Shown here: piece after piece, positions 1 through 64,000 of the stretch
How positions within the stretch are numbered: the first letter of the stretch is position 1
How the letters are laid out: every line of letters starts with the position of its first letter
Source: Labrys wisconsinensis
GTDB lineage: Bacteria; Pseudomonadota; Alphaproteobacteria; Rhizobiales; Labraceae
Direction: 5' to 3'
NCBI RefSeq assembly: GCF_030814995.1
Contig: NZ_JAUSVX010000001.1
Coordinates: 310,001-374,000, forward strand
Length of the DNA stretch: 64,000 nt
Notes under the pieces: model-generated
Told to the model about the DNA's origin: nothing
Databases searched by the model: none
The model's input: the letters and a program-made list of their open reading frames with translations, nothing else
Program-made: the position numbers and the translations under genes

Positions 1-528
1 GTCACCTTCGCCACCTCCGTCGAGCCGATCCTGCCGCTGGAGATCTCCATCACCCGCATGGCGGCGACCAGCGAGAAGGAGAAGGCCGACCGGGACAAGG
101 GGAGCGAAGGCGACGAGCGCACGGAGAACCGCACCATGGGCCGCAAGCACATCGTGCCCTACGGCCTCTACCGGGCCCATATCTTCGTCAACGCCAAGCT
201 GGCGGAAAGGACCGGCTTCAGCCAGGCGGACCTCGACCATCTCTTCGCCGGCCTGTCGGCGATGTTCGAGCACGACCGCTCGGCCGCGCGCGGCGAGATG
301 GCCTCGCGGCGCATCGTCGCCTTCAAGCACGCCTCGGCGCTCGGCAATGCGCCGGCCCAGGCTCTGTTCGACCGCGTCAAGGTGCGCCGCCGGATCGGCG
401 ACGAGCTCTACGATCCCGGCAGCGCCCGCCTCGACAACTTGCCGCCGGCCCGGCGCTTCGCCGACTACGCCGTCACGGTCGACCGCGACGGCCTGCCGGA
501 CGGGGTCGAGGTGATCGAGCCGTCCTGA
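1..528 (+). CDS. cas7: CRISPR-associated protein Cas7 (Csd2), type I-C, C-terminal fragment
   Basis: This is the backbone subunit of the type I-C Cascade complex, which coats the crRNA. The reading frame is open from base 1, so the gene starts upstream and only the last 175 residues or so are present. The segments SVEPILPLEIS, TMGRKHIVPYGLY, FEHDRSAARGEM and KHASALGNAPA are characteristic of the Csd2 family. The ATG at 58 is internal and not the start. The gene is followed after 13 bases by cas4, then cas1 and cas2, the normal order for type I-C; cas3, cas5 and cas8c would be expected upstream of the window. The truncation is a window edge and not a mutation. Confidence 0.93.
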   Translation, partial: VTFATSVEPILPLEISITRMAATSEKEKADRDKGSEGDERTENRTMGRKHIVPYGLYRAHIFVNAKLAERTGFSQADLDHLFAGLSAMFEHDRSAARGEMASRRIVAFKHASALGNAPAQALFDRVKVRRRIGDELYDPGSARLDNLPPARRFADYAVTVDRDGLPDGVEVIEPS

Positions 529-541
529 CCGGTGGGCGGCC

Positions 542-1195
542 GTGCCCGAGCCCGAAGAGCCGATCCCGATCTCCGCGCTCCAGCACGCCGTCTATTGCCT
601 GCGCCAGGCTGCGCTCATCCATATCGAGCGCCTGTGGGAGGAGAATCGCTTCACGGCGGAAGGGCGGATCCTGCACGAAGCCGCGCACGAGCCGGGCGAG
701 CGCAAGCGGGCGGGCATACGCCGCGCCACCGCGTTGCCCCTGGCCTGCCGCCGGTTGAACCTCGCCGGCGTCGCCGACCTCGTCGAGTTTCATGCCGCAG
801 GGGATGGCGAGATCGCCTTTCCCGTGGAGTACAAGCGCGGCAAGGCCAAGCTCCACCGGGCCGATGAAGTCCAGCTCTGCGCACAGGCCCTCTGCCTGGA
901 GGAGATGACCGGCCGGCCGGTGCCCGAAGGCGCGCTGTTCTATGCCGAGACGCGACGACGCGCGATCATTCCCTTCGACCCCGAGCTGCGCCGGCTCACC
1001 GAGGAGACGGCCTCGCAGCTCGGCGCGCTGTTCGCAGCGCGCCGCACGCCACCGGCGGTCTATCGTGCCGACCGCTGCCGCGCCTGCTCGCTGATCGACA
1101 CCTGTCGGCCGAAGGCCGCGGCCCGATCGGCGCTCGGCTTCCGCACGCGCGCCATCGAGGCCGTCCTGGCCGGTCTCGGCGAGGAGCCGCCGTGA
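542..1195 (+). CDS. cas4: CRISPR-associated exonuclease Cas4
   Basis: Cas4 is an iron-sulfur RecB-type nuclease that trims prespacers and helps select PAMs during adaptation. The protein is 217 residues with a GTG start. One cysteine lies near residue 19 and three more at 179, 182 and 188 (CRACSLIDTC), the usual 4Fe-4S ligands. The RecB core is visible as VEYKRGK followed by a Q-rich helix (DEVQLCAQAL). The stop overlaps the cas1 start as GTGA, implying translational coupling. Length and gene order fit type I-C Cas4 as a stand-alone protein, with no fusion to Cas1. Confidence 0.95.
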   Translation: MPEPEEPIPISALQHAVYCLRQAALIHIERLWEENRFTAEGRILHEAAHEPGERKRAGIRRATALPLACRRLNLAGVADLVEFHAAGDGEIAFPVEYKRGKAKLHRADEVQLCAQALCLEEMTGRPVPEGALFYAETRRRAIIPFDPELRRLTEETASQLGALFAARRTPPAVYRADRCRACSLIDTCRPKAAARSALGFRTRAIEAVLAGLGEEPP

Positions 1196-2226
1196 AGAAA
1201 TTGCTGAACACGCTCTATGTCACCACGGAAGGCGCGGCGCTGCGCAAGGACGGCGAGAACCTGGTCGCCGAGGTCGAGGGCGTCGAGCGGGCTCGCGTGC
1301 CCTTCCACATGCTCGGCTCCGTCGTCGTCTTCGGCGGCATCTTCGTGTCGCCGCCCCTGATCCAGGCGCTCGCTCCGGCCGGTGTCTCGATCGTCCTGCT
1401 CGATCGCGCCGGCCGTTTCCAGGCGCGTGTCGAAGGGCCGGTCAGCGGCAATGTGCTGCTGCGCCGGGCGCAATATCGTGCGGCGGACCAGCCCGACGAG
1501 ATCGTGCGCAGCCTGGTGTCGGCCAAGGTCGCCGATCAGCGCGCCGTCCTGCAGCGGGCCTTGCGGGACTATGGCGAGGAGATGGCCGGCGAGCAGCGCG
1601 GCCGGATCGAGGATGCCGTGGAGCGCCTCGCCCGCATCCTGCGCCGCGTTGCCCTCACCGATGCGGGGGCCGAGGCCCTGCGCGGGACCGAAGGCGAGGC
1701 GGCGCAAGCCTATTTCGCCGTCTTCGGCGATCTCGTCCGCGCGCCCGATCCGCAGATCCGCTTTCTCGGCCGCAGCCGCCGCCCGCCGCTCGACCCGGTC
1801 AATGCCCTGCTGTCCTTCCTCTACACGCTCCTCACCCATGACTGCCGCAGCGCCGCCGAGGGTGTCGGCCTGGACCCCGCGGTCGGCTTCCTGCATCGGG
1901 ACCGCCCGGGACGGCCGAGCCTGGCGCTCGACCTGATGGAGGAGATGCGCCCGATCATGGCCGACCGGCTGGCGCTGTCCCTGATCAATCGCCGCCAGCT
2001 CCGGGCGCGGGACTTCGAGACCCGCGACGGCGGCGCCGTGCTGCTCACCGACGAGGGACGCCGCACCGTGCTCTCGGCCTGGCAGGAGCGCAAGAAGGAG
2101 GAACGGCGCCACCCCTTCCTGGAGGAAGCGGCGCCGCTCGGCCTGGTGCCGCACCTGCAGGCCCTGCTCCTCGCGCGCCATCTGCGGGGCGATCTCGACG
2201 CCTATCCCCCCTGGATCTGGAAATGA
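1192..2226 (+). CDS. cas1: CRISPR-associated integrase Cas1 (type I-C)
   Basis: Cas1 is the metal-dependent integrase that inserts spacers at the leader end, in complex with Cas2. The 344-residue length is usual for type I-C. A catalytic glutamate lies in the GTEGEAAQAYF segment near residue 167, and the catalytic histidine lies near 235 in GFLHRDRPGRPSLALDL, followed by the acidic DLMEEMRP stretch. The GTG start at 1192 overlaps the cas4 stop. The adaptation module appears intact: no frameshift or lost catalytic residue is seen. Confidence 0.97.
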   Translation: MKKLLNTLYVTTEGAALRKDGENLVAEVEGVERARVPFHMLGSVVVFGGIFVSPPLIQALAPAGVSIVLLDRAGRFQARVEGPVSGNVLLRRAQYRAADQPDEIVRSLVSAKVADQRAVLQRALRDYGEEMAGEQRGRIEDAVERLARILRRVALTDAGAEALRGTEGEAAQAYFAVFGDLVRAPDPQIRFLGRSRRPPLDPVNALLSFLYTLLTHDCRSAAEGVGLDPAVGFLHRDRPGRPSLALDLMEEMRPIMADRLALSLINRRQLRARDFETRDGGAVLLTDEGRRTVLSAWQERKKEERRHPFLEEAAPLGLVPHLQALLLARHLRGDLDAYPPWIWK

Positions 2227-2260
2227 CCGCGCCGGACGATCCGCGCTCGGAGAGACCGGC

Positions 2261-2551
2261 ATGCTGGTTCTGGTGACCTATGACGTCCGGACCGCCGAGC
2301 CGGGTGGCGCGGCGCGACTGCGGCGCGTCGCCAAGGCCTGCCGCGACTATGGCCAGCGGGTCCAGTTCTCCGTGTTCGAGATCGAGGTCGATCCGGCGCA
2401 ATGGGCCCGGCTGAAGGCCAAGCTCGAAAGCCTGATCGAGCCCGCGCACGACAGCCTGCGCTACTATTATCTCGGCGCGAACGGGGCCCGGCGGGTCGAG
2501 CATGTCGGCGCCAAGCCCGCCACGGATCTCGGCGGCCCGCTGATCGTCTGA
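2261..2551 (+). CDS. cas2: CRISPR-associated protein Cas2
   Basis: Cas2 forms the central dimer of the Cas1-Cas2 integration complex. The protein is 96 residues, with the ferredoxin-like start MLVLVTYDVRT containing the conserved aspartate at position 8, then RVQFSVFEIEVDP and a C-terminal ADLGGPLIV-like strand. It lies 34 bases after cas1. It is the last cas gene, and the array leader begins directly after it. Confidence 0.96.
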   Translation: MLVLVTYDVRTAEPGGAARLRRVAKACRDYGQRVQFSVFEIEVDPAQWARLKAKLESLIEPAHDSLRYYYLGANGARRVEHVGAKPATDLGGPLIV

Positions 2552-2736
2552 AGGCTGCAGCGCGAACCTCGAGCATGCCCACTTTGCCCGGGAGGTTCGC
2601 GCCCGGCACATCCCATTGAAAAACACGATAATCCCGATGGTGCCCCGACAGACCCGCTCCGGCGGCCTCGATTCCGAGCCGGTTCGCGCCAGGCCGGGCA
2701 TTTGTCACGCACCGGGAATGGGTTAGCGTCAGCGAC
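2552..2736 (+). promoter_or_regulatory. CRISPR leader
   Basis: This 185-base non-coding stretch lies between cas2 and the first repeat. It contains the only AT-rich patch of the locus (CATTGAAAAACACGATAAT near 2613-2632), which could hold the array promoter. Position next to cas2, together with the degenerate repeat at the opposite end of the array, makes this the leader end. Confidence 0.75.
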
Positions 2737-3497
2737 GTCGCCTCTCACGCGGAGGCGTGGATCGAAACTTGAACGGAATGGTTCACATAACTTTGTATCG
2801 CGAGTCGCCTCTCACGCGGAGGCGTGGATCGAAACGTCAAGCGCGATGAGGCGGCTGCCTATAACCGCGGTCGCCTCTCACGCGGAGGCGTGGATCGAAA
2901 CGGCAGCGCGCCCCAAGCGGCGATGACCCGCTCGGGTCGCCTCTCACGCGGAGGCGTGGATCGAAACGTTGACTCGCCGCCGCTTAAGCGGGCGATGACG
3001 GGTCGCCTCTCACGCGGAGGCGTGGATCGAAACTATAAGTGGGTGGACACTCCTGCAACGGATGACAGTCGCCTCTCACGCGGAGGCGTGGATCGAAACG
3101 TGAGCCGCGGCCAGCACGGCGGCGGCAATCGGGTCGCCTCTCACGCGGAGGCGTGGATCGAAACGGCCTGACGGCACCGCCGGATTCCCGGTCGTGATCG
3201 TCGCCTCTCACGCGGAGGCGTGGATCGAAACACGCGTAGCGTAGCGACCATGTGTCTCCCATCGACGTCGCCTCTCACGCGGAGGCGTGGATCGAAACGC
3301 AACTGCAAGACCTGCCAGCATCTCACCAAGGGTGTCGCCTCTCACGCGGAGGCGTGGATCGAAACTACCGCATGAGCGCGGCGGCCTACCATGCCGACCC
3401 GTCGCCTCTCACGCGGAGGCGTGGATCGAAACGGCGACCAGCTCGGCGGCCTGTTCGGCGCCGCGGTCGCCTCTCACGCGGAGGCGTGGATCGGAAC
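2737..3497 (+). CRISPR. Type I-C CRISPR array, 12 repeats and 11 spacers
   Basis: The 32-base repeat starts GTCGCCTCTCACGCG and ends GTGGATCGAAAC. It has a 6-bp stem (CGCCTC with GAGGCG) at repeat positions 3-8 and 16-21 and the ATCGAAAC 3' handle typical of type I-C. Repeats start at 2737, 2804, 2870, 2936, 3002, 3068, 3133, 3200, 3267, 3334, 3401 and 3466. Spacers are 35, 34, 34, 34, 34, 33, 35, 35, 35, 35 and 33 bases. Eleven repeats are identical. The last has one change (A to G at repeat position 29), as expected at the leader-distal end. No two spacers look alike. Confidence 0.98.
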
Positions 3498-3640
3498 ATC
3501 CTGGTCCGCAGCCGCAACCACATTCGCCGCGCAGGCCGCGCATGTCGTCCTGCCGTCACAATCCGCCCCTGCCCCGGGAACGGAACCGGCCGGGCCGCGT
3601 TCTCCCGGACATCCCCATTGTCCAGTGAAGGCGGCCCGCC

Positions 3641-4477
3641 ATGCTGATCCGCTACGGCTTCCATATCGACATCGCGGTCGCGCAGCCCACCACCGTGGTG
3701 ACGGTGCTCGACGTCCATCCCGACCGGCGGGCCGACATCCTGGAGGAGGAGGGCCTGGCGGTCGAGCCGCCGCAGCACATGGCTCCCTTCCTCGACGGCG
3801 GCGGCAATCTGTGCCGGCGCATCGACACCCCGCCGGGAACGCTGTCGCTGAACTGCCGCGGCCTGATCCGCGACGGCGGCGAGCCGGATGCCGTGGTGCC
3901 CGACGCGCGCCACGTGCCGGTGCCGGAGCTGCCCAACGCCGCGCTCGTCCATCTCCTCGGCAGCCGCTACTGCGACACCGACCTGCTCGCCACCTTCGCC
4001 TGGGCCCGGTTCGGCGGCATTGCCGGCGGCTGGGCCAAGGTGCAGGCGGTCTGCGACTTCGTGCACGAGCGCCTCACCTTCGGCTATGAGCACGCCCGCG
4101 CCACCCGCACCGCCGCCCAGGCGCTGGAGGAGCGGGTGGGCGTGTGCCGCGACTTCACCCATCTCGCCGTGGCGCTCTGCCGCTGCCTCAACATCCCCGC
4201 GCGGTACTGCAACGGCTATCTCGGCGACATCGGCGTGCCGCCCGTGCCGCTGCCGATGGACTTCAACGCCTGGTTCGAGGCCTATGTCGGCGATGCCTGG
4301 CACACGTTCGACGCCCGCCACAACGAGCCGCGCATCGGGCGCATCGTCGTCGCCCGCGGCCGCGACGCCGCCGACGTCGCCATGATCTCGTCCTTCGGCC
4401 GGCATGAGCTGCGCCGCTTCGAGGTGATCACCGAGGAGGTCGGCGGCGGGGCGCCTGCCCTGATGGCGGCCGAGTAG
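3641..4477 (+). CDS. Transglutaminase-like cysteine peptidase family protein
   Basis: The 278-residue protein has the two-part architecture of bacterial transglutaminase-like proteins: an N-terminal beta domain (residues 1-150, beginning MLIRYGFHIDIAVAQPT) and a papain-like core. The catalytic cysteine lies near residue 169 in GVCRDFTHLAVALCR, the histidine near 221 in DAWHTFDAR, and the aspartate follows two residues later. There is no signal peptide, so it is probably cytoplasmic. Family members act as proteases or amide-transferring enzymes, and the substrate cannot be inferred. The stop lies one base from the end of the convergent kinase gene. No link to the CRISPR locus is suggested beyond adjacency. 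Confidence 0.85.
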   Translation: MLIRYGFHIDIAVAQPTTVVTVLDVHPDRRADILEEEGLAVEPPQHMAPFLDGGGNLCRRIDTPPGTLSLNCRGLIRDGGEPDAVVPDARHVPVPELPNAALVHLLGSRYCDTDLLATFAWARFGGIAGGWAKVQAVCDFVHERLTFGYEHARATRTAAQALEERVGVCRDFTHLAVALCRCLNIPARYCNGYLGDIGVPPVPLPMDFNAWFEAYVGDAWHTFDARHNEPRIGRIVVARGRDAADVAMISSFGRHELRRFEVITEEVGGGAPALMAAE

Positions 4478-4478
4478 C

Positions 4479-6299
4479 TCAGGCGCCGTTGGCGAGCGGC
4501 GCCTCGCCCACCTCGGGCGGCCGCTCGAAGCGCAGCGTCCAGCGCAGGCCCGCCGGGGCATAGTCGAGCTCCACCTCGCCGCCGACGGCGCGCGCCACCG
4601 TGCGCTCGATCACCAGCTGCCCGAAGCCGCGCCGGGTCGGCGGCGTCACCGGCGGGCCGCCGCTCTCGCGCCAGCTCATCACGATCGCCAGCGTGCCGCC
4701 GGCACCGGGCTCGGCGGACCATGCGATGTCGACACGCCCGTCCGGCGTCGACAGCGCGCCGTATTTGGCGGCGTTGGTGGCGAGCTCGTGCAGGGCGAGG
4801 CCGATATTCTGGATCATCTCGGCCGGCAGGGTGATGGCGGGCCCGTCGAGGAACACCTGGCGGCCGACGAGGTCGGCGTAATGGCCGAGCTGGGCGCGCA
4901 CCATGTCGCCGATGCCGGCGCCGCTCCAGCCCTCGTCGACCAGCAGCGTATGCGCCCGGCCGAGCGCCTCCAGCCGATCGGCGAAGCGCTCGAGGAAGGT
5001 CTCCATGTCGCCGGCGGTCGCCGCGGTCTGGCGCGCCATCGCCTGCGTCACCGCCAGCGTGTTCTTGGAGCGGTGCGCCAGCTCGCGCATCAGCAGGCGG
5101 ATGTGGCGCTCGCGGCGCTTGCGCTCGGTCACCTCGCTGTGGACGGAGGTGACGCCGTCGATCGAGCCCTTGTCGTCGCGGGTCGATTCGATGTGGACGT
5201 CGTACCATTTGCCGTCGGCCTCGCCGGAGGCGGAGAGGAAGATCTCGAAATCGCGCGGCTCGCCGCTGCGCAGCGTCTCCTCCTTGGCGGCGATCATGCG
5301 CGAGCGGGCCGGCTCCGGCATCAGCTCGGCATCGGTCCGGCCGATGAACCATTCCGCGGGCTGGCCGAGCAGGCTGTTGCGCATCCAGCGGTAGCGCAGC
5401 TCGCGGTCCTGGCTCGCCAGCACGATCGGCGCCGTGCGCAGGGCGGCGTCGAAGCGGCGGGCGGTGTCGGTGAGCTCGGCCCGGACGGTGGAGACCTGGC
5501 CGGCGAGCTCGAAGGTCGCCTCCTCCAGCGAGCGGGCGATCTGGCGCTGGGAGCTGACGTCGCGCGCCAGCGTCGTCGTGCGCCGCGACAGGACGAGCAC
5601 CGAGGCCGCCATGCCGAGGCCGGCCAGCACCAGCACCGCGCCGATGGCCAGGCCCAGGCGGTCGCGCCGGCGGTCGCCCTCGGCCAGGCGCTCGGCGAGC
5701 AGCTGCCGCTCGCCGGCCTGCAGCCGTGCCGCTTCGGCGCGCACGTCCGCCATGGCGCGTCCGGCCTCGCCGGCCAGGGCTGCGCGGGCGCCGGCGGCGT
5801 CGCCGGTCCGCGCCTCGGCGACCAGGGCGGCGAGGCGGGCCTGCCAGGCGTCCCAGAGCGAGGCGGCCGCCTCGACATGCCTGAGGTGCTCGGGATTGTC
5901 CGCCACCAGGCCGCGCAGCGCGGCGAGCCGCGCCGGCACGGCCGCCACCGCCGCGTCGAGCGGCTGCGCGGCGCTCTCGGCGCCCGTGGCGATGAAACCG
6001 CGCTCGGCAGCCTCGGCATCGGCCATGGCGGCGGTCAGGGCCAGGGCGGCGTCGATCACCGCATAGGAATGGTCGATCAAGAGGCGGCTGCGCGCCGAGG
6101 CCCTCCACTCCGCCACCAGGAAGGCGGCCGCGGTGGCGAGCACGACGATGAGCAGCGCCAGCGGCAGGATCGATCGGGGCACACGCACGCCAGCAAGCCT
6201 CCTGCCCCGCCGGGGCTCGTCGCGCTCCGCCGAGGCTCGCCCGCCGGTCGCATCCCTTCTGTTCGCGGCATGCCTTATGGCACGGGCGGAAGCCGTCAC
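4479..6299 (-). CDS. CHASE3-PAS sensor histidine kinase, HWE family
   Basis: This is a membrane-bound sensor of 606 residues from a GTG start. Predicted order: transmembrane helix near 45-65; a periplasmic CHASE3-type helical domain with the ATGAESAAQPL segment; a second helix near 220-238 (LGLAIGAVLVLAGLGMAAS); a PAS domain around 290-390 (RELRYRWMRNS, FIGRTDAEL, KWYDVHIES); and the kinase. The histidine box reads LMRELAHRSKNTLA and the N-box LHELATNAAKYGALS, the signature of the HWE/HisKA_2 group common in Hyphomicrobiales. Many members feed PhyR-type general stress signalling; no response regulator lies beside it, so the partner is unknown. The start is uncertain because no clear ribosome site is seen. 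Confidence 0.86.
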   Translation of the reverse strand: MTASARAIRHAANRRDATGGRASAERDEPRRGRRLAGVRVPRSILPLALLIVVLATAAAFLVAEWRASARSRLLIDHSYAVIDAALALTAAMADAEAAERGFIATGAESAAQPLDAAVAAVPARLAALRGLVADNPEHLRHVEAAASLWDAWQARLAALVAEARTGDAAGARAALAGEAGRAMADVRAEAARLQAGERQLLAERLAEGDRRRDRLGLAIGAVLVLAGLGMAASVLVLSRRTTTLARDVSSQRQIARSLEEATFELAGQVSTVRAELTDTARRFDAALRTAPIVLASQDRELRYRWMRNSLLGQPAEWFIGRTDAELMPEPARSRMIAAKEETLRSGEPRDFEIFLSASGEADGKWYDVHIESTRDDKGSIDGVTSVHSEVTERKRRERHIRLLMRELAHRSKNTLAVTQAMARQTAATAGDMETFLERFADRLEALGRAHTLLVDEGWSGAGIGDMVRAQLGHYADLVGRQVFLDGPAITLPAEMIQNIGLALHELATNAAKYGALSTPDGRVDIAWSAEPGAGGTLAIVMSWRESGGPPVTPPTRRGFGQLVIERTVARAVGGEVELDYAPAGLRWTLRFERPPEVGEAPLANGA

Positions 6300-6415
6300 G
6301 ATGGTTTCATCTTACCGTGTGGCGCCTGCGCGTCCATTGAAACCGGGCGGCGGCTCTTGCCGGGCGTCGCCCCCGCCCCACAATCAGGGAAGGATCAACA
6401 AACCGGAGAACGCCC

Positions 6416-6670
6416 GTGGGCGGAGAAAGCCTGCTCATCTTCCTCCTCGTCGGCCTCATCGCCGGCTGGATCGCCGGCATGGTGGTGCAGGGCGGCGGCT
6501 TCGGCCTCGTCGGCGACCTCGTCATCGGCGTGGTCGGCGCCTTCATCGCCGGCTGGCTCTTTCCGCGGCTCGGCGTCCATCTCGGCGCCGGCCTCGTCGG
6601 CGCCATCATCTCCGCCGCGCTCGGCGCCATCATCCTGCTCCTGGTCGTGCGCCTGGTCCGACGGGCCTGA
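6416..6670 (+). CDS. GlsB/YeaQ/YmgE family stress-associated membrane protein
   Basis: This 84-residue, glycine-rich, three-helix membrane protein has the family pattern LLIFLLVGLIAGWIAGMVV then GGGFGLVGDLVIGVVGAFIAGWLF. A purine-rich site (GGAG) lies a few bases before the GTG start. Family members (transglycosylase-associated proteins) are induced by stress; their biochemical role is unresolved. It is transcribed divergently from the sensor kinase. Confidence 0.85.
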   Translation: MGGESLLIFLLVGLIAGWIAGMVVQGGGFGLVGDLVIGVVGAFIAGWLFPRLGVHLGAGLVGAIISAALGAIILLLVVRLVRRA

Positions 6671-6842
6671 ACGGAAGGCGGGCGGGGCCGCGACGCTCTC
6701 GCCCGCCTCGGGCGCCTCCATTCCCAGGAAAAAATTTTTATTGGCAGAATAGCCTGTTTCCGACGCGAACAGCGCCGAGAGGATGGATTCGTGTCGTTTT
6801 CAGCCCAGTTCTGCGAAAAGACCGATGAAGATGGGGCCAGGC

Positions 6843-6859
6843 GATAGAGAATTCCTATC
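6843..6859. promoter_or_regulatory. Candidate LysR-type operator upstream of fdsG
   Basis: GATAG and CTATC form a perfect inverted repeat separated by AGAATTC. It contains the T-N11-A core (ATAG-N7-CTAT) bound by LysR-type regulators. It lies about 85 bases before the chosen fdsG start. Formate dehydrogenase fds operons in other bacteria are known to be controlled by a LysR protein (FdsR), but no such gene is adjacent here. Confidence 0.45.
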
Positions 6860-6910
6860 AAGCGACGAACCTGCTTTCTTGATTCCGATGGACCGCGCGC
6901 GCATCGTCGC

Positions 6911-6938
6911 CGGCCTTAGAACCTCTCGAAAGAGGCCG
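6911..6938 (+). promoter_or_regulatory. Alternative hairpins covering the fdsG ribosome binding site
   Basis: The ribosome site AGAGG (6931-6935) lies six bases before the ATG at 6942. It can pair with CCTCT at 6922-6926 through a four-base loop, or within a longer stem CGGCCT (6911-6916) with AGGCCG (6933-6938). The two pairings exclude each other and both hide the site. Function is inferred only. Confidence 0.3.
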
Positions 6939-6941
6939 TGG

Positions 6942-7426
6942 ATGCAGGCATACGAGGACGGGGCATACGAGGACTGGAACGCGGAACGGGCCGCCGCCAT
7001 CATCGCTGCCGGCAAGGACCGCGAAGGGCCGCTCCTGCCCATCCTCCACGGCTTCATGGCGGCGTTCGGCTACGTGCCCGAGCCGGCGGTGCCGATGGTC
7101 GCCGAGGCGCTCAACCTGTCGCGCGCCGAGGTGCACGGGGTCGTCACCTTCTACCACGACTTCCGCCGCGAGCCGGCCGGGCGCCATGTGGTGAAGCTGT
7201 GCCGGGCGGAGTCCTGCCAGGCTGCCGGCTGCGAGCGCCTCGCCGACCATCTGGAGGAGAAGCTCGGCATCGGCTTCGGCGAGACCACGCCGGACGGCCG
7301 CGTCACGCTGGAGCCGATCTACTGCCTCGGTCTCTGCGCCCTTTCGCCCGCGGCGCTGATCGACGACCGCGTCGTCGCCCGCCTCGACGAGAAGCGCCTC
7401 GACGCCGTGCTGGCGGAGACGCTGCG

Positions 7427-7430
<4 letters not shown>
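6942..7430 (+). CDS. fdsG: NAD-dependent formate dehydrogenase, gamma subunit
   Basis: FdsG is a NuoE-like [2Fe-2S] subunit of the soluble molybdenum formate dehydrogenase that oxidises formate to CO2 with NAD+. Cysteine ligands are visible in CRAESC and CLGLCALSPA. Other markers are LLPILHGFMAAFGYVP and VVTFYHDF. The ATG at 6942 gives 162 residues, the usual length, and has AGAGG six bases upstream; in-frame codons extend the frame to 6783 but add sequence unlike the family. The stop overlaps the fdsB start (ATGA). Confidence 0.93.
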
Positions 7431-8976
<1,546 letters not shown>

Positions 8977-8980
<4 letters not shown>

Positions 8981-9180
8981 TGGCGATGGCCGGCATCCCG
9001 CCCTATATTGAGGGAAGCAAGGCCCCGGGCCTCGCCTCCCGTGCGACGAGGGGAGCGGACGGCCGGAGCGCCGCCGCGGCGGCCGCGATCGTCCCGATGC
9101 CCTCCGCCCACCGTCCATGGCAGGATCGCCGGTCCTGGCGCCGTGACGAAGCCGATACCCGCCCTTGCCTGCTGAGGTGA
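8977..9180 (+). CDS. Possible small ORF filling the fdsB-fdsA gap
   Basis: A 67-codon frame begins with an ATG overlapping the fdsB stop (ATGA) and ends five bases before the fdsA start. Its last codons contain the fdsA ribosome site (GAGGTGA). The predicted peptide starts MMAMAGIPPYIEGSK, has an alanine run (residues 33-38) and ends with a basic, tryptophan-containing tail. No family is recognised. It may be a leader peptide coupling translation of fdsA, or only non-coding spacer in GC-rich DNA. A GCCGCCGCGGCGGC palindrome lies inside it. Confidence 0.25.
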
Positions 9181-9185
9181 CCGCT

Positions 9186-12062
9186 ATGTCTCTCGTTCAC
9201 GAAACCGACTACGGCACGCCTCTCTCGAAGTCCGAGAAGATGGTGTCGCTCACCATCGACGGCGTCGCGGTCTCCGTGCCCGAGGGCACCTCGATCATGC
9301 GCGCCGCCATGGAGATGGGCACGCAGATCCCCAAGCTCTGCGCCACCGACATGGTGGACGCCTGGGGCTCGTGCCGCATGTGCCTCGTCGAGATCGAGGG
9401 TCGCGCCGGCACGCCGGCCTCCTGCACCACGCCGGTCGCGCCGGGCATCGTGGTCCACACCCAGACCCAGCGGCTCAAGGAGATCCGCAAGGGCGTGATG
9501 GAGCTCTATATCTCTGACCATCCGCTCGACTGCCTCACCTGCGCCGCCAACGGCGATTGCGAATTGCAGGACGTGGCCGGCCAGGTCGGCCTGCGCGAGG
9601 TCCGCTACGGCTACGAGGGCGAGAACCACGTCTTCGCCAGGACCGACGGGCACGCCAACGAGAACTGGATGCCGCAGGACGGCTCCAACCCCTATTTCAA
9701 CTATGATCCCGCCAAGTGCATCGTCTGCTCGCGCTGCGTGCGGGCCTGCGAGGAGGTGCAGGGCACCTTCGCGCTGACCATTTCCGGCCGCGGCTTCGAC
9801 AGCCGCGTCTCGCCCGGCATGAACGAAGCCTTCTTCGAGTCCGAATGCGTCTCCTGCGGCGCCTGCGTCCAGGCCTGCCCGACGGCGACGCTGACGGAGA
9901 AGAAGGTGATCGAGATCGGCCAGCCCGAGCACTCGGTCGTCACCACCTGCGCCTATTGCGGCGTCGGCTGCGCCTTCAAGGCCGAGATGCGCGGCGAGGA
10001 GCTGGTGCGCATGGTGCCCTACAAGGACGGCAAGGCCAATCGCGGCCATTCCTGCGTCAAGGGCCGCTTCGCCTGGGGCTACGCCACCCACAAGGAGCGC
10101 ATCCTGAAGCCGATGATCCGCGAGCGGATCAGCGACCCCTGGCAGGAAGTGACCTGGGAGCAGGCGATCGCCCACGCCGCCTCGGAGTTCAAGCGCATCC
10201 AGGCCAAGTACGGCAAGGATTCGATCGGCGGCATCACCTCCTCGCGCTGCACCAACGAGGAAACCTACCTGGTGCAGAAGCTGATCCGCGCCGGCTTCGG
10301 CAACAACAATGTCGACACCTGCGCCCGCGTCTGCCATTCGCCGACCGGCTACGGCCTCGGCCAGACCTTCGGCACCTCGGCCGGCACCCAGGACTTCGAT
10401 TCGGTCGAGGACACCGACGTCGTCATCATCATCGGCGCCAACCCGACCGACGGCCACCCCGTCTTCGCCTCGCGCCTGAAGAAGCGGCTGCGCGCCGGGG
10501 CCCGGCTGATCGTCGTCGATCCGCGCAAGACCGACATCGTCCGCTCGGCCCATGTCGAGGCCGATTTCCACCTGCCGCTCCTGCCCGGCACCAATGTCGC
10601 CATGCTGACGGCGCTGGCCCATGTCATCGTCACCGAGGGCCTGGTCGACGAGGCCTTCGTGCGCGAGCGCTGCGACATGGAGGCGTTCCAGGCCTGGGCC
10701 GAGTTCGTGTCGGACCCGCGCCACAGCCCCGAGGCGGTGGAGCAATATACCGGCGTCAAGGCGGCGGACGTGCGCGGCGCGGCCCGGCTCTACGCCACCG
10801 GCGGCAACGGCGCGATCTATTACGGCCTCGGCGTCACCGAGCACAGCCAGGGCTCGACCACGGTGATGGCCATCGCCAATCTCGCCATGGCCACCGGCAA
10901 TCTCGGCCGCAAGGGCGTCGGCGTGAACCCGCTGCGCGGCCAGAACAACGTGCAGGGCTCCTGCGACATGGGCTCCTTCCCGCACGAATTGCCGGGCTAT
11001 CGCCATATCGGCACCGACAGCGTCCGCACCATGTTCGAGGAGTTCTGGGGCGCCAAGCTCGACAAGGAGCCGGGCCTGCGCATTCCCAACATGTTCGACG
11101 CCGCCGTCGACGGCTCGTTCAAAGGCCTCTACGTCCAGGGCGAGGACATCGTCCAGTCCGACCCGGACACCAAGCACGTCACGGCCGGGCTGGCGGCGAT
11201 GGAATGCGTCGTCGTGCAGGACCTGTTCCTGAATGAGACCGCCAACTACGCCCATGTCTTCCTGCCGGGCTCGACCTTCCTGGAGAAGGACGGCACCTTC
11301 ACCAATGCCGAGCGCCGCATCCAGCGCGTGCGCAAGGTGATGGCGCCCAAGGCCCGCTATGCCGACTGGGAGGTGACGCTGCTGCTGGCCGAGGCGATCG
11401 GCTACTCCATGCGCTACGAGCACCCCTCGCAAATCATGGACGAGATCGCCCGCCTCACCCCGTCCTTCGCCGGCGTCTCCTACGAGAAGCTGGAGGAGAT
11501 GGGCTCGGTGCAGTGGCCCTGCAACGAGAAGGCACCCGAGGGCACGCCGATCATGCATATCGACCATTTCGTCCGCGGCCAGGGCCGCTTCATGATCACC
11601 GAGTACATCCCGACCGACGAGCGCACCGGATCGCGCTTCCCGCTGCTGCTGACCACCGGCCGCATCCTCAGCCAGTACAATGTCGGCGCCCAGACCCGGC
11701 GCACCGACAACTCGCTCTGGCATCAGGAAGACCTCCTGGAGATCCACCCGCACGACGCCGAGCAGCGCGGCATCCGCGAGGGCGACTGGGTCAAGCTCGA
11801 TAGCCGCTCCGGCTCGACGTCCCTGCACGCCACCATCACCGAGCGCGTCGCCCCCGGCGTCGTCTACACCACCTTCCACCACCCCTCGACCCAGGCCAAC
11901 GTCATCACCACCGACTATTCCGACTGGGCGACCAATTGCCCGGAATACAAGGTGACGGCGGTGCAGGTGATGCCCTCCAACGGGCCGACGGCCTGGCAGG
12001 AGGAGTACGAGGCGATGGCGAAGAACGCGCGGCGCATCGCCCTGCCCGAAGCGGCGGAGTGA
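9186..12062 (+). CDS. fdsA: NAD-dependent formate dehydrogenase, alpha (molybdenum) subunit
   Basis: FdsA holds the bis-molybdopterin-guanine-dinucleotide site and a chain of iron-sulfur clusters. Visible in order: an N-terminal [2Fe-2S] ferredoxin domain; the His-Cys3 motif HPLDCLTCAANGDC; two [4Fe-4S] sites, CIVCSRCVRAC and CVSCGACVQAC; the cluster beside the cofactor, CAYCGVGC with C in GHSCVKGR; and the molybdenum-ligand cysteine in CARVCHSPTGYGL (cysteine, not selenocysteine). The C-terminal dinucleotide-binding domain includes TTGRILSQYNVG. The ATG at 9186, with GAGGTGA just upstream, gives 958 residues, close to known FdsA. Confidence 0.97.
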   Translation: MSLVHETDYGTPLSKSEKMVSLTIDGVAVSVPEGTSIMRAAMEMGTQIPKLCATDMVDAWGSCRMCLVEIEGRAGTPASCTTPVAPGIVVHTQTQRLKEIRKGVMELYISDHPLDCLTCAANGDCELQDVAGQVGLREVRYGYEGENHVFARTDGHANENWMPQDGSNPYFNYDPAKCIVCSRCVRACEEVQGTFALTISGRGFDSRVSPGMNEAFFESECVSCGACVQACPTATLTEKKVIEIGQPEHSVVTTCAYCGVGCAFKAEMRGEELVRMVPYKDGKANRGHSCVKGRFAWGYATHKERILKPMIRERISDPWQEVTWEQAIAHAASEFKRIQAKYGKDSIGGITSSRCTNEETYLVQKLIRAGFGNNNVDTCARVCHSPTGYGLGQTFGTSAGTQDFDSVEDTDVVIIIGANPTDGHPVFASRLKKRLRAGARLIVVDPRKTDIVRSAHVEADFHLPLLPGTNVAMLTALAHVIVTEGLVDEAFVRERCDMEAFQAWAEFVSDPRHSPEAVEQYTGVKAADVRGAARLYATGGNGAIYYGLGVTEHSQGSTTVMAIANLAMATGNLGRKGVGVNPLRGQNNVQGSCDMGSFPHELPGYRHIGTDSVRTMFEEFWGAKLDKEPGLRIPNMFDAAVDGSFKGLYVQGEDIVQSDPDTKHVTAGLAAMECVVVQDLFLNETANYAHVFLPGSTFLEKDGTFTNAERRIQRVRKVMAPKARYADWEVTLLLAEAIGYSMRYEHPSQIMDEIARLTPSFAGVSYEKLEEMGSVQWPCNEKAPEGTPIMHIDHFVRGQGRFMITEYIPTDERTGSRFPLLLTTGRILSQYNVGAQTRRTDNSLWHQEDLLEIHPHDAEQRGIREGDWVKLDSRSGSTSLHATITERVAPGVVYTTFHHPSTQANVITTDYSDWATNCPEYKVTAVQVMPSNGPTAWQEEYEAMAKNARRIALPEAAE

Positions 12063-12064
12063 CC

Positions 12065-12883
12065 ATGCCGGCCGGCGCCCAGCGCATCCGCCGCCTCTCC
12101 TTCCGCGACGGGGTCGCCGCGGAGGGCAGCCGGGCCGTGCCCGAGGAGACCGCGCTCGCCGTGGTCTATGACGGCGGCTCCTATGCCGTGATGATGGGCA
12201 GCCCCACCCATCTGGAGGATTTCGCCGTCGGCTTCTCCCTGACCGAAGGCCTGATCGGCGGGCTCGACGACATCGAGGACTTCGAGACCCTCGAGCACGA
12301 GAACGGCATCGAGCTGCGCCTGTGGCTGAAGGAGCCGCGGTCCAAGGCTCTCGCCGCCCGCCGCCGCATGATCGCCGGCCCGACCGGCTGCGGGCTCTGC
12401 GGCATCGACAGCCTGACGGAAGCCCTGCGCACGCCGCCACGGGTCGGGGCCGGCTCGCGCTTCACTCCGGCCGAGATCGAGGCGGCCCTGGCGGCGCTCG
12501 CCCCGGCCCAGGTGCTCAACCACGAGACCCGCGCCGTGCACGCCGCCGCCTTCTGGAGCCCCGACACCGGCCTCGCCGCCCTGCGCGAGGATGTCGGCCG
12601 CCACAACGCCCTCGACAAGCTCGCCGGCGCCCTGGCACGGGCGGGCATCGAGGCGACCCGGGGCCTGGTGCTGCTCACCAGCCGCGTCTCGGTGGAGATG
12701 GTGCAGAAGACCGCCACGATCGGCGCGCCGGTCATCGTCGCCGTCTCGGCCCCGACCGCGCTCGCGGTCCGCACCGCCGAGGCCGCCGGCATCACCCTGA
12801 TCGGCGTCGCCCGCGGCGACGGCTTCGAAGTCTTCACCCATCCCGATCGCATCGCACCGGAGCCGATATCCCATGTCGCCTGA
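12065..12883 (+). CDS. fdhD: Formate dehydrogenase accessory sulfurtransferase FdhD
   Basis: FdhD (FdsC in fds operons) transfers sulfur from a cysteine desulfurase to the molybdenum cofactor before insertion into FdsA. The 272-residue protein has the catalytic CxxC in GPTGCGLCGID and the conserved AVGFSLTEGLI, LREDVGRHNALDK and TSRVSVEMVQK segments. It starts two bases after fdsA; an in-frame GTG at 12059 overlapping the fdsA stop is an alternative. It overlaps fdsD by 11 bases. Confidence 0.95.
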   Translation: MPAGAQRIRRLSFRDGVAAEGSRAVPEETALAVVYDGGSYAVMMGSPTHLEDFAVGFSLTEGLIGGLDDIEDFETLEHENGIELRLWLKEPRSKALAARRRMIAGPTGCGLCGIDSLTEALRTPPRVGAGSRFTPAEIEAALAALAPAQVLNHETRAVHAAAFWSPDTGLAALREDVGRHNALDKLAGALARAGIEATRGLVLLTSRVSVEMVQKTATIGAPVIVAVSAPTALAVRTAEAAGITLIGVARGDGFEVFTHPDRIAPEPISHVA

Positions 12884-13091
12884 CAAGCTCGTGCGGATGG
12901 CGAACCAGATCGGCAAGTTCTTCGCCTCCCAGGGCCCGGCCGTCGCCGTTCCCGGCATTGCCGAGCACATCCGCAAGTTCTGGGAGCCGCGCATGCGCGA
13001 GGCCATCTTCGCCCATCTCGACGCCGGCGGCGCCGGGATCGACCCGCCGGTGCGCGAAGCGCTGGAGCAGCTGCGGCAGAAGGCGGCTTGA
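12873..13091 (+). CDS. fdsD: Formate dehydrogenase delta subunit
   Basis: FdsD is a small accessory subunit found with fds-type formate dehydrogenases. The 72-residue protein begins MSPDKLVRMANQIGKFF and includes GIAEHIRKFWEPRMR, the family signature. It closes the operon and overlaps fdhD by 11 bases. Confidence 0.92.
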   Translation: MSPDKLVRMANQIGKFFASQGPAVAVPGIAEHIRKFWEPRMREAIFAHLDAGGAGIDPPVREALEQLRQKAA

Positions 13092-13248
13092 TGCAAGGGG
13101 CCTTCGGTCGCTGGCGGCCGCCCGTGCAAGCACGTTCATGCCCGGCGAGCTAAGGCGTGTCCGGAGATAGATGAATCGATGTAGGGTCCGGCCCGATACG
13201 GCCAGGCGAGACGCGACGATGGCCAATGAGCACGCAGCGCCTGCCGCT

Positions 13249-13392
13249 CCCCTCCCCCTTGCGGGGAGGGGTAAGGGGCTGGGGGTCCATCAGGCTAGAG
13301 CGTAGCGCACGTCACAACATGCCCTTTTTCAAGCCGATCCACCTCATTCCGCACGACCCCCACCCCTTACCCCTCCCCGCAAGGGGGAGGGG
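13249..13392. repeat. Inverted pair of G/C-block intergenic repeats
   Basis: A 39-base unit at 13249-13287 (CCCCTCCCCCTTGCGGGG then AGGGGTAAGGGG and CTGGGGGTC) recurs inverted at 13355-13392 with one base missing. The arms are 67 bases apart, and each has its own internal hairpin (CCCCTCCCC with GGGGAGGGG). They lie between the convergent fds operon and tkt and could form a bidirectional terminator. They look like a dispersed intergenic element. The rest of the 13092-13436 gap shows no gene. Confidence 0.85.
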
Positions 13393-13436
13393 ATTGGCGG
13401 GCGTCGCGTTCAATTTGGTTATTCCCGAACGACTTG

Positions 13437-15482
<2,046 letters not shown>

Positions 15483-15811
15483 GATGGGAGGCTCCTTCTT
15501 CGCGGGGTCGTCTGGAATGCATCGGTATGGCACGGCTGCGCCGGCACCGAAACTGTGCGCCGTTCGTCCTCGATATCTTCACGCGGTCGTGCGCGCCCGC
15601 GAACGCCTGGACCGCCGAGGTTGCGTCGATTGGTCGAACTTGACCGCAGAGCGCCGAGCCTCCATCTAAGGCGCGAACGATCAGGGCACGATCGCGGGTC
15701 CGGCACCCTCCATGCCGTCCGATCTGCAGTCGCCTTGCTTCCGGAAGCCGCTCACTGGGGCGGCTTCGCCGTTTTGAGCCCCTGTTCAACCTGAACCCGA
15801 TCGGACATCCC
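15483..15811. other. Intergenic region with a candidate hairpin-T run
   Basis: This 329-base gap separates divergent tkt and the small gene at 15812. The one clear structure is a perfect 8-bp stem, GAAGCCGC (15744-15751) with GCGGCTTC (15760-15767), followed by CGCCGTTTT. It resembles a rho-independent terminator on the + strand although no annotated + strand gene ends before it. Nothing else was recognised. Confidence 0.5.
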
Positions 15812-16039
15812 ATGGCCCGCAAGAAATCCAAGCCGCTCGACAGTGCCTATGTGCTGTTCGACGTCATCTACGAGGACGATTCCCGCCGCTCGAACCGCCG
15901 CGTCCCCTCCTCGCTGGTCGGCGGCCTCGACGGCGACGCGCCGGTGCTGCAGTTCCTGATCGAGCAGGACGAGGCGATCGCCGAGAAGTCCGGGCGCCCG
16001 CGCCTGGAGATCAAGCGGATGGTCCGCTCGGAGGCATAA
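15812..16039 (+). CDS. Small hypothetical protein
   Basis: The 75-residue product begins MARKKSKPLDSAYVLFDVIY and continues with SNRRVPSSLVGGLDGD and a C-terminal EIKRMVR. It is charged, has no membrane segment and looks like a small folded cytoplasmic protein. Codon use matches its neighbours, with mostly G or C in third positions, which supports coding. I do not recognise a characterised family, and no function is proposed. Confidence 0.65.
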   Translation: MARKKSKPLDSAYVLFDVIYEDDSRRSNRRVPSSLVGGLDGDAPVLQFLIEQDEAIAEKSGRPRLEIKRMVRSEA

Positions 16040-16353
16040 GAGCGGCGGACGCGCCGGCGCCCTTGCCCAAAGCCGCGCATATTGCTAAGGGAGCCCCCGT
16101 TCGGGCTGCCCGCGACCGCGGTCATGGGCCGCCGATCGGGTGCACGGGGCAAGACCCCCGCGCCGGGTTCTCCGGAACCGGCCGCCCGGACTTGGACTGA
16201 CGTTCCTGCCCTGCGGGCCACGCGCCGGCCGGCATCGCCGCCCGATCATCGGGGGCAGCCGTTTCGGATCGCCGATCTCTCCGACGAGATGCGATCCGTG
16301 CCGTGCGGCGGGAGCGATGATCAACACCAACCAGCCGGCGCCAGGAAACCTGC
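16040..16353 (+). other. Long 5' region of rpsA
   Basis: No gene is seen in these 314 bases. Short hairpins such as CCCGAT-C-ATCGGG and GGTTCTCCGGAACC are present, and the rpsA promoter must lie here or further upstream. S1 is known to autoregulate through its mRNA leader in E. coli, but no matching structure could be shown here. Confidence 0.4.
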
Positions 16354-18051
16354 ATGTCCGCACACGCACTCGCACTGCGCGAAGATTTCGCCGCAATGCT
16401 CGACGAGTCCTTCGGCACCGCCGATGCCGCCGAGGGCTCCGTCGTCAAGGGCACCGTCGTCGCCATCGAGAAGGACCTCGCCGTCATCGACGTGGGTCTG
16501 AAGACCGAAGGCCGCGTCGCCCTCAAGGAATTCAACGGCCCCGGCCGTGAGAACGGCATCAAGGTCGGCGACGTGGTCGAGGTCTATCTCGAGCGCATCG
16601 AGAACGCCCTCGGCGAAGCCGTGATCTCGCGCGACAAGGCGCGCCGCGAGGAGAGCTGGGTCAAGCTGGAGAAGTCGTTCGAGGCCAACGAGAAGGTCGA
16701 GGGCGTCATCTTCAACCAGGTCAAGGGCGGCTTCACCGTCGACCTCGACGGCGCCGTGGCCTTCCTGCCGCGCTCCCAGGTCGACATCCGGCCGGTGCGC
16801 GACGTCGGCCCGCTGATGAACATCCCGCAGCCCTTCCAGATCCTCAAGATGGACCGGCGCCGCGGCAACATCGTCGTCTCGCGCCGCACCGTGCTCGAGG
16901 AGAGCCGCGCCGAGCAGCGCCACGAGATCGTCCAGAACCTCGAAGAGGGCCAGGTGGTCGACGGCGTGGTCAAGAACATCACCGATTACGGTGCGTTCGT
17001 CGACCTCGGCGGCATCGACGGCCTGCTGCACGTCACCGACATCGCCTGGCGGCGCGTCAACCATCCGACCGAGCTCCTGACCATCGGCCAGCAGGTCAAG
17101 GTCAAGATCATCAAGATCAACCACGAGACCCACCGCATCTCCCTGGGCATGAAGCAGCTCCAGGCCGATCCGTGGCAGGGCATCGAGGCGAAGTACCCGA
17201 TCCAGGCCAATTTCAAGGGCCGCGTCACCAACATCACCGACTACGGCGCCTTCGTGGAGCTGGAGCCGGGGATCGAAGGCCTGATCCACGTCTCCGAGAT
17301 GTCGTGGACCAAGAAGAACGTCCACCCCGGCAAGATCGTCTCCACCTCGCAGGAAGTGGAAGTGCAGATCCTCGAGGTCGATCCGGTCAAGCGCCGCATC
17401 TCCCTCGGCCTCAAGCAGACGCTCTCCAACCCGTGGACCGACTTCGCCGAGTCCCATCCGAACGGCAGCGTCGTCGAGGGCGAGGTCAAGAACAAGACCG
17501 AGTTCGGCCTGTTCATCGGCCTGGACGGCGACGTGGACGGCATGGTCCACCTCTCCGACCTCGACTGGAACCGTCCGGGCGAGCAGGTGATCGACGAGTT
17601 CAAGAAGGGTGACCTGGTCAAGGCCGTGGTGCTCGACGTCGACATCGAGAAGGAGCGCATCTCGCTCGGCATCAAGCAGCTGGCGGGCGATCCCTTCGTC
17701 GACGCGGGCGAATTGAAGAAGAACCAGGTCGTCACCTGCGAGGTGATCGACGTCAAGGAAGGCGGCATCGACGTCAAGATCACCGGCACCGATCTGACGG
17801 CCTTCATCCGCCGCGGCGACCTCGCCCGCGACCGTGCCGACCAGCGTCCGGAGCGTTTCGCGGCCGGCGAGAAGGTCGACGCCCGCGTGGTGCAGTTCGA
17901 CCGCAAGGCCCGCAAGGTGCAGGTCTCGATCAAGGCCCTGGAGATGGCCGAGGAGAAGGAAGCGATCGCCCAGTACGGCTCGTCCGACGCCGGCGCCTCG
18001 CTCGGCGACATCCTCGGCGCGGCGCTGCGCGCCCGCAACGAGAAGAAGTAA
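16354..18051 (+). CDS. rpsA: 30S ribosomal protein S1
   Basis: S1 binds mRNA on the 30S subunit and helps initiation on structured or weak-site messages. The 565-residue protein contains six S1 (OB-fold) repeats; repeated segments such as GIDGLLHVTDIAW, GIEGLIHVSEMSW and DVDGMVHLSDLDW mark repeats 3-5. AGGAAA lies upstream of the ATG at 16354. The length is usual for alphaproteobacteria. The cmk gene, often found directly upstream of rpsA, is absent here. Confidence 0.98.
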   Translation: MSAHALALREDFAAMLDESFGTADAAEGSVVKGTVVAIEKDLAVIDVGLKTEGRVALKEFNGPGRENGIKVGDVVEVYLERIENALGEAVISRDKARREESWVKLEKSFEANEKVEGVIFNQVKGGFTVDLDGAVAFLPRSQVDIRPVRDVGPLMNIPQPFQILKMDRRRGNIVVSRRTVLEESRAEQRHEIVQNLEEGQVVDGVVKNITDYGAFVDLGGIDGLLHVTDIAWRRVNHPTELLTIGQQVKVKIIKINHETHRISLGMKQLQADPWQGIEAKYPIQANFKGRVTNITDYGAFVELEPGIEGLIHVSEMSWTKKNVHPGKIVSTSQEVEVQILEVDPVKRRISLGLKQTLSNPWTDFAESHPNGSVVEGEVKNKTEFGLFIGLDGDVDGMVHLSDLDWNRPGEQVIDEFKKGDLVKAVVLDVDIEKERISLGIKQLAGDPFVDAGELKKNQVVTCEVIDVKEGGIDVKITGTDLTAFIRRGDLARDRADQRPERFAAGEKVDARVVQFDRKARKVQVSIKALEMAEEKEAIAQYGSSDAGASLGDILGAALRARNEKK

Positions 18052-18085
18052 GGCCGGGCCTCCCGGCCGCCCCGACCGCAGATCG

Positions 18086-18119
18086 AACCCGCGCCGCTCG
18101 CCGGCGCGGGTTTTTTGTT
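18086..18119 (+). terminator. Rho-independent terminator of rpsA
   Basis: A perfect 8-bp stem, CCCGCGCC (18088-18095) with GGCGCGGG (18103-18110), is followed directly by TTTTTTGTT. It lies 37 bases after the rpsA stop and just before the convergent exporter gene. Confidence 0.9.
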
Positions 18120-18123
18120 GGGC

Positions 18124-19662
18124 TCAGGCTTCCGCCGCCGGACGCCCGGCCGCCTCGTGGTGGGCGCGCAGCGGCAGCTCCGGCAGGAACAGGAGCGCCA
18201 CCAGCCCCAGCGCCGCCACGCCGGTGCCGACGGCGAAGGTGGTGGCGATGGCGTGCCGGTAGAGCTCGACCAGCGCGGCATGGGTCTCCGGCGCCAGGGC
18301 GGTGAGGTGGGGCATGCCGCCCTCGGCCGGCATGCCCTCCACGCCGAGCGAGGCCGCCCGCAGCCGCCAGGCCAGGATGGCGCCGGCGCCGGCCACGCCC
18401 ACCAGCCCGCCGAGCGAGCGGAAGAAGGCCAGCGCCGCCGTGCCGACGCCGCGATGCGCGGTCGGCAGGGCGTTCTGCACGGCGATGGTCATGTTGGGCA
18501 TGACCAGGCCGAGCCCGAGGCCGAGCAGGAGCATCGCCGGCTCGATCGCGGTCAGCCCCCAGGCGTCGGCGACGCCCCAGGCCAGCGTGGCGAAAGCGGT
18601 GACGGCCACGGCAAGGCCGACGAGCTGCGCCGGCTTGTAGCGGCCCGAGCGCAGCAGCACCCGGCCGTTGAACACGGAGGAGATCACCAGGCCGACCATC
18701 AGCGGCGCCGTGAGCAGGCCGGAGCTGGAGGGGCTGGCGCCCATCACCGCCTGGAAGAACAGCGGGAAGAACAGGCTGGCGCCGAGCAGGCCCATGAAGG
18801 TCAGCGCGAGGACCAGGCAGGCGACGAGGAAGAGCCGGTTGGCGAACAGCGCCGGCGGCAGCACCGGCTCCGGCTCGCGCCCGATATGCCGGACGAACAG
18901 GACGAGGCAGGCCAGCGCCGTGCCGGCGGCGAGCCCGATCTCGGGCGACAGCCAGGGCCAGCGCGACCCGCCCAGGGTCAGGGCGAGCAGGAAGGCGGTG
19001 GTGCCGGTGGTCAGCAGCGCCGCGCCGGCATAGTCGATCCGCCGCGACCCGGCCGGGCGGCGGCTTGGCAGCGTGCGGGCGATGACGGCGAGAGCCGCCG
19101 CCCCGATCGGCAGGTTGACGTAGAAGATCCAGTGCCAGGAGAGCAGGTCGGTGATGAGGCCGCCGAGCACCGGGCCGATGATGGTGCACACGGTCATGAC
19201 GGCGACGATCGCCCCCTGCTGGCGGCCGCGCCGGGCCGGCGGCACGAGGTCGCCGATGATGATCTGGGCGAGCGGCATCAGCCCGCCGGCGCCGATGCCC
19301 TGGACAGCGCGGAACAGGATGAGCTGGACCAGCGTCTGCGCCGCCCCGCTCAGCACCGAGCCGAGCAGGAAGATCAGGATGGCGGCGTAGATCATCGGCT
19401 TGCGGCCATACTGGTCGCTGAGCCTGCCGTAGAGCGGCATGGTCGTGGTCGAGGTCAGGACATAGGCGGTGACTACCCAGGACAGGTGCTCGACGCCGCC
19501 GAGGTCGCCGACGATGCGCGGCAGCGCCGTCGCCACGATGCTCTGGTCGATGGCGCCGAGCGCCAGCACGATCATCAGGCCGAGGAACACCGCCCGGATC
19601 TCGCGGCGCGTCGGCGGCGCCGCCTCCGGCGCCGGGACGGCGGACTGCGACGCCTCGCTCAT
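18124..19662 (-). CDS. MFS drug exporter, DHA2 (EmrB/QacA) family
   Basis: This is a 512-residue, 14-helix proton-drug antiporter of the inner membrane. Seen: helix 1 with GLMIVLALGAIDQSIVATALPRIVGDLGG; the motif A loop GRLSDQYGRKPM; LFRAVQGIGAGGLMPLAQ; and the motif C-like GPVLGGLITD in helix 5. The ATG overlaps the stop of the upstream marR gene (ATGA), so the two form an operon. The C-terminus ends just before the rpsA terminator. The substrate is not predictable, and no EmrA-type adaptor is nearby. Confidence 0.92.
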   Translation of the reverse strand: MSEASQSAVPAPEAAPPTRREIRAVFLGLMIVLALGAIDQSIVATALPRIVGDLGGVEHLSWVVTAYVLTSTTTMPLYGRLSDQYGRKPMIYAAILIFLLGSVLSGAAQTLVQLILFRAVQGIGAGGLMPLAQIIIGDLVPPARRGRQQGAIVAVMTVCTIIGPVLGGLITDLLSWHWIFYVNLPIGAAALAVIARTLPSRRPAGSRRIDYAGAALLTTGTTAFLLALTLGGSRWPWLSPEIGLAAGTALACLVLFVRHIGREPEPVLPPALFANRLFLVACLVLALTFMGLLGASLFFPLFFQAVMGASPSSSGLLTAPLMVGLVISSVFNGRVLLRSGRYKPAQLVGLAVAVTAFATLAWGVADAWGLTAIEPAMLLLGLGLGLVMPNMTIAVQNALPTAHRGVGTAALAFFRSLGGLVGVAGAGAILAWRLRAASLGVEGMPAEGGMPHLTALAPETHAALVELYRHAIATTFAVGTGVAALGLVALLFLPELPLRAHHEAAGRPAAEA

Positions 19663-20120
19663 CGGCCGATCTCCTCCAGCGGCGCGATCGCCGCGCGGAT
19701 CGCCTGGCGAGCCGGCGCCGGCAGCTGCGCCAGGCGGCGTGCCAGCCAGTCCGTGCGGCTGCGCCGGATGGTTTCGAGCAGGTCCCGCCCCTTCTCGGTG
19801 GCGATCAGGCCGATGCGGCGCCGGTCGCGCGGATCGGGCGGGGTGCGCTCCACCAGCCCGGCCAGCTCCATCGCCTTGACATGGCCGCTGATGGTCGGAC
19901 CCCGCAGCTTCTCCTCTGCGGCGAGCTCGACGACCCCGATGCCCGGGCGCTTGACGATGCTGACGAGCAGCAGCGTCTGCAGCGGCGAGATGTCGAGCTC
20001 CGGCCCCTCGCGCCGGAGCCGGCGCATCAGGCGGTGCAGCGCCGGTCTCAACGCCTCGGCCAGCGCCCAGGCCTCGTCCGCGTCATGGGGTGGAAGGACA
20101 TCCGCCACGGCTCGTTCCAT
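19659..20120 (-). CDS. MarR family transcriptional repressor
   Basis: This 153-residue winged-helix protein lies directly upstream of the exporter and overlaps it by four bases. The recognition region is VVELAAEEKLRGPTISGHVK, and the wing follows in LVERTPPDPRDRRRIGLIAT, the classic MarR D-x-R-D-R pattern. It very likely represses its own operon and is released by an exporter substrate. A palindrome overlapping its -10 element supports autoregulation. Confidence 0.92.
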   Translation of the reverse strand: MERAVADVLPPHDADEAWALAEALRPALHRLMRRLRREGPELDISPLQTLLLVSIVKRPGIGVVELAAEEKLRGPTISGHVKAMELAGLVERTPPDPRDRRRIGLIATEKGRDLLETIRRSRTDWLARRLAQLPAPARQAIRAAIAPLEEIGR

Positions 20121-20127
20121 GCCTGTC

Positions 20128-20171
20128 GATCGGTAGGCTACCTATCTATTGGATCGATGTGGCGAAGGCAA
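20128..20171 (-). promoter_or_regulatory. marR-exporter promoter with candidate MarR operator
   Basis: On the minus strand, TTGCCT (20166-20171) and TAGATA (20143-20148) are separated by exactly 17 bases and fit sigma-70 -35 and -10 elements. A 19-bp palindrome, GATCGGTAG-G-CTACCTATC (20128-20146, one mismatch), overlaps the -10 and the expected start of transcription, eight bases upstream of the marR ATG. Binding there would block transcription. Confidence 0.65.
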
Positions 20172-20253
20172 GGCAACGTAACGCAAAGGCCGTCGCTTCA
20201 CGGACGCATCATCGGCGGCCGGCAAGCCCCACCGCAGGCAGAGTTGCACATAC

Positions 20254-20265
20254 TTGTATAGACAA
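20254..20265. promoter_or_regulatory. Orphan GntR/HutC-like operator half-palindrome
   Basis: TTGTATAGACAA resembles the TTGT-N4-ACAA sites bound by GntR/HutC regulators. It lies in the 283-base gap between marR and the Tim44-domain gene, upstream of the marR promoter. No GntR gene is in view. Nothing else is recognised in the gap. Confidence 0.25.
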
Positions 20266-20403
20266 CATGGCCAAGGGCTGATGCATCGAGGCGCGAACCG
20301 ACCTGCCGAGCCGCCGCAGGGCTGCGCAGGCCGTGGCAATGGCGCAGCCGGCACCGATCGATCCAGACGAAGGCGGCCGGCGCGGGCGCTCGCGCCGATA
20401 CTC

Positions 20404-21321
20404 TCAGGCGGCTTCCTGGATGGCGGCGAGCCGCCAGTCCGAGCCGCGGGAGCGGGCGAAGGTCCAGACCTCCTTGGTCTCGGTCGGCCGCTGGGCATCG
20501 CCCTCGACCACCCGGCCGGAGGCGCGCTCCACCGTGGCGTCGCGGCTGCGATAGCGCATCGCCACGGTGGCATAGTCGGTATCGCCCTCGCGCCAGGCCT
20601 CGGCGAGATCTCCCTGCAGGAGCTGCACGTCCGCGACCTCGTTGCGCAGGCCGCGCGCCGCGTTGCCGTCGAGCTCTTCGCGCAGCACCGCCCCGGCCTC
20701 CGGCATGGTGCGGGCCGCGAGGGCCGCCCGGTCCTCGCGGCCATAGGCCGTCTGGATCTCGCCGAGCAGCCGCTCGAACGTGTCGAGGTCGCCGCTGCCG
20801 ATGCCGATCTCGTCCCGCGCGTTCGAGGGTCGGCCCGCCCGGGGGGCGGCACCCCGCGCGATGCCGGCGAGCCCGCCCGGCGCCGGCGGCGCGGCGCCGA
20901 AGCCGCCGCCCGGCGTCGCCGGCTGCCGCGCCGCGAAGAAGCGCATCGCCAGCATCGCCACCAGGGCGATGACGCCGAACTGCAGGATGAGCGCGAGCAG
21001 GCCGGAAAGGCCGCCGAAGCCATAGCCGAGCAGCATCCCGAGGGCGCCGCCGATCAGCAGGCCGCGCATCAGACCCCCGCCGAACAGGCCGGGACGGGAC
21101 GGCATCTGCGGAGCGGCGGCCGGCACCGACCGGGGCGCCATCGTCGGGCTGATCGGCGATACCGGCCCTGACGCCGTCTGCGTCGGAGCCGGCGCGAGGT
21201 AGGTGCGGGCGCCGCGGCTGCCGAAGCTGCCGCCGCGGCGGGCATCGGCATGGTCGACGGCCACCAGGCTCGTCGCGAGAACGACTGCGAGAGCGGCGGC
21301 CAGGCTGCGGAAACGCGTCAC
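20404..21321 (-). CDS. Tim44 domain-containing membrane protein
   Basis: The 305-residue protein starts with a signal-like stretch (FRSLAAALAVVLATSLVAV), then a proline/serine-rich linker. A glycine-rich double membrane segment follows at about residues 82-125 (GGGLMRGLLIGGALGML, LSGLLALILQFGVIALVAML). The C-terminal half has a Tim44-like fold: FERLLGEIQTAYGREDRAAL, MPEAGAVLREEL and the closing SDWRLAAIQEA. In mitochondria Tim44 anchors Hsp70 to the import channel; in bacteria the domain appears in inner membrane proteins of unsettled role. The start is GTG. It follows addA after 75 bases on the same strand. Confidence 0.85.
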   Translation of the reverse strand: MTRFRSLAAALAVVLATSLVAVDHADARRGGSFGSRGARTYLAPAPTQTASGPVSPISPTMAPRSVPAAAPQMPSRPGLFGGGLMRGLLIGGALGMLLGYGFGGLSGLLALILQFGVIALVAMLAMRFFAARQPATPGGGFGAAPPAPGGLAGIARGAAPRAGRPSNARDEIGIGSGDLDTFERLLGEIQTAYGREDRAALAARTMPEAGAVLREELDGNAARGLRNEVADVQLLQGDLAEAWREGDTDYATVAMRYRSRDATVERASGRVVEGDAQRPTETKEVWTFARSRGSDWRLAAIQEAA

Positions 21322-21396
21322 GGGGTTCGATGCCTCGTCGGTTGATGTCGCGGCTGATATGGGGATCGCCTTGCCGCCTGGGAAGGCCGCCGGCCC

Positions 21397-24300
21397 TCAG
21401 GCGCGCAGCAGGCGGGCCAGGGCGGCGTCGAGCAGGGCCTCCGGCAGCTCCATCAGCGCCGGCCGCGCCGTCCAGACCAGGGCGGCCCGCACCGTCCGGC
21501 CGGGATAGAGCCTGGCCAGCAGCGCCCGGTAGACCGCGAGCTGCGCCACCGCATCCTCGGGCACCCCGGCGAGATCGGCCGGCGGGTCGCGGCTGGTCTT
21601 GAAATCGGCGATCAGCACCGCGCCCTCTCCCGCCTGGAGCCGGTCGACCCGGCCCGTCACCGCCAGCGGCGGGCCGTCCTCGCGCGCGAGGCGCCCGGCG
21701 ATCGGCACTTCCGCCCGCCCGCCCGGCGCGAACAGCGGCGCGAAGCTGGGATCGTCGAGGATGCGCAGCACCTCGCCCACCAGCGCCTCGTGCCCGTCGG
21801 CGAGCTCCGGCGCGGCGCGGGCGAGGAAGCGCCGGGCCGCGGCGAGCCGGTCCTCCGGCGCGATCTCCGGCAGGGACTGCAGCAGCCGATGCGCCAGGCG
21901 GCCGCGCGCGGCCGCGGCCGCCCCGCCCCGGGCACGGGCCGCGACGGTTTCGGCGGCCGGCACCGCCGCGGCGTCCGAGGGGCGCAGCACTCGCGCCGCC
22001 GGCGCCGGGGCCGGGGCGAAGGCGTGGAGCCAGGGCGGATCGGCCTCGCGCGCCGCCGCGGCCGCCGGCGACGGCGCGGCGACGGCGATGCGCGGCGTCC
22101 GCTCCCAGACGAGGCGCTCGCCGGCACCCTCCGGCATGGGCTCGGCCCGCGCCCCGCCGGCGCGCAGGGCCTCCTCGATCATGTCGTACCAGTTGCCGTC
22201 GCGCCGCGCCCGCTTGCCCTCGAAGCCGGTGACGACCAGGCGCTCCTCCGCCCGCGTCATCGCCACATAGAGCAGCCGCCGATGCTCGCCTTCGTCGGCC
22301 CGGCGCAGCCGCAGGCGCTCCAGCGCCAGCAGCGGCGGATCGGACGCCATCTTCGGCGACCAGGCGAACAGCGGCTCGCCCTGCGGCGCCAGGGGATCGA
22401 CGGGGAAGAACAGCTTCGGATCGTGCCGGCCGCTCGGCGTGCCGCAGGTATCGGCCAGCACCACCACCCGGGCCTCCAGCCCCTTGGCGCCGTGCACGGT
22501 CATGACGCGCACCTCGTCGCGCGCCACGTCCATGTCGCGCTTCACCTGCGCCTCGGCGGCGCCGAGCCAGGCGAGGAAGCCCTGGAGGCTCGGCGTTTCC
22601 GCCCGCTCGTAATTGGCGGCGGCGTTGAGGAACTCGTCGAGCGCGTCGATCGCCTCCGGCCCGAGCCGCGCCAGGATGGCACGCCGGCCGCCGTCACGGG
22701 TGAGGAGGTCGGCGAAGAAGGTCGTCGGCGGCTTGAATGCCGCCTCGTCGATCCATTGCGCCAGCCGCCGATGCGCGGCGCGGCAGGCCGGATCGTCGGC
22801 GGCGGCCGCCTCCAGCGCCGCCCAGAGCGTGCCGCGCCGGCCAGGGGCGAGGCGGATCAGCACCGCGTCGTCGAGCCCGATCAGCGGCGTCTTCAGCAGC
22901 GCCGCCAGGGTCAGGTCGTCCTGGGGGGCGAGCACGAAGCGGGCCAGCGCCACCAGATCCATCACGGCGATATGGTCGGTCAGCACCAGCCGGTCGGCGC
23001 CGGCGACGGCAACGCGCTCGTGCTTCAATTCGCGGATCACCGCCTCGAACACGGCGTTGCGGCTGCGCACCAGCACCATGACGTCGCCGGCGCGGTAGCG
23101 CGCGCCCGTCGCCGGATCGCCCTCGTCGATCAGCCGCCGCACCTCGCGCGCCACCCGCCGCGCCACCTTCGCCGCCGGGCTCGAGCCCGGCGTCTCGTCG
23201 AAGGGCGCGTCCCAGGCCTCGATGTCGGGCTCTGCGTCGGGGCGCTCCACCGGCCAGACCTCGACACGCCCCGGCTCCTCCCCGCGCACGGTCGGGTGCT
23301 CGGTCGCGACATCGTCGAAGGACAGGCCCCGCCGGTTGTCGACGTCGGCGAACACCGCATCGACCGCTGCCAGCACGTCGCGGGTCGAGCGGAAGGAATG
23401 GGTGAGGTCGATCTCCTCGAACGGCTGCTCGGCGTCGCGGAAGCGGCCGGCGAACAGCCGGCGCATCCGGGCGAAGGCGTCCGGCGCCGCGCCCTGGAAG
23501 GAATAGATCGACTGCTTCTCGTCGCCGACCGCGAACAGGGTGCGTGCCACGAGGCGCGCACCCTCCCCGGCCGAGAACTCGCGCGCCAGGCGCTCGACGA
23601 TGTCCCATTGCGACGGGCTGGTGTCCTGCGCCTCGTCGACCAGGATATGGTCGATGCCCTGATCGAGCTTGTAGAGCACCCAGTCCGCCCCGGCGCGCCG
23701 CAGCAGCGACAGGGTGCGCGCGACGAGGTCGTCGAAATCCAGCACCGCCCGCCGCCGCTTGCCGGTCTCGTAGCCGGCTATCAGCTTCTCGGCCAGCACC
23801 AGCAGCGCCTCGGAGCGCTCGACGCAGGCGGCGGCGCGCCGGCGCTCGGCCAGGTCGGCGACGCGCGCCTGCTCCGCGTCCAGCCGGGCGGCGAGGCCCG
23901 GCAGGCGCTTGCGCCCGTCCTGGGTCAGAAGGGTCGCGCGGGGCGCCTCCTCCCGGGTCAGGAACACGCCGGCATAGGCCTCGCAGCGCTCGCGCAGGCT
24001 GCCGGCGGCAGCCGCCGACTCCAGGGAAGCTGCGGCGCTCAGGTGGGATTTGCCGCCGAGGGCGCGCAGCTCGGCGGCGATGCTGCGCCATTCCGCAGCC
24101 GGCAGGCCTTCGCCGGAGATGCTCGCCTCGATCGCCGCGACGGTCTCCTCCTCCCCGAGCCCCAGGGCCCGCCGCAGGCGCGCGGCAGCGCCGGCCGGCG
24201 TGCGCGCCTTGCGCAGGATGGCGCGCAGCGTGTCGCGCTCGCCGGTGAGCTCGACCACCAGCTTGTCGAAGCTCTCCGCCCCCGCCTCCTCGACCACCCG

Positions 24301-24846
24301 CGCCATGGCCCGGCCGAGAGGGCCGTCGGGCGCGAGATTGGCCTCGATCAGCATGGCCTGGCGCGCATCGCCCAGCAGTTCGGCCGCGCCGCGGTCGTCG
24401 AGCACCGAGAACTGCGCCGGGACGTTGGCCTCGAAGGGAAAGAGGTGCAGCACCCGCTCGCAGAAGGCATGGATGGTGAGGAGCTTGAGGCCGCCGGGCG
24501 TCTCCACCGCCGCCGCGAACAGCCGCCGCGCCCGGGCCAGCGCCGCCGCGTCCGGCAAGGCTCCCTCGATCGCGGCGATCTCCCGCGCCAGCTCGGCATC
24601 GGGCAGGCGGGCCCAGCGGCCGAGGTCGCGGAAGATGCGGTTCTGCATGTTGGCGGCCGCCGCCTTGGTGAAGGTCAGGCACAGGATGCGCGCCGGCGCC
24701 GCCCCGGCGAGCAGCAGCCGCACCACCCGGCGCGTCAGCACCGTGGTCTTGCCCGAGCCGGCATTGGCCGACACCCAGGCCGAGACGGCGGGATCGGAGG
24801 CCCGGCGCTGGCGCTCGATGGTGACGGGCGGGATGTGGCGGGTCAC
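21397..24846 (-). CDS. addA: Double-strand break repair helicase-nuclease AddA
   Basis: AddA is the UvrD-type helicase and 3'-strand nuclease of AddAB, which resects DNA ends for RecA loading. Walker A is SANAGSGKTTVL. Other motifs are LTFTKAAAANM (Ia), VDEAQDTSPSQWDI (II), VGDEKQSIYSFQGA (III), VMTVHGAKGLEARVV (V) and AMTRAEERL (VI). The RecB-type nuclease motif VLIADFKTSRDPP lies near the C-terminus. A GTG start at 24846 gives 1149 residues beginning VTRHIPPVTIERQRRASDP, as in relatives; an ATG at 24873 is an alternative. It is separated from addB by a 313-base gap containing two repeats. Confidence 0.95.
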   Translation of the reverse strand: MTRHIPPVTIERQRRASDPAVSAWVSANAGSGKTTVLTRRVVRLLLAGAAPARILCLTFTKAAAANMQNRIFRDLGRWARLPDAELAREIAAIEGALPDAAALARARRLFAAAVETPGGLKLLTIHAFCERVLHLFPFEANVPAQFSVLDDRGAAELLGDARQAMLIEANLAPDGPLGRAMARVVEEAGAESFDKLVVELTGERDTLRAILRKARTPAGAAARLRRALGLGEEETVAAIEASISGEGLPAAEWRSIAAELRALGGKSHLSAAASLESAAAAGSLRERCEAYAGVFLTREEAPRATLLTQDGRKRLPGLAARLDAEQARVADLAERRRAAACVERSEALLVLAEKLIAGYETGKRRRAVLDFDDLVARTLSLLRRAGADWVLYKLDQGIDHILVDEAQDTSPSQWDIVERLAREFSAGEGARLVARTLFAVGDEKQSIYSFQGAAPDAFARMRRLFAGRFRDAEQPFEEIDLTHSFRSTRDVLAAVDAVFADVDNRRGLSFDDVATEHPTVRGEEPGRVEVWPVERPDAEPDIEAWDAPFDETPGSSPAAKVARRVAREVRRLIDEGDPATGARYRAGDVMVLVRSRNAVFEAVIRELKHERVAVAGADRLVLTDHIAVMDLVALARFVLAPQDDLTLAALLKTPLIGLDDAVLIRLAPGRRGTLWAALEAAAADDPACRAAHRRLAQWIDEAAFKPPTTFFADLLTRDGGRRAILARLGPEAIDALDEFLNAAANYERAETPSLQGFLAWLGAAEAQVKRDMDVARDEVRVMTVHGAKGLEARVVVLADTCGTPSGRHDPKLFFPVDPLAPQGEPLFAWSPKMASDPPLLALERLRLRRADEGEHRRLLYVAMTRAEERLVVTGFEGKRARRDGNWYDMIEEALRAGGARAEPMPEGAGERLVWERTPRIAVAAPSPAAAAAREADPPWLHAFAPAPAPAARVLRPSDAAAVPAAETVAARARGGAAAAARGRLAHRLLQSLPEIAPEDRLAAARRFLARAAPELADGHEALVGEVLRILDDPSFAPLFAPGGRAEVPIAGRLAREDGPPLAVTGRVDRLQAGEGAVLIADFKTSRDPPADLAGVPEDAVAQLAVYRALLARLYPGRTVRAALVWTARPALMELPEALLDAALARLLRA

Positions 24847-24930
24847 GGCGGTGCACACGCGGGGGCCGCACATGCGGCAGCGAGTCCCGTCGGATCGGCG
24901 GCATGAACGGGGTGGAACGAAGCGCAACCG

Positions 24931-25123
24931 AAGCCTTCTCCACCGGAGGTGGGGAAGGTGGCGCCACGAAGTGGCGACGGATGGGGTGTGGCCCGCTGGT
25001 CTCGACGCTTGCCAGATCTGCACAAGCATCCGCGCCATCCGAACATCGCCTCGAACTTGCCCACCACACCCCATCCGCCCATGCTCCGCATGGGCACCTT
25101 CCCCAGCTTCGTGGGGAAGGCTT
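24931..25123. repeat. Two inverted copies of a structured intergenic repeat between addB and addA
   Basis: Copy 1 spans 24931-24991 on the + strand and copy 2 spans 25064-25123 on the minus strand. Both have hairpin A (CCTTCTCCACC/GGTGGGGAAGG in copy 1; CCTTCCCCA/TGGGGAAGG in copy 2), hairpin B (CGCCAC/GTGGCG versus CCCATGC/GCATGGG) and an identical tail CGGATGGGGTGTGG. Hairpin B differs in sequence but keeps its pairing. The layout matches a dispersed repeat I associate with many Hyphomicrobiales genomes. Confidence 0.8.
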
Positions 25124-25159
25124 TCGCGTGCCTTATCCTGCTCTGCGCCGCCCCTCCCC

Positions 25160-28100
25160 TCATTCCGCCTCCTCCGCCTCGCCGGCCAGCGACCATTCGC
25201 GCACGCGGGCGAGGTGGTCGTAGTCGCCGGCGAAGCGCTTCTGGAACATCGGGTGCAGGCGCGAGGCATAGGGCGTCGCCGGGTCCTCGAAACGGTCGAT
25301 CAACCCCTTGAGCCGCAGGAGCGAGCGCAGCGCCACCGCTTCGGCCGTCTCGTCCTTGAACTGGATCGGCTTCTCCTGGCCGCCCTCGCGGTCGCCGGCG
25401 AGCCGCACGATGGCCAGGCCCGCGAGGAGCTCGGCCCGGGGCAGGCCGGCAAAGCCGCCTTGCATCAGCATGGCCGCCTCCAGGGCGAGCTGCGGGGCGA
25501 GGCCGACCTGGACTTGGGGGCCCGTCGGTGCCTGGCCGGTCTTGAAGTCGACGATGCTCCAGCCGCCGTCGCGCCGGGCCTCGATGCGGTCGGCGCGGGC
25601 CCTGAGCGTGAAGACGCGCCCGCCCGCCGTGTCCCAGGTGAGCCGGCCCGACGCCTCGACATGCACGGCGGCGAGGTCGCCGCGCCGGCTGCGCTCCCAT
25701 TTCGTCAGGAAGGCGGCGATGCGGGCAAAGCGCGGACGCCAGAAGGCCTGCACGTCGGGATAATCGGCGAAATCGGCGAACAGGCGCTCCTCGATCGCTC
25801 GCAGCCGCGCCTCGGCGTCCGGCGGCACGCCGCCGGCGCACAGGGCGGCGAATTCGGCCGCCGCCGCGTGCACCAGGGTGCCGCGGTCGGCCGCGCCCGG
25901 CGCCGTGGCGATCTCCTCGAGCGGCTCGAGCCCGAGGACATGACGGCCATAGATGGCGTAGGGGTCGCGCACCAGGGTCTCGATCTCCGTCACCGACAGC
26001 GAGGCCGGGCGCAGCGCCAGGGGCGGGCGCGGCTCCGGGGCGCCGAGCGCCGGCAGAGCCTGGCGGGGCGCATCGATCCGCCCGGCGAGGTCGCGCCAGC
26101 GGCCCCCGCCTGCGGCGATGGCCGCGTGCACGTCCGGCCGGGCGGCGGCGAGGCGCTGCAGCCAGCGGGCGGCGACGGTCGGGGCGCCGCCGCGCTTCAG
26201 CGCCCGCGTCAGCACCACCTCGCCGGCGCCGAAGGCCTGCTCGAAATCGTGCGCGGTCAGGCCGATGCGCTTTTCCGGCGCCGGCAGGCCGATCGCCGCC
26301 CGCATCGGCCGGTTGAGCCAGGGATCCGTGCGCATGTCGGGCGGCCACACGCCTTCGTCCAGGCCGCCGAGCACCAGGCGATCGACCGGAATGAGCCGCG
26401 CCTCCAGGAGGCCGAAAATCGCGATGGCGGGGTGCCTCGGCTCGCCGCCGCGCGCGGTGCGGCCGGCGGCCAGCGCCGCGAACAAGCCAGGATATTCGGC
26501 GGCCGGGCAGTCCAGCGCTGCGGGCGGCACCGCGAGCAGTTCCTCGAAGAAGTCGGCCAGCGCCTCCCCGGCCTCGCCGGCATAGAGTTCCGGCGTGCCG
26601 GCGCCCGCGGCCTCGGTCGCCGCGACATGGGCGGCGAACAGGGTGCTCGCCGGCGCGGCACCGGCCTCACGCAGGGCGGCGCGCAGCGGCGACAGCGCCG
26701 TGTCGAGCGCGTCGAGCAGCCGGGCGGCAGCGGCCCAGTCCGCGGCCGAGAGCGCCCGCCGCGCCGCCGGCGCATGGGGATCGCCGGCACGGGCCTCGCC
26801 GAGCGCCAGCGCCTTGCGCAGACCAACGATGCCGGGCGGCGGCTGCGGACCGCGCAGCGCGCCGATCTCGAGCGCCTGCGTCGCCGCACGCACCGCGCCG
26901 CGGCCGAGCCCGAGAGCGGCGAAGGGGTGCTTCAGCAGCGCCAGCACCGGCACGGCGGCGAAATCCGACAGCGCCACGTCGAGCACCAGGCGGGCGAACA
27001 CGCCGGGCGGGGTCGACAGCAGCGGCCGGCCGGCGCTGTCGTCGGCCTCGATGCCCCAGCGGCCGAGCTCGGCCGCCACCCGGGCGGCGAGCGCCCGGTC
27101 CGGTGTGATCAGCGCCGCCCGGCGGCCCGGCATCTCCAGCGTCTCGCGCAGCACCAGCGCGACGGCGAGCGCCTCCTCCGCCTCGTTCGCCGCCTCCACC
27201 AGGGTGACGTCGGCGAAGGCGGCGCCCGCTTCCGCGGCGTCCGCGCCAGGCGTTGCGGCCCATAGATGCGTCGTTTCCGCCGGCCGGAGCGCCTCGGACA
27301 GGATGCGCTGGCGCTCGGCCCTGGCGCGTGGCGCGCGGCCGAGGGGCGCCACCGCCTCCCGCTCCACGCCGAACGCGGCGAGCAGCGCCTTGAGGCCGGC
27401 CTGCGGGTGGCCGGGCGCGCCCTCCCCGTCGGTGATGGCTCGCCAGGAGGCCTCGTCCAGGCCCTGGTCGAGCCCCGGCAGCACCACGGCGCCGCGCGGG
27501 TTGGCCGCCACCGCCCGCATCAGGTCGCGCGTCGCCGGAATCGAGCCGGTCGAGCCGGCGACCACCACCGGCCCGGTCGCCGCGGCCGAGAACCGCTCGA
27601 CCTCGGCCTCCAGCAAGAGGTTGCGGCGCTCGGCCGCATCGAGCCGCCCCTGCTCGGCGACATGCGCCGGCCATTGCGCCGTGACGATCTCCAGGAAACG
27701 GGTGGTCAGGTCCCAATAGCGGTCGTAGCGCCCCTGGTGCTCGGCGGTGAGGATCTCCAGCGCCGCCGCGGGCACGCGCTCGATGGTCATGCCGTCGATG
27801 AAGCGCCCGAGCTCCACCGCCAGGGCCGCCGCGTCGCCGGAGGAGGAGGGGATCAGCAGCGGCTCCGCCTCGCCCTCTTCCGGCAGCAGCGCCCCGGCGA
27901 GGCCCTTGCTCCAGGCCAGGATCAGCCGGGTCAGGGCGATCTGGCGCTCCAGCCCGCCGACCGCCTCGGGCAGGCCGAGCGCCTCGGCGCCGGCCTCGAA
28001 GGCGGCCTCGTCCTCGTCGACCTCGCCGAGCGCCATCAGGCGCGGCAGCAGCACCGCCTCGCCGCCGAGCCGATCGAGGAACACCTCGCGCAGCGCCCGG

Positions 28101-28264
28101 ATCGAGCGGCGCGTCGGCAGGAACAGCGTGGCGGAGGCGAGCGCCAGCGGGTCCGCGCGGGGCACGAAGCCGGGCACGAGCACGCCGTCGACCAGGGCGT
28201 CGACCAGCGTGGCGAGGAAGGGCGCCCCCGGCGGGATGGTGAAGAGGTTGAGCCCGCGCGCCAT
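25160..28264 (-). CDS. addB: Double-strand break repair protein AddB
   Basis: AddB is the partner nuclease of AddA, with an inactivated helicase fold. The 1034-residue protein begins MARGLNLFTIPPGAPFLATL and has LFLPTRRSIRALREVFL early on, as in alphaproteobacterial AddB. The C-terminal RecB-type nuclease motif is WSIVDFKTGQAPTGPQVQ followed by QLALEAAMLMQG. LNRPMRAAIGLPAPEKRIGL and VLTRALKRGG are family landmarks. Gene order addB then addA is standard in Hyphomicrobiales. Confidence 0.95.
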   Translation of the reverse strand: MARGLNLFTIPPGAPFLATLVDALVDGVLVPGFVPRADPLALASATLFLPTRRSIRALREVFLDRLGGEAVLLPRLMALGEVDEDEAAFEAGAEALGLPEAVGGLERQIALTRLILAWSKGLAGALLPEEGEAEPLLIPSSSGDAAALAVELGRFIDGMTIERVPAAALEILTAEHQGRYDRYWDLTTRFLEIVTAQWPAHVAEQGRLDAAERRNLLLEAEVERFSAAATGPVVVAGSTGSIPATRDLMRAVAANPRGAVVLPGLDQGLDEASWRAITDGEGAPGHPQAGLKALLAAFGVEREAVAPLGRAPRARAERQRILSEALRPAETTHLWAATPGADAAEAGAAFADVTLVEAANEAEEALAVALVLRETLEMPGRRAALITPDRALAARVAAELGRWGIEADDSAGRPLLSTPPGVFARLVLDVALSDFAAVPVLALLKHPFAALGLGRGAVRAATQALEIGALRGPQPPPGIVGLRKALALGEARAGDPHAPAARRALSAADWAAAARLLDALDTALSPLRAALREAGAAPASTLFAAHVAATEAAGAGTPELYAGEAGEALADFFEELLAVPPAALDCPAAEYPGLFAALAAGRTARGGEPRHPAIAIFGLLEARLIPVDRLVLGGLDEGVWPPDMRTDPWLNRPMRAAIGLPAPEKRIGLTAHDFEQAFGAGEVVLTRALKRGGAPTVAARWLQRLAAARPDVHAAIAAGGGRWRDLAGRIDAPRQALPALGAPEPRPPLALRPASLSVTEIETLVRDPYAIYGRHVLGLEPLEEIATAPGAADRGTLVHAAAAEFAALCAGGVPPDAEARLRAIEERLFADFADYPDVQAFWRPRFARIAAFLTKWERSRRGDLAAVHVEASGRLTWDTAGGRVFTLRARADRIEARRDGGWSIVDFKTGQAPTGPQVQVGLAPQLALEAAMLMQGGFAGLPRAELLAGLAIVRLAGDREGGQEKPIQFKDETAEAVALRSLLRLKGLIDRFEDPATPYASRLHPMFQKRFAGDYDHLARVREWSLAGEAEEAE

Positions 28265-28267
28265 GCC

Positions 28268-29416
28268 TCACTGGCCGAGGACGGCTTCGCCCAGGCGCAG
28301 CGGCGCGGTGAGGATCGTGCCGGCCGTGTCGACGACGAAGGTGCCGGTGCGCGAGATCGGGTTGCCGCGCTGGGCGAGATCGTCGCGCGCCACCACGTCG
28401 TGCAGCGTCGGCAGGATGTTGAGGAACTTGCTGTGGCGCATGGTGTCCTCGCTCGCCTGGTCGGAGAGGTCGATCACCCTGAGACCATACTGCTTGATCG
28501 CCGCCTGCGCCTGCGGCGTGTCGACCAGCACGTTGCCGACCCGCGGCACGTCGCCGGCCAGGCGCTGCGAGGCGGCGAGGGCCCGGTCGTCGCGCGAGAC
28601 GATGACGGTGATCGGCTCGTTGAGCTTGCCGATGACGTCGAGCTGGGTGCGGAACACGTCGACGTCGATGTCGGGCGACATCAGGAACACGTCGCCGAGC
28701 TTGGCCAGAAAGGGCGAGCTGGCGCGCAGCTTGGCCTGGCGCAGCGTCTCCACCGCCAGCCAGTTGCCCATGCTGTGGGCGAGGATGTGGATCCGCTTCA
28801 CGCCGGGAGCGCGGGCGACGTCGTCGAGGAACTGCTCGAGATAATCGCGGGAATAGGTCGTGCTCTCGCGATCGGCGACATAGCCGGTCAGCGTGCCGCG
28901 CGAAGGCCAGGCGAAGGCGACCATGGTGCCGGGAAAGCCGCCATCCTTGGTGAGCTGCGCCACCCGGAACACGGCTTCCTGATAATTGGTGTTGTAGCCG
29001 TGCACGAACACCACCACGTCGCCGCTGGCCGGCTTGCCGCCTGGCTGGCGGGCGGCGAGATCCGCGTCGAAGGCGGCACGGTCGAGAGTCTCGCTGCGGG
29101 TCACCACGAAATTGCGGGCCGGATCCCCTGGCGGGCGGTCGGGCCATTCGATCGTGCCCGTCACGTGCGTCGGCGGAATCGAGATCTGGTAGCGCTCGTA
29201 GTTGAGCGTCCGCGACCGGCCGTCCGTGAAGGCATAGCGGTCCTGGGTCGAACGGTCGCGGGTGGTGGCCACCAGCACCGAGACCGGGGTGCCGACGCCG
29301 GTCGCCTCGACGGGATGCAGCAGCAGGCTTCCCGGCCGTTCGCCGCAGGCGGCGAGGCTCGCCGCCAGCACCATGGCCGCGGCCAGCCGCAACCCCGTTC
29401 TCATGGCGTCCATCAT
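28268..29416 (-). CDS. Alpha/beta hydrolase lipoprotein (DUF900-type esterase)
   Basis: This is a predicted outer-membrane or periplasmic lipoprotein of 382 residues. A signal peptide ends in the lipobox SLAAC near residue 22. The hydrolase core shows FVHGYNTNYQEAVFR (oxyanion region), FAWPSRGTLTGYVADRES and the nucleophile elbow ILAHSMGNWLAVE. SPDIDVDVF contributes the acid region. The start could be any of three ATG codons at 29416, 29413 or 29404; a GGGAGG site favours the first. The substrate is unknown. It lies three bases upstream of addB, so it may share its transcript. Confidence 0.85.
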   Translation of the reverse strand: MMDAMRTGLRLAAAMVLAASLAACGERPGSLLLHPVEATGVGTPVSVLVATTRDRSTQDRYAFTDGRSRTLNYERYQISIPPTHVTGTIEWPDRPPGDPARNFVVTRSETLDRAAFDADLAARQPGGKPASGDVVVFVHGYNTNYQEAVFRVAQLTKDGGFPGTMVAFAWPSRGTLTGYVADRESTTYSRDYLEQFLDDVARAPGVKRIHILAHSMGNWLAVETLRQAKLRASSPFLAKLGDVFLMSPDIDVDVFRTQLDVIGKLNEPITVIVSRDDRALAASQRLAGDVPRVGNVLVDTPQAQAAIKQYGLRVIDLSDQASEDTMRHSKFLNILPTLHDVVARDDLAQRGNPISRTGTFVVDTAGTILTAPLRLGEAVLGQ

Positions 29417-29487
29417 CGCGAGCGCATGCCTCCCGGTCGGCCGGCAATCTATCGGGCCGGACGCCGGGAGGGAACCGGCAATCGCCC

Positions 29488-29549
29488 GGCGTCCCCGGAA
29501 GGCCGCCGCGCCGGGCTCGGCGTCCCCGGAAGGCCGCTGCGCCGGGCTC
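29488..29549. repeat. 31-bp tandem duplication
   Basis: Two copies of a 31-base unit beginning GGCGTCCCCGGAAGGCCGC occur at 29488-29518 and 29519-29549, differing at one base, with the first bases of a third following. The second copy runs into the stop codon of the CaiD-like gene. Confidence 0.85.
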
Positions 29550-30336
29550 AGCGTCCCTTCCACACCGGCGCCCGGCGCTCGACGAAGGCCTTGGCACCTT
29601 CGCGCGAATCCTCCGAGAGCTGCATGGCCCGGTGTGCCGGCACCTTGCCGGCGGCGACGTGCTCATAGGCCTCGCGCACGCTCATGCCGTCGGTCTCGGC
29701 CAGGATCGCCTTGACCGCGGCCACCGCCAGCGGCGCTGCCGCGACGATGCGCTCGGCCAGGGCGCGGGCCGTCGCCATCAGCTCGGCGCCCGGCACGACG
29801 GCATTGGCCAGGCCCCAGGCCTTGGCCTCCGCGGCCGTGAAGCGCCGGCCGGTGAGCAGCAGCTCCGCGGCGACCGCCGGCGGGATGCGCCGCGGCAGGC
29901 GCTGGATGCCGCCGGCATCGGCGACCAGGCCGACCGTCACCTCCGACAGGGCGAACTCGGCATGGTCGGCCACCACCATCAGGTCGGCGGCCAGGGCCAG
30001 CTCGCAGCCGCCGGCGATGGCGACGCCGTTGACCGCGGCGATCACCGGCTTGGACAGCTCCCAGAAGGCGGTGAGGCCGGCAAAGCCGCCGGGGCCGAAA
30101 TCCGTGTCCGGCTCCTCCGCGCCCGACGCCGCAGCCTTGAGGTCCCAGCCCGCCGAGAAGATGCGCTCGCCGCCGCCGGTGAGGATCGCCACCCGGAGCG
30201 CCGGGTCGTCCTGCAGGGTGCGGAAGGCGGCGTGCAGCGCCCTGGACGTGGCGAGGTCGATGGCGTTGGCCTTGGGCCGGTCGAGCGTGACCTCCAGCAC
30301 CGCGCCGCGACGTTCCAGCTTGACGGCTTCGCTCAT
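29548..30336 (-). CDS. caiD: Crotonase-family enoyl-CoA hydratase, CaiD-like
   Basis: The 262-residue protein closely follows E. coli carnitinyl-CoA dehydratase as I recall it: LEVTLDRPKANAID, FSAGWDLKAAA, DTDFGPGGFAGLT, AGGCELALAADL and the closing PVWKGR. The oxyanion-hole segments and the glutamate in ALSEVTVGL are kept. CaiD hydrates crotonobetainyl-CoA, but the neighbours here (an NDP-forming CoA ligase and an acyl-CoA dehydrogenase, with no CaiT or CaiB) leave the natural acid open. Its ATG overlaps the ligase stop (ATGA), so the two are co-translated. Confidence 0.8.
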   Translation of the reverse strand: MSEAVKLERRGAVLEVTLDRPKANAIDLATSRALHAAFRTLQDDPALRVAILTGGGERIFSAGWDLKAAASGAEEPDTDFGPGGFAGLTAFWELSKPVIAAVNGVAIAGGCELALAADLMVVADHAEFALSEVTVGLVADAGGIQRLPRRIPPAVAAELLLTGRRFTAAEAKAWGLANAVVPGAELMATARALAERIVAAAPLAVAAVKAILAETDGMSVREAYEHVAAGKVPAHRAMQLSEDSREGAKAFVERRAPVWKGR

Positions 30337-32423
30337 CGGCCTGCTCCTGTTCCGGGGGTGTCGACCATGCGGATCAGCGCGTCGGCCGCCACCGCCCCAT
30401 AGCCTTCCGGCAGCACGAACAGCGGGTTGACGTCGAGCTCGACCAGCCGGTCGGCATTGCGCTGGGCAAAGTCGGCCACGGCCAGGATCGCCCGCACCGT
30501 GGCCCGGATGTCGCCCTTGGGCTTGCCGCGGAAGCCTTCCAGCAGCCGGGCGACGCGCAGCCCCATCAGCCGCTCGCGCACCTCCTCGGCGGTGACCGGC
30601 AGCAGCATGGTGGTGGCGTCCTGCAGGAGCTCGACCATGACGCCGCCGGCACCGACGGTGAGCGTTGGACCGAACTGGGCATCGCGCACCACGCCGACGA
30701 TCAGCTCGGCCACCGGCCGCTCGACCATGCGCTCGACCAGGAACCGGTCGGACAGGTGCGACATGGCGTCGACCGCGTCGGCGACGTCGGCGCGCGAGCG
30801 CAGGCCGAGCTTGACGCCGCCGACGTCGGACTTGTGCGCCACCGTCTCCGAATGGATCTTCACCGCCACGGGAAAGCCGAGCGCGGCGGCGGTGGAGGCG
30901 ACCTCGACCGCCCGGGCGAGACGGCTCGGCGGCACTTCCAGCCCGTGGCGGGCGAGCAGGCGCTTGGATTCGTGCTCGCTCAGGACGCGCGCCTTGCCGA
31001 TATCGAGCGCGGCCGGCGGCTTCAGCGCCACCAGGCCGGCGCGGCGCGCCCGGGCGGCGCCGAAGGCGGCGGCATGGGCAGTGGCGGTCAGGGCGTCGCC
31101 GATGCCCTGCAGCGGCGCCACGCCGAGCGCCATCAGCGCCTTGGCGTCCTCCTCCGGCATGTTCTCGGGCAGCGAGGCCACTACCGCGGCCCGGGCCGCG
31201 TTCTTCTTCGCGGCGGCGGCGATGGCGGCCCGCGCCGCGGCGAAGCCGCCGTCCGGCACCAGGCCGCGATCGGTGCGCGGCTGGTCGAGCACCAGGAGGT
31301 TGAGGTCGTAGCCGGAGGCCAGCATCTCGCCGAACACCGCCTCGTTGGCCGCGGCGTCGCCCCAGATATAGGTGTGGTAGTCGAGCGGGTTGGCGACGTG
31401 AACCTTCTCGGTCAGCAAAGTCTGCAGCCGGGCGGCATTCGCCTCGGGGATCGGCGCGAAGTCGAGGCCGCGGTCCTCGGCAATGTCGGCGATCAGCGCC
31501 GCTTCGCCGCCCGAGCAGCTCATCGACGAGATCCGCCGCCCGGGCAGGCCGCCGAACATGTGCATCAGCTTCAACGTCTCGACGAAGGCCGGCACGTCGC
31601 CGACCCGCGCCACGCCATAGCGCTGGAACAGGGCGTCGTAGAGCCCGTCCGGCCCGGCGAGCGAGGAGGTATGGCTCATCGCCATCTCCGCGCCGATGCG
31701 CGAGCGGCCGGTCTTGAGCACCACCAGCGGCACGCCCTTCTCCAGGGCCGCGATCGCCGCCTTGGAGAACAGCGCCGCGTCGCCGACGCCCTCGATGTGC
31801 AGCCCGATCGCCGTGACGCGGTCGTCGGCGAGCAGGGCCTCGATATAGTCGCCGTGGTCGCCGATCGCCTTGTTGCCGACGGCGATGACATAGGCGACCG
31901 GCAGGCCGCGCCGCTGCATCGTCACGTTGAGGGCGATGTTGCCGGACTGGGTGATGATCGCCACGCCGCGCTCGCAGCGCTCGGCCCCGTGCGTGTCCGG
32001 CCACAGCACGCAGCCGTCGAGCAGGTTCAGCACGCCGTAGCAGTTGGGCCCGACCAGCGGCATGCCGTTCGCCTGCTCGACCAGGCGCTGCTGCAGCGCC
32101 GCGCCCTCGCCGCCGATCTCGGCGAAGCCGGCGGCGTAGCACACCGCCGCCCCCGCCCCGCGCCGCGACAGCGCGCCGACGATGTCGACGGTCGGCTCGC
32201 GCGGGGCGCCGATGAACACCGCGTCCGGCGCCTCCGGCAGGTCCTCGACGTGGGCATAGGCCTTATGGCCGCTGATCTCGGCCTTATCGGGGTGGATCGG
32301 CCAGATCGGACCGGCATAGCCGATGCGCTCGCTCTCGCGGATGATCACGGCGGCAAGGCGGCCGCCGGCCACGGCGATGTGGCGGGGCTTGAGAAGGCGG
32401 CGAAGGCCCTCGACGATGGTCAT
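30333..32423 (-). CDS. Acetate--CoA ligase family protein (NDP-forming acyl-CoA synthetase)
   Basis: This 696-residue single-chain enzyme of the succinyl-CoA synthetase superfamily would activate a carboxylic acid with CoA, forming ADP. Order: CoA-binding Rossmann domain (residues 1-130); succinyl-CoA ligase-like flavodoxin domains (about 140-460), with IITQSGNIALN and MSHTSSLAG, where the histidine is the likely phosphorylation site; and a C-terminal ATP-grasp domain (about 480-690) with FPVAVKIHSETVAHKSDVGGV and VELDVNPLFVLPEG. It starts at ATG 32423. It is probably specific for the same acid as its CaiD-like partner. Confidence 0.88.
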   Translation of the reverse strand: MTIVEGLRRLLKPRHIAVAGGRLAAVIIRESERIGYAGPIWPIHPDKAEISGHKAYAHVEDLPEAPDAVFIGAPREPTVDIVGALSRRGAGAAVCYAAGFAEIGGEGAALQQRLVEQANGMPLVGPNCYGVLNLLDGCVLWPDTHGAERCERGVAIITQSGNIALNVTMQRRGLPVAYVIAVGNKAIGDHGDYIEALLADDRVTAIGLHIEGVGDAALFSKAAIAALEKGVPLVVLKTGRSRIGAEMAMSHTSSLAGPDGLYDALFQRYGVARVGDVPAFVETLKLMHMFGGLPGRRISSMSCSGGEAALIADIAEDRGLDFAPIPEANAARLQTLLTEKVHVANPLDYHTYIWGDAAANEAVFGEMLASGYDLNLLVLDQPRTDRGLVPDGGFAAARAAIAAAAKKNAARAAVVASLPENMPEEDAKALMALGVAPLQGIGDALTATAHAAAFGAARARRAGLVALKPPAALDIGKARVLSEHESKRLLARHGLEVPPSRLARAVEVASTAAALGFPVAVKIHSETVAHKSDVGGVKLGLRSRADVADAVDAMSHLSDRFLVERMVERPVAELIVGVVRDAQFGPTLTVGAGGVMVELLQDATTMLLPVTAEEVRERLMGLRVARLLEGFRGKPKGDIRATVRAILAVADFAQRNADRLVELDVNPLFVLPEGYGAVAADALIRMVDTPGTGAGR

Positions 32424-32566
32424 GTGCGAGACCCGAATCTCGAATTGGAGCGGCACGGGACGCACGAAGCCCGGCGGGTAGGACGCGGGGCAAGCAGCAT
32501 CGGCCTGGAGCGGAGGTTGCTAGGATCGGGCAGGAAAGGCTGCTGCGTCAAGCCGATCCACCCGAA

Positions 32567-33736
32567 TCAGCGCGTTTTGGCTTCATGCGGGCGCAGGAGC
32601 TGGCGGGCGATGATCAGCCGCTGGATCTCGCTGGTGCCGTCCCAGATGCGTTCCACCCGCGCATCCTTCCACCAGCGCGCGATCGGCAGGCTGTCCATCA
32701 GGCCCATGCCGCCGAAGGTCTGGACCGCGCGATCCGTCAGCTTGCCCAGCATCTCGGAGGCGGCGAGCTTGGCCATGGCGAAGTCGGCATCGCTCGCCCG
32801 GCCCTGGTCGAGCAGCCAGGCGGCGCGCAGCGTCAGGAGCTCGGCCGCCTCCAGCTCCACCATCAGGTCGGCCAGCGGGAAGGACACGCCCTGGAACTGC
32901 GAGATGGTCTGGCCGAACTGGCGGCGCTGGCCGGCCCATTCCAGCGTCGCCTCCATCACCCGCCGCGCCCGGCCGATCGAGGTTGCGGCGACGGTGAGGC
33001 GGGTGGCGCCAAGCCACTCGTTCATCAGGTCGAAGCCGCGGCCCTCCCGGCCGAGCAGCTGGCTCGCCGGCAGCTTGCAGTCGTCGAAGAACAATTCGCA
33101 ATTGTGATAGCCGCGATGCGACACCGCGTTGGGCCCGCGCCGCACGGTGAGGCCGGGCGTGCCCTTGTCGACGAGGAAGCCGGAGATCTGGTTTCGCGGC
33201 CCGCGCCTGGTCTCCTCCGTGCCGGTCACCGCGAACAGGATGATGAAGTCGGCCCGGTCGGCATGGCTGATGAAATGCTTCTGGCCGTTGATGACATAGT
33301 CGTCGCCCTGGCGCACCGCCCGCGTCTTCATCGAGCGCACGTCCGAGCCGGCGCCCGGCTCGGTCATGGCCAGGCAGTCGTGCCGCTCGCCGCGGACCGT
33401 CGGCAGGAGATAGCGCTCGCGCTGCTCGTCGCTGCAGCCCTGCAGGATGTTGGAGGGGCGCGCCACCAGCATCTGCAGCGCATAGTTGGCGCGGCCGAGC
33501 TCGCGCTCGAGCAGGGCGAGGCCGAGCGCGTCCAGGCCGCCGCCGCCGACCTCGCCGGGCATGTTGGCGGCATAGAGCCCGAGCTCGATCGCCTTGGCCC
33601 GGATCCGGCGGGCGAGGTCGTCCGGGATCTCGTCCGTCGCCTCGACCAGGTCCTCGTGCGGATAAAGCTCCTCCTCGACGAACCGGCGGACGGTTTCGAC
33701 GAGCATCTCATGCTCTTGCGAGAGGGCGAACTGCAC
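32567..33736 (-). CDS. Acyl-CoA dehydrogenase
   Basis: This flavoprotein of 389 residues oxidises an acyl-CoA at the alpha-beta bond. Landmarks are LAMTEPGAGSDVRSM (FAD and substrate loop), YVINGQKHFISHADRADF, RRQFGQTISQFQGV, and the C-terminal QTFGGMGLMDSLPIARWWKDAR with RIWDGTSEIQRLIIARQLL. It lies 143 bases upstream of the CoA ligase on the same strand. Together with the ligase and hydratase it forms a short beta-oxidation-like route. CaiA-type reductases are related, but this one is shorter of context and is called generically. Confidence 0.92.
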   Translation of the reverse strand: MQFALSQEHEMLVETVRRFVEEELYPHEDLVEATDEIPDDLARRIRAKAIELGLYAANMPGEVGGGGLDALGLALLERELGRANYALQMLVARPSNILQGCSDEQRERYLLPTVRGERHDCLAMTEPGAGSDVRSMKTRAVRQGDDYVINGQKHFISHADRADFIILFAVTGTEETRRGPRNQISGFLVDKGTPGLTVRRGPNAVSHRGYHNCELFFDDCKLPASQLLGREGRGFDLMNEWLGATRLTVAATSIGRARRVMEATLEWAGQRRQFGQTISQFQGVSFPLADLMVELEAAELLTLRAAWLLDQGRASDADFAMAKLAASEMLGKLTDRAVQTFGGMGLMDSLPIARWWKDARVERIWDGTSEIQRLIIARQLLRPHEAKTR

Positions 33737-33811
33737 GGGGCGATCCTCAAGATCCCTGGGGAGCGGCGATCCTACAGGGGAGGCAACGGCGACAGCAGCA
33801 GAACGCGACGC

Positions 33812-35410
33812 TCATGATGCAAAACGCGACGCATCCATCTCGATGACCGTCGAGACCGGCCCCACCGCGGCGGCGCGCAGGGCGGCCTCCACCTCGGCGA
33901 GCGAGTCGGCGGCGACATGCTCGCAGCCGAAGGCGCGGGCGATCAGCGAGAAGTCGGTCGGATGCAGCTCGACGCCCAGCGGCGCGATCTGGCGCCGGAT
34001 CATGTAGTTCTCGATCTCGCCGTAGCGCCGGTCGTTCCAGAGCAGCACGATCACCGGCAGGCCGGACTCGGTGGCGGCGGCGAATTCGGGCAGCGTGTAT
34101 TGCAGGCCGCCGTCGCCGATGATGCACACGACAGGCGCCTCCGGCCGTGCGGCCTTGGCGCCGATCGCGGCCGGCAGGGCATAGCCGAGCGTGCCGAAGC
34201 CGGTGGCCGCGCTCATCCAGCGCCGCGGTGCCGGCGGCTCGGCCAGGAAGTTGCCGCCATAGCTCGCCGAGGTCGAATCGGCGGCGACGATCGCTTCCGG
34301 CAGCACGCGCCAGAGCGCGTCGAGCAGCGGCCGGTGCCTGGTGTAGCGCGGGTCCGCGCCGTCCATCAGCGCCGCGCGCAGGGCCTGCGCGCGCGCCGGC
34401 CCGTCGCTGGCCAGCGGCGCGAGCAGCGGCGTCAGCGCCCGGGCGAAGCGGCCGGCATCGGCCAGCACCGGCAGGGCCGGGCGGGCATTGCGGGCGAGCT
34501 GGCGCGGGTCGATGTCGACGCGGATGACGTCGCCCTGGAGCTCCAGCCCGCCCTCCTCGTACCAGAAGTCGGTCTCGCCGAGCTCGGTGCCGAGCGCCAG
34601 CACCACGTCGGCCTCCCCGACCAGGCGGTGCAGGGCCGGCGTCAGCACGCAGCCGCCGCCGAGCAGGGGATGGCCGGGCGGCAGGATGCCCTTGGCATTG
34701 GCGGTGAGCAGCACCGGGGCGCCGAGCCGCTCGGCCATGGCGCGCACGGCATCGGCGCCCGATATGGCGCCGCCGCCGACGATGACCAGCGGCCGCCGCG
34801 CCGCGTTGAGCCGCGCCGCCGCGGCGGCGACGGCATCGGGGTCGGGCAGGCCCGGCCGCGCCGGGCTCGCCGGCGCCGCGGACGGCAGCGCGTAGGGCTC
34901 GGACAGGAGATCGATCGGGAGCTCGATCAGCACCGGGCCGGGCCGGGCCGAGGCGAACACGGCGAAGGCCTCGTCGAGCGCCGGCACCAGCTGGCTCGCG
35001 GTCAGCACGGTGAGGGCCAGCACGGCGACCTCGCGGCCGACCGCCGACTGGCCGCGCAGCTCGTGCAGCCGGCCCTCGCCGCGGCCGAGCGTCGCCCGCG
35101 GATTGAGCGTGGCGAACACCAGCATCGGCACCGAATCGGCCATGGCCTGGCCCATGGCGGTAGCGATGTTGAGCAGGCCCGGGCCGGTGACGATGAAGCA
35201 GGCCGCCGGCCGGCCCGTCGCCCGGGCGAAGCCGTCCGCCATGAAGCCGGCGCCCTGCTCGTGGCGCGGCGTGACGTGCCGGAGGCCGGAGCCGGGCAGG
35301 CCGCGATAGAGCTCGACCGTGTGCACGCCGGGAATGCCGAACACGGTGTCGATGCCGCGCGCGGCCAGCAGCGCCGGGATGGCGGAGCCGAGAGGGGGGA
35401 GGTCGGTCAT
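33812..35410 (-). CDS. aruI: Thiamine diphosphate enzyme, probable 5-guanidino-2-oxopentanoate decarboxylase (AruI-like)
   Basis: This 532-residue protein has the acetolactate-synthase-type three-domain fold. The cofactor-activating glutamate is residue 51 (RHEQGAGFMADGFARATG), the central domain starts near 190, and the thiamine-binding motif is IIGDGGLQYTLPEF ending in LLWND. It lies 14 bases after an aminotransferase resembling AruH, with a GGAG ribosome site. In Pseudomonas aeruginosa, AruH converts arginine to 2-ketoarginine and AruI decarboxylates it to 4-guanidinobutyraldehyde. The paired arrangement supports the same role here. Other decarboxylase specificities cannot be excluded. Confidence 0.7.
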   Translation of the reverse strand: MTDLPPLGSAIPALLAARGIDTVFGIPGVHTVELYRGLPGSGLRHVTPRHEQGAGFMADGFARATGRPAACFIVTGPGLLNIATAMGQAMADSVPMLVFATLNPRATLGRGEGRLHELRGQSAVGREVAVLALTVLTASQLVPALDEAFAVFASARPGPVLIELPIDLLSEPYALPSAAPASPARPGLPDPDAVAAAAARLNAARRPLVIVGGGAISGADAVRAMAERLGAPVLLTANAKGILPPGHPLLGGGCVLTPALHRLVGEADVVLALGTELGETDFWYEEGGLELQGDVIRVDIDPRQLARNARPALPVLADAGRFARALTPLLAPLASDGPARAQALRAALMDGADPRYTRHRPLLDALWRVLPEAIVAADSTSASYGGNFLAEPPAPRRWMSAATGFGTLGYALPAAIGAKAARPEAPVVCIIGDGGLQYTLPEFAAATESGLPVIVLLWNDRRYGEIENYMIRRQIAPLGVELHPTDFSLIARAFGCEHVAADSLAEVEAALRAAAVGPVSTVIEMDASRFAS

Positions 35411-35424
35411 CGCAGTGCTCCGTC

Positions 35425-36612
35425 TCAGGCGGCCCGCCCATGGGTCAGCCGGATCGCCAGGCGCACCATGCGCTCGGCCGCCTCGTGCAGCACCGCCTCG
35501 TCGGCGGAGAGGCTGACGCGCACGTGTCCGCCCGCCTGCTCGCCGAAGGACGAGCCCGGCATGACGGCCACGCGTTCCTCCTCGAGCAGGCGCCAGGCGA
35601 AGGCCTCGCCCGTCAAGCCCGTGCCGCTGACGTCGACCATGGCGAACATGCCGCCTTCGGGCATCGGGCAGGCGAGGCCCGGCGTGTTGCCCAGCCGGTC
35701 GGGCAGCACCTTCGCCCGCCGGCGGAAGGTCTCGACCATGGCGTGGCACTCGGCGAAGTCGCCCTCCACCGCCACGGCCGCCGCGTCCATGATGAAGGGC
35801 TGGGCGCCGAACAGCATCATCTCCGAGAGCGGCAGCAGGCGGTCGATCAGCTCCACCGGCCCCGCGCACCAGCCGGCCCGAAGGCCCGGCAGCATGTGCG
35901 ACTTGGAGATGGAGGACACCACCGCCGTGCGCTCGGCCCCGAGCGGATGGTCGAAGGGCGAGGCGAAGCTGCCGGCATAGGCCATGGTCTCGTAGACCTC
36001 GTCGGAGACGATCCACAGGTCGTGCCGGGCGCAGACCGCGGCGATTTCGCCGATCTCCTCGTAGCTCAGGGTGGCGCCGGTCGGATTGTGCGGCGTGTTG
36101 AGCAGCAGCACGCGCGAGCGCGGCGTGATCCCGGCCTCGAGGTCGGCGGCGCGCATGTGGAAGCCGTGGGCCGGATCGAGCGGCACGAACACCGGCGTCG
36201 CGCCGCTGGCGCGGATGACGCCTTCGTAGGTTGCGTAGAGGGGATCGCCGACCAGCACCTCGTCGCCCGCCTCGGCCAGGGTGCGCATGACGGCGTAGAG
36301 CGCCGTCTGGGTGCCGGGGAGATAGGCGATGTTGCCGGGGCCGATCGGCCGGCCGCTGCGCCGGGCATATTTGCGGGCCAGCGCCTCGATCACGCCGGCA
36401 TCGCCGCGCCCGCCGCTATACTTGGTGCGGCGCCGATGGAGCCCGTCGATGGCGGCGTCGATCACCGCCTGCGGCGGCGGCGTGTCGGGCTCGCCGATGG
36501 TCAGCTCGATGATGCTCTGGCCGGCGCCGGCGCGGCGGCGCGCCTCGTGGTGCAGTGCCCATTTGTCGGCGCCGAGCCCGGCCAGGCGGCTGGTGACGGA
36601 TGCGAAGCGCAA
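35425..36612 (-). CDS. aruH: Class I aminotransferase, probable arginine:pyruvate transaminase (AruH-like)
   Basis: The 395-residue fold-type I PLP enzyme has LTIGEPDTPPP, NTPHNPTGATLS, WIVSDEVYETMAY, the PLP lysine in SSISKSHMLPGLRAGW and GGMFAMVDVSGTGLTGEAF. The SKSH variant around the lysine and the C-terminal EERVAVMPGSSFGEQAGGHVR resemble AruH of P. aeruginosa more than aspartate aminotransferases. It is first in a two-gene operon with the AruI-like decarboxylase. A candidate operator lies upstream. Confidence 0.75.
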   Translation of the reverse strand: MRFASVTSRLAGLGADKWALHHEARRRAGAGQSIIELTIGEPDTPPPQAVIDAAIDGLHRRRTKYSGGRGDAGVIEALARKYARRSGRPIGPGNIAYLPGTQTALYAVMRTLAEAGDEVLVGDPLYATYEGVIRASGATPVFVPLDPAHGFHMRAADLEAGITPRSRVLLLNTPHNPTGATLSYEEIGEIAAVCARHDLWIVSDEVYETMAYAGSFASPFDHPLGAERTAVVSSISKSHMLPGLRAGWCAGPVELIDRLLPLSEMMLFGAQPFIMDAAAVAVEGDFAECHAMVETFRRRAKVLPDRLGNTPGLACPMPEGGMFAMVDVSGTGLTGEAFAWRLLEEERVAVMPGSSFGEQAGGHVRVSLSADEAVLHEAAERMVRLAIRLTHGRAA

Positions 36613-36640
36613 GATCTGCCCCGATGCGGTTGAAGCCCAA

Positions 36641-36674
36641 GCAGCTGCTCAGACTGCCAAATGTGAGCAGGTGC
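36641..36674. promoter_or_regulatory. Candidate operator upstream of aruH
   Basis: GCAGCTGCTCA (36641-36651) and TGAGCAGGTGC (36664-36674) form an 11-bp inverted repeat with one mismatch and a 12-base spacer. It begins 29 bases before the aruH ATG. TTGGCA within the spacer on the minus strand could be a -35 element. No adjacent regulator gene is seen. Confidence 0.35.
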
Positions 36675-36715
36675 TGCGATACCATGGCGGCCGGGGCGGC
36701 GTAACCCCCGGGGGC

Positions 36716-37489
36716 TCAGGCCGTCTTCGCCCGCGCCGCCTTGGCCAGCTCCACCAGCACGGCGCGCAGCTCGCCGGGACCGGCGACGGGCCGGGGGAAG
36801 AGGAGCCGCGCCGTCTGGTCGCCCAGCGCGAGGTCGCAGCCCTCCGGATCGAGGCCGGTGAGGCGCCAGGGCCCGTCCGGCCGGCCGAGCAGCGCGGTGG
36901 CGTAGAGCCGCACGGCATCGGCATGGTCCTCGTTCATGTGCGCGACCGCCCCCGCCTCGCCCGCGGCCAGGGCCTGCGCCCCGGCGAGGTCGAGGACCAG
37001 CTCCTCGCGCGACAGGCGCGCCGCCCGGGCGAAGCCGCCATTGAGGTGCCCGCCCTCGACCGCGATGCGGAACACCGCGAAATCGGGGAAATCGGCATAG
37101 AGCGCCGATTTGGGATGACGGGCGAGGAACCGGGCGCGATCGCCGGCGTCCTCGCTCCGGGCGGCGCGGCCGATGACGGTCAGCCGGGCATGGGCCAGCG
37201 GATCGCCCTTGCCGCCTTCGGCCAGGAGCAGCGAGACGCGCGCGTCCGCCGCGATGTTGCTGGTATGGGCCGACAGGCCGGAGAGCAGCAGGAGCGGGGT
37301 GCCGTCCACGGCGGTGGCGACGCTGACCAGGCTGGCGAAGGGATGGCCGCTGCCGGCCGCGAGCGTCGCCAGCGCGCCGGCCCGCACCGTGCGCAGCAGC
37401 ATGCGCGCCTCGGGGACCGGATCGAAGTCGGCCGGCTGAGTCGCCAAGGGCTCCTGGCCGGGCTGGCGGACGGTGTCGGGCTGGTCCAT
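36716..37489 (-). CDS. HugZ-family protein (pyridoxamine 5'-phosphate oxidase-like fold plus DUF2470)
   Basis: The 257-residue protein has a split-barrel flavin/heme-binding domain (residues 25-170: ARMLLRTVRAGALATLA, HPFASLVSVATAVDGTPLLLLSGLS, HTSNIAADARVSLLL) and a C-terminal DUF2470 domain (HMNEDHADAVRLYATALLG). Family members include the heme-degrading HugZ of Helicobacter, so a heme-use role is possible but unproven. The start was chosen at ATG 37489; an in-frame TTG at 37516 is also possible. The gene is divergent from chvI. Confidence 0.8.
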   Translation of the reverse strand: MDQPDTVRQPGQEPLATQPADFDPVPEARMLLRTVRAGALATLAAGSGHPFASLVSVATAVDGTPLLLLSGLSAHTSNIAADARVSLLLAEGGKGDPLAHARLTVIGRAARSEDAGDRARFLARHPKSALYADFPDFAVFRIAVEGGHLNGGFARAARLSREELVLDLAGAQALAAGEAGAVAHMNEDHADAVRLYATALLGRPDGPWRLTGLDPEGCDLALGDQTARLLFPRPVAGPGELRAVLVELAKAARAKTA

Positions 37490-37632
37490 GGGGCATCCGA
37501 AATTGGAAGAAGGCAACGAATCTGGTCTGAGGCGTGCATAATATGATAGGAGATGTCACATTTCTGCCGGTTTGAGCGTAGACTTGGCACGCCGACCGCG
37601 CGTTTCAGCGCTCCAGAACATGCGAGATCGCC

Positions 37633-38331
37633 ATGCCGACCATCGCCCTCGTCGACGACGACCGCAACATCCTCACTTCCGTTTCGATCGCTCTCGAAGC
37701 GGAAGGCTACCGGATCCAGACCTACAATGACGGTGTCGCCGCCCTGGAAGGGCTGAAGACCAGCCCGCCGGACCTTGCCATCTTCGACATCAAGATGCCG
37801 CGCATGGACGGCATGGAGCTCCTGCGCCGTCTCCGGCAGAAGTCGGAGCTGCCCGTCATCTTCCTCACCTCCAAGGACGAGGAGATCGACGAGCTCTTCG
37901 GCCTGAAGATGGGCGCGGACGACTTCATCCGCAAACCCTTCTCCCAGCGCCTGCTGGTCGAGCGCGTCAAGGCGGTGCTGCGCCGGGCCCAGCCCAAGGA
38001 CGCGGCCGCGGCCAAGGGCTCGGACGCCAAGATCCTCGACCGCGGCCTCTTGCGCATGGACCCGGAGCGCCACACCTGCACCTGGAAGGGCGAGCAGGTG
38101 GTGCTCACCGTCACCGAGTTCCTGATCCTGCACGCGCTGGCGCAGCGCCCGGGCGTGGTGAAGAGCCGCAACGCCCTGATGGATGCGGCCTATGACGACC
38201 AGGTCTATGTCGACGACCGCACCATCGACAGCCACATCAAGCGCCTGCGCAAGAAGTTCAAGCAGGCGGACGACGAATTCGAGATGATCGAAACGCTCTA
38301 TGGCGTTGGATACCGTTTCAAGGAGGCATGA
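37633..38331 (+). CDS. chvI: Response regulator ChvI
   Basis: ChvI is an OmpR-type regulator conserved across Hyphomicrobiales that controls acid, envelope and host-association genes. The 232-residue protein has a receiver domain with acidic pocket at residues 8-10, the phosphorylated aspartate at 52 ([13 protein letters not shown]) and the signalling lysine in FIRKPFSQ. The winged-helix DNA-binding domain spans about 140-232 ([19 protein letters not shown]). chvG follows after ten bases. Confidence 0.95.
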
Positions 38332-38341
38332 GCCCGACGGC

Positions 38342-40099
38342 ATGACCGCAGAGGTCGACCAGGCCCCGCCGTCCGAGAACGAAGCGACCCCGTCGCTCCG
38401 TCAGCAGCTGTGGTCTGCCGCGCGCGCCACCGGCATCCAGCCCTTCTCCAGCCTGACGCGGCGCATCGTCATCCTCAACCTCGCCGGCCTGGTCGCCCTG
38501 GTCGGCGGCATCCTCTACCTCAACCAGTTCCGCGAGGGCCTGATCGACGCCCGGGTCCAGGCGCTGCTGACCCAGGGCGAGATCATGGCGAGCGCGGTCG
38601 CCGCCTCGGCGACGGTGGAGACCGGTGCGATCCGCATCGATCCGGAGAAGCTGCTGGAGCAGCAGGCGGCGCAGGACGACAGCGCCCCGTCCGACGATTC
38701 GATGCAGGCGCTCGAGTTCCCGATCAATCCGGAGAAGGTCGCGCCGCTGCTCCGGCGCCTGATCTCGCCGACCAAGCTGCGCGCCCGGGTCTATGACCGC
38801 GACGGCAACATGGTGATCGATTCGCGGGCGCTGTTCCTCTACAGCGACATCGTCCGCTCCGACCTGCCGCCGCGCGAGGCCGAGCCCGACATCTTCCAGA
38901 AGATCTGGTCCTGGCTGCGCCAGACCTTCTTCCACGGCAGCCAGCCGGTCTACAAGGAGCTCGGCACGCGCAACGGCAAGGGCTATCCCGAGGTCGCCAG
39001 CGCCCTGACCGGCTCGCCCTCGACGCTGGTGCTGGTCAACGAGAAGGGCGAATCCATCGTCTCGGTGGCGGTGCCGATCCAGCGCTTCAAGGCCGTGCTC
39101 GGCGTGCTGCTGCTCTCCACCCGGCCCGGCGACGTCGACAAGATCGTCACGGCCGAGCGCCTCGGCATCCTGCGCGTCTTCGCCGTCGCCGCGGGCGTTA
39201 CCATGATGCTGTCCTTCCTGCTCGCCGGCACCATCGCCGGGCCGGTGCGGCGCCTGGCCGAGGCCGCCGAGCGGGTGCGCCACGGCGTCAAGGCGCGCGA
39301 GGCGATCCCGGACTTCACCAGCCGGTCCGACGAGATCGGTCACCTCTCCGGCGCCCTGCGCGACATGACCAGCGCGCTGTTCACCCGCATCGAGGCGATC
39401 GAGAGCTTCGCCGCCGACGTGGCGCACGAGCTGAAGAACCCGCTGACCTCGCTGCGCTCGGCGGTCGAGACCCTGCCGCTGGCCAAGACGCCGGCCTCGC
39501 ACCAGCGCCTGATCGACGTGATTCAGCACGACGTGCGCCGCCTCGACCGGCTGATCAGCGACATCTCCGACGCCTCGCGCCTCGATGCCGAGCTGCAGCG
39601 CGGGCAGGCCGAGCCGGTGGACGCGGCCAAGCTGGTGCGCGCCGTCATCGCCATCGCCAACGGCGTCGACCGCGGCGACGGCGTCACGGTGAAGCTGACG
39701 GTTCCGGCCGGCACCCCGGATGCCGCGCTGCTCGTCAACGGCTACGACTCGCGCCTGGGCCAGGTCGTCAACAACCTCATCGACAATGCCCGCTCCTTCT
39801 CGCCCAAGGGCGGCATCGTGCGCGTCATCCTCAAGCGCTACCGCAGCTTCGTCGAGATCCACGTGGTGGACGACGGGCCCGGCATTCCCGAGCATGCCCT
39901 CACCCGCATCTTCGAGCGCTTCTACACCGACAGGCCGGACGACCAGGGCTTCGGCCAGAATTCCGGCCTCGGCCTGTCGATCTCCAAGCAGATCGTCGAG
40001 GCGCACGGCGGCAAGCTCTGGGCCGAGAACCGGATGGACAGCGAAAAGCGCGTCCTGGGCGCCCGCTTCGTCGTGCGCCTGCCCGCCGCCGCGCCGTGA
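38342..40099 (+). CDS. chvG: Sensor histidine kinase ChvG
   Basis: ChvG (ExoS in Sinorhizobium) is the membrane sensor for ChvI. The 585-residue protein has a first membrane helix (IVILNLAGLVALVGGILYL), a periplasmic domain, a second helix near 285-305, HAMP, the histidine box FAADVAHELKNPLTSLR, N-box VVNNLIDNARSFSP, and G-boxes DDGPGIPEHAL and GLGLSISKQIVEAHGG. The ATG at 38342 was chosen because the codon at 38300 lies deep in chvI; AGGAGG lies 15 bases upstream. The stop overlaps hprK as GTGA. Confidence 0.94.
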   Translation: MTAEVDQAPPSENEATPSLRQQLWSAARATGIQPFSSLTRRIVILNLAGLVALVGGILYLNQFREGLIDARVQALLTQGEIMASAVAASATVETGAIRIDPEKLLEQQAAQDDSAPSDDSMQALEFPINPEKVAPLLRRLISPTKLRARVYDRDGNMVIDSRALFLYSDIVRSDLPPREAEPDIFQKIWSWLRQTFFHGSQPVYKELGTRNGKGYPEVASALTGSPSTLVLVNEKGESIVSVAVPIQRFKAVLGVLLLSTRPGDVDKIVTAERLGILRVFAVAAGVTMMLSFLLAGTIAGPVRRLAEAAERVRHGVKAREAIPDFTSRSDEIGHLSGALRDMTSALFTRIEAIESFAADVAHELKNPLTSLRSAVETLPLAKTPASHQRLIDVIQHDVRRLDRLISDISDASRLDAELQRGQAEPVDAAKLVRAVIAIANGVDRGDGVTVKLTVPAGTPDAALLVNGYDSRLGQVVNNLIDNARSFSPKGGIVRVILKRYRSFVEIHVVDDGPGIPEHALTRIFERFYTDRPDDQGFGQNSGLGLSISKQIVEAHGGKLWAENRMDSEKRVLGARFVVRLPAAAP

Positions 40100-40545
40100 G
40101 CGGCCCCAGCATCCATGCCACCTGCCTCCTCGTCGGCGCCAAGGGCGTGCTGATTCGCGGCGCGCCGGGCGCCGGCAAGAGCCGCCTCGCCCTGGCCCTG
40201 ATCGACGACGCCGCACGGCGCGGGCGCTTCGCCCGGCTGGTCGGCGACGATCGCGTCGTGCTGGAGGCAGCCGGCGGCCGGCTCGTCGCCCGTGCTCCCG
40301 CCGGCATTGCCGGCCTGATCGAGCGCCGGGGCCTCGGGATCGAGCGGGTGGCGTTCGAGCCGGCCGCCGTGCTGGCGCTGGTGGCCGACATCGTCGCGGA
40401 CGACGCCCTCGAACGGCTGCCCGAGGAGGCCTCGCGGCGCACGGTCCTCGCCGGCATCGCCCTGGCGCGCCTCGCCGTGCCCGGCGACCCCGCCCGGGCG
40501 GTGCCCCTGGTCGAGGCGGCGCTGGCGGCCTTGCCGGAGCGCTGA
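40096..40545 (+). CDS. hprK: Short-form HPr kinase/phosphorylase
   Basis: This 149-residue protein is the alphaproteobacterial form, consisting only of the kinase domain of the longer Gram-positive HprK. Walker A is GAPGAGKS (residues 22-29), followed by LVGDDRVVLEA and the PAGIAGLIERRGLGI segment typical of the family. It phosphorylates HPr on serine. The GTG start overlaps chvG. The chvI-chvG-hprK-EIIA-HPr order is a hallmark of the order. Confidence 0.92.
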   Translation: MSGPSIHATCLLVGAKGVLIRGAPGAGKSRLALALIDDAARRGRFARLVGDDRVVLEAAGGRLVARAPAGIAGLIERRGLGIERVAFEPAAVLALVADIVADDALERLPEEASRRTVLAGIALARLAVPGDPARAVPLVEAALAALPER

Positions 40546-40597
40546 CCCGGCCGGCGTTTTTGTGACCAAACTGCGACAATCTGGTTCATCGGGAGGC

Positions 40598-40625
40598 TTG
40601 TTTTTGTGCACCGCAAGAATATGAT
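40598..40625 (+). promoter_or_regulatory. Weak candidate promoter for EIIA-HPr
   Basis: TATGAT (40620-40625) matches the -10 consensus at five of six positions, with TTGTTT (40598-40603) 16 bases upstream as a weak -35. It lies in the 248-base gap between hprK and the EIIA gene, suggesting that the two PTS genes may have their own transcript. Confidence 0.3.
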
Positions 40626-40793
40626 CCCGGCCTCATTGCGCGGCCCGCCGATGCGCTTGAAGGGCGGGGTGGTCGCGTGTCGCGGAGGCACCGTTCCCAT
40701 CTTGCCCATGCTTCGACGGTGCGTAAGCGGATGTTCGATATCGCGCAGCCCGGCGGTGTCGGTTCGGGCCATCGGCTTTGGACGGATCGGGCG

Positions 40794-41195
40794 ATGATCG
40801 GCATCGTGCTCGTGACCCACGGTCGCCTCGCGACCGAATTCCGCGCCGCGCTCGAGCACGTCGTCGGCCCGCAGCAGCAGATCGAGGCCATCAATATCGG
40901 CCCGGAGGATGACGTCGAGCAGCGTCGGCGCGACATCATCCGCGCCGTCGGCGAGGTCGACAGCGGCCAGGGCGTCGTCCTGCTCACCGACATGTTCGGC
41001 GGCACGCCCTCCAACCTCGCCATCTCCGTGATGAGCGGCCCCTCGATCGAGGTGGTCGCCGGCGTCAACCTGCCCATGCTGGTGAAGCTCGCCAGGGTCC
41101 GCGGCGAGAAGTCGCTGGCGGACACGGTTGCCGTCGCGCAGGAGGCGGGCCGTAAATATATCAACATCGCCAGTCGCGTTTTGTCAGGTCAATGA
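40794..41195 (+). CDS. PTS IIA component, mannose family
   Basis: This 133-residue protein is the EIIA-Man-type phosphocarrier of a regulatory PTS that lacks sugar permeases. The phosphorylated histidine is residue 9 (VLVTHGRLA), and DMFGGTPSNLAISVM is the second family signature. The ATG at 40794 gives the usual length; frames further upstream do not match the family. Its stop overlaps an ATG of the HPr frame (ATGATG). Confidence 0.92.
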   Translation: MIGIVLVTHGRLATEFRAALEHVVGPQQQIEAINIGPEDDVEQRRRDIIRAVGEVDSGQGVVLLTDMFGGTPSNLAISVMSGPSIEVVAGVNLPMLVKLARVRGEKSLADTVAVAQEAGRKYINIASRVLSGQ

Positions 41196-41317
41196 TGCGC
41201 AGTTTTGCTTCCCGAGCGGCGAATGCTACCTTCAGCAATCCGTGGGCGGAGTGTTGGGGGTCGAAACCGGCCCCGGCGCCTGAGCAGATGCGGGCCGAAT
41301 TCGGCGGCGTGAGACAG

Positions 41318-41647
41318 ATGGAATCGAGCAGCGTGGACGAACCTTGCAACGAGTCGGCGATGCCCGCCGCGGATGGTTCGATCGTCCGGGTCCTGCCGAT
41401 CGTCAACAACAAGGGCCTGCACGCCCGGGCTTCGGCCAAGTTCGTGCAGACCAGCGAGCGCTTCAACGCCGAGGTCAAGGTCTCGCGCTGCGGCGAGACG
41501 GTGGGCGGCCTCTCCATCATGGGCCTGATGATGCTCGCCGCCGCGCGCGGCACCACCATCACCGTGGAAGTGCGCGGCCAAGAGGCCGCCGCCTGCATGG
41601 CGGCCATCGAAGCGCTGGTCGCCGACAAGTTCGGCGAAGAGGCCTGA
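41318..41647 (+). CDS. ptsH: HPr phosphocarrier protein
   Basis: HPr carries phosphate from EI (not in the window) to EIIA-type proteins. The active histidine is in NKGLHARASAKF (residue 35 from this start), and the HprK-regulated serine is in GGLSIMGLMML. The ATG at 41318 gives 109 residues; the ATG at 41360 would give 95, nearer the usual size. An in-frame ATG at 41192, overlapping the EIIA stop, would add a 42-residue extension unlike the family. The true start is unresolved. Confidence 0.9.
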   Translation: MESSSVDEPCNESAMPAADGSIVRVLPIVNNKGLHARASAKFVQTSERFNAEVKVSRCGETVGGLSIMGLMMLAAARGTTITVEVRGQEAAACMAAIEALVADKFGEEA

Positions 41648-41776
41648 CGGCCCGCCCCGACGCCGGTCCCCGGCTCCCCTCCCAGATCCCCGTCACGCGA
41701 ATCGCCGGCAAGGCCGGCGCGTCCCAGCGATCCCTCCGGGATGGCGGAACGCGCCTTCCTGCGCCCGCGGCGCGCC

Positions 41777-44700
41777 TCAGGTCGCGGTCCCCGCCGCCGG
41801 CTTGCGCGGCCGGGCGAGGCGCATGGCGATCACCCGCAGCACCACGTAGAACACCGGCGTCAGGAACAGGCCGAACACGGTGACGCCGCTCATGCCGAAG
41901 AACACCGCCGTGCCGAGCGCCTGGCGCATCTCGGCGCCGGGACCGACGGCGATGACCAGCGGCACCACGCCGAGGATGAAGGCGAAGGCGGTCATCAGGA
42001 TCGGCCTGAGGCGCAGCCGGCAGGCCTCCACCACCGCCGCGACCGGATCCTTGTGGTCGCGCGCCTCCGCCTCGCGGGCGAACTCGACGATCAGGATGGC
42101 GTTCTTCGCCGCCAGGCCCACCAGCACGATCAGGCCGATCTGGGTCAGGATGTTGTTGTCCATGCCGCGCAGCATCACGCCGACGAGGGCCGAGAGCACC
42201 GCCATCGGCACGATCAGGATGATGGCGAGCGGCAGCGACCAGCTCTCGTACTGGGCGGCCAGCACCAGGAAGACGAACAGCACCGACAGGGCGAAGATGA
42301 AGATCGCCGTGTTGCCGGTCGAGCGCTCCTGGAAGGCGAGCTCGGTCCATTGGAAGGTCGCGCCCTGGGGCAGGGTCTCCTGCGCCAGCTGCTCCATGGT
42401 GGCGAGCGCCTCGCCCGTGGAGACGCCCGGTGCCGGATTCCCCTGCAGCGGCACGGATGTGTACATGTTGTAGCGCTGGATCAGGTCCGGCCCGGACACG
42501 TCGCGGATGTCGACCAGGGTGCCGAGCGGCACCAGGGCGCCGCTGGCCGAGCGCACACGGAGGCGGGCGATCTGCTCGGTGTCGGAGCGGAAGCGCGCCT
42601 CGGCCTGGGCCCTGACCTGGTAGACGCGGCCGAAGGCGTTGAAGTCGTTGACATAGGCGGTGCCGAGATTCTGCTGCAGCGTGTCGAAGATGTTGCTGAT
42701 CGGCACGTTGAGCAGCTCGGCCTTCTGCCGGTCGATGGCCAGGAAGATCTGCGGCGCGCTGGCCGTGAAGGTGGTGAACACGCCGGCGAGCTTGGGATTG
42801 GCGCGGGCCTTGCCCATCAGCTCGTAGGTCGAGGCCAGGATGCGGCGCACGTCCGGCCCGATCCGCTCCTGCACCTGCATCTTGAAGCCGCCGCTGTTGC
42901 CGATGCCGCGGACCGGCGGCGGCGGGATGGCGATGATGAAGGCCTCCTCGATCGCCTGCATGCGGCCGAACAGGTCCTTGATGATCTTGTCGGCGGTCAG
43001 GCCCTCCTTCACCCGCTCGTCGAAGGGCTTGAACGGCACGAACACGGCCGCGGCATTGGAGGCGTTGGTGAAGGTCGCGCCGGAGAAGCCCGCGAAGGCG
43101 ACGGAGTGCTCGATACCCGGCGTCTGCAGGGCGATCTCGGTGATGCGCTTGGTGACGGCGTCGGTGCGGGCGAGCGAGGCGCCGTCGGGCAGCTGGGCGA
43201 CGATGATGGCATAACCCTGGTCGAGCTGCGGGATGAAGCCGCGCGGCACCGCCTGGGCGATCCACACCGTGCCGGCGAGCAGCCCGGCATAGATCGGCAG
43301 GGCGATCAGCTTGCGCCGGACGATGCCGCGCACCGCGCCGGCATAGCCGCTGGACATCCGGTCGAAGCCGCGGTTGAAGCCGCCCGCGAGCCGGTTGCCG
43401 ATCCGCCCGACAATGGTCTTCGGCGTCCTGGCATGGTGCGGCTTCAGCAGAATCGCCGAGAGAGCCGGCGACAGCGTCAGCGACAGGAAGGCCGAGATGA
43501 AGGTCGAGACCGCGATGGTCAGGGCGAACTGGCGATAGAACTGGCCGGAGAGCCCGGGGATGAAGGCGGTGGGAATGAACACCGCGCCCAGAACCAGGGC
43601 GATGGCGATGACGGCCGTGCCGACCTCGTCCATGGTCTCGTGCGCCGCATCGCGCGGCGACATGCCCTCGCCGATGTTGCGCTCGATGTTCTCGACCACG
43701 ACGATGGCGTCGTCGACGACGATGCCGATGGCCAGCACCATGCCGAAGAGGGTGAGGTTGTTCAGCGAGAAGCCGAAGGCGGCCATGATGGCGCAGGTGC
43801 CGATCAGCGACACGGGGATGGCGACGATCGGGATCAGGGCCGTGCGCCAGCTCTGCAGGAAGACCAGGATCACCAGCACCACCAGCACCACTGCCTCGCC
43901 CAGCGTGTGGTAGACGGCGTTGACCGACTCGGCGATGAACTGGGTCGGGTTGTAGACGATGTCGTAGGCGACGCCCGGCGGGAAGGACTTCTTCAGCTCC
44001 TCCATCGTCTTGATGATGTCGGCGGCGGCGTCCAGGGCGTTGGTGTTGGGCCGCTGGAAGATGGCGAGCGCCACGGCGGGCTTGCCGTCGAGATAGGAAT
44101 TGGTGACGTAGTCCTGGGCGCCGAGCTCGACCCTGGCGACGTCCTGCAGGCGCACCAGGCGCCCGTCGGAGGTCGAGCGCACGATGATCCGGCGGAACTG
44201 CGTCGCGTCCTGGAAGCGGCCCTGCGTGTTGATGGTGATGCGGAAGGCGCTGTCGGCCGGGGTCGGCTCCTGGCCGAGGGCACCGGCCGAGACCTGGACG
44301 TTCTGCGCCCGGATGGCGGCGACCACGTCCGAGGAGGTCAGGCCGAAGGTGGCGAGCCTGTCGGGGTCGAGCCAGACGCGCAGGCTGTACTGGCGCTCGC
44401 CGAAGATGGTGAGGTCGCCGACGCCGTCGAGGCGCAGCAACTCGTCGCGCACATTGTTGCGGGCGTAGTTGGAGATGTAGAGCTGGTCGTAGCGGTTGTC
44501 CGGCGAGAACATGTGCACGACCATCATCAGGTCGGGCGAGCTCTTCAGCGTGGTGACGCCGAGGCTGCGCACGTCGTCCGGCAGGCGCGGCGTGGCGATG
44601 GCGACGCGGTTCTGCACCAGCACCTGCGCCTGGTCGAGGTCGGTGCCGAGCTTGAAGGTGATGGTCAGCGACAGGTTGCCGTCGCTGCTGGCATAGGAGG

Positions 44701-44941
44701 ACATGTAGAGCATGTTCTCCACGCCGTTGATCTGCTCCTCCAGCGGCGTGGCGACGGTGGCGGCCACGGTCTCGGCATTGGCGCCGGGATAGGAGGCGCG
44801 GATGACGATGGTCGGCGGGGCGATCTCGGGATATTGCGCCACCGGCAGGCCGAGGAAGGCGATGGTGCCGACCAGCGAGATGACGATGGCCAGCACCACC
44901 GCGAAGATCGGCCGGTCGACGAAGAAGTGCGCGAACCGCAT
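41777..44941 (-). CDS. RND multidrug efflux permease (AcrB/MexF type)
   Basis: This 1054-residue inner membrane transporter drives drug export with the proton gradient. It begins MRFAHFFVDRPIFAVVLAI, the family N-terminus. The proton-relay aspartates lie in GIVVDDAIVVVENIERN and the relay lysine in VGLAAKNAILIVEF. Two large periplasmic loops follow helices 1 and 7, as usual. It is downstream of its adaptor gene with an 11-base gap. No outer-membrane channel gene is in the cluster, so a shared TolC-like protein is expected. Confidence 0.96.
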   Translation of the reverse strand: MRFAHFFVDRPIFAVVLAIVISLVGTIAFLGLPVAQYPEIAPPTIVIRASYPGANAETVAATVATPLEEQINGVENMLYMSSYASSDGNLSLTITFKLGTDLDQAQVLVQNRVAIATPRLPDDVRSLGVTTLKSSPDLMMVVHMFSPDNRYDQLYISNYARNNVRDELLRLDGVGDLTIFGERQYSLRVWLDPDRLATFGLTSSDVVAAIRAQNVQVSAGALGQEPTPADSAFRITINTQGRFQDATQFRRIIVRSTSDGRLVRLQDVARVELGAQDYVTNSYLDGKPAVALAIFQRPNTNALDAAADIIKTMEELKKSFPPGVAYDIVYNPTQFIAESVNAVYHTLGEAVVLVVLVILVFLQSWRTALIPIVAIPVSLIGTCAIMAAFGFSLNNLTLFGMVLAIGIVVDDAIVVVENIERNIGEGMSPRDAAHETMDEVGTAVIAIALVLGAVFIPTAFIPGLSGQFYRQFALTIAVSTFISAFLSLTLSPALSAILLKPHHARTPKTIVGRIGNRLAGGFNRGFDRMSSGYAGAVRGIVRRKLIALPIYAGLLAGTVWIAQAVPRGFIPQLDQGYAIIVAQLPDGASLARTDAVTKRITEIALQTPGIEHSVAFAGFSGATFTNASNAAAVFVPFKPFDERVKEGLTADKIIKDLFGRMQAIEEAFIIAIPPPPVRGIGNSGGFKMQVQERIGPDVRRILASTYELMGKARANPKLAGVFTTFTASAPQIFLAIDRQKAELLNVPISNIFDTLQQNLGTAYVNDFNAFGRVYQVRAQAEARFRSDTEQIARLRVRSASGALVPLGTLVDIRDVSGPDLIQRYNMYTSVPLQGNPAPGVSTGEALATMEQLAQETLPQGATFQWTELAFQERSTGNTAIFIFALSVLFVFLVLAAQYESWSLPLAIILIVPMAVLSALVGVMLRGMDNNILTQIGLIVLVGLAAKNAILIVEFAREAEARDHKDPVAAVVEACRLRLRPILMTAFAFILGVVPLVIAVGPGAEMRQALGTAVFFGMSGVTVFGLFLTPVFYVVLRVIAMRLARPRKPAAGTAT

Positions 44942-44952
44942 CTGCCCTGCCC

Positions 44953-46128
44953 CTACTGCTTGGCCACGACGTAGACGTCGGGCAGGGTGGTCGGCTTCGG
45001 CGTGATCTTGACGCCCGGCCGCACGCGCATCAGCCCGTTGACGACGATGGTCTCGTCGCCCTTGAGGCCCTCGCGGATGACGCGGTAGCCGTCGACGCGC
45101 GAGCCGACGCGCACCGGCTGCAGCGACACGGTGTTGTCGGGCCCGACGACATAGACCACCCGGCGGTCCTGGTCGGTCGACAGCGCCTCCTCCGGCACCA
45201 GCACGCCGCGATATTTGTCGGAGCCGAGGATGCGGATGCGCCCGAACAGGCCCGGCACCAGCTTGAGGTCCTTGTTGGGGAACTCCGCCCGGGCCCGGAT
45301 CGTGCCGCTCGCCTGGTCGAGCCGGTTCTCGGTGAAGTCCATGTGCCCCTTGTGGGTGGGCTCGTCCTCGTCGGAGGTCGCCACCGACACCTCGTTGGGG
45401 TCGCCGCCGATCGACACCTTGAGCGAGCCGGTCGCCAGCTTCTCGTAGGCCAGGAAGGAGCGCTCGTCGACGTCGAAGTAGAACTGGATCGGATCCATCG
45501 ACACGATGTTGGTGAGGATGGTGTCGTTGGCATTGACGAGGTTGCCGATCGACACCAGGCGGCGCGACAGGCGCCCGGAGATCGGCGCCTTGATCTCGGT
45601 GAACTGCATGTCGAGCTTGGCGCGGTTCAGCGTCGCCTGGGTGCGGTTCACGTCGGCGCGCGCCGTCGCCAAGGCCTGGGTGCGCTGGTCGTAGATCTGG
45701 CCGGAGATGTTGCCGGTCTTGCGCAGGTCCTCGGCGCGGGCGAGATCGCCGGTGGTGAAGTCGAGATTGGCCTTGGCCGATTCCAGGCTCGCCTGCGCCT
45801 CCTCCAGCGCCGCCTGGTAGGGGCGCTGGTCGATGGTGAACAGCGGGTCGCCGGCCTTGACGATGGCCCCGTCGGCGAAGGCGATCTTGTCGACATAGCC
45901 GGAGACGCGGGCGCGGATGTCGACCTGGTCGACCGCCTCGAAGCGGCCGATGAAGTCGTCATACTCGACGACGTCCTTCACCACGGGCTTGGCGACGGTG
46001 ACGGTCGGCGCGGGCGGCTGCTGGGCCTGCGCGGCCGGCGCGAGGGCGAGGCCGAGGGCCAGCAGCGGGGCGAGGCGGAGGAGGCGCCGGCACGCGGGCC
46101 TGCGCTGGGACGTCGTGGCTTGGACCAT
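44953..46128 (-). CDS. RND efflux periplasmic adaptor (MexE/AcrA type)
   Basis: The 391-residue adaptor bridges the RND pump and an outer-membrane channel. A signal peptide (LLRLAPLLALGLALAPAAQAQ) is followed by the lipoyl half-motif IRARVSGYVDKI with GDPLFTIDQRPYQ, a coiled-coil hairpin (about 105-170, EEAQASLESAKANLDF), then KAPISGRLSRRLVSIGNLV and beta-barrel domains. ATG 46128 was chosen because the next upstream residues are not signal-like. It is first in the operon with the pump. Confidence 0.93.
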   Translation of the reverse strand: MVQATTSQRRPACRRLLRLAPLLALGLALAPAAQAQQPPAPTVTVAKPVVKDVVEYDDFIGRFEAVDQVDIRARVSGYVDKIAFADGAIVKAGDPLFTIDQRPYQAALEEAQASLESAKANLDFTTGDLARAEDLRKTGNISGQIYDQRTQALATARADVNRTQATLNRAKLDMQFTEIKAPISGRLSRRLVSIGNLVNANDTILTNIVSMDPIQFYFDVDERSFLAYEKLATGSLKVSIGGDPNEVSVATSDEDEPTHKGHMDFTENRLDQASGTIRARAEFPNKDLKLVPGLFGRIRILGSDKYRGVLVPEEALSTDQDRRVVYVVGPDNTVSLQPVRVGSRVDGYRVIREGLKGDETIVVNGLMRVRPGVKITPKPTTLPDVYVVAKQ

Positions 46129-46584
46129 GGGTGGCCTCGTTCGACCGGAGAGAAAGGACCTGAGGCGTCCGGCGCGCGGGCGCCGGCGAGAGTTTTCGAC
46201 AATCGATGCCGCTCCGCGGCAGCCTGGTGTTGTGCTTCCGCCGCTCGGTTCCTGACCATTGTGCCGGAAGCACAACACAAGGCCTTGAACCAGCTGGGGT
46301 TCCGGGCTGACGGTTCGGGACGGACCGTCAGAGTCGGAACACTAGCAAAAATCCGTGCCGCCGCAACGGCAGGGGGCGAGCCCGGCCGCCGCCGCCTCCG
46401 GGGCCGGCGAAGCCGGTCGTGCCATGCCTGTCCTGCGCGCACGACCAGGGTCATCCGCCCGTCCTGCGACGCGGCGATGACGAGCCTGCCTATCGCCTGG
46501 CGCGGCCGGCGACTAGCCGGCAGGGTGCGAATAGTCTTATGCGTCCGGCTCATGAATGGCCGGACGGACGGCCGCTCGCAGGGC
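46129..46584. promoter_or_regulatory. Intergenic region with two perfect inverted repeats upstream of the RND operon
   Basis: This 456-base gap holds no convincing gene. GTGTTGTGCTTCCG (46227-46240) and CGGAAGCACAACAC (46265-46278) form a perfect 14-bp inverted repeat with a 24-base spacer. CTGACGGT (46307-46314) and ACCGTCAG (46324-46331) form a perfect 8-bp one. Both lie 99-204 bases upstream of the adaptor start and are candidate operators or hairpins. No T-run follows either, so they are not simple terminators. Confidence 0.5.
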
Positions 46585-47520
46585 TCAGAGCACGGCGAAC
46601 GGCGTCCCGGGCGATCCCGTGGCGCCGACGATCGGCGTCGGCGCGAAGACATAGGCGAAGGTGAAGCGTCGCTTCTCCGCCAGCGGGTCGAGGTTCATGC
46701 CTTCGTGCAGGTGGATCCCGTGCCGCATGATCAGGTGCTGGTGGCAGGGCAGCACCATCTCGGGATCGACGGGCGGCATGACGTCGACGGCGAAATTGTC
46801 CGCCCCGACCACGGAGGGCCGCAGCGCCGACAGGAACTCCGCCGCGGCCAGGCCCAGCCCCGGCGCGCCGTCGTACCAGGTCGCAGCCTCGGCGTGGAAG
46901 CGCGAGCCGTGCCCGGTGCGGATCAGCACGACGTCGCCGGGCTCCAGCCACGCCGCGGGGTCGAGGCCCTCGCGCTCCAGGCAGGCAAGGAGATGGTCCG
47001 GCGTGATCTCGAATCCCGGGTCGAGCGGGGCGCCGAACAGCCCCTGCACGTCGAGCAGCACGCCCCGGGTGAAGAAGATCGGCGCCTGCTCGATGCCGAG
47101 CCGCTTCAGGCCGTAGGGCGTCCAGATGTCGGCGAGGCGGTTGCCGTTGTAGAGCAGCGTCTGGCAATGGCCGCAGCCGCCGAACTGGTGCCCGACATGG
47201 CCGAGCCCGTCCATGTGGGTGCCGATCTGGCCGATCTCGGTGGCGATGAAGTCGTCGTTCCACACCGTCCGGCTGCGGCGCCCCTCGGGGCCGCCCGTCG
47301 GGCCGCCGGGCAGCTTCAGGCCGAAGGTCCGGCCGGGCGACAGCGGCATCGCCGTCGAATAGGGGAAGCCGAGGCTGACGGTCTCGCCGGTGCGGATCAG
47401 CCCGATCGCCGCCTTGACCTTGTCCGGCCCCTGCAGATTGCCGTTGCCGCGCTGGTCGCCGGCCCCCCAGGCCGAGGGAAACCAGGCTTCGCCCAAGGCG
47501 GGATTGGTGTCGTCGGACAT
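46585..47520 (-). CDS. Cyclase family protein (metal-dependent hydrolase)
   Basis: The 311-residue protein belongs to the cyclase/kynurenine formamidase superfamily (PF04199 type), which hydrolyses cyclic or linear amides and related bonds. The metal-binding motif HxGTHxD appears as QIGTHMDGLGHVGHQ, and further metal or proton-relay residues lie in FFTRGVLLDV and EPGDVVLIRTGHG. It starts eight bases after the permease gene and is the last gene of the RbsABC-type importer operon, so its substrate is probably what the transporter brings in. That substrate is unknown. Confidence 0.85.
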   Translation of the reverse strand: MSDDTNPALGEAWFPSAWGAGDQRGNGNLQGPDKVKAAIGLIRTGETVSLGFPYSTAMPLSPGRTFGLKLPGGPTGGPEGRRSRTVWNDDFIATEIGQIGTHMDGLGHVGHQFGGCGHCQTLLYNGNRLADIWTPYGLKRLGIEQAPIFFTRGVLLDVQGLFGAPLDPGFEITPDHLLACLEREGLDPAAWLEPGDVVLIRTGHGSRFHAEAATWYDGAPGLGLAAAEFLSALRPSVVGADNFAVDVMPPVDPEMVLPCHQHLIMRHGIHLHEGMNLDPLAEKRRFTFAYVFAPTPIVGATGSPGTPFAVL

Positions 47521-47528
47521 GGCCGGAC

Positions 47529-48506
47529 TCAGGTGGCGGAGGCGCCGCGGCGCGCCAGCGCCCGCCGGGCGACGATGGCCCGGGACAGGGCCTCGACGAC
47601 GATCACAATGATCAGCAGCGCGCCGGTTGCAAGGCTCTGGGCCCAGAAAGGCGCACCCATGCCGCCGATGCCGCTGATCAGGAAGCGCAGGGCGAACAGC
47701 CCGCACAGGATGCCGGGGATGCTGCCACGCCCGCCCTGCAGGGCGACGCCGCCGATCAGGCAGGCGGCGACGGCCTCCAGCAGCACCGCCTCGAAGCCGA
47801 GCGGGCTGGCGCTGCCGGAGCGCAACGACAGGAGGGCGCCGCCCAGCCCGGCCAGGCCGGCGGACAGGGCGAAGGCGAGCACGATCGGCCGGCGGATCGA
47901 CACGCCGGCGGCGCGCGCCTCGGCCCGCCCGCCGCCGATCGCATAGAGCTCGCGGCCCCACAGCGTCCGGTTGGCGAACAGCCCGACGGCCAGCGCCGCG
48001 GCGAGCAGCGTCAGGCTGAGCGGCGAGAAGACCAGGAAGCGGGCGGCGAAGCCGTCCGTCATCGCCAGCCGGTCGAACGGGATCAGCACGGTCGTCTCGC
48101 CCGAGGCGATCAGGGTGATGCCGCGCAGGCCGATCAGCGTGCCGATGGTGAAGATCATCGAGTTGATGCGCAGCCAGGCGATCGCCAGCCCCTGCAGCGC
48201 GCCGAGGCCGGCGGCGAAGGCGGCCACGGCCAGGATCGCCGGCATCGGGCCGGCCGACGGCGCGAGCTTGACCGCGATGACGCCGCACAGCGCCGCCATC
48301 GAGCCGACCGACAGGTCCATCTCGCCGGCGATCATCGTCAGCCCGACGCCGAGGGCGATCAGCCCGGTGAGCACGGCGCCATCGAGCAGCGCCGCGCCGC
48401 CCTTGAGCGAGGTGTAGGTCGGCAGCATCGCGGCGAAGATCGCGTAGACCGCGACCATCAGCGCGGCGCGGGCCAGGAGGTCGCGGGCCTGGGGCGAGGC
48501 CATCAT
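47529..48506 (-). CDS. ABC sugar transporter permease (RbsC type), second
   Basis: This is a 325-residue inner membrane permease of the branched-chain/ribose class with about ten helices. The signature MIAGEMDLSVGSMAALCGVIA is the RbsC family motif, and GGVALQGGRGSIPGILCGLFAL is the second. Its ATG overlaps the stop of the first permease. Two different permeases in one operon suggest a heterodimeric channel. Confidence 0.92.
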   Translation of the reverse strand: MMASPQARDLLARAALMVAVYAIFAAMLPTYTSLKGGAALLDGAVLTGLIALGVGLTMIAGEMDLSVGSMAALCGVIAVKLAPSAGPMPAILAVAAFAAGLGALQGLAIAWLRINSMIFTIGTLIGLRGITLIASGETTVLIPFDRLAMTDGFAARFLVFSPLSLTLLAAALAVGLFANRTLWGRELYAIGGGRAEARAAGVSIRRPIVLAFALSAGLAGLGGALLSLRSGSASPLGFEAVLLEAVAACLIGGVALQGGRGSIPGILCGLFALRFLISGIGGMGAPFWAQSLATGALLIIVIVVEALSRAIVARRALARRGASAT

Positions 48507-49468
48507 CGCGCCCTCCCCTGCAGGAGATGGAAGGCGCAGGTCGCCACGACGACCAGCCCGCCGACGATCGTCATCCGGACACCGGCGCTGAGGCCGTTGA
48601 GCAGCATGAAGTTCTGCAGGAGCGCGATCAGGACGGCGCCGAAGGCCGCCTGCAGCGGCGAGCCCTGCCCGCCCCGGAGCGCGATGCCGCCGACGAGGAC
48701 GGCGGCGATATAGTCGAAATCGGTGCCGGTGAAGAGATCGGCCTTGGCCTGCGCGAACTGCGCGACGGTGAAGATCGCGACGATGGCGCTCCCGAGGCAG
48801 AGCAGGGTCATGGCCGCGACGGTGGCGGCGCCGACGCTGAGCCCGCTGGCGATCGCCGCCGCCCGGTTGGCGCCGGAGAGCACCAGGAGCCGGCCGATGC
48901 GGGCCCTGCGGATCAGGAACCAGCCGCAGAGCGCGATCGCCGCGAAGGCCCAGCTCTGGGTCGGGATGCCGAGCGGGCGGGCCGTGCCGAACCAGCTCGC
49001 CGCCGCGCTGTCGATCCGCACGATGCCGTTGCCGCTGACCAGCGAGGCGAGGCCGCGGAAGACGGCGCCGAAGGCGAGCGTGGTGACGATCGGGTTGCCG
49101 ATGACGGTGATCGCCAGCCCCTGGGCGATGCCGGCCGCCGCCGCGATGGCCAGGGTCGCGGCCGCGCCGCCGGCAAAGCCCAGCGCCTGCGTCGCCAGGG
49201 CGAAGATCACGGCCAGCAGCGCGGCGAGCTGGCTGGCGGACAGGGCGAACAGGTTGCCGGAGATGGTCACGAAGCTCATGCCGATCGCCACGATGCCGGT
49301 GATGGAAGCGGCGCGGACGATGACGAAGGCATTGTCGACCGTGGCGAAGGCCGGGGTGGTCCAGCGCGCCGCCAGCACCAGCAGGACGATCGCCGCGGCG
49401 ATCAGCGCCAACGGCACGATGCGGGCGGACCGTCCCGGCGGCGATGTCGATTGGGTGAGGGCCAGCAT
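48503..49468 (-). CDS. ABC sugar transporter permease (RbsC type), first
   Basis: The 321-residue permease shows FVTISGNLFALSASQLAALLAV at the place of the usual GGIDLSVG motif, and GGIALRGGQGSPLQAAFGAVLIALLQN near the C-terminus. It follows the ATPase gene after 38 bases and overlaps the second permease by four. The altered central motif, compared with the partner permease, fits subunit specialisation. Confidence 0.9.
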   Translation of the reverse strand: MLALTQSTSPPGRSARIVPLALIAAAIVLLVLAARWTTPAFATVDNAFVIVRAASITGIVAIGMSFVTISGNLFALSASQLAALLAVIFALATQALGFAGGAAATLAIAAAAGIAQGLAITVIGNPIVTTLAFGAVFRGLASLVSGNGIVRIDSAAASWFGTARPLGIPTQSWAFAAIALCGWFLIRRARIGRLLVLSGANRAAAIASGLSVGAATVAAMTLLCLGSAIVAIFTVAQFAQAKADLFTGTDFDYIAAVLVGGIALRGGQGSPLQAAFGAVLIALLQNFMLLNGLSAGVRMTIVGGLVVVATCAFHLLQGRAR

Positions 49469-49506
49469 GGGCTCCGCCTGCGAGCGTTGGGGATGGCGAC
49501 GCCGGG

Positions 49507-50991
49507 TCACGCGGCGAGATCGGGATGGGTGACGTCGCGCGTGATGCTCTCGACCGTGTGCGCCGCGGCCTCGGCCAGACCAACCAGGCGGCCGTGATAG
49601 AAGGTCGCGACCCGGTCGGCGAGGCCGAGCACCTCCTGGGTGTCGGAGGAGGAGAACAGGATGGCGAGGCCGGCCTGCGCCTGGGCCCGCAGGTGCCGGT
49701 AGATCTCGGCCCGCGCCCCGACGTCGACGCCGCGGGTCGGCTCCTCCACCAGGAGCAGGCGCGGCGGCAGGCCGATCCATTTGCCGAGCGCGACCTTCTG
49801 CTGGTTGCCGCCGCTGAGATGGCCTGCAAGCCGGCCGAGGCGGTCGGGATCGAGGCCGAACTGCCCGGCGATCGTCCTGGTATGGGCCCGCTCGGCGCCG
49901 GCATCGATCAGCGCCAGGCGCGTCACCCGGTCGAGCGCCGGGGCCGACAGGTTCTCCACCAGGCTGCGCGCGGCGAAGATGCCGTCGCGCTTGCGGTCGT
50001 CGGAGCAATAGCCGACCCCGGCCGCGATGGCATCGGCGATCGAGCGCGGCGCATAGGGCCGGCCGGCGAGCGTCAGGCGGCCCTGCTGGGCCGGCACCGT
50101 GCCGGCCAGCATGCGCAGCACCGCATTGGCGCCGCTGCCGACCTGCCCGGCCAGCGCCAGGATCTCGCCCTGCCGCAGCCGGAACGACAGCGGCGCCTGC
50201 AGGCCGCGGCACAGCCCCGCCTCCACGGCGAGCAGGGTCTCGCCGAAGGCCTCTGCCCGCGGCGGGAACATCTGGTCGAGCCGTCGCCCGAGCATGCGCT
50301 CGATCAGCCCGTCGACGTCGAGCGAGGCTGTCGCCACCGGCGGGAAACTGCGCCCGTTGCGGATGATGGTGACGCGCCCGGCGAGCTCGAACACCTCGCC
50401 AAGCCGGTGGGTGACGTAGACGATGGCGCAGCCCTCGGCCGACAGGGCGCGCACCGCGGCCTTGACGCGCGCGATCTCGGCGTCGGACAGCGCCGCCGTC
50501 GGCTCGTCGAGGATGGCGATGACCGCCTTGCGCGACAGCAGCCGGGCGATCTCGACGAGCTGGCGCTCCGCCACGGAGATCGAGCCGGCCGCCTGCAGGG
50601 GGTCGACATGGTCGAGCCCGACGCGGGCGAGGAAGGGCCCGGCCAGGCGGGCCAGCCTCGCCGGCGAGCGCCAGACGCCGACGCTCCCGTCGCCGAGGAA
50701 GACGTTCTCGGCCACCGACAGCGTCTCGACGATGCTGAGCTCCTGCGCGACATAGGCGATGCCGGCGGCCTGGGACTGCACGGGCGAGCGGATGGCGCGC
50801 GGCGTTCCCGCGATCTCGATCGTCCCCGCGTCCGGCGTCTCGACCCCGGCGAGGATCTTGACGAGCGTGCTCTTGCCGGCGCCGTTCTCGCCGAGCAGCG
50901 CCATCACCTCGCCGCGCCGCACCTCCAGGTCGACGCTCTCCAGGGCGACGGCCGCGCCGTAGCGCTTGGCGATCTTGGTCATGCGCAGCAT
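49507..50991 (-). CDS. ABC sugar transporter ATP-binding protein (RbsA type)
   Basis: The 494-residue protein has two fused ATPase domains. Domain 1 has Walker A GENGAGKSTLVK, a degenerate signature ISVAERQLVEIAR and Walker B AILDEPTAAL. Domain 2 has the degenerate Walker A GQVGSGANAVLR, the signature LSGGNQQKVALGKW and LLLVEEPTRGVDVGA. This split of one canonical and one degenerate site is usual for RbsA. ATG 50991 with GGGGAGG five bases upstream is preferred over a GTG at 51057 that overlaps the binding-protein gene. Confidence 0.93.
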   Translation of the reverse strand: MLRMTKIAKRYGAAVALESVDLEVRRGEVMALLGENGAGKSTLVKILAGVETPDAGTIEIAGTPRAIRSPVQSQAAGIAYVAQELSIVETLSVAENVFLGDGSVGVWRSPARLARLAGPFLARVGLDHVDPLQAAGSISVAERQLVEIARLLSRKAVIAILDEPTAALSDAEIARVKAAVRALSAEGCAIVYVTHRLGEVFELAGRVTIIRNGRSFPPVATASLDVDGLIERMLGRRLDQMFPPRAEAFGETLLAVEAGLCRGLQAPLSFRLRQGEILALAGQVGSGANAVLRMLAGTVPAQQGRLTLAGRPYAPRSIADAIAAGVGYCSDDRKRDGIFAARSLVENLSAPALDRVTRLALIDAGAERAHTRTIAGQFGLDPDRLGRLAGHLSGGNQQKVALGKWIGLPPRLLLVEEPTRGVDVGARAEIYRHLRAQAQAGLAILFSSSDTQEVLGLADRVATFYHGRLVGLAEAAAHTVESITRDVTHPDLAA

Positions 50992-51044
50992 GGCGGCCTC
51001 CCCGTCGGCGGCCGTGCCGTCCGCTGGCACGGCCGGTCGGTCTT

Positions 51045-52112
51045 TCAGAAGTTGCACAGCTCCTTGGCCGTGCGGCCCCAGAGCTTGGTCTGATCATAGG
51101 CCTGCTGCGAATTGCCGACCGGCGGGTTCGGCAGGAAATTGTACTTGTGCGGCGCGCCCTCGTCCGAGGGCGGCGCGTCCGGGCCGGCCTCGACATAGAC
51201 CTCGCCGTCCTCGACCTTGCCGGTGTTGACGAACTTGGCCAGCGTCTGCACCGCGAGCCAGCCTTCGAAATAGCCGGACTGGATGGCGGTGCCGACCAGC
51301 TCGCCGTTGACGACATGGCTGGAATCGCCGTGGCAGGTGCCGCCGACGATCAGGATATCCTTGCCCGGCGTCAGGCCGTTCTCGCGGGCCGCCTGCGTCG
51401 CCGCGCCGGCGATGGAGTCGTTCTCCGTATAGAGCCAGGTCAGCACGCCCTTGTTGGCCGGGATGATCTGCGCGGCGACCTTGTAGCCCTCGTCCTCGAG
51501 GAAGCCGGCGGTCGGCACCACGGCGATCGTCTCCAGCTTGCCCTTGACCGCATCCTGGAAGCCGGTCACCCGGTCGTCGCCGGCGGAGACACCGGCGGGG
51601 AAGCGGATGATCGCCCCCTTGCCGCACTTGATCGGCGCCTTGGCGCAGGCGTCGAGCAGGAGCTCGGCCGCCGTCTTGCCGCTCAGGAAGTCGTTGGCGC
51701 CGGCATAGGCGGTCCAGTAGGCCTCGGTGCCCTTGATCGGATACTGGTTCGAGACGATCACCGGCGCGCCCGACTGCGACAGGGCGCGGAGCGAGCCCAG
51801 GCCCGCCGCGTTCTCGAACGGCCACCAGACATAGCCCGCCACCGCCTCGCCCGATGCGAGCTGCTGCTGCACCTGGCTGTCCTGCTCGGCCTGGTTGAAG
51901 TTGTTCTCGATGACCTTGATGGTGTAGCCGAGCCCGGCCGCCTTATCCCGGGCGCCCTTCTGGAACTGGCCGATATAGGGGTTGGTGCTCGACGGCACGA
52001 ACACCACGATCGTGCCCTTGTCGGCCGCCGAGGCCGGGGCGAGGCCGGACGTCGCCAGGCCCAGCGCCGCGACCGCGGCCCGAAGTCCCCACCCGAAGCT
52101 TGACGATGCCAT
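51045..52112 (-). CDS. ABC transporter periplasmic sugar-type binding protein
   Basis: The 355-residue protein has a signal peptide (LRAAVAALGLATSGLAPASA, then ADKG) and the two-lobe fold of type I sugar binders (Peripla_BP_4): TIVVFVPSSTNPYIGQF, KVIENNFNQAEQ, GAPVIVSNQYPIKG and WLYTENDSIAGAATQA. GGGAGG precedes the ATG at 52112. It is first in an operon of binding protein, ATPase, two permeases and a cyclase. The ligand is not predictable from sequence; context suggests a compound related to quinate or shikimate. Confidence 0.9.
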   Translation of the reverse strand: MASSSFGWGLRAAVAALGLATSGLAPASAADKGTIVVFVPSSTNPYIGQFQKGARDKAAGLGYTIKVIENNFNQAEQDSQVQQQLASGEAVAGYVWWPFENAAGLGSLRALSQSGAPVIVSNQYPIKGTEAYWTAYAGANDFLSGKTAAELLLDACAKAPIKCGKGAIIRFPAGVSAGDDRVTGFQDAVKGKLETIAVVPTAGFLEDEGYKVAAQIIPANKGVLTWLYTENDSIAGAATQAARENGLTPGKDILIVGGTCHGDSSHVVNGELVGTAIQSGYFEGWLAVQTLAKFVNTGKVEDGEVYVEAGPDAPPSDEGAPHKYNFLPNPPVGNSQQAYDQTKLWGRTAKELCNF

Positions 52113-52285
52113 TGCCGTCCTCCCTTGGCCGCCATTCGCGGGCGTGCCGTTTTGCTCGATCCCCGTCCCGGCGGACGTCGGACTTCCAACGCCGGCAGGG
52201 AGGGCGGCGCGATCGACCGGGCCTCGTCGCCCGGCCCACCGTCGGCGAGGACGGCGGCGCCGGCATCCTCCCGGACCGGCTGGCG

Positions 52286-52316
52286 ATATAAACACTATCT
52301 AGTTAGTACACGTCAA
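52286..52316 (-). promoter_or_regulatory. Importer-operon promoter with embedded TetR operator
   Basis: On the minus strand, TTGACG (52311-52316) and TTATAT (52286-52291) are separated by 19 bases. The spacer contains TACTAACTAGATAGTG (52293-52308 on the complement), matching 11 of 16 positions of the perfect palindrome upstream of the dehydrogenase gene. Binding there would block the promoter of the transporter operon. Confidence 0.55.
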
Positions 52317-52353
52317 CGCCGTTTCAGCGACGCCGTCATCCGCGCTCGCCCCG

Positions 52354-53040
52354 TCAGCCGTGCTTGAGATAGGCGACGACGGCATCCTGGATCATCTGCC
52401 GGTGCCGCGCCCTGGTGCCGTGCTCGCCGAGGTCGCGGGCGAAGATCGTGCCGAACGTGTGCCGGTTCGAGACGCGGAAGAAGCAGAAGGCGCTGATCAT
52501 CATGTGCAGGTCGACCGCGCTGATCGCCGCCCGGAACGTCCCCTCCTTGCGCCCACGCTCCAGGATCGCGGTGAGCGCGTCGATGACCGAGACGTTCAAT
52601 CTCGCGATCGTCTCCGACCGCGCCATGTGCTCGGCCCGGTGGATGTTCTCGATCGCCACCAGGCGGACGAATTCCGGATGGGCCTCGTCATAGTCGAAGG
52701 TCGAGCCGATCAGCACCCGGATGGCGGTCTCCGGGTCGAGATTGGCCAGGTTGAGCGCGTCCTCGACGTCGCGGATGGCCTGATAGGCCTTCTCGAGCAC
52801 GGCGAGGTAGAGCCCCTCCTTGCTGCCGAAATGATAGTAGATCATGCGCTTGGAGGTGCGCGTCCGCTCGGCGATGGCATCGACCCGCGCGCCGGACAGG
52901 CCATGCGCCGCGAATTCCTGCGTCGCCACGTCGAGGATGTCGCTGCGGGAGAGATCGGCGTCGCCACGGCGCGAAGCCGGCCTTTCTGCCGCGGCCTTGC
53001 CCGCCTCCGGCGCTCCTGCCGCCTCGTTCCGCCTCGCCAT
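52354..53040 (-). CDS. TetR/AcrR family transcriptional regulator
   Basis: The 228-residue protein has an N-terminal helix-turn-helix (SRSDILDVATQEFAAHGLSGARVDAIAERTRTSKRMIYYHFGSK, quoted here only to locate residues 27-70 by its first and last segments SRSDILDVATQEF and RMIYYHFGSK). The C-terminal ligand domain includes FVRLVAIENIHRAEHMARS and DLHMMISAFCFFRVSN. It sits between the importer operon and the divergent dehydrogenase gene, whose promoters carry related palindromes. It probably represses both and responds to a pathway compound. Confidence 0.92.
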   Translation of the reverse strand: MARRNEAAGAPEAGKAAAERPASRRGDADLSRSDILDVATQEFAAHGLSGARVDAIAERTRTSKRMIYYHFGSKEGLYLAVLEKAYQAIRDVEDALNLANLDPETAIRVLIGSTFDYDEAHPEFVRLVAIENIHRAEHMARSETIARLNVSVIDALTAILERGRKEGTFRAAISAVDLHMMISAFCFFRVSNRHTFGTIFARDLGEHGTRARHRQMIQDAVVAYLKHG

Positions 53041-53397
53041 CGCCGGTTCTTCCCGCCGCCTCATCCGCATGACCTCGGCTTCGAACGTCGCGATCCGCGG
53101 CCGCGACCGGCAGCAGGCCGCCGCGATCGGGAGACTCCCGCCGCGGGCGGCAAGCCGGCCCGCGAACGTCCAAGTTCGTCCCCTAAGCAGTTTCCGCGGC
53201 TTTCGCCATGATTGATTTGGCATGTCCCATGCAAAATCAAGGCTGCCCGAATGCGTGGGCCCGGACGGATTCCGGAGAGCCTGCCCGGAGGCGGCCTTCG
53301 CCACCCTCTCTGCGGCGAACCGTGGGGCGGGAGCTCTGGACAAATGTACGAACCAGTTCGTATATGAGCCGGGACGCGCAGGCTCGGGAGAAGACGT
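53041..53397. promoter_or_regulatory. Divergent control region between tetR and the dehydrogenase gene
   Basis: No gene is seen in these 357 bases. TTGATTTGGCATG (53212-53224) and CATGCAAAATCAA (53228-53240) form a 13-bp inverted repeat with one mismatch and a three-base centre. Nearer the dehydrogenase gene lie TGGACA (53337-53342) and TATATG (53361-53366), 18 bases apart, with the palindrome TACGAACCAGTTCGTA (53347-53362) between them. The second site is a strong TetR operator candidate; the first differs in sequence and may serve another regulator. Confidence 0.6.
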
Positions 53398-54288
53398 GTG
53401 TCGGCAGAAGGGTCAACCGGAACCCCCGTTCGGGCAGCGCTGATCGGCGCCGGCATCCAGGCTTCGCTGACGCCGGCCCTGCACATGGCCGAGGGCTCGG
53501 CCAACGGCCTCGCCTATGACTATGAGCTGATCGACCTGGAGCGGCTGCATCTCGATGCCTCCGCGCTGCCGCAGATCCTCCAGGCGGCCGAGCGGCGCGG
53601 CCTCGTCGGCCTCAACGTCACCCATCCCTGCAAGCAGGCGGTCCTCGCCGAGCTCGATGCGCTCTCCGACGACGCCGCCGCGTTGCGCGCGGTCAACACC
53701 GTCGTGCTGCGCGGGGGCCGGCGCGTCGGCCACAACACCGACTGGTCGGGCTTTCGGGAGGGCTTCAGGCGAGCCCTGCCGGACGCCGACCTCCGCGCCG
53801 TCGTCCAGCTCGGGGCCGGGGGTGCCGGCGCCGCCGTCGCCCATGCCGCGCTCGTCATGGGGTCGGCGGCGCTCACCCTGTTCGACCGCGAGGCGGACCG
53901 GGCCGAGCGGCTGGCGGCCGACCTTGCCGGGCGCTTCCCCGACCGCCGCATCCGCGCCGGCGGGGACCTCGACGCGGTAATGGCGACGGCCACCGGCCTG
54001 ATCCATGCGACGCCGACCGGCATGCGCGGCCATCCCGGCATGCCGCTGCCCGCGCACCTCCTCGACGGCCGGCCCTGGGTGGCGGAGATCGTCTACTTCC
54101 CGCTCGAGACCGAGCTCCTGCGCGCCGCCCGTGCCAGGGGCTGCCGCACCGTCGACGGCGGCGGCATGGCCGTGTTCCAGGCGGTCGGCGCCTTCCGCCT
54201 CTTCACCGGCCTGGAGCCCGATGCCGGCCGGATGCTGCGCCACTTCGAGAGCCTGGTGCGCGGCGAGCCCGCCGGCCGGAGCGGATGA
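53398..54288 (+). CDS. aroE: Quinate/shikimate dehydrogenase (QsuD-like AroE family)
   Basis: The 296-residue Rossmann-fold enzyme resembles Corynebacterium QsuD, which oxidises quinate and shikimate with NAD+, more than biosynthetic AroE. The substrate loop reads SLTP (Ser23, Thr25) where biosynthetic enzymes have Ser-x-Ser. Lys79 (NVTHPCKQAVL) and Asp115 (GHNTDWSGF) are the catalytic pair, and the nucleotide loop is GAGGAGAAV. The C-terminal VDGGGMAVFQAVGAFRLFTG matches the catabolic group. GTG start with GGGAGAAG upstream. Context (TetR site, 3-dehydroshikimate dehydratase nearby) supports catabolism. Confidence 0.82.
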   Translation: MSAEGSTGTPVRAALIGAGIQASLTPALHMAEGSANGLAYDYELIDLERLHLDASALPQILQAAERRGLVGLNVTHPCKQAVLAELDALSDDAAALRAVNTVVLRGGRRVGHNTDWSGFREGFRRALPDADLRAVVQLGAGGAGAAVAHAALVMGSAALTLFDREADRAERLAADLAGRFPDRRIRAGGDLDAVMATATGLIHATPTGMRGHPGMPLPAHLLDGRPWVAEIVYFPLETELLRAARARGCRTVDGGGMAVFQAVGAFRLFTGLEPDAGRMLRHFESLVRGEPAGRSG

Positions 54289-54331
54289 GGCTACGGCCTC
54301 GCGATCCGCCGGGCACGGCGCAAGGCGCCCT

Positions 54332-55177
54332 TCACCCCTTCACCGCGCCGGCCGAGAGGCTCTCGACCAGGAAGCGCTGGAGATAGACGAAGCCGAGGGC
54401 GACCGGCACCACTGCCAGCACCGAGGCGGCCATCAGCAGGCCCCAGTCGGTCTGGTGCGAGCCCTTGAAGATCATGATCCCGGGGGTGAGCGTGCGCCGC
54501 GCGTCGTCGTTGATCAGGACGTAGCCGAACATGAACTCGTTCCAGGCGGCGACGAAGGCGAAGACGCCGGTCGCCAGGATCCCCGGCGCCGAGAGCGGCA
54601 GCAGGATGCGGCGGATGAAGCCGAGGCGCGAGCAGCCGTCGATCTCGGCGGCCTCCTCCAGCTCGATCGGGATCCCGTCGAAGAAGCCCTTCAGCATGAA
54701 GGTCACCAGCGGGATCATGAAGGTGCAGTAGACGATGATCAGCGCCCAATAGGTGCTGAGCAGGCCGAGATGCCGCATCAGCACGTAGAGCGGCACGAGC
54801 AGCAGCACGCCCGGGATCATCTGCGACACCACCATGGCCCCGCCGACCAGCCGGCTCACGGTCTGGTATCCCCAGCGGCTGAGGGCGTAGCTGGCGAACA
54901 CCGACACCACCAGCGTGAACAGGGTCGAGGCGCCGGCGACGATCAGGCTGTTGCGGAAATAGACGAGGAAATCGCTGTCGAGCAGCACGGCGGCGAAATT
55001 CTTCAGCGTCGGCGCCGCGATCAGGAAGGTCGGCCGGCTGCTCATCACCTCGGCCGGCGGCTTCAGCGCGGTGTCGAGCATCCACAGGAAGGGAAAGAGG
55101 CACAGCACGCAGAAGACGGCGAGCGTCGCATAGGTCGCCACGCCGGCGATCAGGCGCTGGCTGCGGTTCACCACCAT
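54332..55177 (-). CDS. Carbohydrate ABC transporter permease (MalG type)
   Basis: The 281-residue, six-helix permease has the EAA motif EEAAEIDGCSRLGFIRRILL, which contacts an ATPase. It also shows the MalG-like FCVLCLFPFLWMLDTALKP at the N-terminus. Its ATG shares one base with the stop of the partner permease. It is the last gene of the GH4 operon; no ATPase gene follows. Confidence 0.92.
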   Translation of the reverse strand: MVVNRSQRLIAGVATYATLAVFCVLCLFPFLWMLDTALKPPAEVMSSRPTFLIAAPTLKNFAAVLLDSDFLVYFRNSLIVAGASTLFTLVVSVFASYALSRWGYQTVSRLVGGAMVVSQMIPGVLLLVPLYVLMRHLGLLSTYWALIIVYCTFMIPLVTFMLKGFFDGIPIELEEAAEIDGCSRLGFIRRILLPLSAPGILATGVFAFVAAWNEFMFGYVLINDDARRTLTPGIMIFKGSHQTDWGLLMAASVLAVVPVALGFVYLQRFLVESLSAGAVKG

Positions 55178-56118
55178 CAGCGCCCGCCCCGGCGGCGCAC
55201 GCCGTAGAAATAGACGAAGAACATGGCGGCCATGAAGCCCATCGACATCGAGGCCAGGGCGCAGGCGGCGCCGACGTCGAAGTCCTGCATGGCATAGCGG
55301 TAGATCATCACGGGCAGGGTCTGCGAGGCGTTGAGTGGGCCGCCCTGGGTCATCACCCAGATGAAGTCGAAATTGATGGCGGTCCAGACGATGTGCATGA
55401 ACACCAGCGTCAGCGACACCGCCTTGAGGTGCGGCAGGGTGATGACGAGGAAGCGCCGGAGCGTCCCGGCCCCGTCGATCGCCGCCGCCTCGTGCAGCTC
55501 GCGCGGCACCGCCTGCAGCGCCGCCAGGAGGCTGATGGTGTAGAAGGGAAAGCTGCGCCAGATATTGACCAGGGTGACCGTGAGCAGCGCCGTGTCCACC
55601 TGTCCCAGCCAGTCGCGCGGGTGATCGATGAGGCCGAGATCGACCAGCCAGGCGTTGAGCACGCCGTAATCAGGGTTGAGCAGCCACATCCAGTTGAGGC
55701 CGGCGATGGCGATCGGGATCACCCAGGGCACCACCACGATGCCGCGGAACACGGCGCGGGCCCGGATCGGCTGCGCCAGCGCCAGGGCGGCGGCGAGCCC
55801 GAGGGCATATTCGCCGGCGACGGAGAGGCCCGTCCAGGTCAGCGTGTTCCACAGGGCGGGGAGGAAGTCCTCGTCCTCCAGGACGGTGCGGTAATTGTCC
55901 GCCCCGGCGAAGCCCGACGTCGCGGGGTCGACCAGGTTGGCATAGTGCAGGCTCTGCCAGAGCACGTCGGCCAGGGGAAAGGCGACCAGCACCAGCATCA
56001 GCGCCGCCGCCGGCGCCAGGAACAGGGCGGCGGCGCGCCGCAGCCGGGCCTGGCGGCCGGCCGCCGGGCGGGCGACCGCCGCCGCCCCGTCCGATGCCGC
56101 GAAGTCCAAGGCCGCCAT
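55177..56118 (-). CDS. Carbohydrate ABC transporter permease (MalF type)
   Basis: The 313-residue permease has the EAA motif HEAAAIDGAGTLRRFLVITL and helices such as ALFLAPAAALMLVLVAFPLAD. WVIPIAIAGLNWMWLLNPDYG is typical of the UgpA/MalF group. ATG 56118 was chosen; a GTG at 56145 overlapping the binding-protein stop is an alternative. It pairs with the MalG-type permease downstream. Confidence 0.92.
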   Translation of the reverse strand: MAALDFAASDGAAAVARPAAGRQARLRRAAALFLAPAAALMLVLVAFPLADVLWQSLHYANLVDPATSGFAGADNYRTVLEDEDFLPALWNTLTWTGLSVAGEYALGLAAALALAQPIRARAVFRGIVVVPWVIPIAIAGLNWMWLLNPDYGVLNAWLVDLGLIDHPRDWLGQVDTALLTVTLVNIWRSFPFYTISLLAALQAVPRELHEAAAIDGAGTLRRFLVITLPHLKAVSLTLVFMHIVWTAINFDFIWVMTQGGPLNASQTLPVMIYRYAMQDFDVGAACALASMSMGFMAAMFFVYFYGVRRRGGR

Positions 56119-56141
56119 GGCTCCCCCGCCCTCCCGCGGCG

Positions 56142-57398
56142 TCACTGGGTGGAGATTTCACCCGACTGGCGCAGGCTCTTGTTGATCGCCTTGCCGAGCC
56201 AGGCCGCCACCGAAGCCGGATCTTCGTTCTTCAGGAGCACGCGGCCGATCGAATCCGCCATGTCGCGGGTGATCGAGCCGAGCGCCACCGGTGGGAAGGA
56301 CACGCCGATCGGCGTCAGCGAGGTGAAGGGCTGGCCCCAGACCGCGTCGCCCTCGATGTCGCTCCGCGGCGAGCGGTCGGGGTAGACGGCCGACTGGAAG
56401 TCGTGGCCGAGCATGAAGGCGGCGAAGGTCCAGGTCTCCTTCGGGTGCTTGCTCCTGAAGATGTAGAAGGGCGCGATCTCGAAGAAGGTGGCGGCCTTCT
56501 GCCCGGCCGGCGGCGGGGCGACGCGCACGTCCTTCATCGTCTCGGCGTTCTGGTCGATGCGGCTGCGCATCCAGGAGCCGTCGACGACCATGGCATATTG
56601 ACCGAGGGCGAAGTTGGTGTCCTCCTCCTCCCAGCCCCAGCCGGCCGCCTGCTTGGGGATCACGTCCTTGTCCAGCATCTGCCGGTAGAGCGCGAACACC
56701 TCGGTGGCGCGCTTCATCTCGTCGGGATTGTCGGCCCAGTCGTTGCGATACTTGCCGTCCGGCATGCGCCGGGCCAGCGACACGCCGTTCTGGGCGAGAT
56801 ACATGATCAGCTCCTGCGGCGAGCGCACGCCCTTGCCGGCGATGCCAAAGCCGTTCTTGCCCGTCGCCTGCTTGATCTTGCCGGCGGCCTCGACCAGCTC
56901 GGTCCAGGTCTTGGGCGGCTCGGCGATGCCGGCCGCCTTGAGCATGTCGGCATGGTAGAGCAGGCCGCGCAAGCCGAGATAGTTCGGCAGCGCCAGGAGC
57001 TTGCCGTCGACGGTGAGCGCGGCGAGGGCGTTGGGATAGATCTTGTCGCGGTCCGGCCAGGCCGCCGCGTCGGCGGTGAGGTCGGCCAGCGCGCCCATGC
57101 GGTTGAACTCGCCGAGCCATTCGATCAGGCCCCAGCTGAGGTCCGGCGCGTCGCCGCCGGCGATGGCGGTGACCAGCTTGTCGTGCAGGGCGTCGTAGGC
57201 GATGGTCTGGGTCTTGATCCTGATATCGGGGTGGGCGGCCTCGAAGGCGGCGATCTCTGCCTGCGCCGCCCTGGTCTCGGCCTGCACCGGATCCCAGGCG
57301 ACCCAGAAGTTCAGCGTCACCGGCTCGGCCGCGGCACCGCGGGGCAGCAAGGGCGTCGCCAGCGCGGCCAGCAGCAGTCCGATCTTCAGCATCCTCAT
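56142..57398 (-). CDS. Carbohydrate ABC transporter substrate-binding protein
   Basis: The 418-residue protein has a signal peptide (MLKIGLLLAALATPLLPRGAAA) and the solute-binding family 1 fold: TLNFWVAWDP, FEAAHPDIRIKTQT, LVTAIAGGDAPDLSW and LLALPNYLGLRGLLYH. GGGGAGAA lies before the ATG. It follows the GH4 gene and precedes two permease genes. The ligand is probably an oligosaccharide or glycoside cleaved by the GH4 enzyme. Confidence 0.92.
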   Translation of the reverse strand: MRMLKIGLLLAALATPLLPRGAAAEPVTLNFWVAWDPVQAETRAAQAEIAAFEAAHPDIRIKTQTIAYDALHDKLVTAIAGGDAPDLSWGLIEWLGEFNRMGALADLTADAAAWPDRDKIYPNALAALTVDGKLLALPNYLGLRGLLYHADMLKAAGIAEPPKTWTELVEAAGKIKQATGKNGFGIAGKGVRSPQELIMYLAQNGVSLARRMPDGKYRNDWADNPDEMKRATEVFALYRQMLDKDVIPKQAAGWGWEEEDTNFALGQYAMVVDGSWMRSRIDQNAETMKDVRVAPPPAGQKAATFFEIAPFYIFRSKHPKETWTFAAFMLGHDFQSAVYPDRSPRSDIEGDAVWGQPFTSLTPIGVSFPPVALGSITRDMADSIGRVLLKNEDPASVAAWLGKAINKSLRQSGEISTQ

Positions 57399-57459
57399 CG
57401 TCGTTCTCCCCTGATTGGCCTTGTTGGTCTTGTGGCGGCCGCGTGCGGATGGCGAAGGG

Positions 57460-58953
57460 TCAGGCCACCACCTGCTGGTCCGGCGACACGCCGCCCTCCC
57501 TGCGCGCGCGCTCGCGGCGCAGCTCCTCGATCGAGCGCACCGGCAGGCGCGCGGCGCCCTGCCAGTCGCGCTTCGGCACCTTGCTCCCGGCCAGCCGCGC
57601 TTCGGCGCCGGCGACGGCGTGGGCGTATTGCGGCAGCCAGCGCGCCTGCGCCACCAGCAGCTCGTCGACCATCTGCCAGACCTCGTCCGGCGTGCAGACG
57701 GCGCCGACCAGCGGGTCGTTCAGCACGGCGAGCTTGAGCAGGTCGACGTCGCCGGTCACCGCCGCCTTCACCGCCATGCGCTGCACGTTGATCGAGGCGA
57801 TGCAGGGCGCGGCGCAGGCCTCCGGCAGGGTGAGGCCGGCGACCATGTTGAGGCCGAAGCGGTCGACGAAGCCGGTCGATTCGACGATCGCGTCTGCCGG
57901 CAGGTTGGTGATCAGGCCGCGATTCCTGACATTGAAATGGCCGCGATAGACCCGGCCCGTCTCCAGCGCCTCGATGATGTAGCTGGCATGCTCGGTGGTG
58001 CGGCGGCCCGGATCGATCGCCTTGTCCGCATCGGCGAGGAAGCGCGGGAATTCCTCCTCGAACCAGTTGCGCCCCTCGGTGCAGACCCTGAGATAGCCGC
58101 CGGTCTCGCCGTGGATCCATTCGGACATGTCGATCCAGCGGCCGATCTCCTCCGGGCGCTTGCGGTACCAGGGCAGGTATTCGGACAGGTGCCCGTTGCT
58201 CTCGGTGGAATAGACGCCGAAGCGCTTGAGCACGTCGATGCGCACCTTCTCCTGGCGCGAGAGCACGGGATGGCGCTCATAGGCGGCGACGAGCTCGTCG
58301 CGGCCGACGCGCCGGCCGTTGTGGCGCACGTCGATATACCAGGTCTGGTGGTTGATGCCGGCGCAGATGTACTCGACCTCGCTGGGGTGGGCGGCGCCGA
58401 GCGCCTCGGCGATCTGGCGCCAGCCGTGCTGCACGCCGTGGCAGAGGCCGATCGTGTCGACCCCGCCGTGCTCGAGCGCGGCCCAGGTGTTCATCGCCAT
58501 CGGGTTGGCATAGTTGAGCAGGCGCGCGCCCGGCTCGGCCACGGCGCGGATGTCGCGGCAGAACTCGAGGATAGCCGGGATCGAGCGCTGGCCGTAGAGG
58601 ATGCCGCCGGCGCAGATCGTGTCGCCGACGCATTGGTCGACGCCATATTGCAGGGGGATGCGGATGTCGTCGGCGAAGGCTTCCAGGCCGCCGACGCGCA
58701 CGCAGTTGATGATGTAGCGCGCCCCCTCCAGCGCCGCCCGCCGCTGCGTGGTGGCGCTGATGCGCGCCGGCAGCCGGTTGACCGCGACCACGCGCTCCAG
58801 GATCTGCCGGATCATGCCGAGATTGTGCTCGTTGATGTCGGTCAGGGCGAACTCGGCTTCCTGCAGCTCCGGCACGCACAGGATGTCGCGCACCAGGGTG
58901 CGGGTGAAGCCGACGCTGCCGGCGCCGATGATCGCGATCTTCAGGGGAGCCAT
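57460..58953 (-). CDS. Family 4 glycoside hydrolase (alpha-galactosidase/alpha-glucosidase type)
   Basis: GH4 enzymes cleave glycosides by an NAD+- and Mn2+-dependent redox mechanism in the cytoplasm. The 497-residue protein has the Rossmann start KIAIIGAGSVGFTRTLVRD, NYANPMAMNTWAAL, the metal-ligand cysteine and histidine in LCHGVQHGW and ICAGINHQTWYIDV, and AIVESTGFVDRFG. ATG 58953 has GGAGACGG upstream. It is first in an operon with a sugar importer and divergent from an AraC gene. Exact sugar preference within GH4 (galactoside, glucoside or glucuronide) is not settled by reading. Confidence 0.9.
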   Translation of the reverse strand: MAPLKIAIIGAGSVGFTRTLVRDILCVPELQEAEFALTDINEHNLGMIRQILERVVAVNRLPARISATTQRRAALEGARYIINCVRVGGLEAFADDIRIPLQYGVDQCVGDTICAGGILYGQRSIPAILEFCRDIRAVAEPGARLLNYANPMAMNTWAALEHGGVDTIGLCHGVQHGWRQIAEALGAAHPSEVEYICAGINHQTWYIDVRHNGRRVGRDELVAAYERHPVLSRQEKVRIDVLKRFGVYSTESNGHLSEYLPWYRKRPEEIGRWIDMSEWIHGETGGYLRVCTEGRNWFEEEFPRFLADADKAIDPGRRTTEHASYIIEALETGRVYRGHFNVRNRGLITNLPADAIVESTGFVDRFGLNMVAGLTLPEACAAPCIASINVQRMAVKAAVTGDVDLLKLAVLNDPLVGAVCTPDEVWQMVDELLVAQARWLPQYAHAVAGAEARLAGSKVPKRDWQGAARLPVRSIEELRRERARREGGVSPDQQVVA

Positions 58954-59108
58954 CTCGTTCCGTCTCCAGCACAGGAACACCCGCCGGGCGCCGTTCGCGC
59001 CAAGGGACCGTTCCGCCCGCCCCGTCCGGGCCGAGCCGCCGCGCAATGTCCAGCCGTCTCATCTATGCTCGGGGGCCGATCGGCTGAACAGAGGATGCCG
59101 GTGCTCTC

Positions 59109-60002
59109 ATGGGTAATTCTGTGCTCGACCATCTGGTCGACCGCGGCCCGGTCCGCCGGGTGATCTCGCTGCCGCGCCGGCGCGCTCCGCTGCACATCAT
59201 GCCGACCAGCGCCGGCTACGAGATCGCCGAGGGGCCGGCCTATGACTGGGACGGGCGCAAGCGCGGCAACACCCCCTTCTCGGTGCTGCAGCACACCGTC
59301 GCCGGCGCCGGCCGGCTGCACTACGAGCGCCGGGAGCACCGGCTGCGGCCGGGCGACACGATGCTGGTGACCATTCCCCATCCCCACCGCTACTGGCTGG
59401 AGGGCGGGGAGACCTGGTCGTTCTTCTGGATCGCGATGAGCGGCCAGGAGGCGCTGCGGCTGCACCGGGCCATCCTGGCCGCGGCCGGTCCGGTGTTCCG
59501 CCTCCGGACGGAGACGGTCGACGAGCTCGCCCGGGCCTGCCTGGCGCTCGCCGACGAACCGCTGGAGGCCGGCCGCGCCTCCGGCATCGCCTACACCGCC
59601 ACCATGGCGCTGCACGACGACCTCCTGGCCCGCCAGGAGGCCGGCGCGGGCGAAGCCCGCCACGCCGCCATCGCCCGCGTCACCGCCCATGTCCGCCAGC
59701 ACCTCGACGAGCCCCTGGAGGTGCAGGCGCTTGCCGACGTCGCCGGCATGAGCCGCGCCCATTTCAGCCGCCTGTTCGCCCGGGTCGAGGGCCTGCCGCC
59801 TTCCGAATTCGTGCTGCGCGAGCGCATGCAGCGGGCGGCGCGCCTGCTGGTCAACGGCCAGCTCAGCGTCAAGGCCATCGCCAGCGCCTGCGGCTTCGCC
59901 GACCCCAACTATTTCGCCAAGGCCTTCCGCCGCAGCTTCGCCATCAGCCCGTCCGCCTTCCGCACGACTGGCATGTATGGGGGGCCGCGGTCGGAACGGT
60001 GA
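59109..60002 (+). CDS. AraC family transcriptional regulator
   Basis: The 297-residue protein has an N-terminal cupin sugar-sensing domain (RLHYERREHRLRPGDTMLVTI with HPHRYW) and two C-terminal helix-turn-helix motifs (LEVQALADVAGMSRAHFSRL and VKAIASACGFADPNYFAKAF). It is divergent from the GH4 operon across a 155-base gap that contains the palindrome GCCGATCGGC (59075-59084). It is very likely the activator of that operon. Confidence 0.92.
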   Translation: MGNSVLDHLVDRGPVRRVISLPRRRAPLHIMPTSAGYEIAEGPAYDWDGRKRGNTPFSVLQHTVAGAGRLHYERREHRLRPGDTMLVTIPHPHRYWLEGGETWSFFWIAMSGQEALRLHRAILAAAGPVFRLRTETVDELARACLALADEPLEAGRASGIAYTATMALHDDLLARQEAGAGEARHAAIARVTAHVRQHLDEPLEVQALADVAGMSRAHFSRLFARVEGLPPSEFVLRERMQRAARLLVNGQLSVKAIASACGFADPNYFAKAFRRSFAISPSAFRTTGMYGGPRSER

Positions 60003-60023
60003 TCTCCGGACGGGTCCGCCGTC

Positions 60024-61889
60024 TCAGGCCGCGCGCGGCTCCTTCGACAGCCGGGTCTGGGCGGCGAGGCGGATCGGGGCGTTGGCGGCGCCGAAGCCGC
60101 GATAGGAGCGCCGCTCGACGATCTCGAAGAAGAACCGGTCGGCGAAGGCCCTCGTGTAGATCTGGAGATATTCGCCGTCGGCGTCGCGGTCGTAGAGGAT
60201 GCCGTGCCGCGCGAAGGTCGCGAGCCGGTCCTCCGGCAGGTCGAAGCGCGCCGCCAGGTCGTCGTAGTAGTTGGCCGGGATGGCGAGCATCGCCACGCCG
60301 CAGGCCTCCAGCCGTTCGGCGGCCGCCACGATGTCGCCGGTCGAGAAGGCGACGTGCTGCACGCCCGACCCCACGAACTCGTCGAGGAACCGGGAGGAGA
60401 GCGTACGCTGGCCCTGGGAGCCGTTCAGGATCAGGCGGAGGCTCGACTGCGGGTTCTGCAAGGCCTGGCTGCGGACCAGGCCGGCGGGGTCGGCGACATC
60501 CACCGCCGGCAGCTTCGAGAGATCGAAGAGCGCGGTGTAGAACAGGAGCCACGACAGCATCTCGTCATAGTGCATGGACTGCGAGATGTGGTCGACGGCA
60601 TCGAGCGGGCCGGCCGCTCCGGTTTCGGCCTCCACCTCGAAATCGGCGCTCCAGAGCGCGCCGGCCGGTCCCTGGCCGTCGACGAAGCGGATCAGGCTGC
60701 CGCCGACGCCGGCTATGGCCGGGATCGCCGGCTCGCCCGGCCATGCGGCCTGGTGAGGCGGGGCCGCGAACAGGCCGCGGGCGCGGCGCATGGCCGCCTC
60801 GGCATCGTCGACGGCGAGGCCGAGCGAAGAGATCGACGGCCCGTGCAGGGTGGAGAAGGCCCGGGCGAAGCCGTCGGGATCCTTGTTGATCACGAGGTTG
60901 ATGGCATTCTGCGTCCACACGCTCACGTCCCGGGAGCGATGGCGCCATCGCCTGGAGAAGCCGAGGCCCGCCAGCATCTGTTCCAGCTTCTCGGCCTGCG
61001 CCTCGTCGACGGCGAATTCGAGAAAGGCCACGCCGCGGCAGGCCACGCGCCCGGGCAGGCCGGCCGCCGGCACTTCGGCGGGCGCGGTCTGGTCGAGCAG
61101 CCAGGCGATCGAGCGGCGGCCGTCAAGCGCCACCATTCGGGCCGAGCCGGCCCGGAACTGGTCGTTGAAGATCTCCAGCGACAGCACGCCGTCGTACCCC
61201 GTCGCCTGCACCGCGCGCACGAACTCGGCCACCGGCAGGTCGCCCTGGCCCGGCATGGTGCGGAAATGCCGGCTCCAGGACAGGAGGTCGAGCTGGAGCC
61301 GGGGGGCATCGGCGAGCTGCACCAGGAACAGCTTCTCCTTCGGGATCGAGCTGATGCTGGTCACCTCGATGCCGCGCGACAGCGTGTGGAAGCTGTCGAG
61401 GATGAGGCCGAGCGCGGGATGGTCGGCCCGGCGCACGATCTCCCAGGCATCGCGGTGATCGCTGACGAAGCGGCCCCAGGCCAGGGCCTCGTAGCCGATC
61501 CTCAGGCCGCGCCGGGCGGCGCGCCCGGCCAGTTCCCGGAGGTCGGCGGCGGCCCGGTCGATGCCGCCGAGCGCCTGGGGCGAGACGCTGGAGCAGATCA
61601 GCACGAGATCCGTGCCGAGCTCCTCCATCAGATCGAACTTGCGCTCGGCGCGGTCGAACGCCTTGCGGCGCGCGGGCTCGGGCAGGCCCTCGAAGTCGCG
61701 GAACGGCTGGAAGAGTGTGACCTCGAGCCCCTGGTCGCGCACCATCCGGCCGACCTCGCGCGGCGAATGGTCGAAGGACAGCACGTCCGCCTCGAAGATC
61801 TCGACCCCGTCGAAGCCCGCCCGGGCGATGGCGGTGAGCTTTTCCGAAAGGTCGCCGCTCAGCGACACGGTGGCGATCGAGGTCTTCAT
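60024..61889 (-). CDS. Two-domain 3-dehydroshikimate dehydratase (QuiC/QsuB-like)
   Basis: The 621-residue protein joins an N-terminal AP-endonuclease-2-type TIM barrel (about 1-270) to a C-terminal 4-hydroxyphenylpyruvate-dioxygenase-like VOC domain (about 290-600). Barrel metal ligands appear in RIGYEALAWG, LILDSFHTLS and GVLSLEIFND. The VOC half keeps metal-site residues in DHISQSMHYDEML, GVQHVAFSTGD and DGEYLQIYT. Pseudomonas QuiC1 has this fusion and converts 3-dehydroshikimate to protocatechuate. AGGAG lies eight bases before ATG 61889. It is divergent from a LysR gene. Confidence 0.85.
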   Translation of the reverse strand: MKTSIATVSLSGDLSEKLTAIARAGFDGVEIFEADVLSFDHSPREVGRMVRDQGLEVTLFQPFRDFEGLPEPARRKAFDRAERKFDLMEELGTDLVLICSSVSPQALGGIDRAAADLRELAGRAARRGLRIGYEALAWGRFVSDHRDAWEIVRRADHPALGLILDSFHTLSRGIEVTSISSIPKEKLFLVQLADAPRLQLDLLSWSRHFRTMPGQGDLPVAEFVRAVQATGYDGVLSLEIFNDQFRAGSARMVALDGRRSIAWLLDQTAPAEVPAAGLPGRVACRGVAFLEFAVDEAQAEKLEQMLAGLGFSRRWRHRSRDVSVWTQNAINLVINKDPDGFARAFSTLHGPSISSLGLAVDDAEAAMRRARGLFAAPPHQAAWPGEPAIPAIAGVGGSLIRFVDGQGPAGALWSADFEVEAETGAAGPLDAVDHISQSMHYDEMLSWLLFYTALFDLSKLPAVDVADPAGLVRSQALQNPQSSLRLILNGSQGQRTLSSRFLDEFVGSGVQHVAFSTGDIVAAAERLEACGVAMLAIPANYYDDLAARFDLPEDRLATFARHGILYDRDADGEYLQIYTRAFADRFFFEIVERRSYRGFGAANAPIRLAAQTRLSKEPRAA

Positions 61890-61970
61890 CACGGGGGCTC
61901 CTGCGCGATCCTGCGTGCGAGGAGGGTGGGAAGGGGGCGCCAATGCGTCAATGACCAAGAATGCGGCATA

Positions 61971-61989
61971 CTATAACATCATGGTATAG
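61971..61989. promoter_or_regulatory. Candidate LysR operator in the dehydratase-lysR divergent region
   Basis: CTATAAC and GGTATAG flank ATCAT, an inverted repeat with one mismatch in seven. It lies 29 bases upstream of the lysR start and 81 bases upstream of the dehydratase start, a usual place for LysR control of a divergent target. TATAAC may also act as a -10 element. Confidence 0.45.
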
Positions 61990-62018
61990 GCGCCGGCCGG
62001 CGCGATCGGAGGAGTCCC

Positions 62019-62939
62019 ATGCTGACGTTGCGCCAGATCGAGGTGGTCCGGGCCGTGATGCTGAGCGGCTCCATCGCCGGCGCGGCGCGCCTGCTCAACG
62101 TGGCGCAGCCCGGCGTGAGCCGGACGATGAAGCACATCGAAGCGACCATCGGCATCCGGCTCTTCGCCCGCAGGGGCGGCCGCCATGTGCCGGCCGTCGA
62201 AGCGCGCGACGTGTTCGAGCAGCTGCAGGCCGTCAACGAGAAGATCGAGAACCTCAACGCCGCGATCCGCCAGCTGCATGCCGGCGCCGATGTCGAGCTG
62301 CGGATCGGGTCGGTGCCGAGCATCGCCAACGTGATGGTGCCGCGCGCCATCGAGAAATTGCGGCGGCGCTTCCCCGGCTTGCGCGTCACCATCGACGTCC
62401 TGAAGATCGAGGAGGCGATCGACCATCTCCTGCTCGGGCGCGGCGAGGTGGTGCTGATGAGCCAGCGCTACACCAATGCCTCGATCGTCTTCGACGACCT
62501 CGCCCGCGGCCGGCTGGTTTGCATCGTCGCGCCGACCCATCCTCTCGCCGGCATGGCGGTGATTGCGGCGCGCGACCTCGCGCCCTACCCCCTGATCGGC
62601 ATCGACCCGCGCGATCCCTATGGCCGGATCATGACCGACCTGTTCGAGCGCGACGGGCTGGCCTACACCATCACCATCCGCGCCCGGTTCGGCACCACGG
62701 TCTGCGCCCTGGTGAAGCAGAATCTCGGCGTCGCCCTGATCGATGCCTTCACGGTCGCCGACAGCCCCGCCTCCGACCTCGTCGTGATTCCGCTGGCGGA
62801 GCCGACCGATTTCCCGACCTTCGTCGCCCACCGCGCGGACACCTCGCTGTCCAGCTTCGCGACCGCCTTCGTGGGGTTCGTGCGCCAGGCGATGGAGGAG
62901 GCGATGGAGCAGGGCGGATCCGGCCGGGCGCGGCGCTGA
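62019..62939 (+). CDS. LysR family transcriptional regulator
   Basis: The 306-residue protein has an N-terminal winged helix-turn-helix (IEVVRAVMLSGSIAGAARLL, VAQPGVSRTMKHIEATIGIR, LFARRGGRHV) and a periplasmic-binding-like effector domain from about residue 92. GGAGGAG lies upstream of the ATG. It is divergent from the 3-dehydroshikimate dehydratase gene and is its probable regulator, most likely responding to a shikimate-pathway intermediate. Confidence 0.93.
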   Translation: MLTLRQIEVVRAVMLSGSIAGAARLLNVAQPGVSRTMKHIEATIGIRLFARRGGRHVPAVEARDVFEQLQAVNEKIENLNAAIRQLHAGADVELRIGSVPSIANVMVPRAIEKLRRRFPGLRVTIDVLKIEEAIDHLLLGRGEVVLMSQRYTNASIVFDDLARGRLVCIVAPTHPLAGMAVIAARDLAPYPLIGIDPRDPYGRIMTDLFERDGLAYTITIRARFGTTVCALVKQNLGVALIDAFTVADSPASDLVVIPLAEPTDFPTFVAHRADTSLSSFATAFVGFVRQAMEEAMEQGGSGRARR

Positions 62940-63512
62940 GGAGGCCGGCGACCGGGCCAGGGCGGCGGATGACGCACCTCGCAGCGGCCTTGGCGCACCC
63001 TTATGGCCGGGCTCGCCCCAACCATCTACGCCCACCCGGACTTTTGGCCGGGAGAGGGCGAGCGTGGCAGGTGACTTTCCTGCACCGGTCCTGTTCCGCG
63101 TGGATGGGCGGATCAGGTCCGCCCATGACGTCGAGGTTCTCGTGCAAGGGCGGCCGCCCCACCCGCCGCCGTCATGGACGGGCTCGTCCCGTCCATCCAC
63201 GCGAACTCGGGACGTGCCGCAAAGAGCGTCGGGCCGGCGACGCCCAACATGGTCTTCGTCGCGTGCGCGTGAATGGACCGATCAAGTCGGTCCATGACGT
63301 TGAGGTTCTCGTGCAAAGGCGGCCGCCCCAACCGCCGCCGTCATGGACGGGCTCGTCCCGTCCATCCACGCGAACTCGGGACGTGCCGCAAAGAGCGCCG
63401 GGCCGGCGACGCCCAACATGGTCTTCGTCACGGACGCACTGGATAGGCGGATCAAGTCCGCCCTGGCGGTCGGGGACGGCGCGGCCATCGCGATCTTCGG
63501 CTCCAGCCTCCC
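62940..63512. repeat. 169-bp tandem repeat with conserved hairpins
   Basis: This 573-base gap has no gene. A unit of 169 bases is present at about 63105-63273 and 63274-63442, and the first 25 bases or so of a third follow. Each unit starts with a perfect hairpin (TGGGCGGA/TCCGCCCA, TGGACCGA/TCGGTCCA, GGCGGA/TCCGCC). Each full unit also holds ATGGACGGG-CTCGT-CCCGTCCAT (63174-63196 and 63343-63365). A degraded copy of that palindrome lies at 63003-63023. Confidence 0.85.
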
Positions 63513-64000
63513 TCACCGCGCTGCGGCCTGCAAAGCCGGGGCGCTGACGGCGTCCTCCCCGTCCTCCTCCTTCTGGAACTCGCTGCGCAGGAAGGCGACG
63601 AGCTGGCGCACCGCCAGCTTTGCCTGCGGCGTCGTCACCACCGCCAGCCGCAGCAGCGGCAGCTCCGGCAGGCCGTGCTCGGGGCCGAGCCGACGCCAGC
63701 CGGGCGGCACCGCCGCCTCGGGCAGCACGGTCAGGATATCGCCGGAGGCGACGGCGAGCTGGATGCCGGCGAGGTCGGAGGAGGAATAGACGATGCGCCA
63801 GCGCCGCTCCTGCGCATCGAGCGCGGCGAGGACCTGCGGGCGCGCACGGCAGCCGTCGGGGAACAAGGCGAGCTGCAGGCAGCTTGCGGTTTCCGGCCGG
63901 CGATTGGGGGCGGCGCACCAGACCTGGCGCTCCAGGCGGATCACCTCGCCCCGGGGATGGGCGCTGCTCTGGGTGATGATGGCGATGTCGAGCTCGCGGC
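63513..64000 (-). CDS. LysR family regulator, C-terminal part (cut by window edge)
   Basis: The frame is open to the window end, so the N-terminal DNA-binding domain is missing. What is seen is the effector-binding domain: RELDIAIITQSS at the edge, then VIRLERQVWCAAPN, LQLALFPDGCRARPQVL, ASGDILTVLPEAAVPPGW and LPLLRLAVVTTPQAKLAVRQL. This is the usual second half of LysR regulators. Its target is outside the view. The incompleteness is due to the window. Confidence 0.85.
   Translation of the reverse strand, partial: RELDIAIITQSSAHPRGEVIRLERQVWCAAPNRRPETASCLQLALFPDGCRARPQVLAALDAQERRWRIVYSSSDLAGIQLAVASGDILTVLPEAAVPPGWRRLGPEHGLPELPLLRLAVVTTPQAKLAVRQLVAFLRSEFQKEEDGEDAVSAPALQAAAR

Follow-up and report, generated by a model that had tools for sequence, protein, structure and literature searches.

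A TetR-linked gene cluster of Labrys wisconsinensis joins a sugar-type ABC importer and a cyclase-family hydrolase to probable quinate/shikimate-class catabolism

What does a sugar-type ABC importer import when its operon ends in a cyclase-family hydrolase and a quinate/shikimate dehydrogenase lies beside it? This question was addressed in a window of 64,000 nt from Labrys wisconsinensis (NZ_JAUSVX010000001.1, positions 310,001-374,000, forward strand). Coordinates below are those of the window, and the features concerned are:

46585-47520, minus strand: PF04199 cyclase-like metal hydrolase, 311 aa (Pfam match, motif residues, fold comparison)
47529-48506, minus strand: ABC permease 2, BPD_transp_2 (Pfam match)
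48503-49468, minus strand: ABC permease 1, BPD_transp_2 (Pfam match; 29.8% identical to permease 2 over 235 columns)
49507-51057, minus strand: double-domain ABC ATPase, RbsA/AraG-like (start may be 51030)
51045-52112, minus strand: RbsB-fold periplasmic binding protein, SBP (Peripla_BP_4; predicted fold)
52292-52309: operator-like palindrome ACACTATCTAGTTAGTAC, upstream of the SBP gene (pattern search)
52354-53040, minus strand: TetR-family regulator, TetR_C_29 (PF17938, PF00440)
53346-53363: operator-like palindrome GTACGAACCAGTTCGTAT, between tetR and sdh, just before the SDH start
53398-54288, plus strand: quinate/shikimate dehydrogenase (SDH), QsuD-like, NF009201 subfamily (PF08501, PF18317)
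60024-61889, minus strand: two-domain QuiC1-type 3-dehydroshikimate dehydratase (10/10 published active-site residues)

From the SBP gene to the cyclase gene, neighbouring genes overlap or lie no more than ~40 bp apart. This tight run, the Pfam matches and the low identity of the permeases bear out the preliminary description of an RbsABC-type importer with two unlike permeases and a terminal cyclase; the genes for TetR (52354-53040) and the QuiC-type dehydratase (60024-61889) were both missing from that description. In broad terms the importer is CUT2-like, with a PF13407 SBP of RbsB fold, PF02653 permeases and a double ATPase (two matched stretches of the ABC ATPase domain in Pfam). All components scored below the NCBIfam equivalog cut-offs for named-sugar importers (best ATPase score 406.3, cut-off 689; permeases 114.7 and 95.7, cut-offs 363 and 398; SBP 61.5, cut-off 337). 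The SBP carries N122 and T259 where RbsB has two pocket Asp, and retains R181; L009, whose quiC, sbp and perm1 appear frameshifted, did not enter the SBP alignment. The 50 listed solved fold relatives of the SBP model were sugar-type binding proteins of just 13-25% identity, so that the ligand could not be read from them and that approach was abandoned.

The adjoining dehydrogenase proved QsuD-like, as had been proposed. It passed NF009201 (444.7 bits; cut-off 235), its best solved relatives were C. glutamicum QsuD structures 2NLO (E 3e-68) and 3JYO (E 8e-68), and it scored below the C. glutamicum QsuD equivalog NF010631 (247.2 bits; cut-off 515). The strongest support for the observation is the QuiC-type dehydratase at 60024-61889, which matched 5HMQ across both domains (E 4e-180 over residues 1-613). 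All 10 active-site residues, as listed in the accessible part of PMC7442255, were present in each of 6 QuiC proteins aligned. SDH and QuiC alone make up a full shikimate-to-protocatechuate path. The L. wisconsinensis genome also encodes PcaH, above cut-off, and AroQ; no AroQ relative was found in the cluster loci. In the window, quiC adjoins a LysR gene and is separated from sdh by a sugar-utilisation cassette.

A pattern, GTACKAACNNGTTMGTAC, was derived post hoc from the two palindromes of the window. At <=3 mismatches it matched the window only at 52292 (3 mismatches) and 53346 (1 mismatch), compared with 0.03 matches expected and with 0/100 shuffles that held 2; the earlier suggestion of operators common to importer and dehydrogenase is thus more than chance. 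Because both sites had gone into the pattern, independent evidence has to come from where it occurs in relatives. Across 8 relative genomes, all 11 palindromes with <=2 mismatches fell in the cluster or in a quiC unit of R. tropici. This evidence is one of position, not of abundance, with no excess over a reversed control: 7 places against 29 for the control in the L. wisconsinensis genome (<=3 mismatches), and 11 against 7 forward plus 3 reverse in the 8 genomes. At the window quiC, no palindrome was found at <=4 mismatches. We infer that TetR is the protein that binds these sites.

Like clusters were found in 8 other genomes, all of which carry quiC (8/8, against 49/199 genomes sampled order-wide), in 5/8 directly beside the cluster (L009, L012, L014, L015, L031). 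Seven of the 8 came from a search with the cyclase as query and were thereby selected for holding it; the SBP-search matches alone (L031, Kaistia) escape this bias. L014 and L032 belong to the same genome (Kaistia soli) and were counted once, and L020 and L021 repeat L031 and L032. For L009, L013, L015, L018, L034 and L035, where a simple gene caller gave few or no genes, content was taken from tblastn with window proteins. In Metarhizobium (L012) the cluster is flanked by pcaD, pcaC, pcaH and pcaG, each above cut-off. R. tropici carries, about 370-380 kb from its cluster, a separate unit (L095) of a ShiA-like MFS gene, quiC, tetR and sdh with the same palindrome; its MFS protein scored below the ShiA equivalog NF007414 (308.2 bits; cut-off 538), and no match to the cyclase was found in the fetched stretch. 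The cyclase thus accompanies the ABC importer. Since quiC synteny and palindrome position, including that at the distant R. tropici unit, link importer and dehydratase, a role of the importer in quinate/shikimate-class catabolism is very probable. The tie to this catabolism that had been proposed is well supported, by these two lines and by the pca genes of Metarhizobium.

Outside the cluster, a cyclase relative of 62% identity accompanies a different ABC importer (L016-L018), with no sdh or quiC match there, and in Shinella quiC adjoins a branched-chain-type ABC importer, so another ABC route may exist. Cyclase relatives (E <= 1e-40) occurred in 37/385 class genomes; in the 29 short loci of this wider family other than that of the window cyclase (~1.5 kb each side, less at contig ends), no SDH or quiC match was seen (tblastn, E <= 1e-12). 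With the SBP at E <= 1e-60, only its own genome was matched among 398 of the phylum, and at E <= 1e-40 6/397 order genomes were matched (its own, two at 79-81% and three at 37-39%); the 19 kb around the three at 37-39% gave no match to cyclase, SDH or quiC. In a plasmid collection, 12 records held a cyclase match (5 Shinella at 74%, 7 below 60%).

The cyclase passed the PF04199 gathering score (68.8 bits against 23.1; E 7e-19), and no signal peptide was seen on inspection by eye. Its nearest solved relative, by sequence and by fold, is 5IBZ; structures of KynB and isatin hydrolase were weaker fold matches. According to the accessible part of PMC5341072, 5IBZ (MGS0169) is a metal-dependent, metal-stimulated carboxylesterase, and its modified motif is common to trans-dienelactone hydrolase. 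The cluster enzyme has Q98-x3-H102-x-D104-x3-H108, R64, H260, E273 and a CGHC stretch. The classical KynB/isatin hydrolase motif, H-x3-H-x-D-x3-H, was absent from 9/9 cluster cyclases, which have Gln first and His second. In a comparison of 40 cyclases (9 from clusters and 31 others; partial L062 left out), a private signature was carried by 9/9 cluster enzymes and 0/31 others. The preliminary description suggested that the hydrolase could open a lactone, ester or amide, a role that fits the biochemistry of 5IBZ and a cyclase that accompanies the ABC importer and not the fetched MFS-type unit. Most likely, at somewhat short of even confidence, the enzyme hydrolyses a small lactone or ester derived from the acid that is imported. 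Two other roles were considered. That of a dehydroquinase substitute, raised since the cluster loci have no AroQ relative, was ruled out by the ester/amide hydrolase family fold and motif and by the AroQ of the genome; that of an enol-lactone hydrolase is unlikely where PcaD is encoded beside the cluster (L012).

From the observed gene content, synteny, palindromes and active-site residues, the following scheme can be drawn. The SBP would capture either a small carboxylate of the cyclohexane or cyclohexene type or a small, neutral lactone or methyl-type ester derived from one, and the ABC pump would carry it into the cell. There the cyclase, as a putative cytoplasmic metal-dependent ester/lactone hydrolase, would release the carboxylate. 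SDH would then convert shikimate to 3-dehydroshikimate, or quinate to 3-dehydroquinate for the AroQ of the genome, and QuiC would convert 3-dehydroshikimate to protocatechuate for the beta-ketoadipate pathway. TetR would sit on the palindromes before the SBP and SDH genes (in relatives, before quiC) and release them with a pathway compound. That the substrate is of the quinate/shikimate class is likely; the whole scheme, of a TetR-linked regulon for this class with an RbsABC-type (CUT2-like) importer and a cytoplasmic ester/lactone hydrolase, is favoured with moderate confidence. An unusual route for the uptake and unmasking of a plant acid, or of a derivative of one, is probable in bacteria with the cluster. 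More tentatively, the importer may be a parallel entry for a neutral lactone or small ester (e.g., a methyl ester) that anion symporters do not carry, with the cluster cyclase as a dedicated quinate/shikimate lactonase or esterase under one TetR.

The alternative that survives best, though unlikely, is that the ABC pump is a high-affinity importer of free shikimate or quinate and the cyclase a repair or side enzyme (e.g., for spontaneous quinate lactone) or one acting on a downstream lactone. SDH and QuiC would suffice for the path from shikimate, and the N and T in place of two RbsB pocket Asp, with the Arg kept, suggest a pocket suited to an anion; against this, the fetched R. tropici MFS-type stretch has no cyclase match, and PcaD adjoins the cluster in L012 (one locus only), which makes a downstream-lactone role less likely. 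Sugars and cyclitols are what RbsABC-type transporters import. It is improbable that the pump here serves an unrelated sugar or cyclitol, with an SDH drifted to oxidise the same compound and an incidental quiC neighbourhood: the fold matches listed for the SBP are sugar-binding proteins, and in the window sdh and quiC have a sugar-utilisation cassette between them, but synteny and palindromes link quiC, sdh and importer in several genomes, the remote R. tropici unit included. A kynurenine formamidase or isatin hydrolase placed at the operon end by accident is very improbable, for despite the weaker fold matches to these enzymes, a tryptophan 2,3-dioxygenase in L012 and a kynurenine GO term in Shinella, the cyclase had no NCBIfam match at E up to 0.001, its Q-x3-H-x-D-x3-H differs from the His50-x3-His54-x-Asp56 of KynB, and the two annotated Shinella regions (only these two examined) name no tryptophan-pathway gene. 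The dioxygenase lies ~5 kb beyond the L012 cyclase; the Shinella regions, plasmid-borne, are 2 of the 12 records.

Should the favoured scheme hold, it would give quinate/shikimate breakdown a binding-protein-dependent, sugar-type import route and a specialised PF04199 hydrolase branch a concrete natural substrate class, and the TetR regulator and its operator could be used as a sensor for quinate/shikimate-class compounds. Being small, with a single binding protein and a single enzyme to examine, the system lends itself to testing. In a literature search no title listed described the cluster (weak evidence of absence; subscription papers lay mostly outside its scope), and we know of no earlier case of binding-protein-dependent sugar-type import tied to quinate/shikimate breakdown.

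QsuC of C. glutamicum is a dehydroquinase. The cluster resembles C. glutamicum qsuABCD in its QsuD-like dehydrogenase and two-domain QuiC1/QsuB-type dehydratase leading to protocatechuate, but has an RbsABC-type importer where qsuABCD has QsuA, TetR where it has the LysR regulator QsuR, an additional cyclase-like hydrolase, and loci in which a search for AroQ, of the two dehydroquinase types AroQ and AroD, found no relative. QsuA and ShiA are named as quinate/shikimate carriers in the accessible part of PMC11258901. With RbsABC/CUT2 sugar importers the cluster shares the RbsB-fold SBP, double-domain ATPase and BPD_transp_2 permeases, and differs in its two unlike permeases, its scores below every listed sugar-specific NCBIfam cut-off and the replaced pocket Asp pair. 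The cyclase resembles MGS0169 (5IBZ) and trans-dienelactone hydrolase (PF04199) in fold (5IBZ) and in the R, Q, D, H, H and E of the modified motif, whereas it has His for the second Gln, Ser at the Phe84 position, and CGHC. The ShiA-like MFS unit of R. tropici shares palindrome, quiC, tetR and sdh with the cluster, and has an MFS carrier where the cluster has the ABC importer and cyclase.

Features were assigned in the window and in the R. tropici genome (G781) as follows.

Gene cluster, quiC and the second R. tropici unit
46585-47520, minus strand, cyclase, a cyclase-like metal hydrolase (Pfam Cyclase, PF04199)
47529-48506, minus strand, permease 2 (Pfam BPD_transp_2)
48503-49468, minus strand, permease 1 (Pfam BPD_transp_2)
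49507-51057, minus strand, ATPase (Pfam ABC_tran)
51045-52112, minus strand, binding protein, SBP (Pfam Peripla_BP_4)
52354-53040, tetR, between the SBP and SDH genes
53398-54288, plus strand, QsuD-like quinate/shikimate dehydrogenase, SDH
60024-61889, frame of a QuiC1-type 3-dehydroshikimate dehydratase, quiC (PDB 5HMQ match)
L095 7064-12312 (R. tropici), MFS(ShiA-like)-quiC-tetR-sdh unit

Minus-strand genes were read in the order SBP, ATPase, permease 1, permease 2, cyclase; adjacent genes overlap or lie no more than ~40 bp apart, and on this tight spacing they are very likely a single transcript. The permeases were 29.8% identical to each other. Domains, gene order and permease identity bore out the preliminary description of an importer with two unlike permeases and a cyclase at its end. 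The whole genome held 8 PF04199 matches above cut-off, window cyclase counted.

The palindrome GTACKAACNNGTTMGTAC was matched in the window (≤3 mismatches) at 52292 (3 mismatches) and 53346 (1 mismatch), against 0.03 places expected; 0 of 100 shuffles gave 2. Across the own genome the pattern matched 7 places, 5 of them outside the cluster, with the one-mismatch site the best, and the reversed control matched 29. Eight relative genomes were scanned with a tighter pattern (≤2 mismatches) and places assigned to loci by coordinates; all 11 belonged either to the cluster or to the quiC unit of R. tropici, and the reversed control of this pattern gave 7 forward and 3 reverse matches. The argument therefore rests on palindrome position, not number. 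Operators common to importer and dehydrogenase, as proposed earlier, were upheld as putative operator palindromes by the two window sites and the placement in relatives. Three-mismatch versions of similar sequence lay at L034 10666 and L035 8456, in each case ~1.1 kb upstream of the gene for an SBP paralogue (34% identity) that belongs to a related importer.

The cyclase scan returned 10 loci, 7 with whole importer, cyclase and sdh (Rhizobium sp. G21, two Shinella, Metarhizobium album, R. tropici, Kaistia soli and Acidisoma cellulosilyticum); in the other 3 the ABC importer was more distant and neither sdh nor quiC was matched. Searching the order with SBP added one cluster (L031) and recovered Kaistia again. 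Cyclase presence in 7/8 relatives is therefore by selection. A tetR was found in 7/8 relative loci, the R. tropici contig stopping just upstream of sdh, and quiC directly adjoined tetR or sdh in 5/8. All 8 cluster genomes carried quiC vs 49/199 of the order (own genome counted), a comparison to which no probability is attached because the genomes are related. In Metarhizobium the cyclase was followed by a LysR-type gene, then pcaD, pcaC, pcaH and pcaG; a tryptophan 2,3-dioxygenase and a kynureninase-like gene (by eye) were seen ~5 kb beyond the cyclase (L012 16364-18387). In the L009 draft genome, quiC, sbp and perm1 were each broken by apparent frameshifts.

In R. tropici, importer and quiC share a contig at a distance of ~370-380 kb; quiC belongs there to the MFS-quiC-tetR-sdh unit, which has two palindromes. 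The MFS protein of this unit fell short of two models, one for general metabolite/H+ symporters (385 bits, cut-off 443) and one for ShiA (308 bits, cut-off 538), and is therefore termed ShiA-like, not a formal member. This genome combines MFS and ABC-cyclase units: two predicted import routes and two SDH copies in one regulon. In Shinella (L093, L094), quiC was apart from the cluster, next to a TetR gene of its own, a branched-chain-type ABC importer and pca-like genes (names other than quiC and TetR read from sequence starts); the importer is perhaps a third import route.

The 60024-61889 protein matched 5HMQ at E 4e-180 (residues 1-613). According to the excerpt of PMC7442255, 5HMQ is P. putida QuiC1; the window protein and the 5 others aligned with it each had 10/10 of the active-site residues listed there. 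No palindrome was found at quiC in the window at ≤4 mismatches. Window 54332-60002 parts sdh from quiC and encodes a sugar ABC transporter, a GH4 alpha-galactosidase-type enzyme (above the NF011657 cut-off) and an AraC-type regulator, transporter and regulator named by reading sequences; sdh and quiC, split here by this cassette, adjoin in several relatives. Between two LysR-type genes (62980-63550), a short stretch recurs several times in nearly the same form, visible as repeated phrases in the translations. SDH and QuiC suffice to convert shikimate to protocatechuate; quinate requires a dehydroquinase as well. No AroQ relative was found in any cluster locus at E ≤ 1e-12, and no AroD in the own genome, the sole genome searched for it. 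The own genome encodes one AroQ ~5 kb beyond the window and, elsewhere, PcaH. SDH and QsuD had S-x-T, THP-x-KQ and HNTD in common, and in both the second strand of the cofactor domain is followed by an Asp, which we take to mark NAD preference.

The predicted SBP structure had an RbsB fold (mean pLDDT 87.3). The positions of the RbsB pocket residues D89, R90 and D215 held N, Q and T in 8/8 cluster SBPs examined; N13, R141, F164, N190 and Q235 were kept, and F15, F16 and F214 were Y, I and G. Because two acidic groups were lost and one Arg kept, we infer that the pocket would suit an acid or neutral derivative more than a pentose.

The solved structure closest to the cyclase, by sequence and by fold, was 5IBZ. 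In the excerpt of PMC5341072 its protein, MGS0169, is a Mn-stimulated carboxylesterase with weak isatin activity, has a Q-x3-Q-x-D-x3-H motif also present in trans-dienelactone hydrolase, and is impaired by Ala changes at Q127, Q131, D133, R87, H286 and E299. Aligned counterparts in the window cyclase were R64, Q98, D104, H108, H260 and E273, whereas the second motif Gln was replaced by His (H102). All 9 cluster cyclases had this His, CGHC, and Ser in place of Phe84. Each of the 31 other cyclases examined had Gln at the second motif position and none had CGHC; at the Phe84 position, 27 carried F, 3 A and 1 M. By these private residues the cluster cyclases form a specialised group. Zinc ligands of KynB are His50, His54, Asp56, His161 and Glu173 (PMC4243253, excerpt). 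Cyclase relatives (~62%) in L016, L017 and L018 followed a different RbsABC-type importer with no sdh or quiC match; a LacI-like gene lay nearby in L017. The cyclase's presence in 9/9 ABC-type clusters (most relatives selected through it), its absence by tblastn from the R. tropici MFS stretch and the 62% relative after an ABC importer lacking sdh suggest that it may work on the compound imported by the pump. Because PF04199 enzymes hydrolyse amides, esters and lactones, the simplest reading of its predicted substrate would be a small quinate or shikimate derivative, either a lactone or an ester.

Quinate/shikimate carriers named in the excerpt of PMC11258901 are QsuA and ShiA, and no description of this cluster was found in the literature searched. 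The downstream enzymes (SDH, QuiC) are of known kinds; what is new is the combination of an ABC importer, cyclase, TetR and palindrome with these known quinate/shikimate enzymes.
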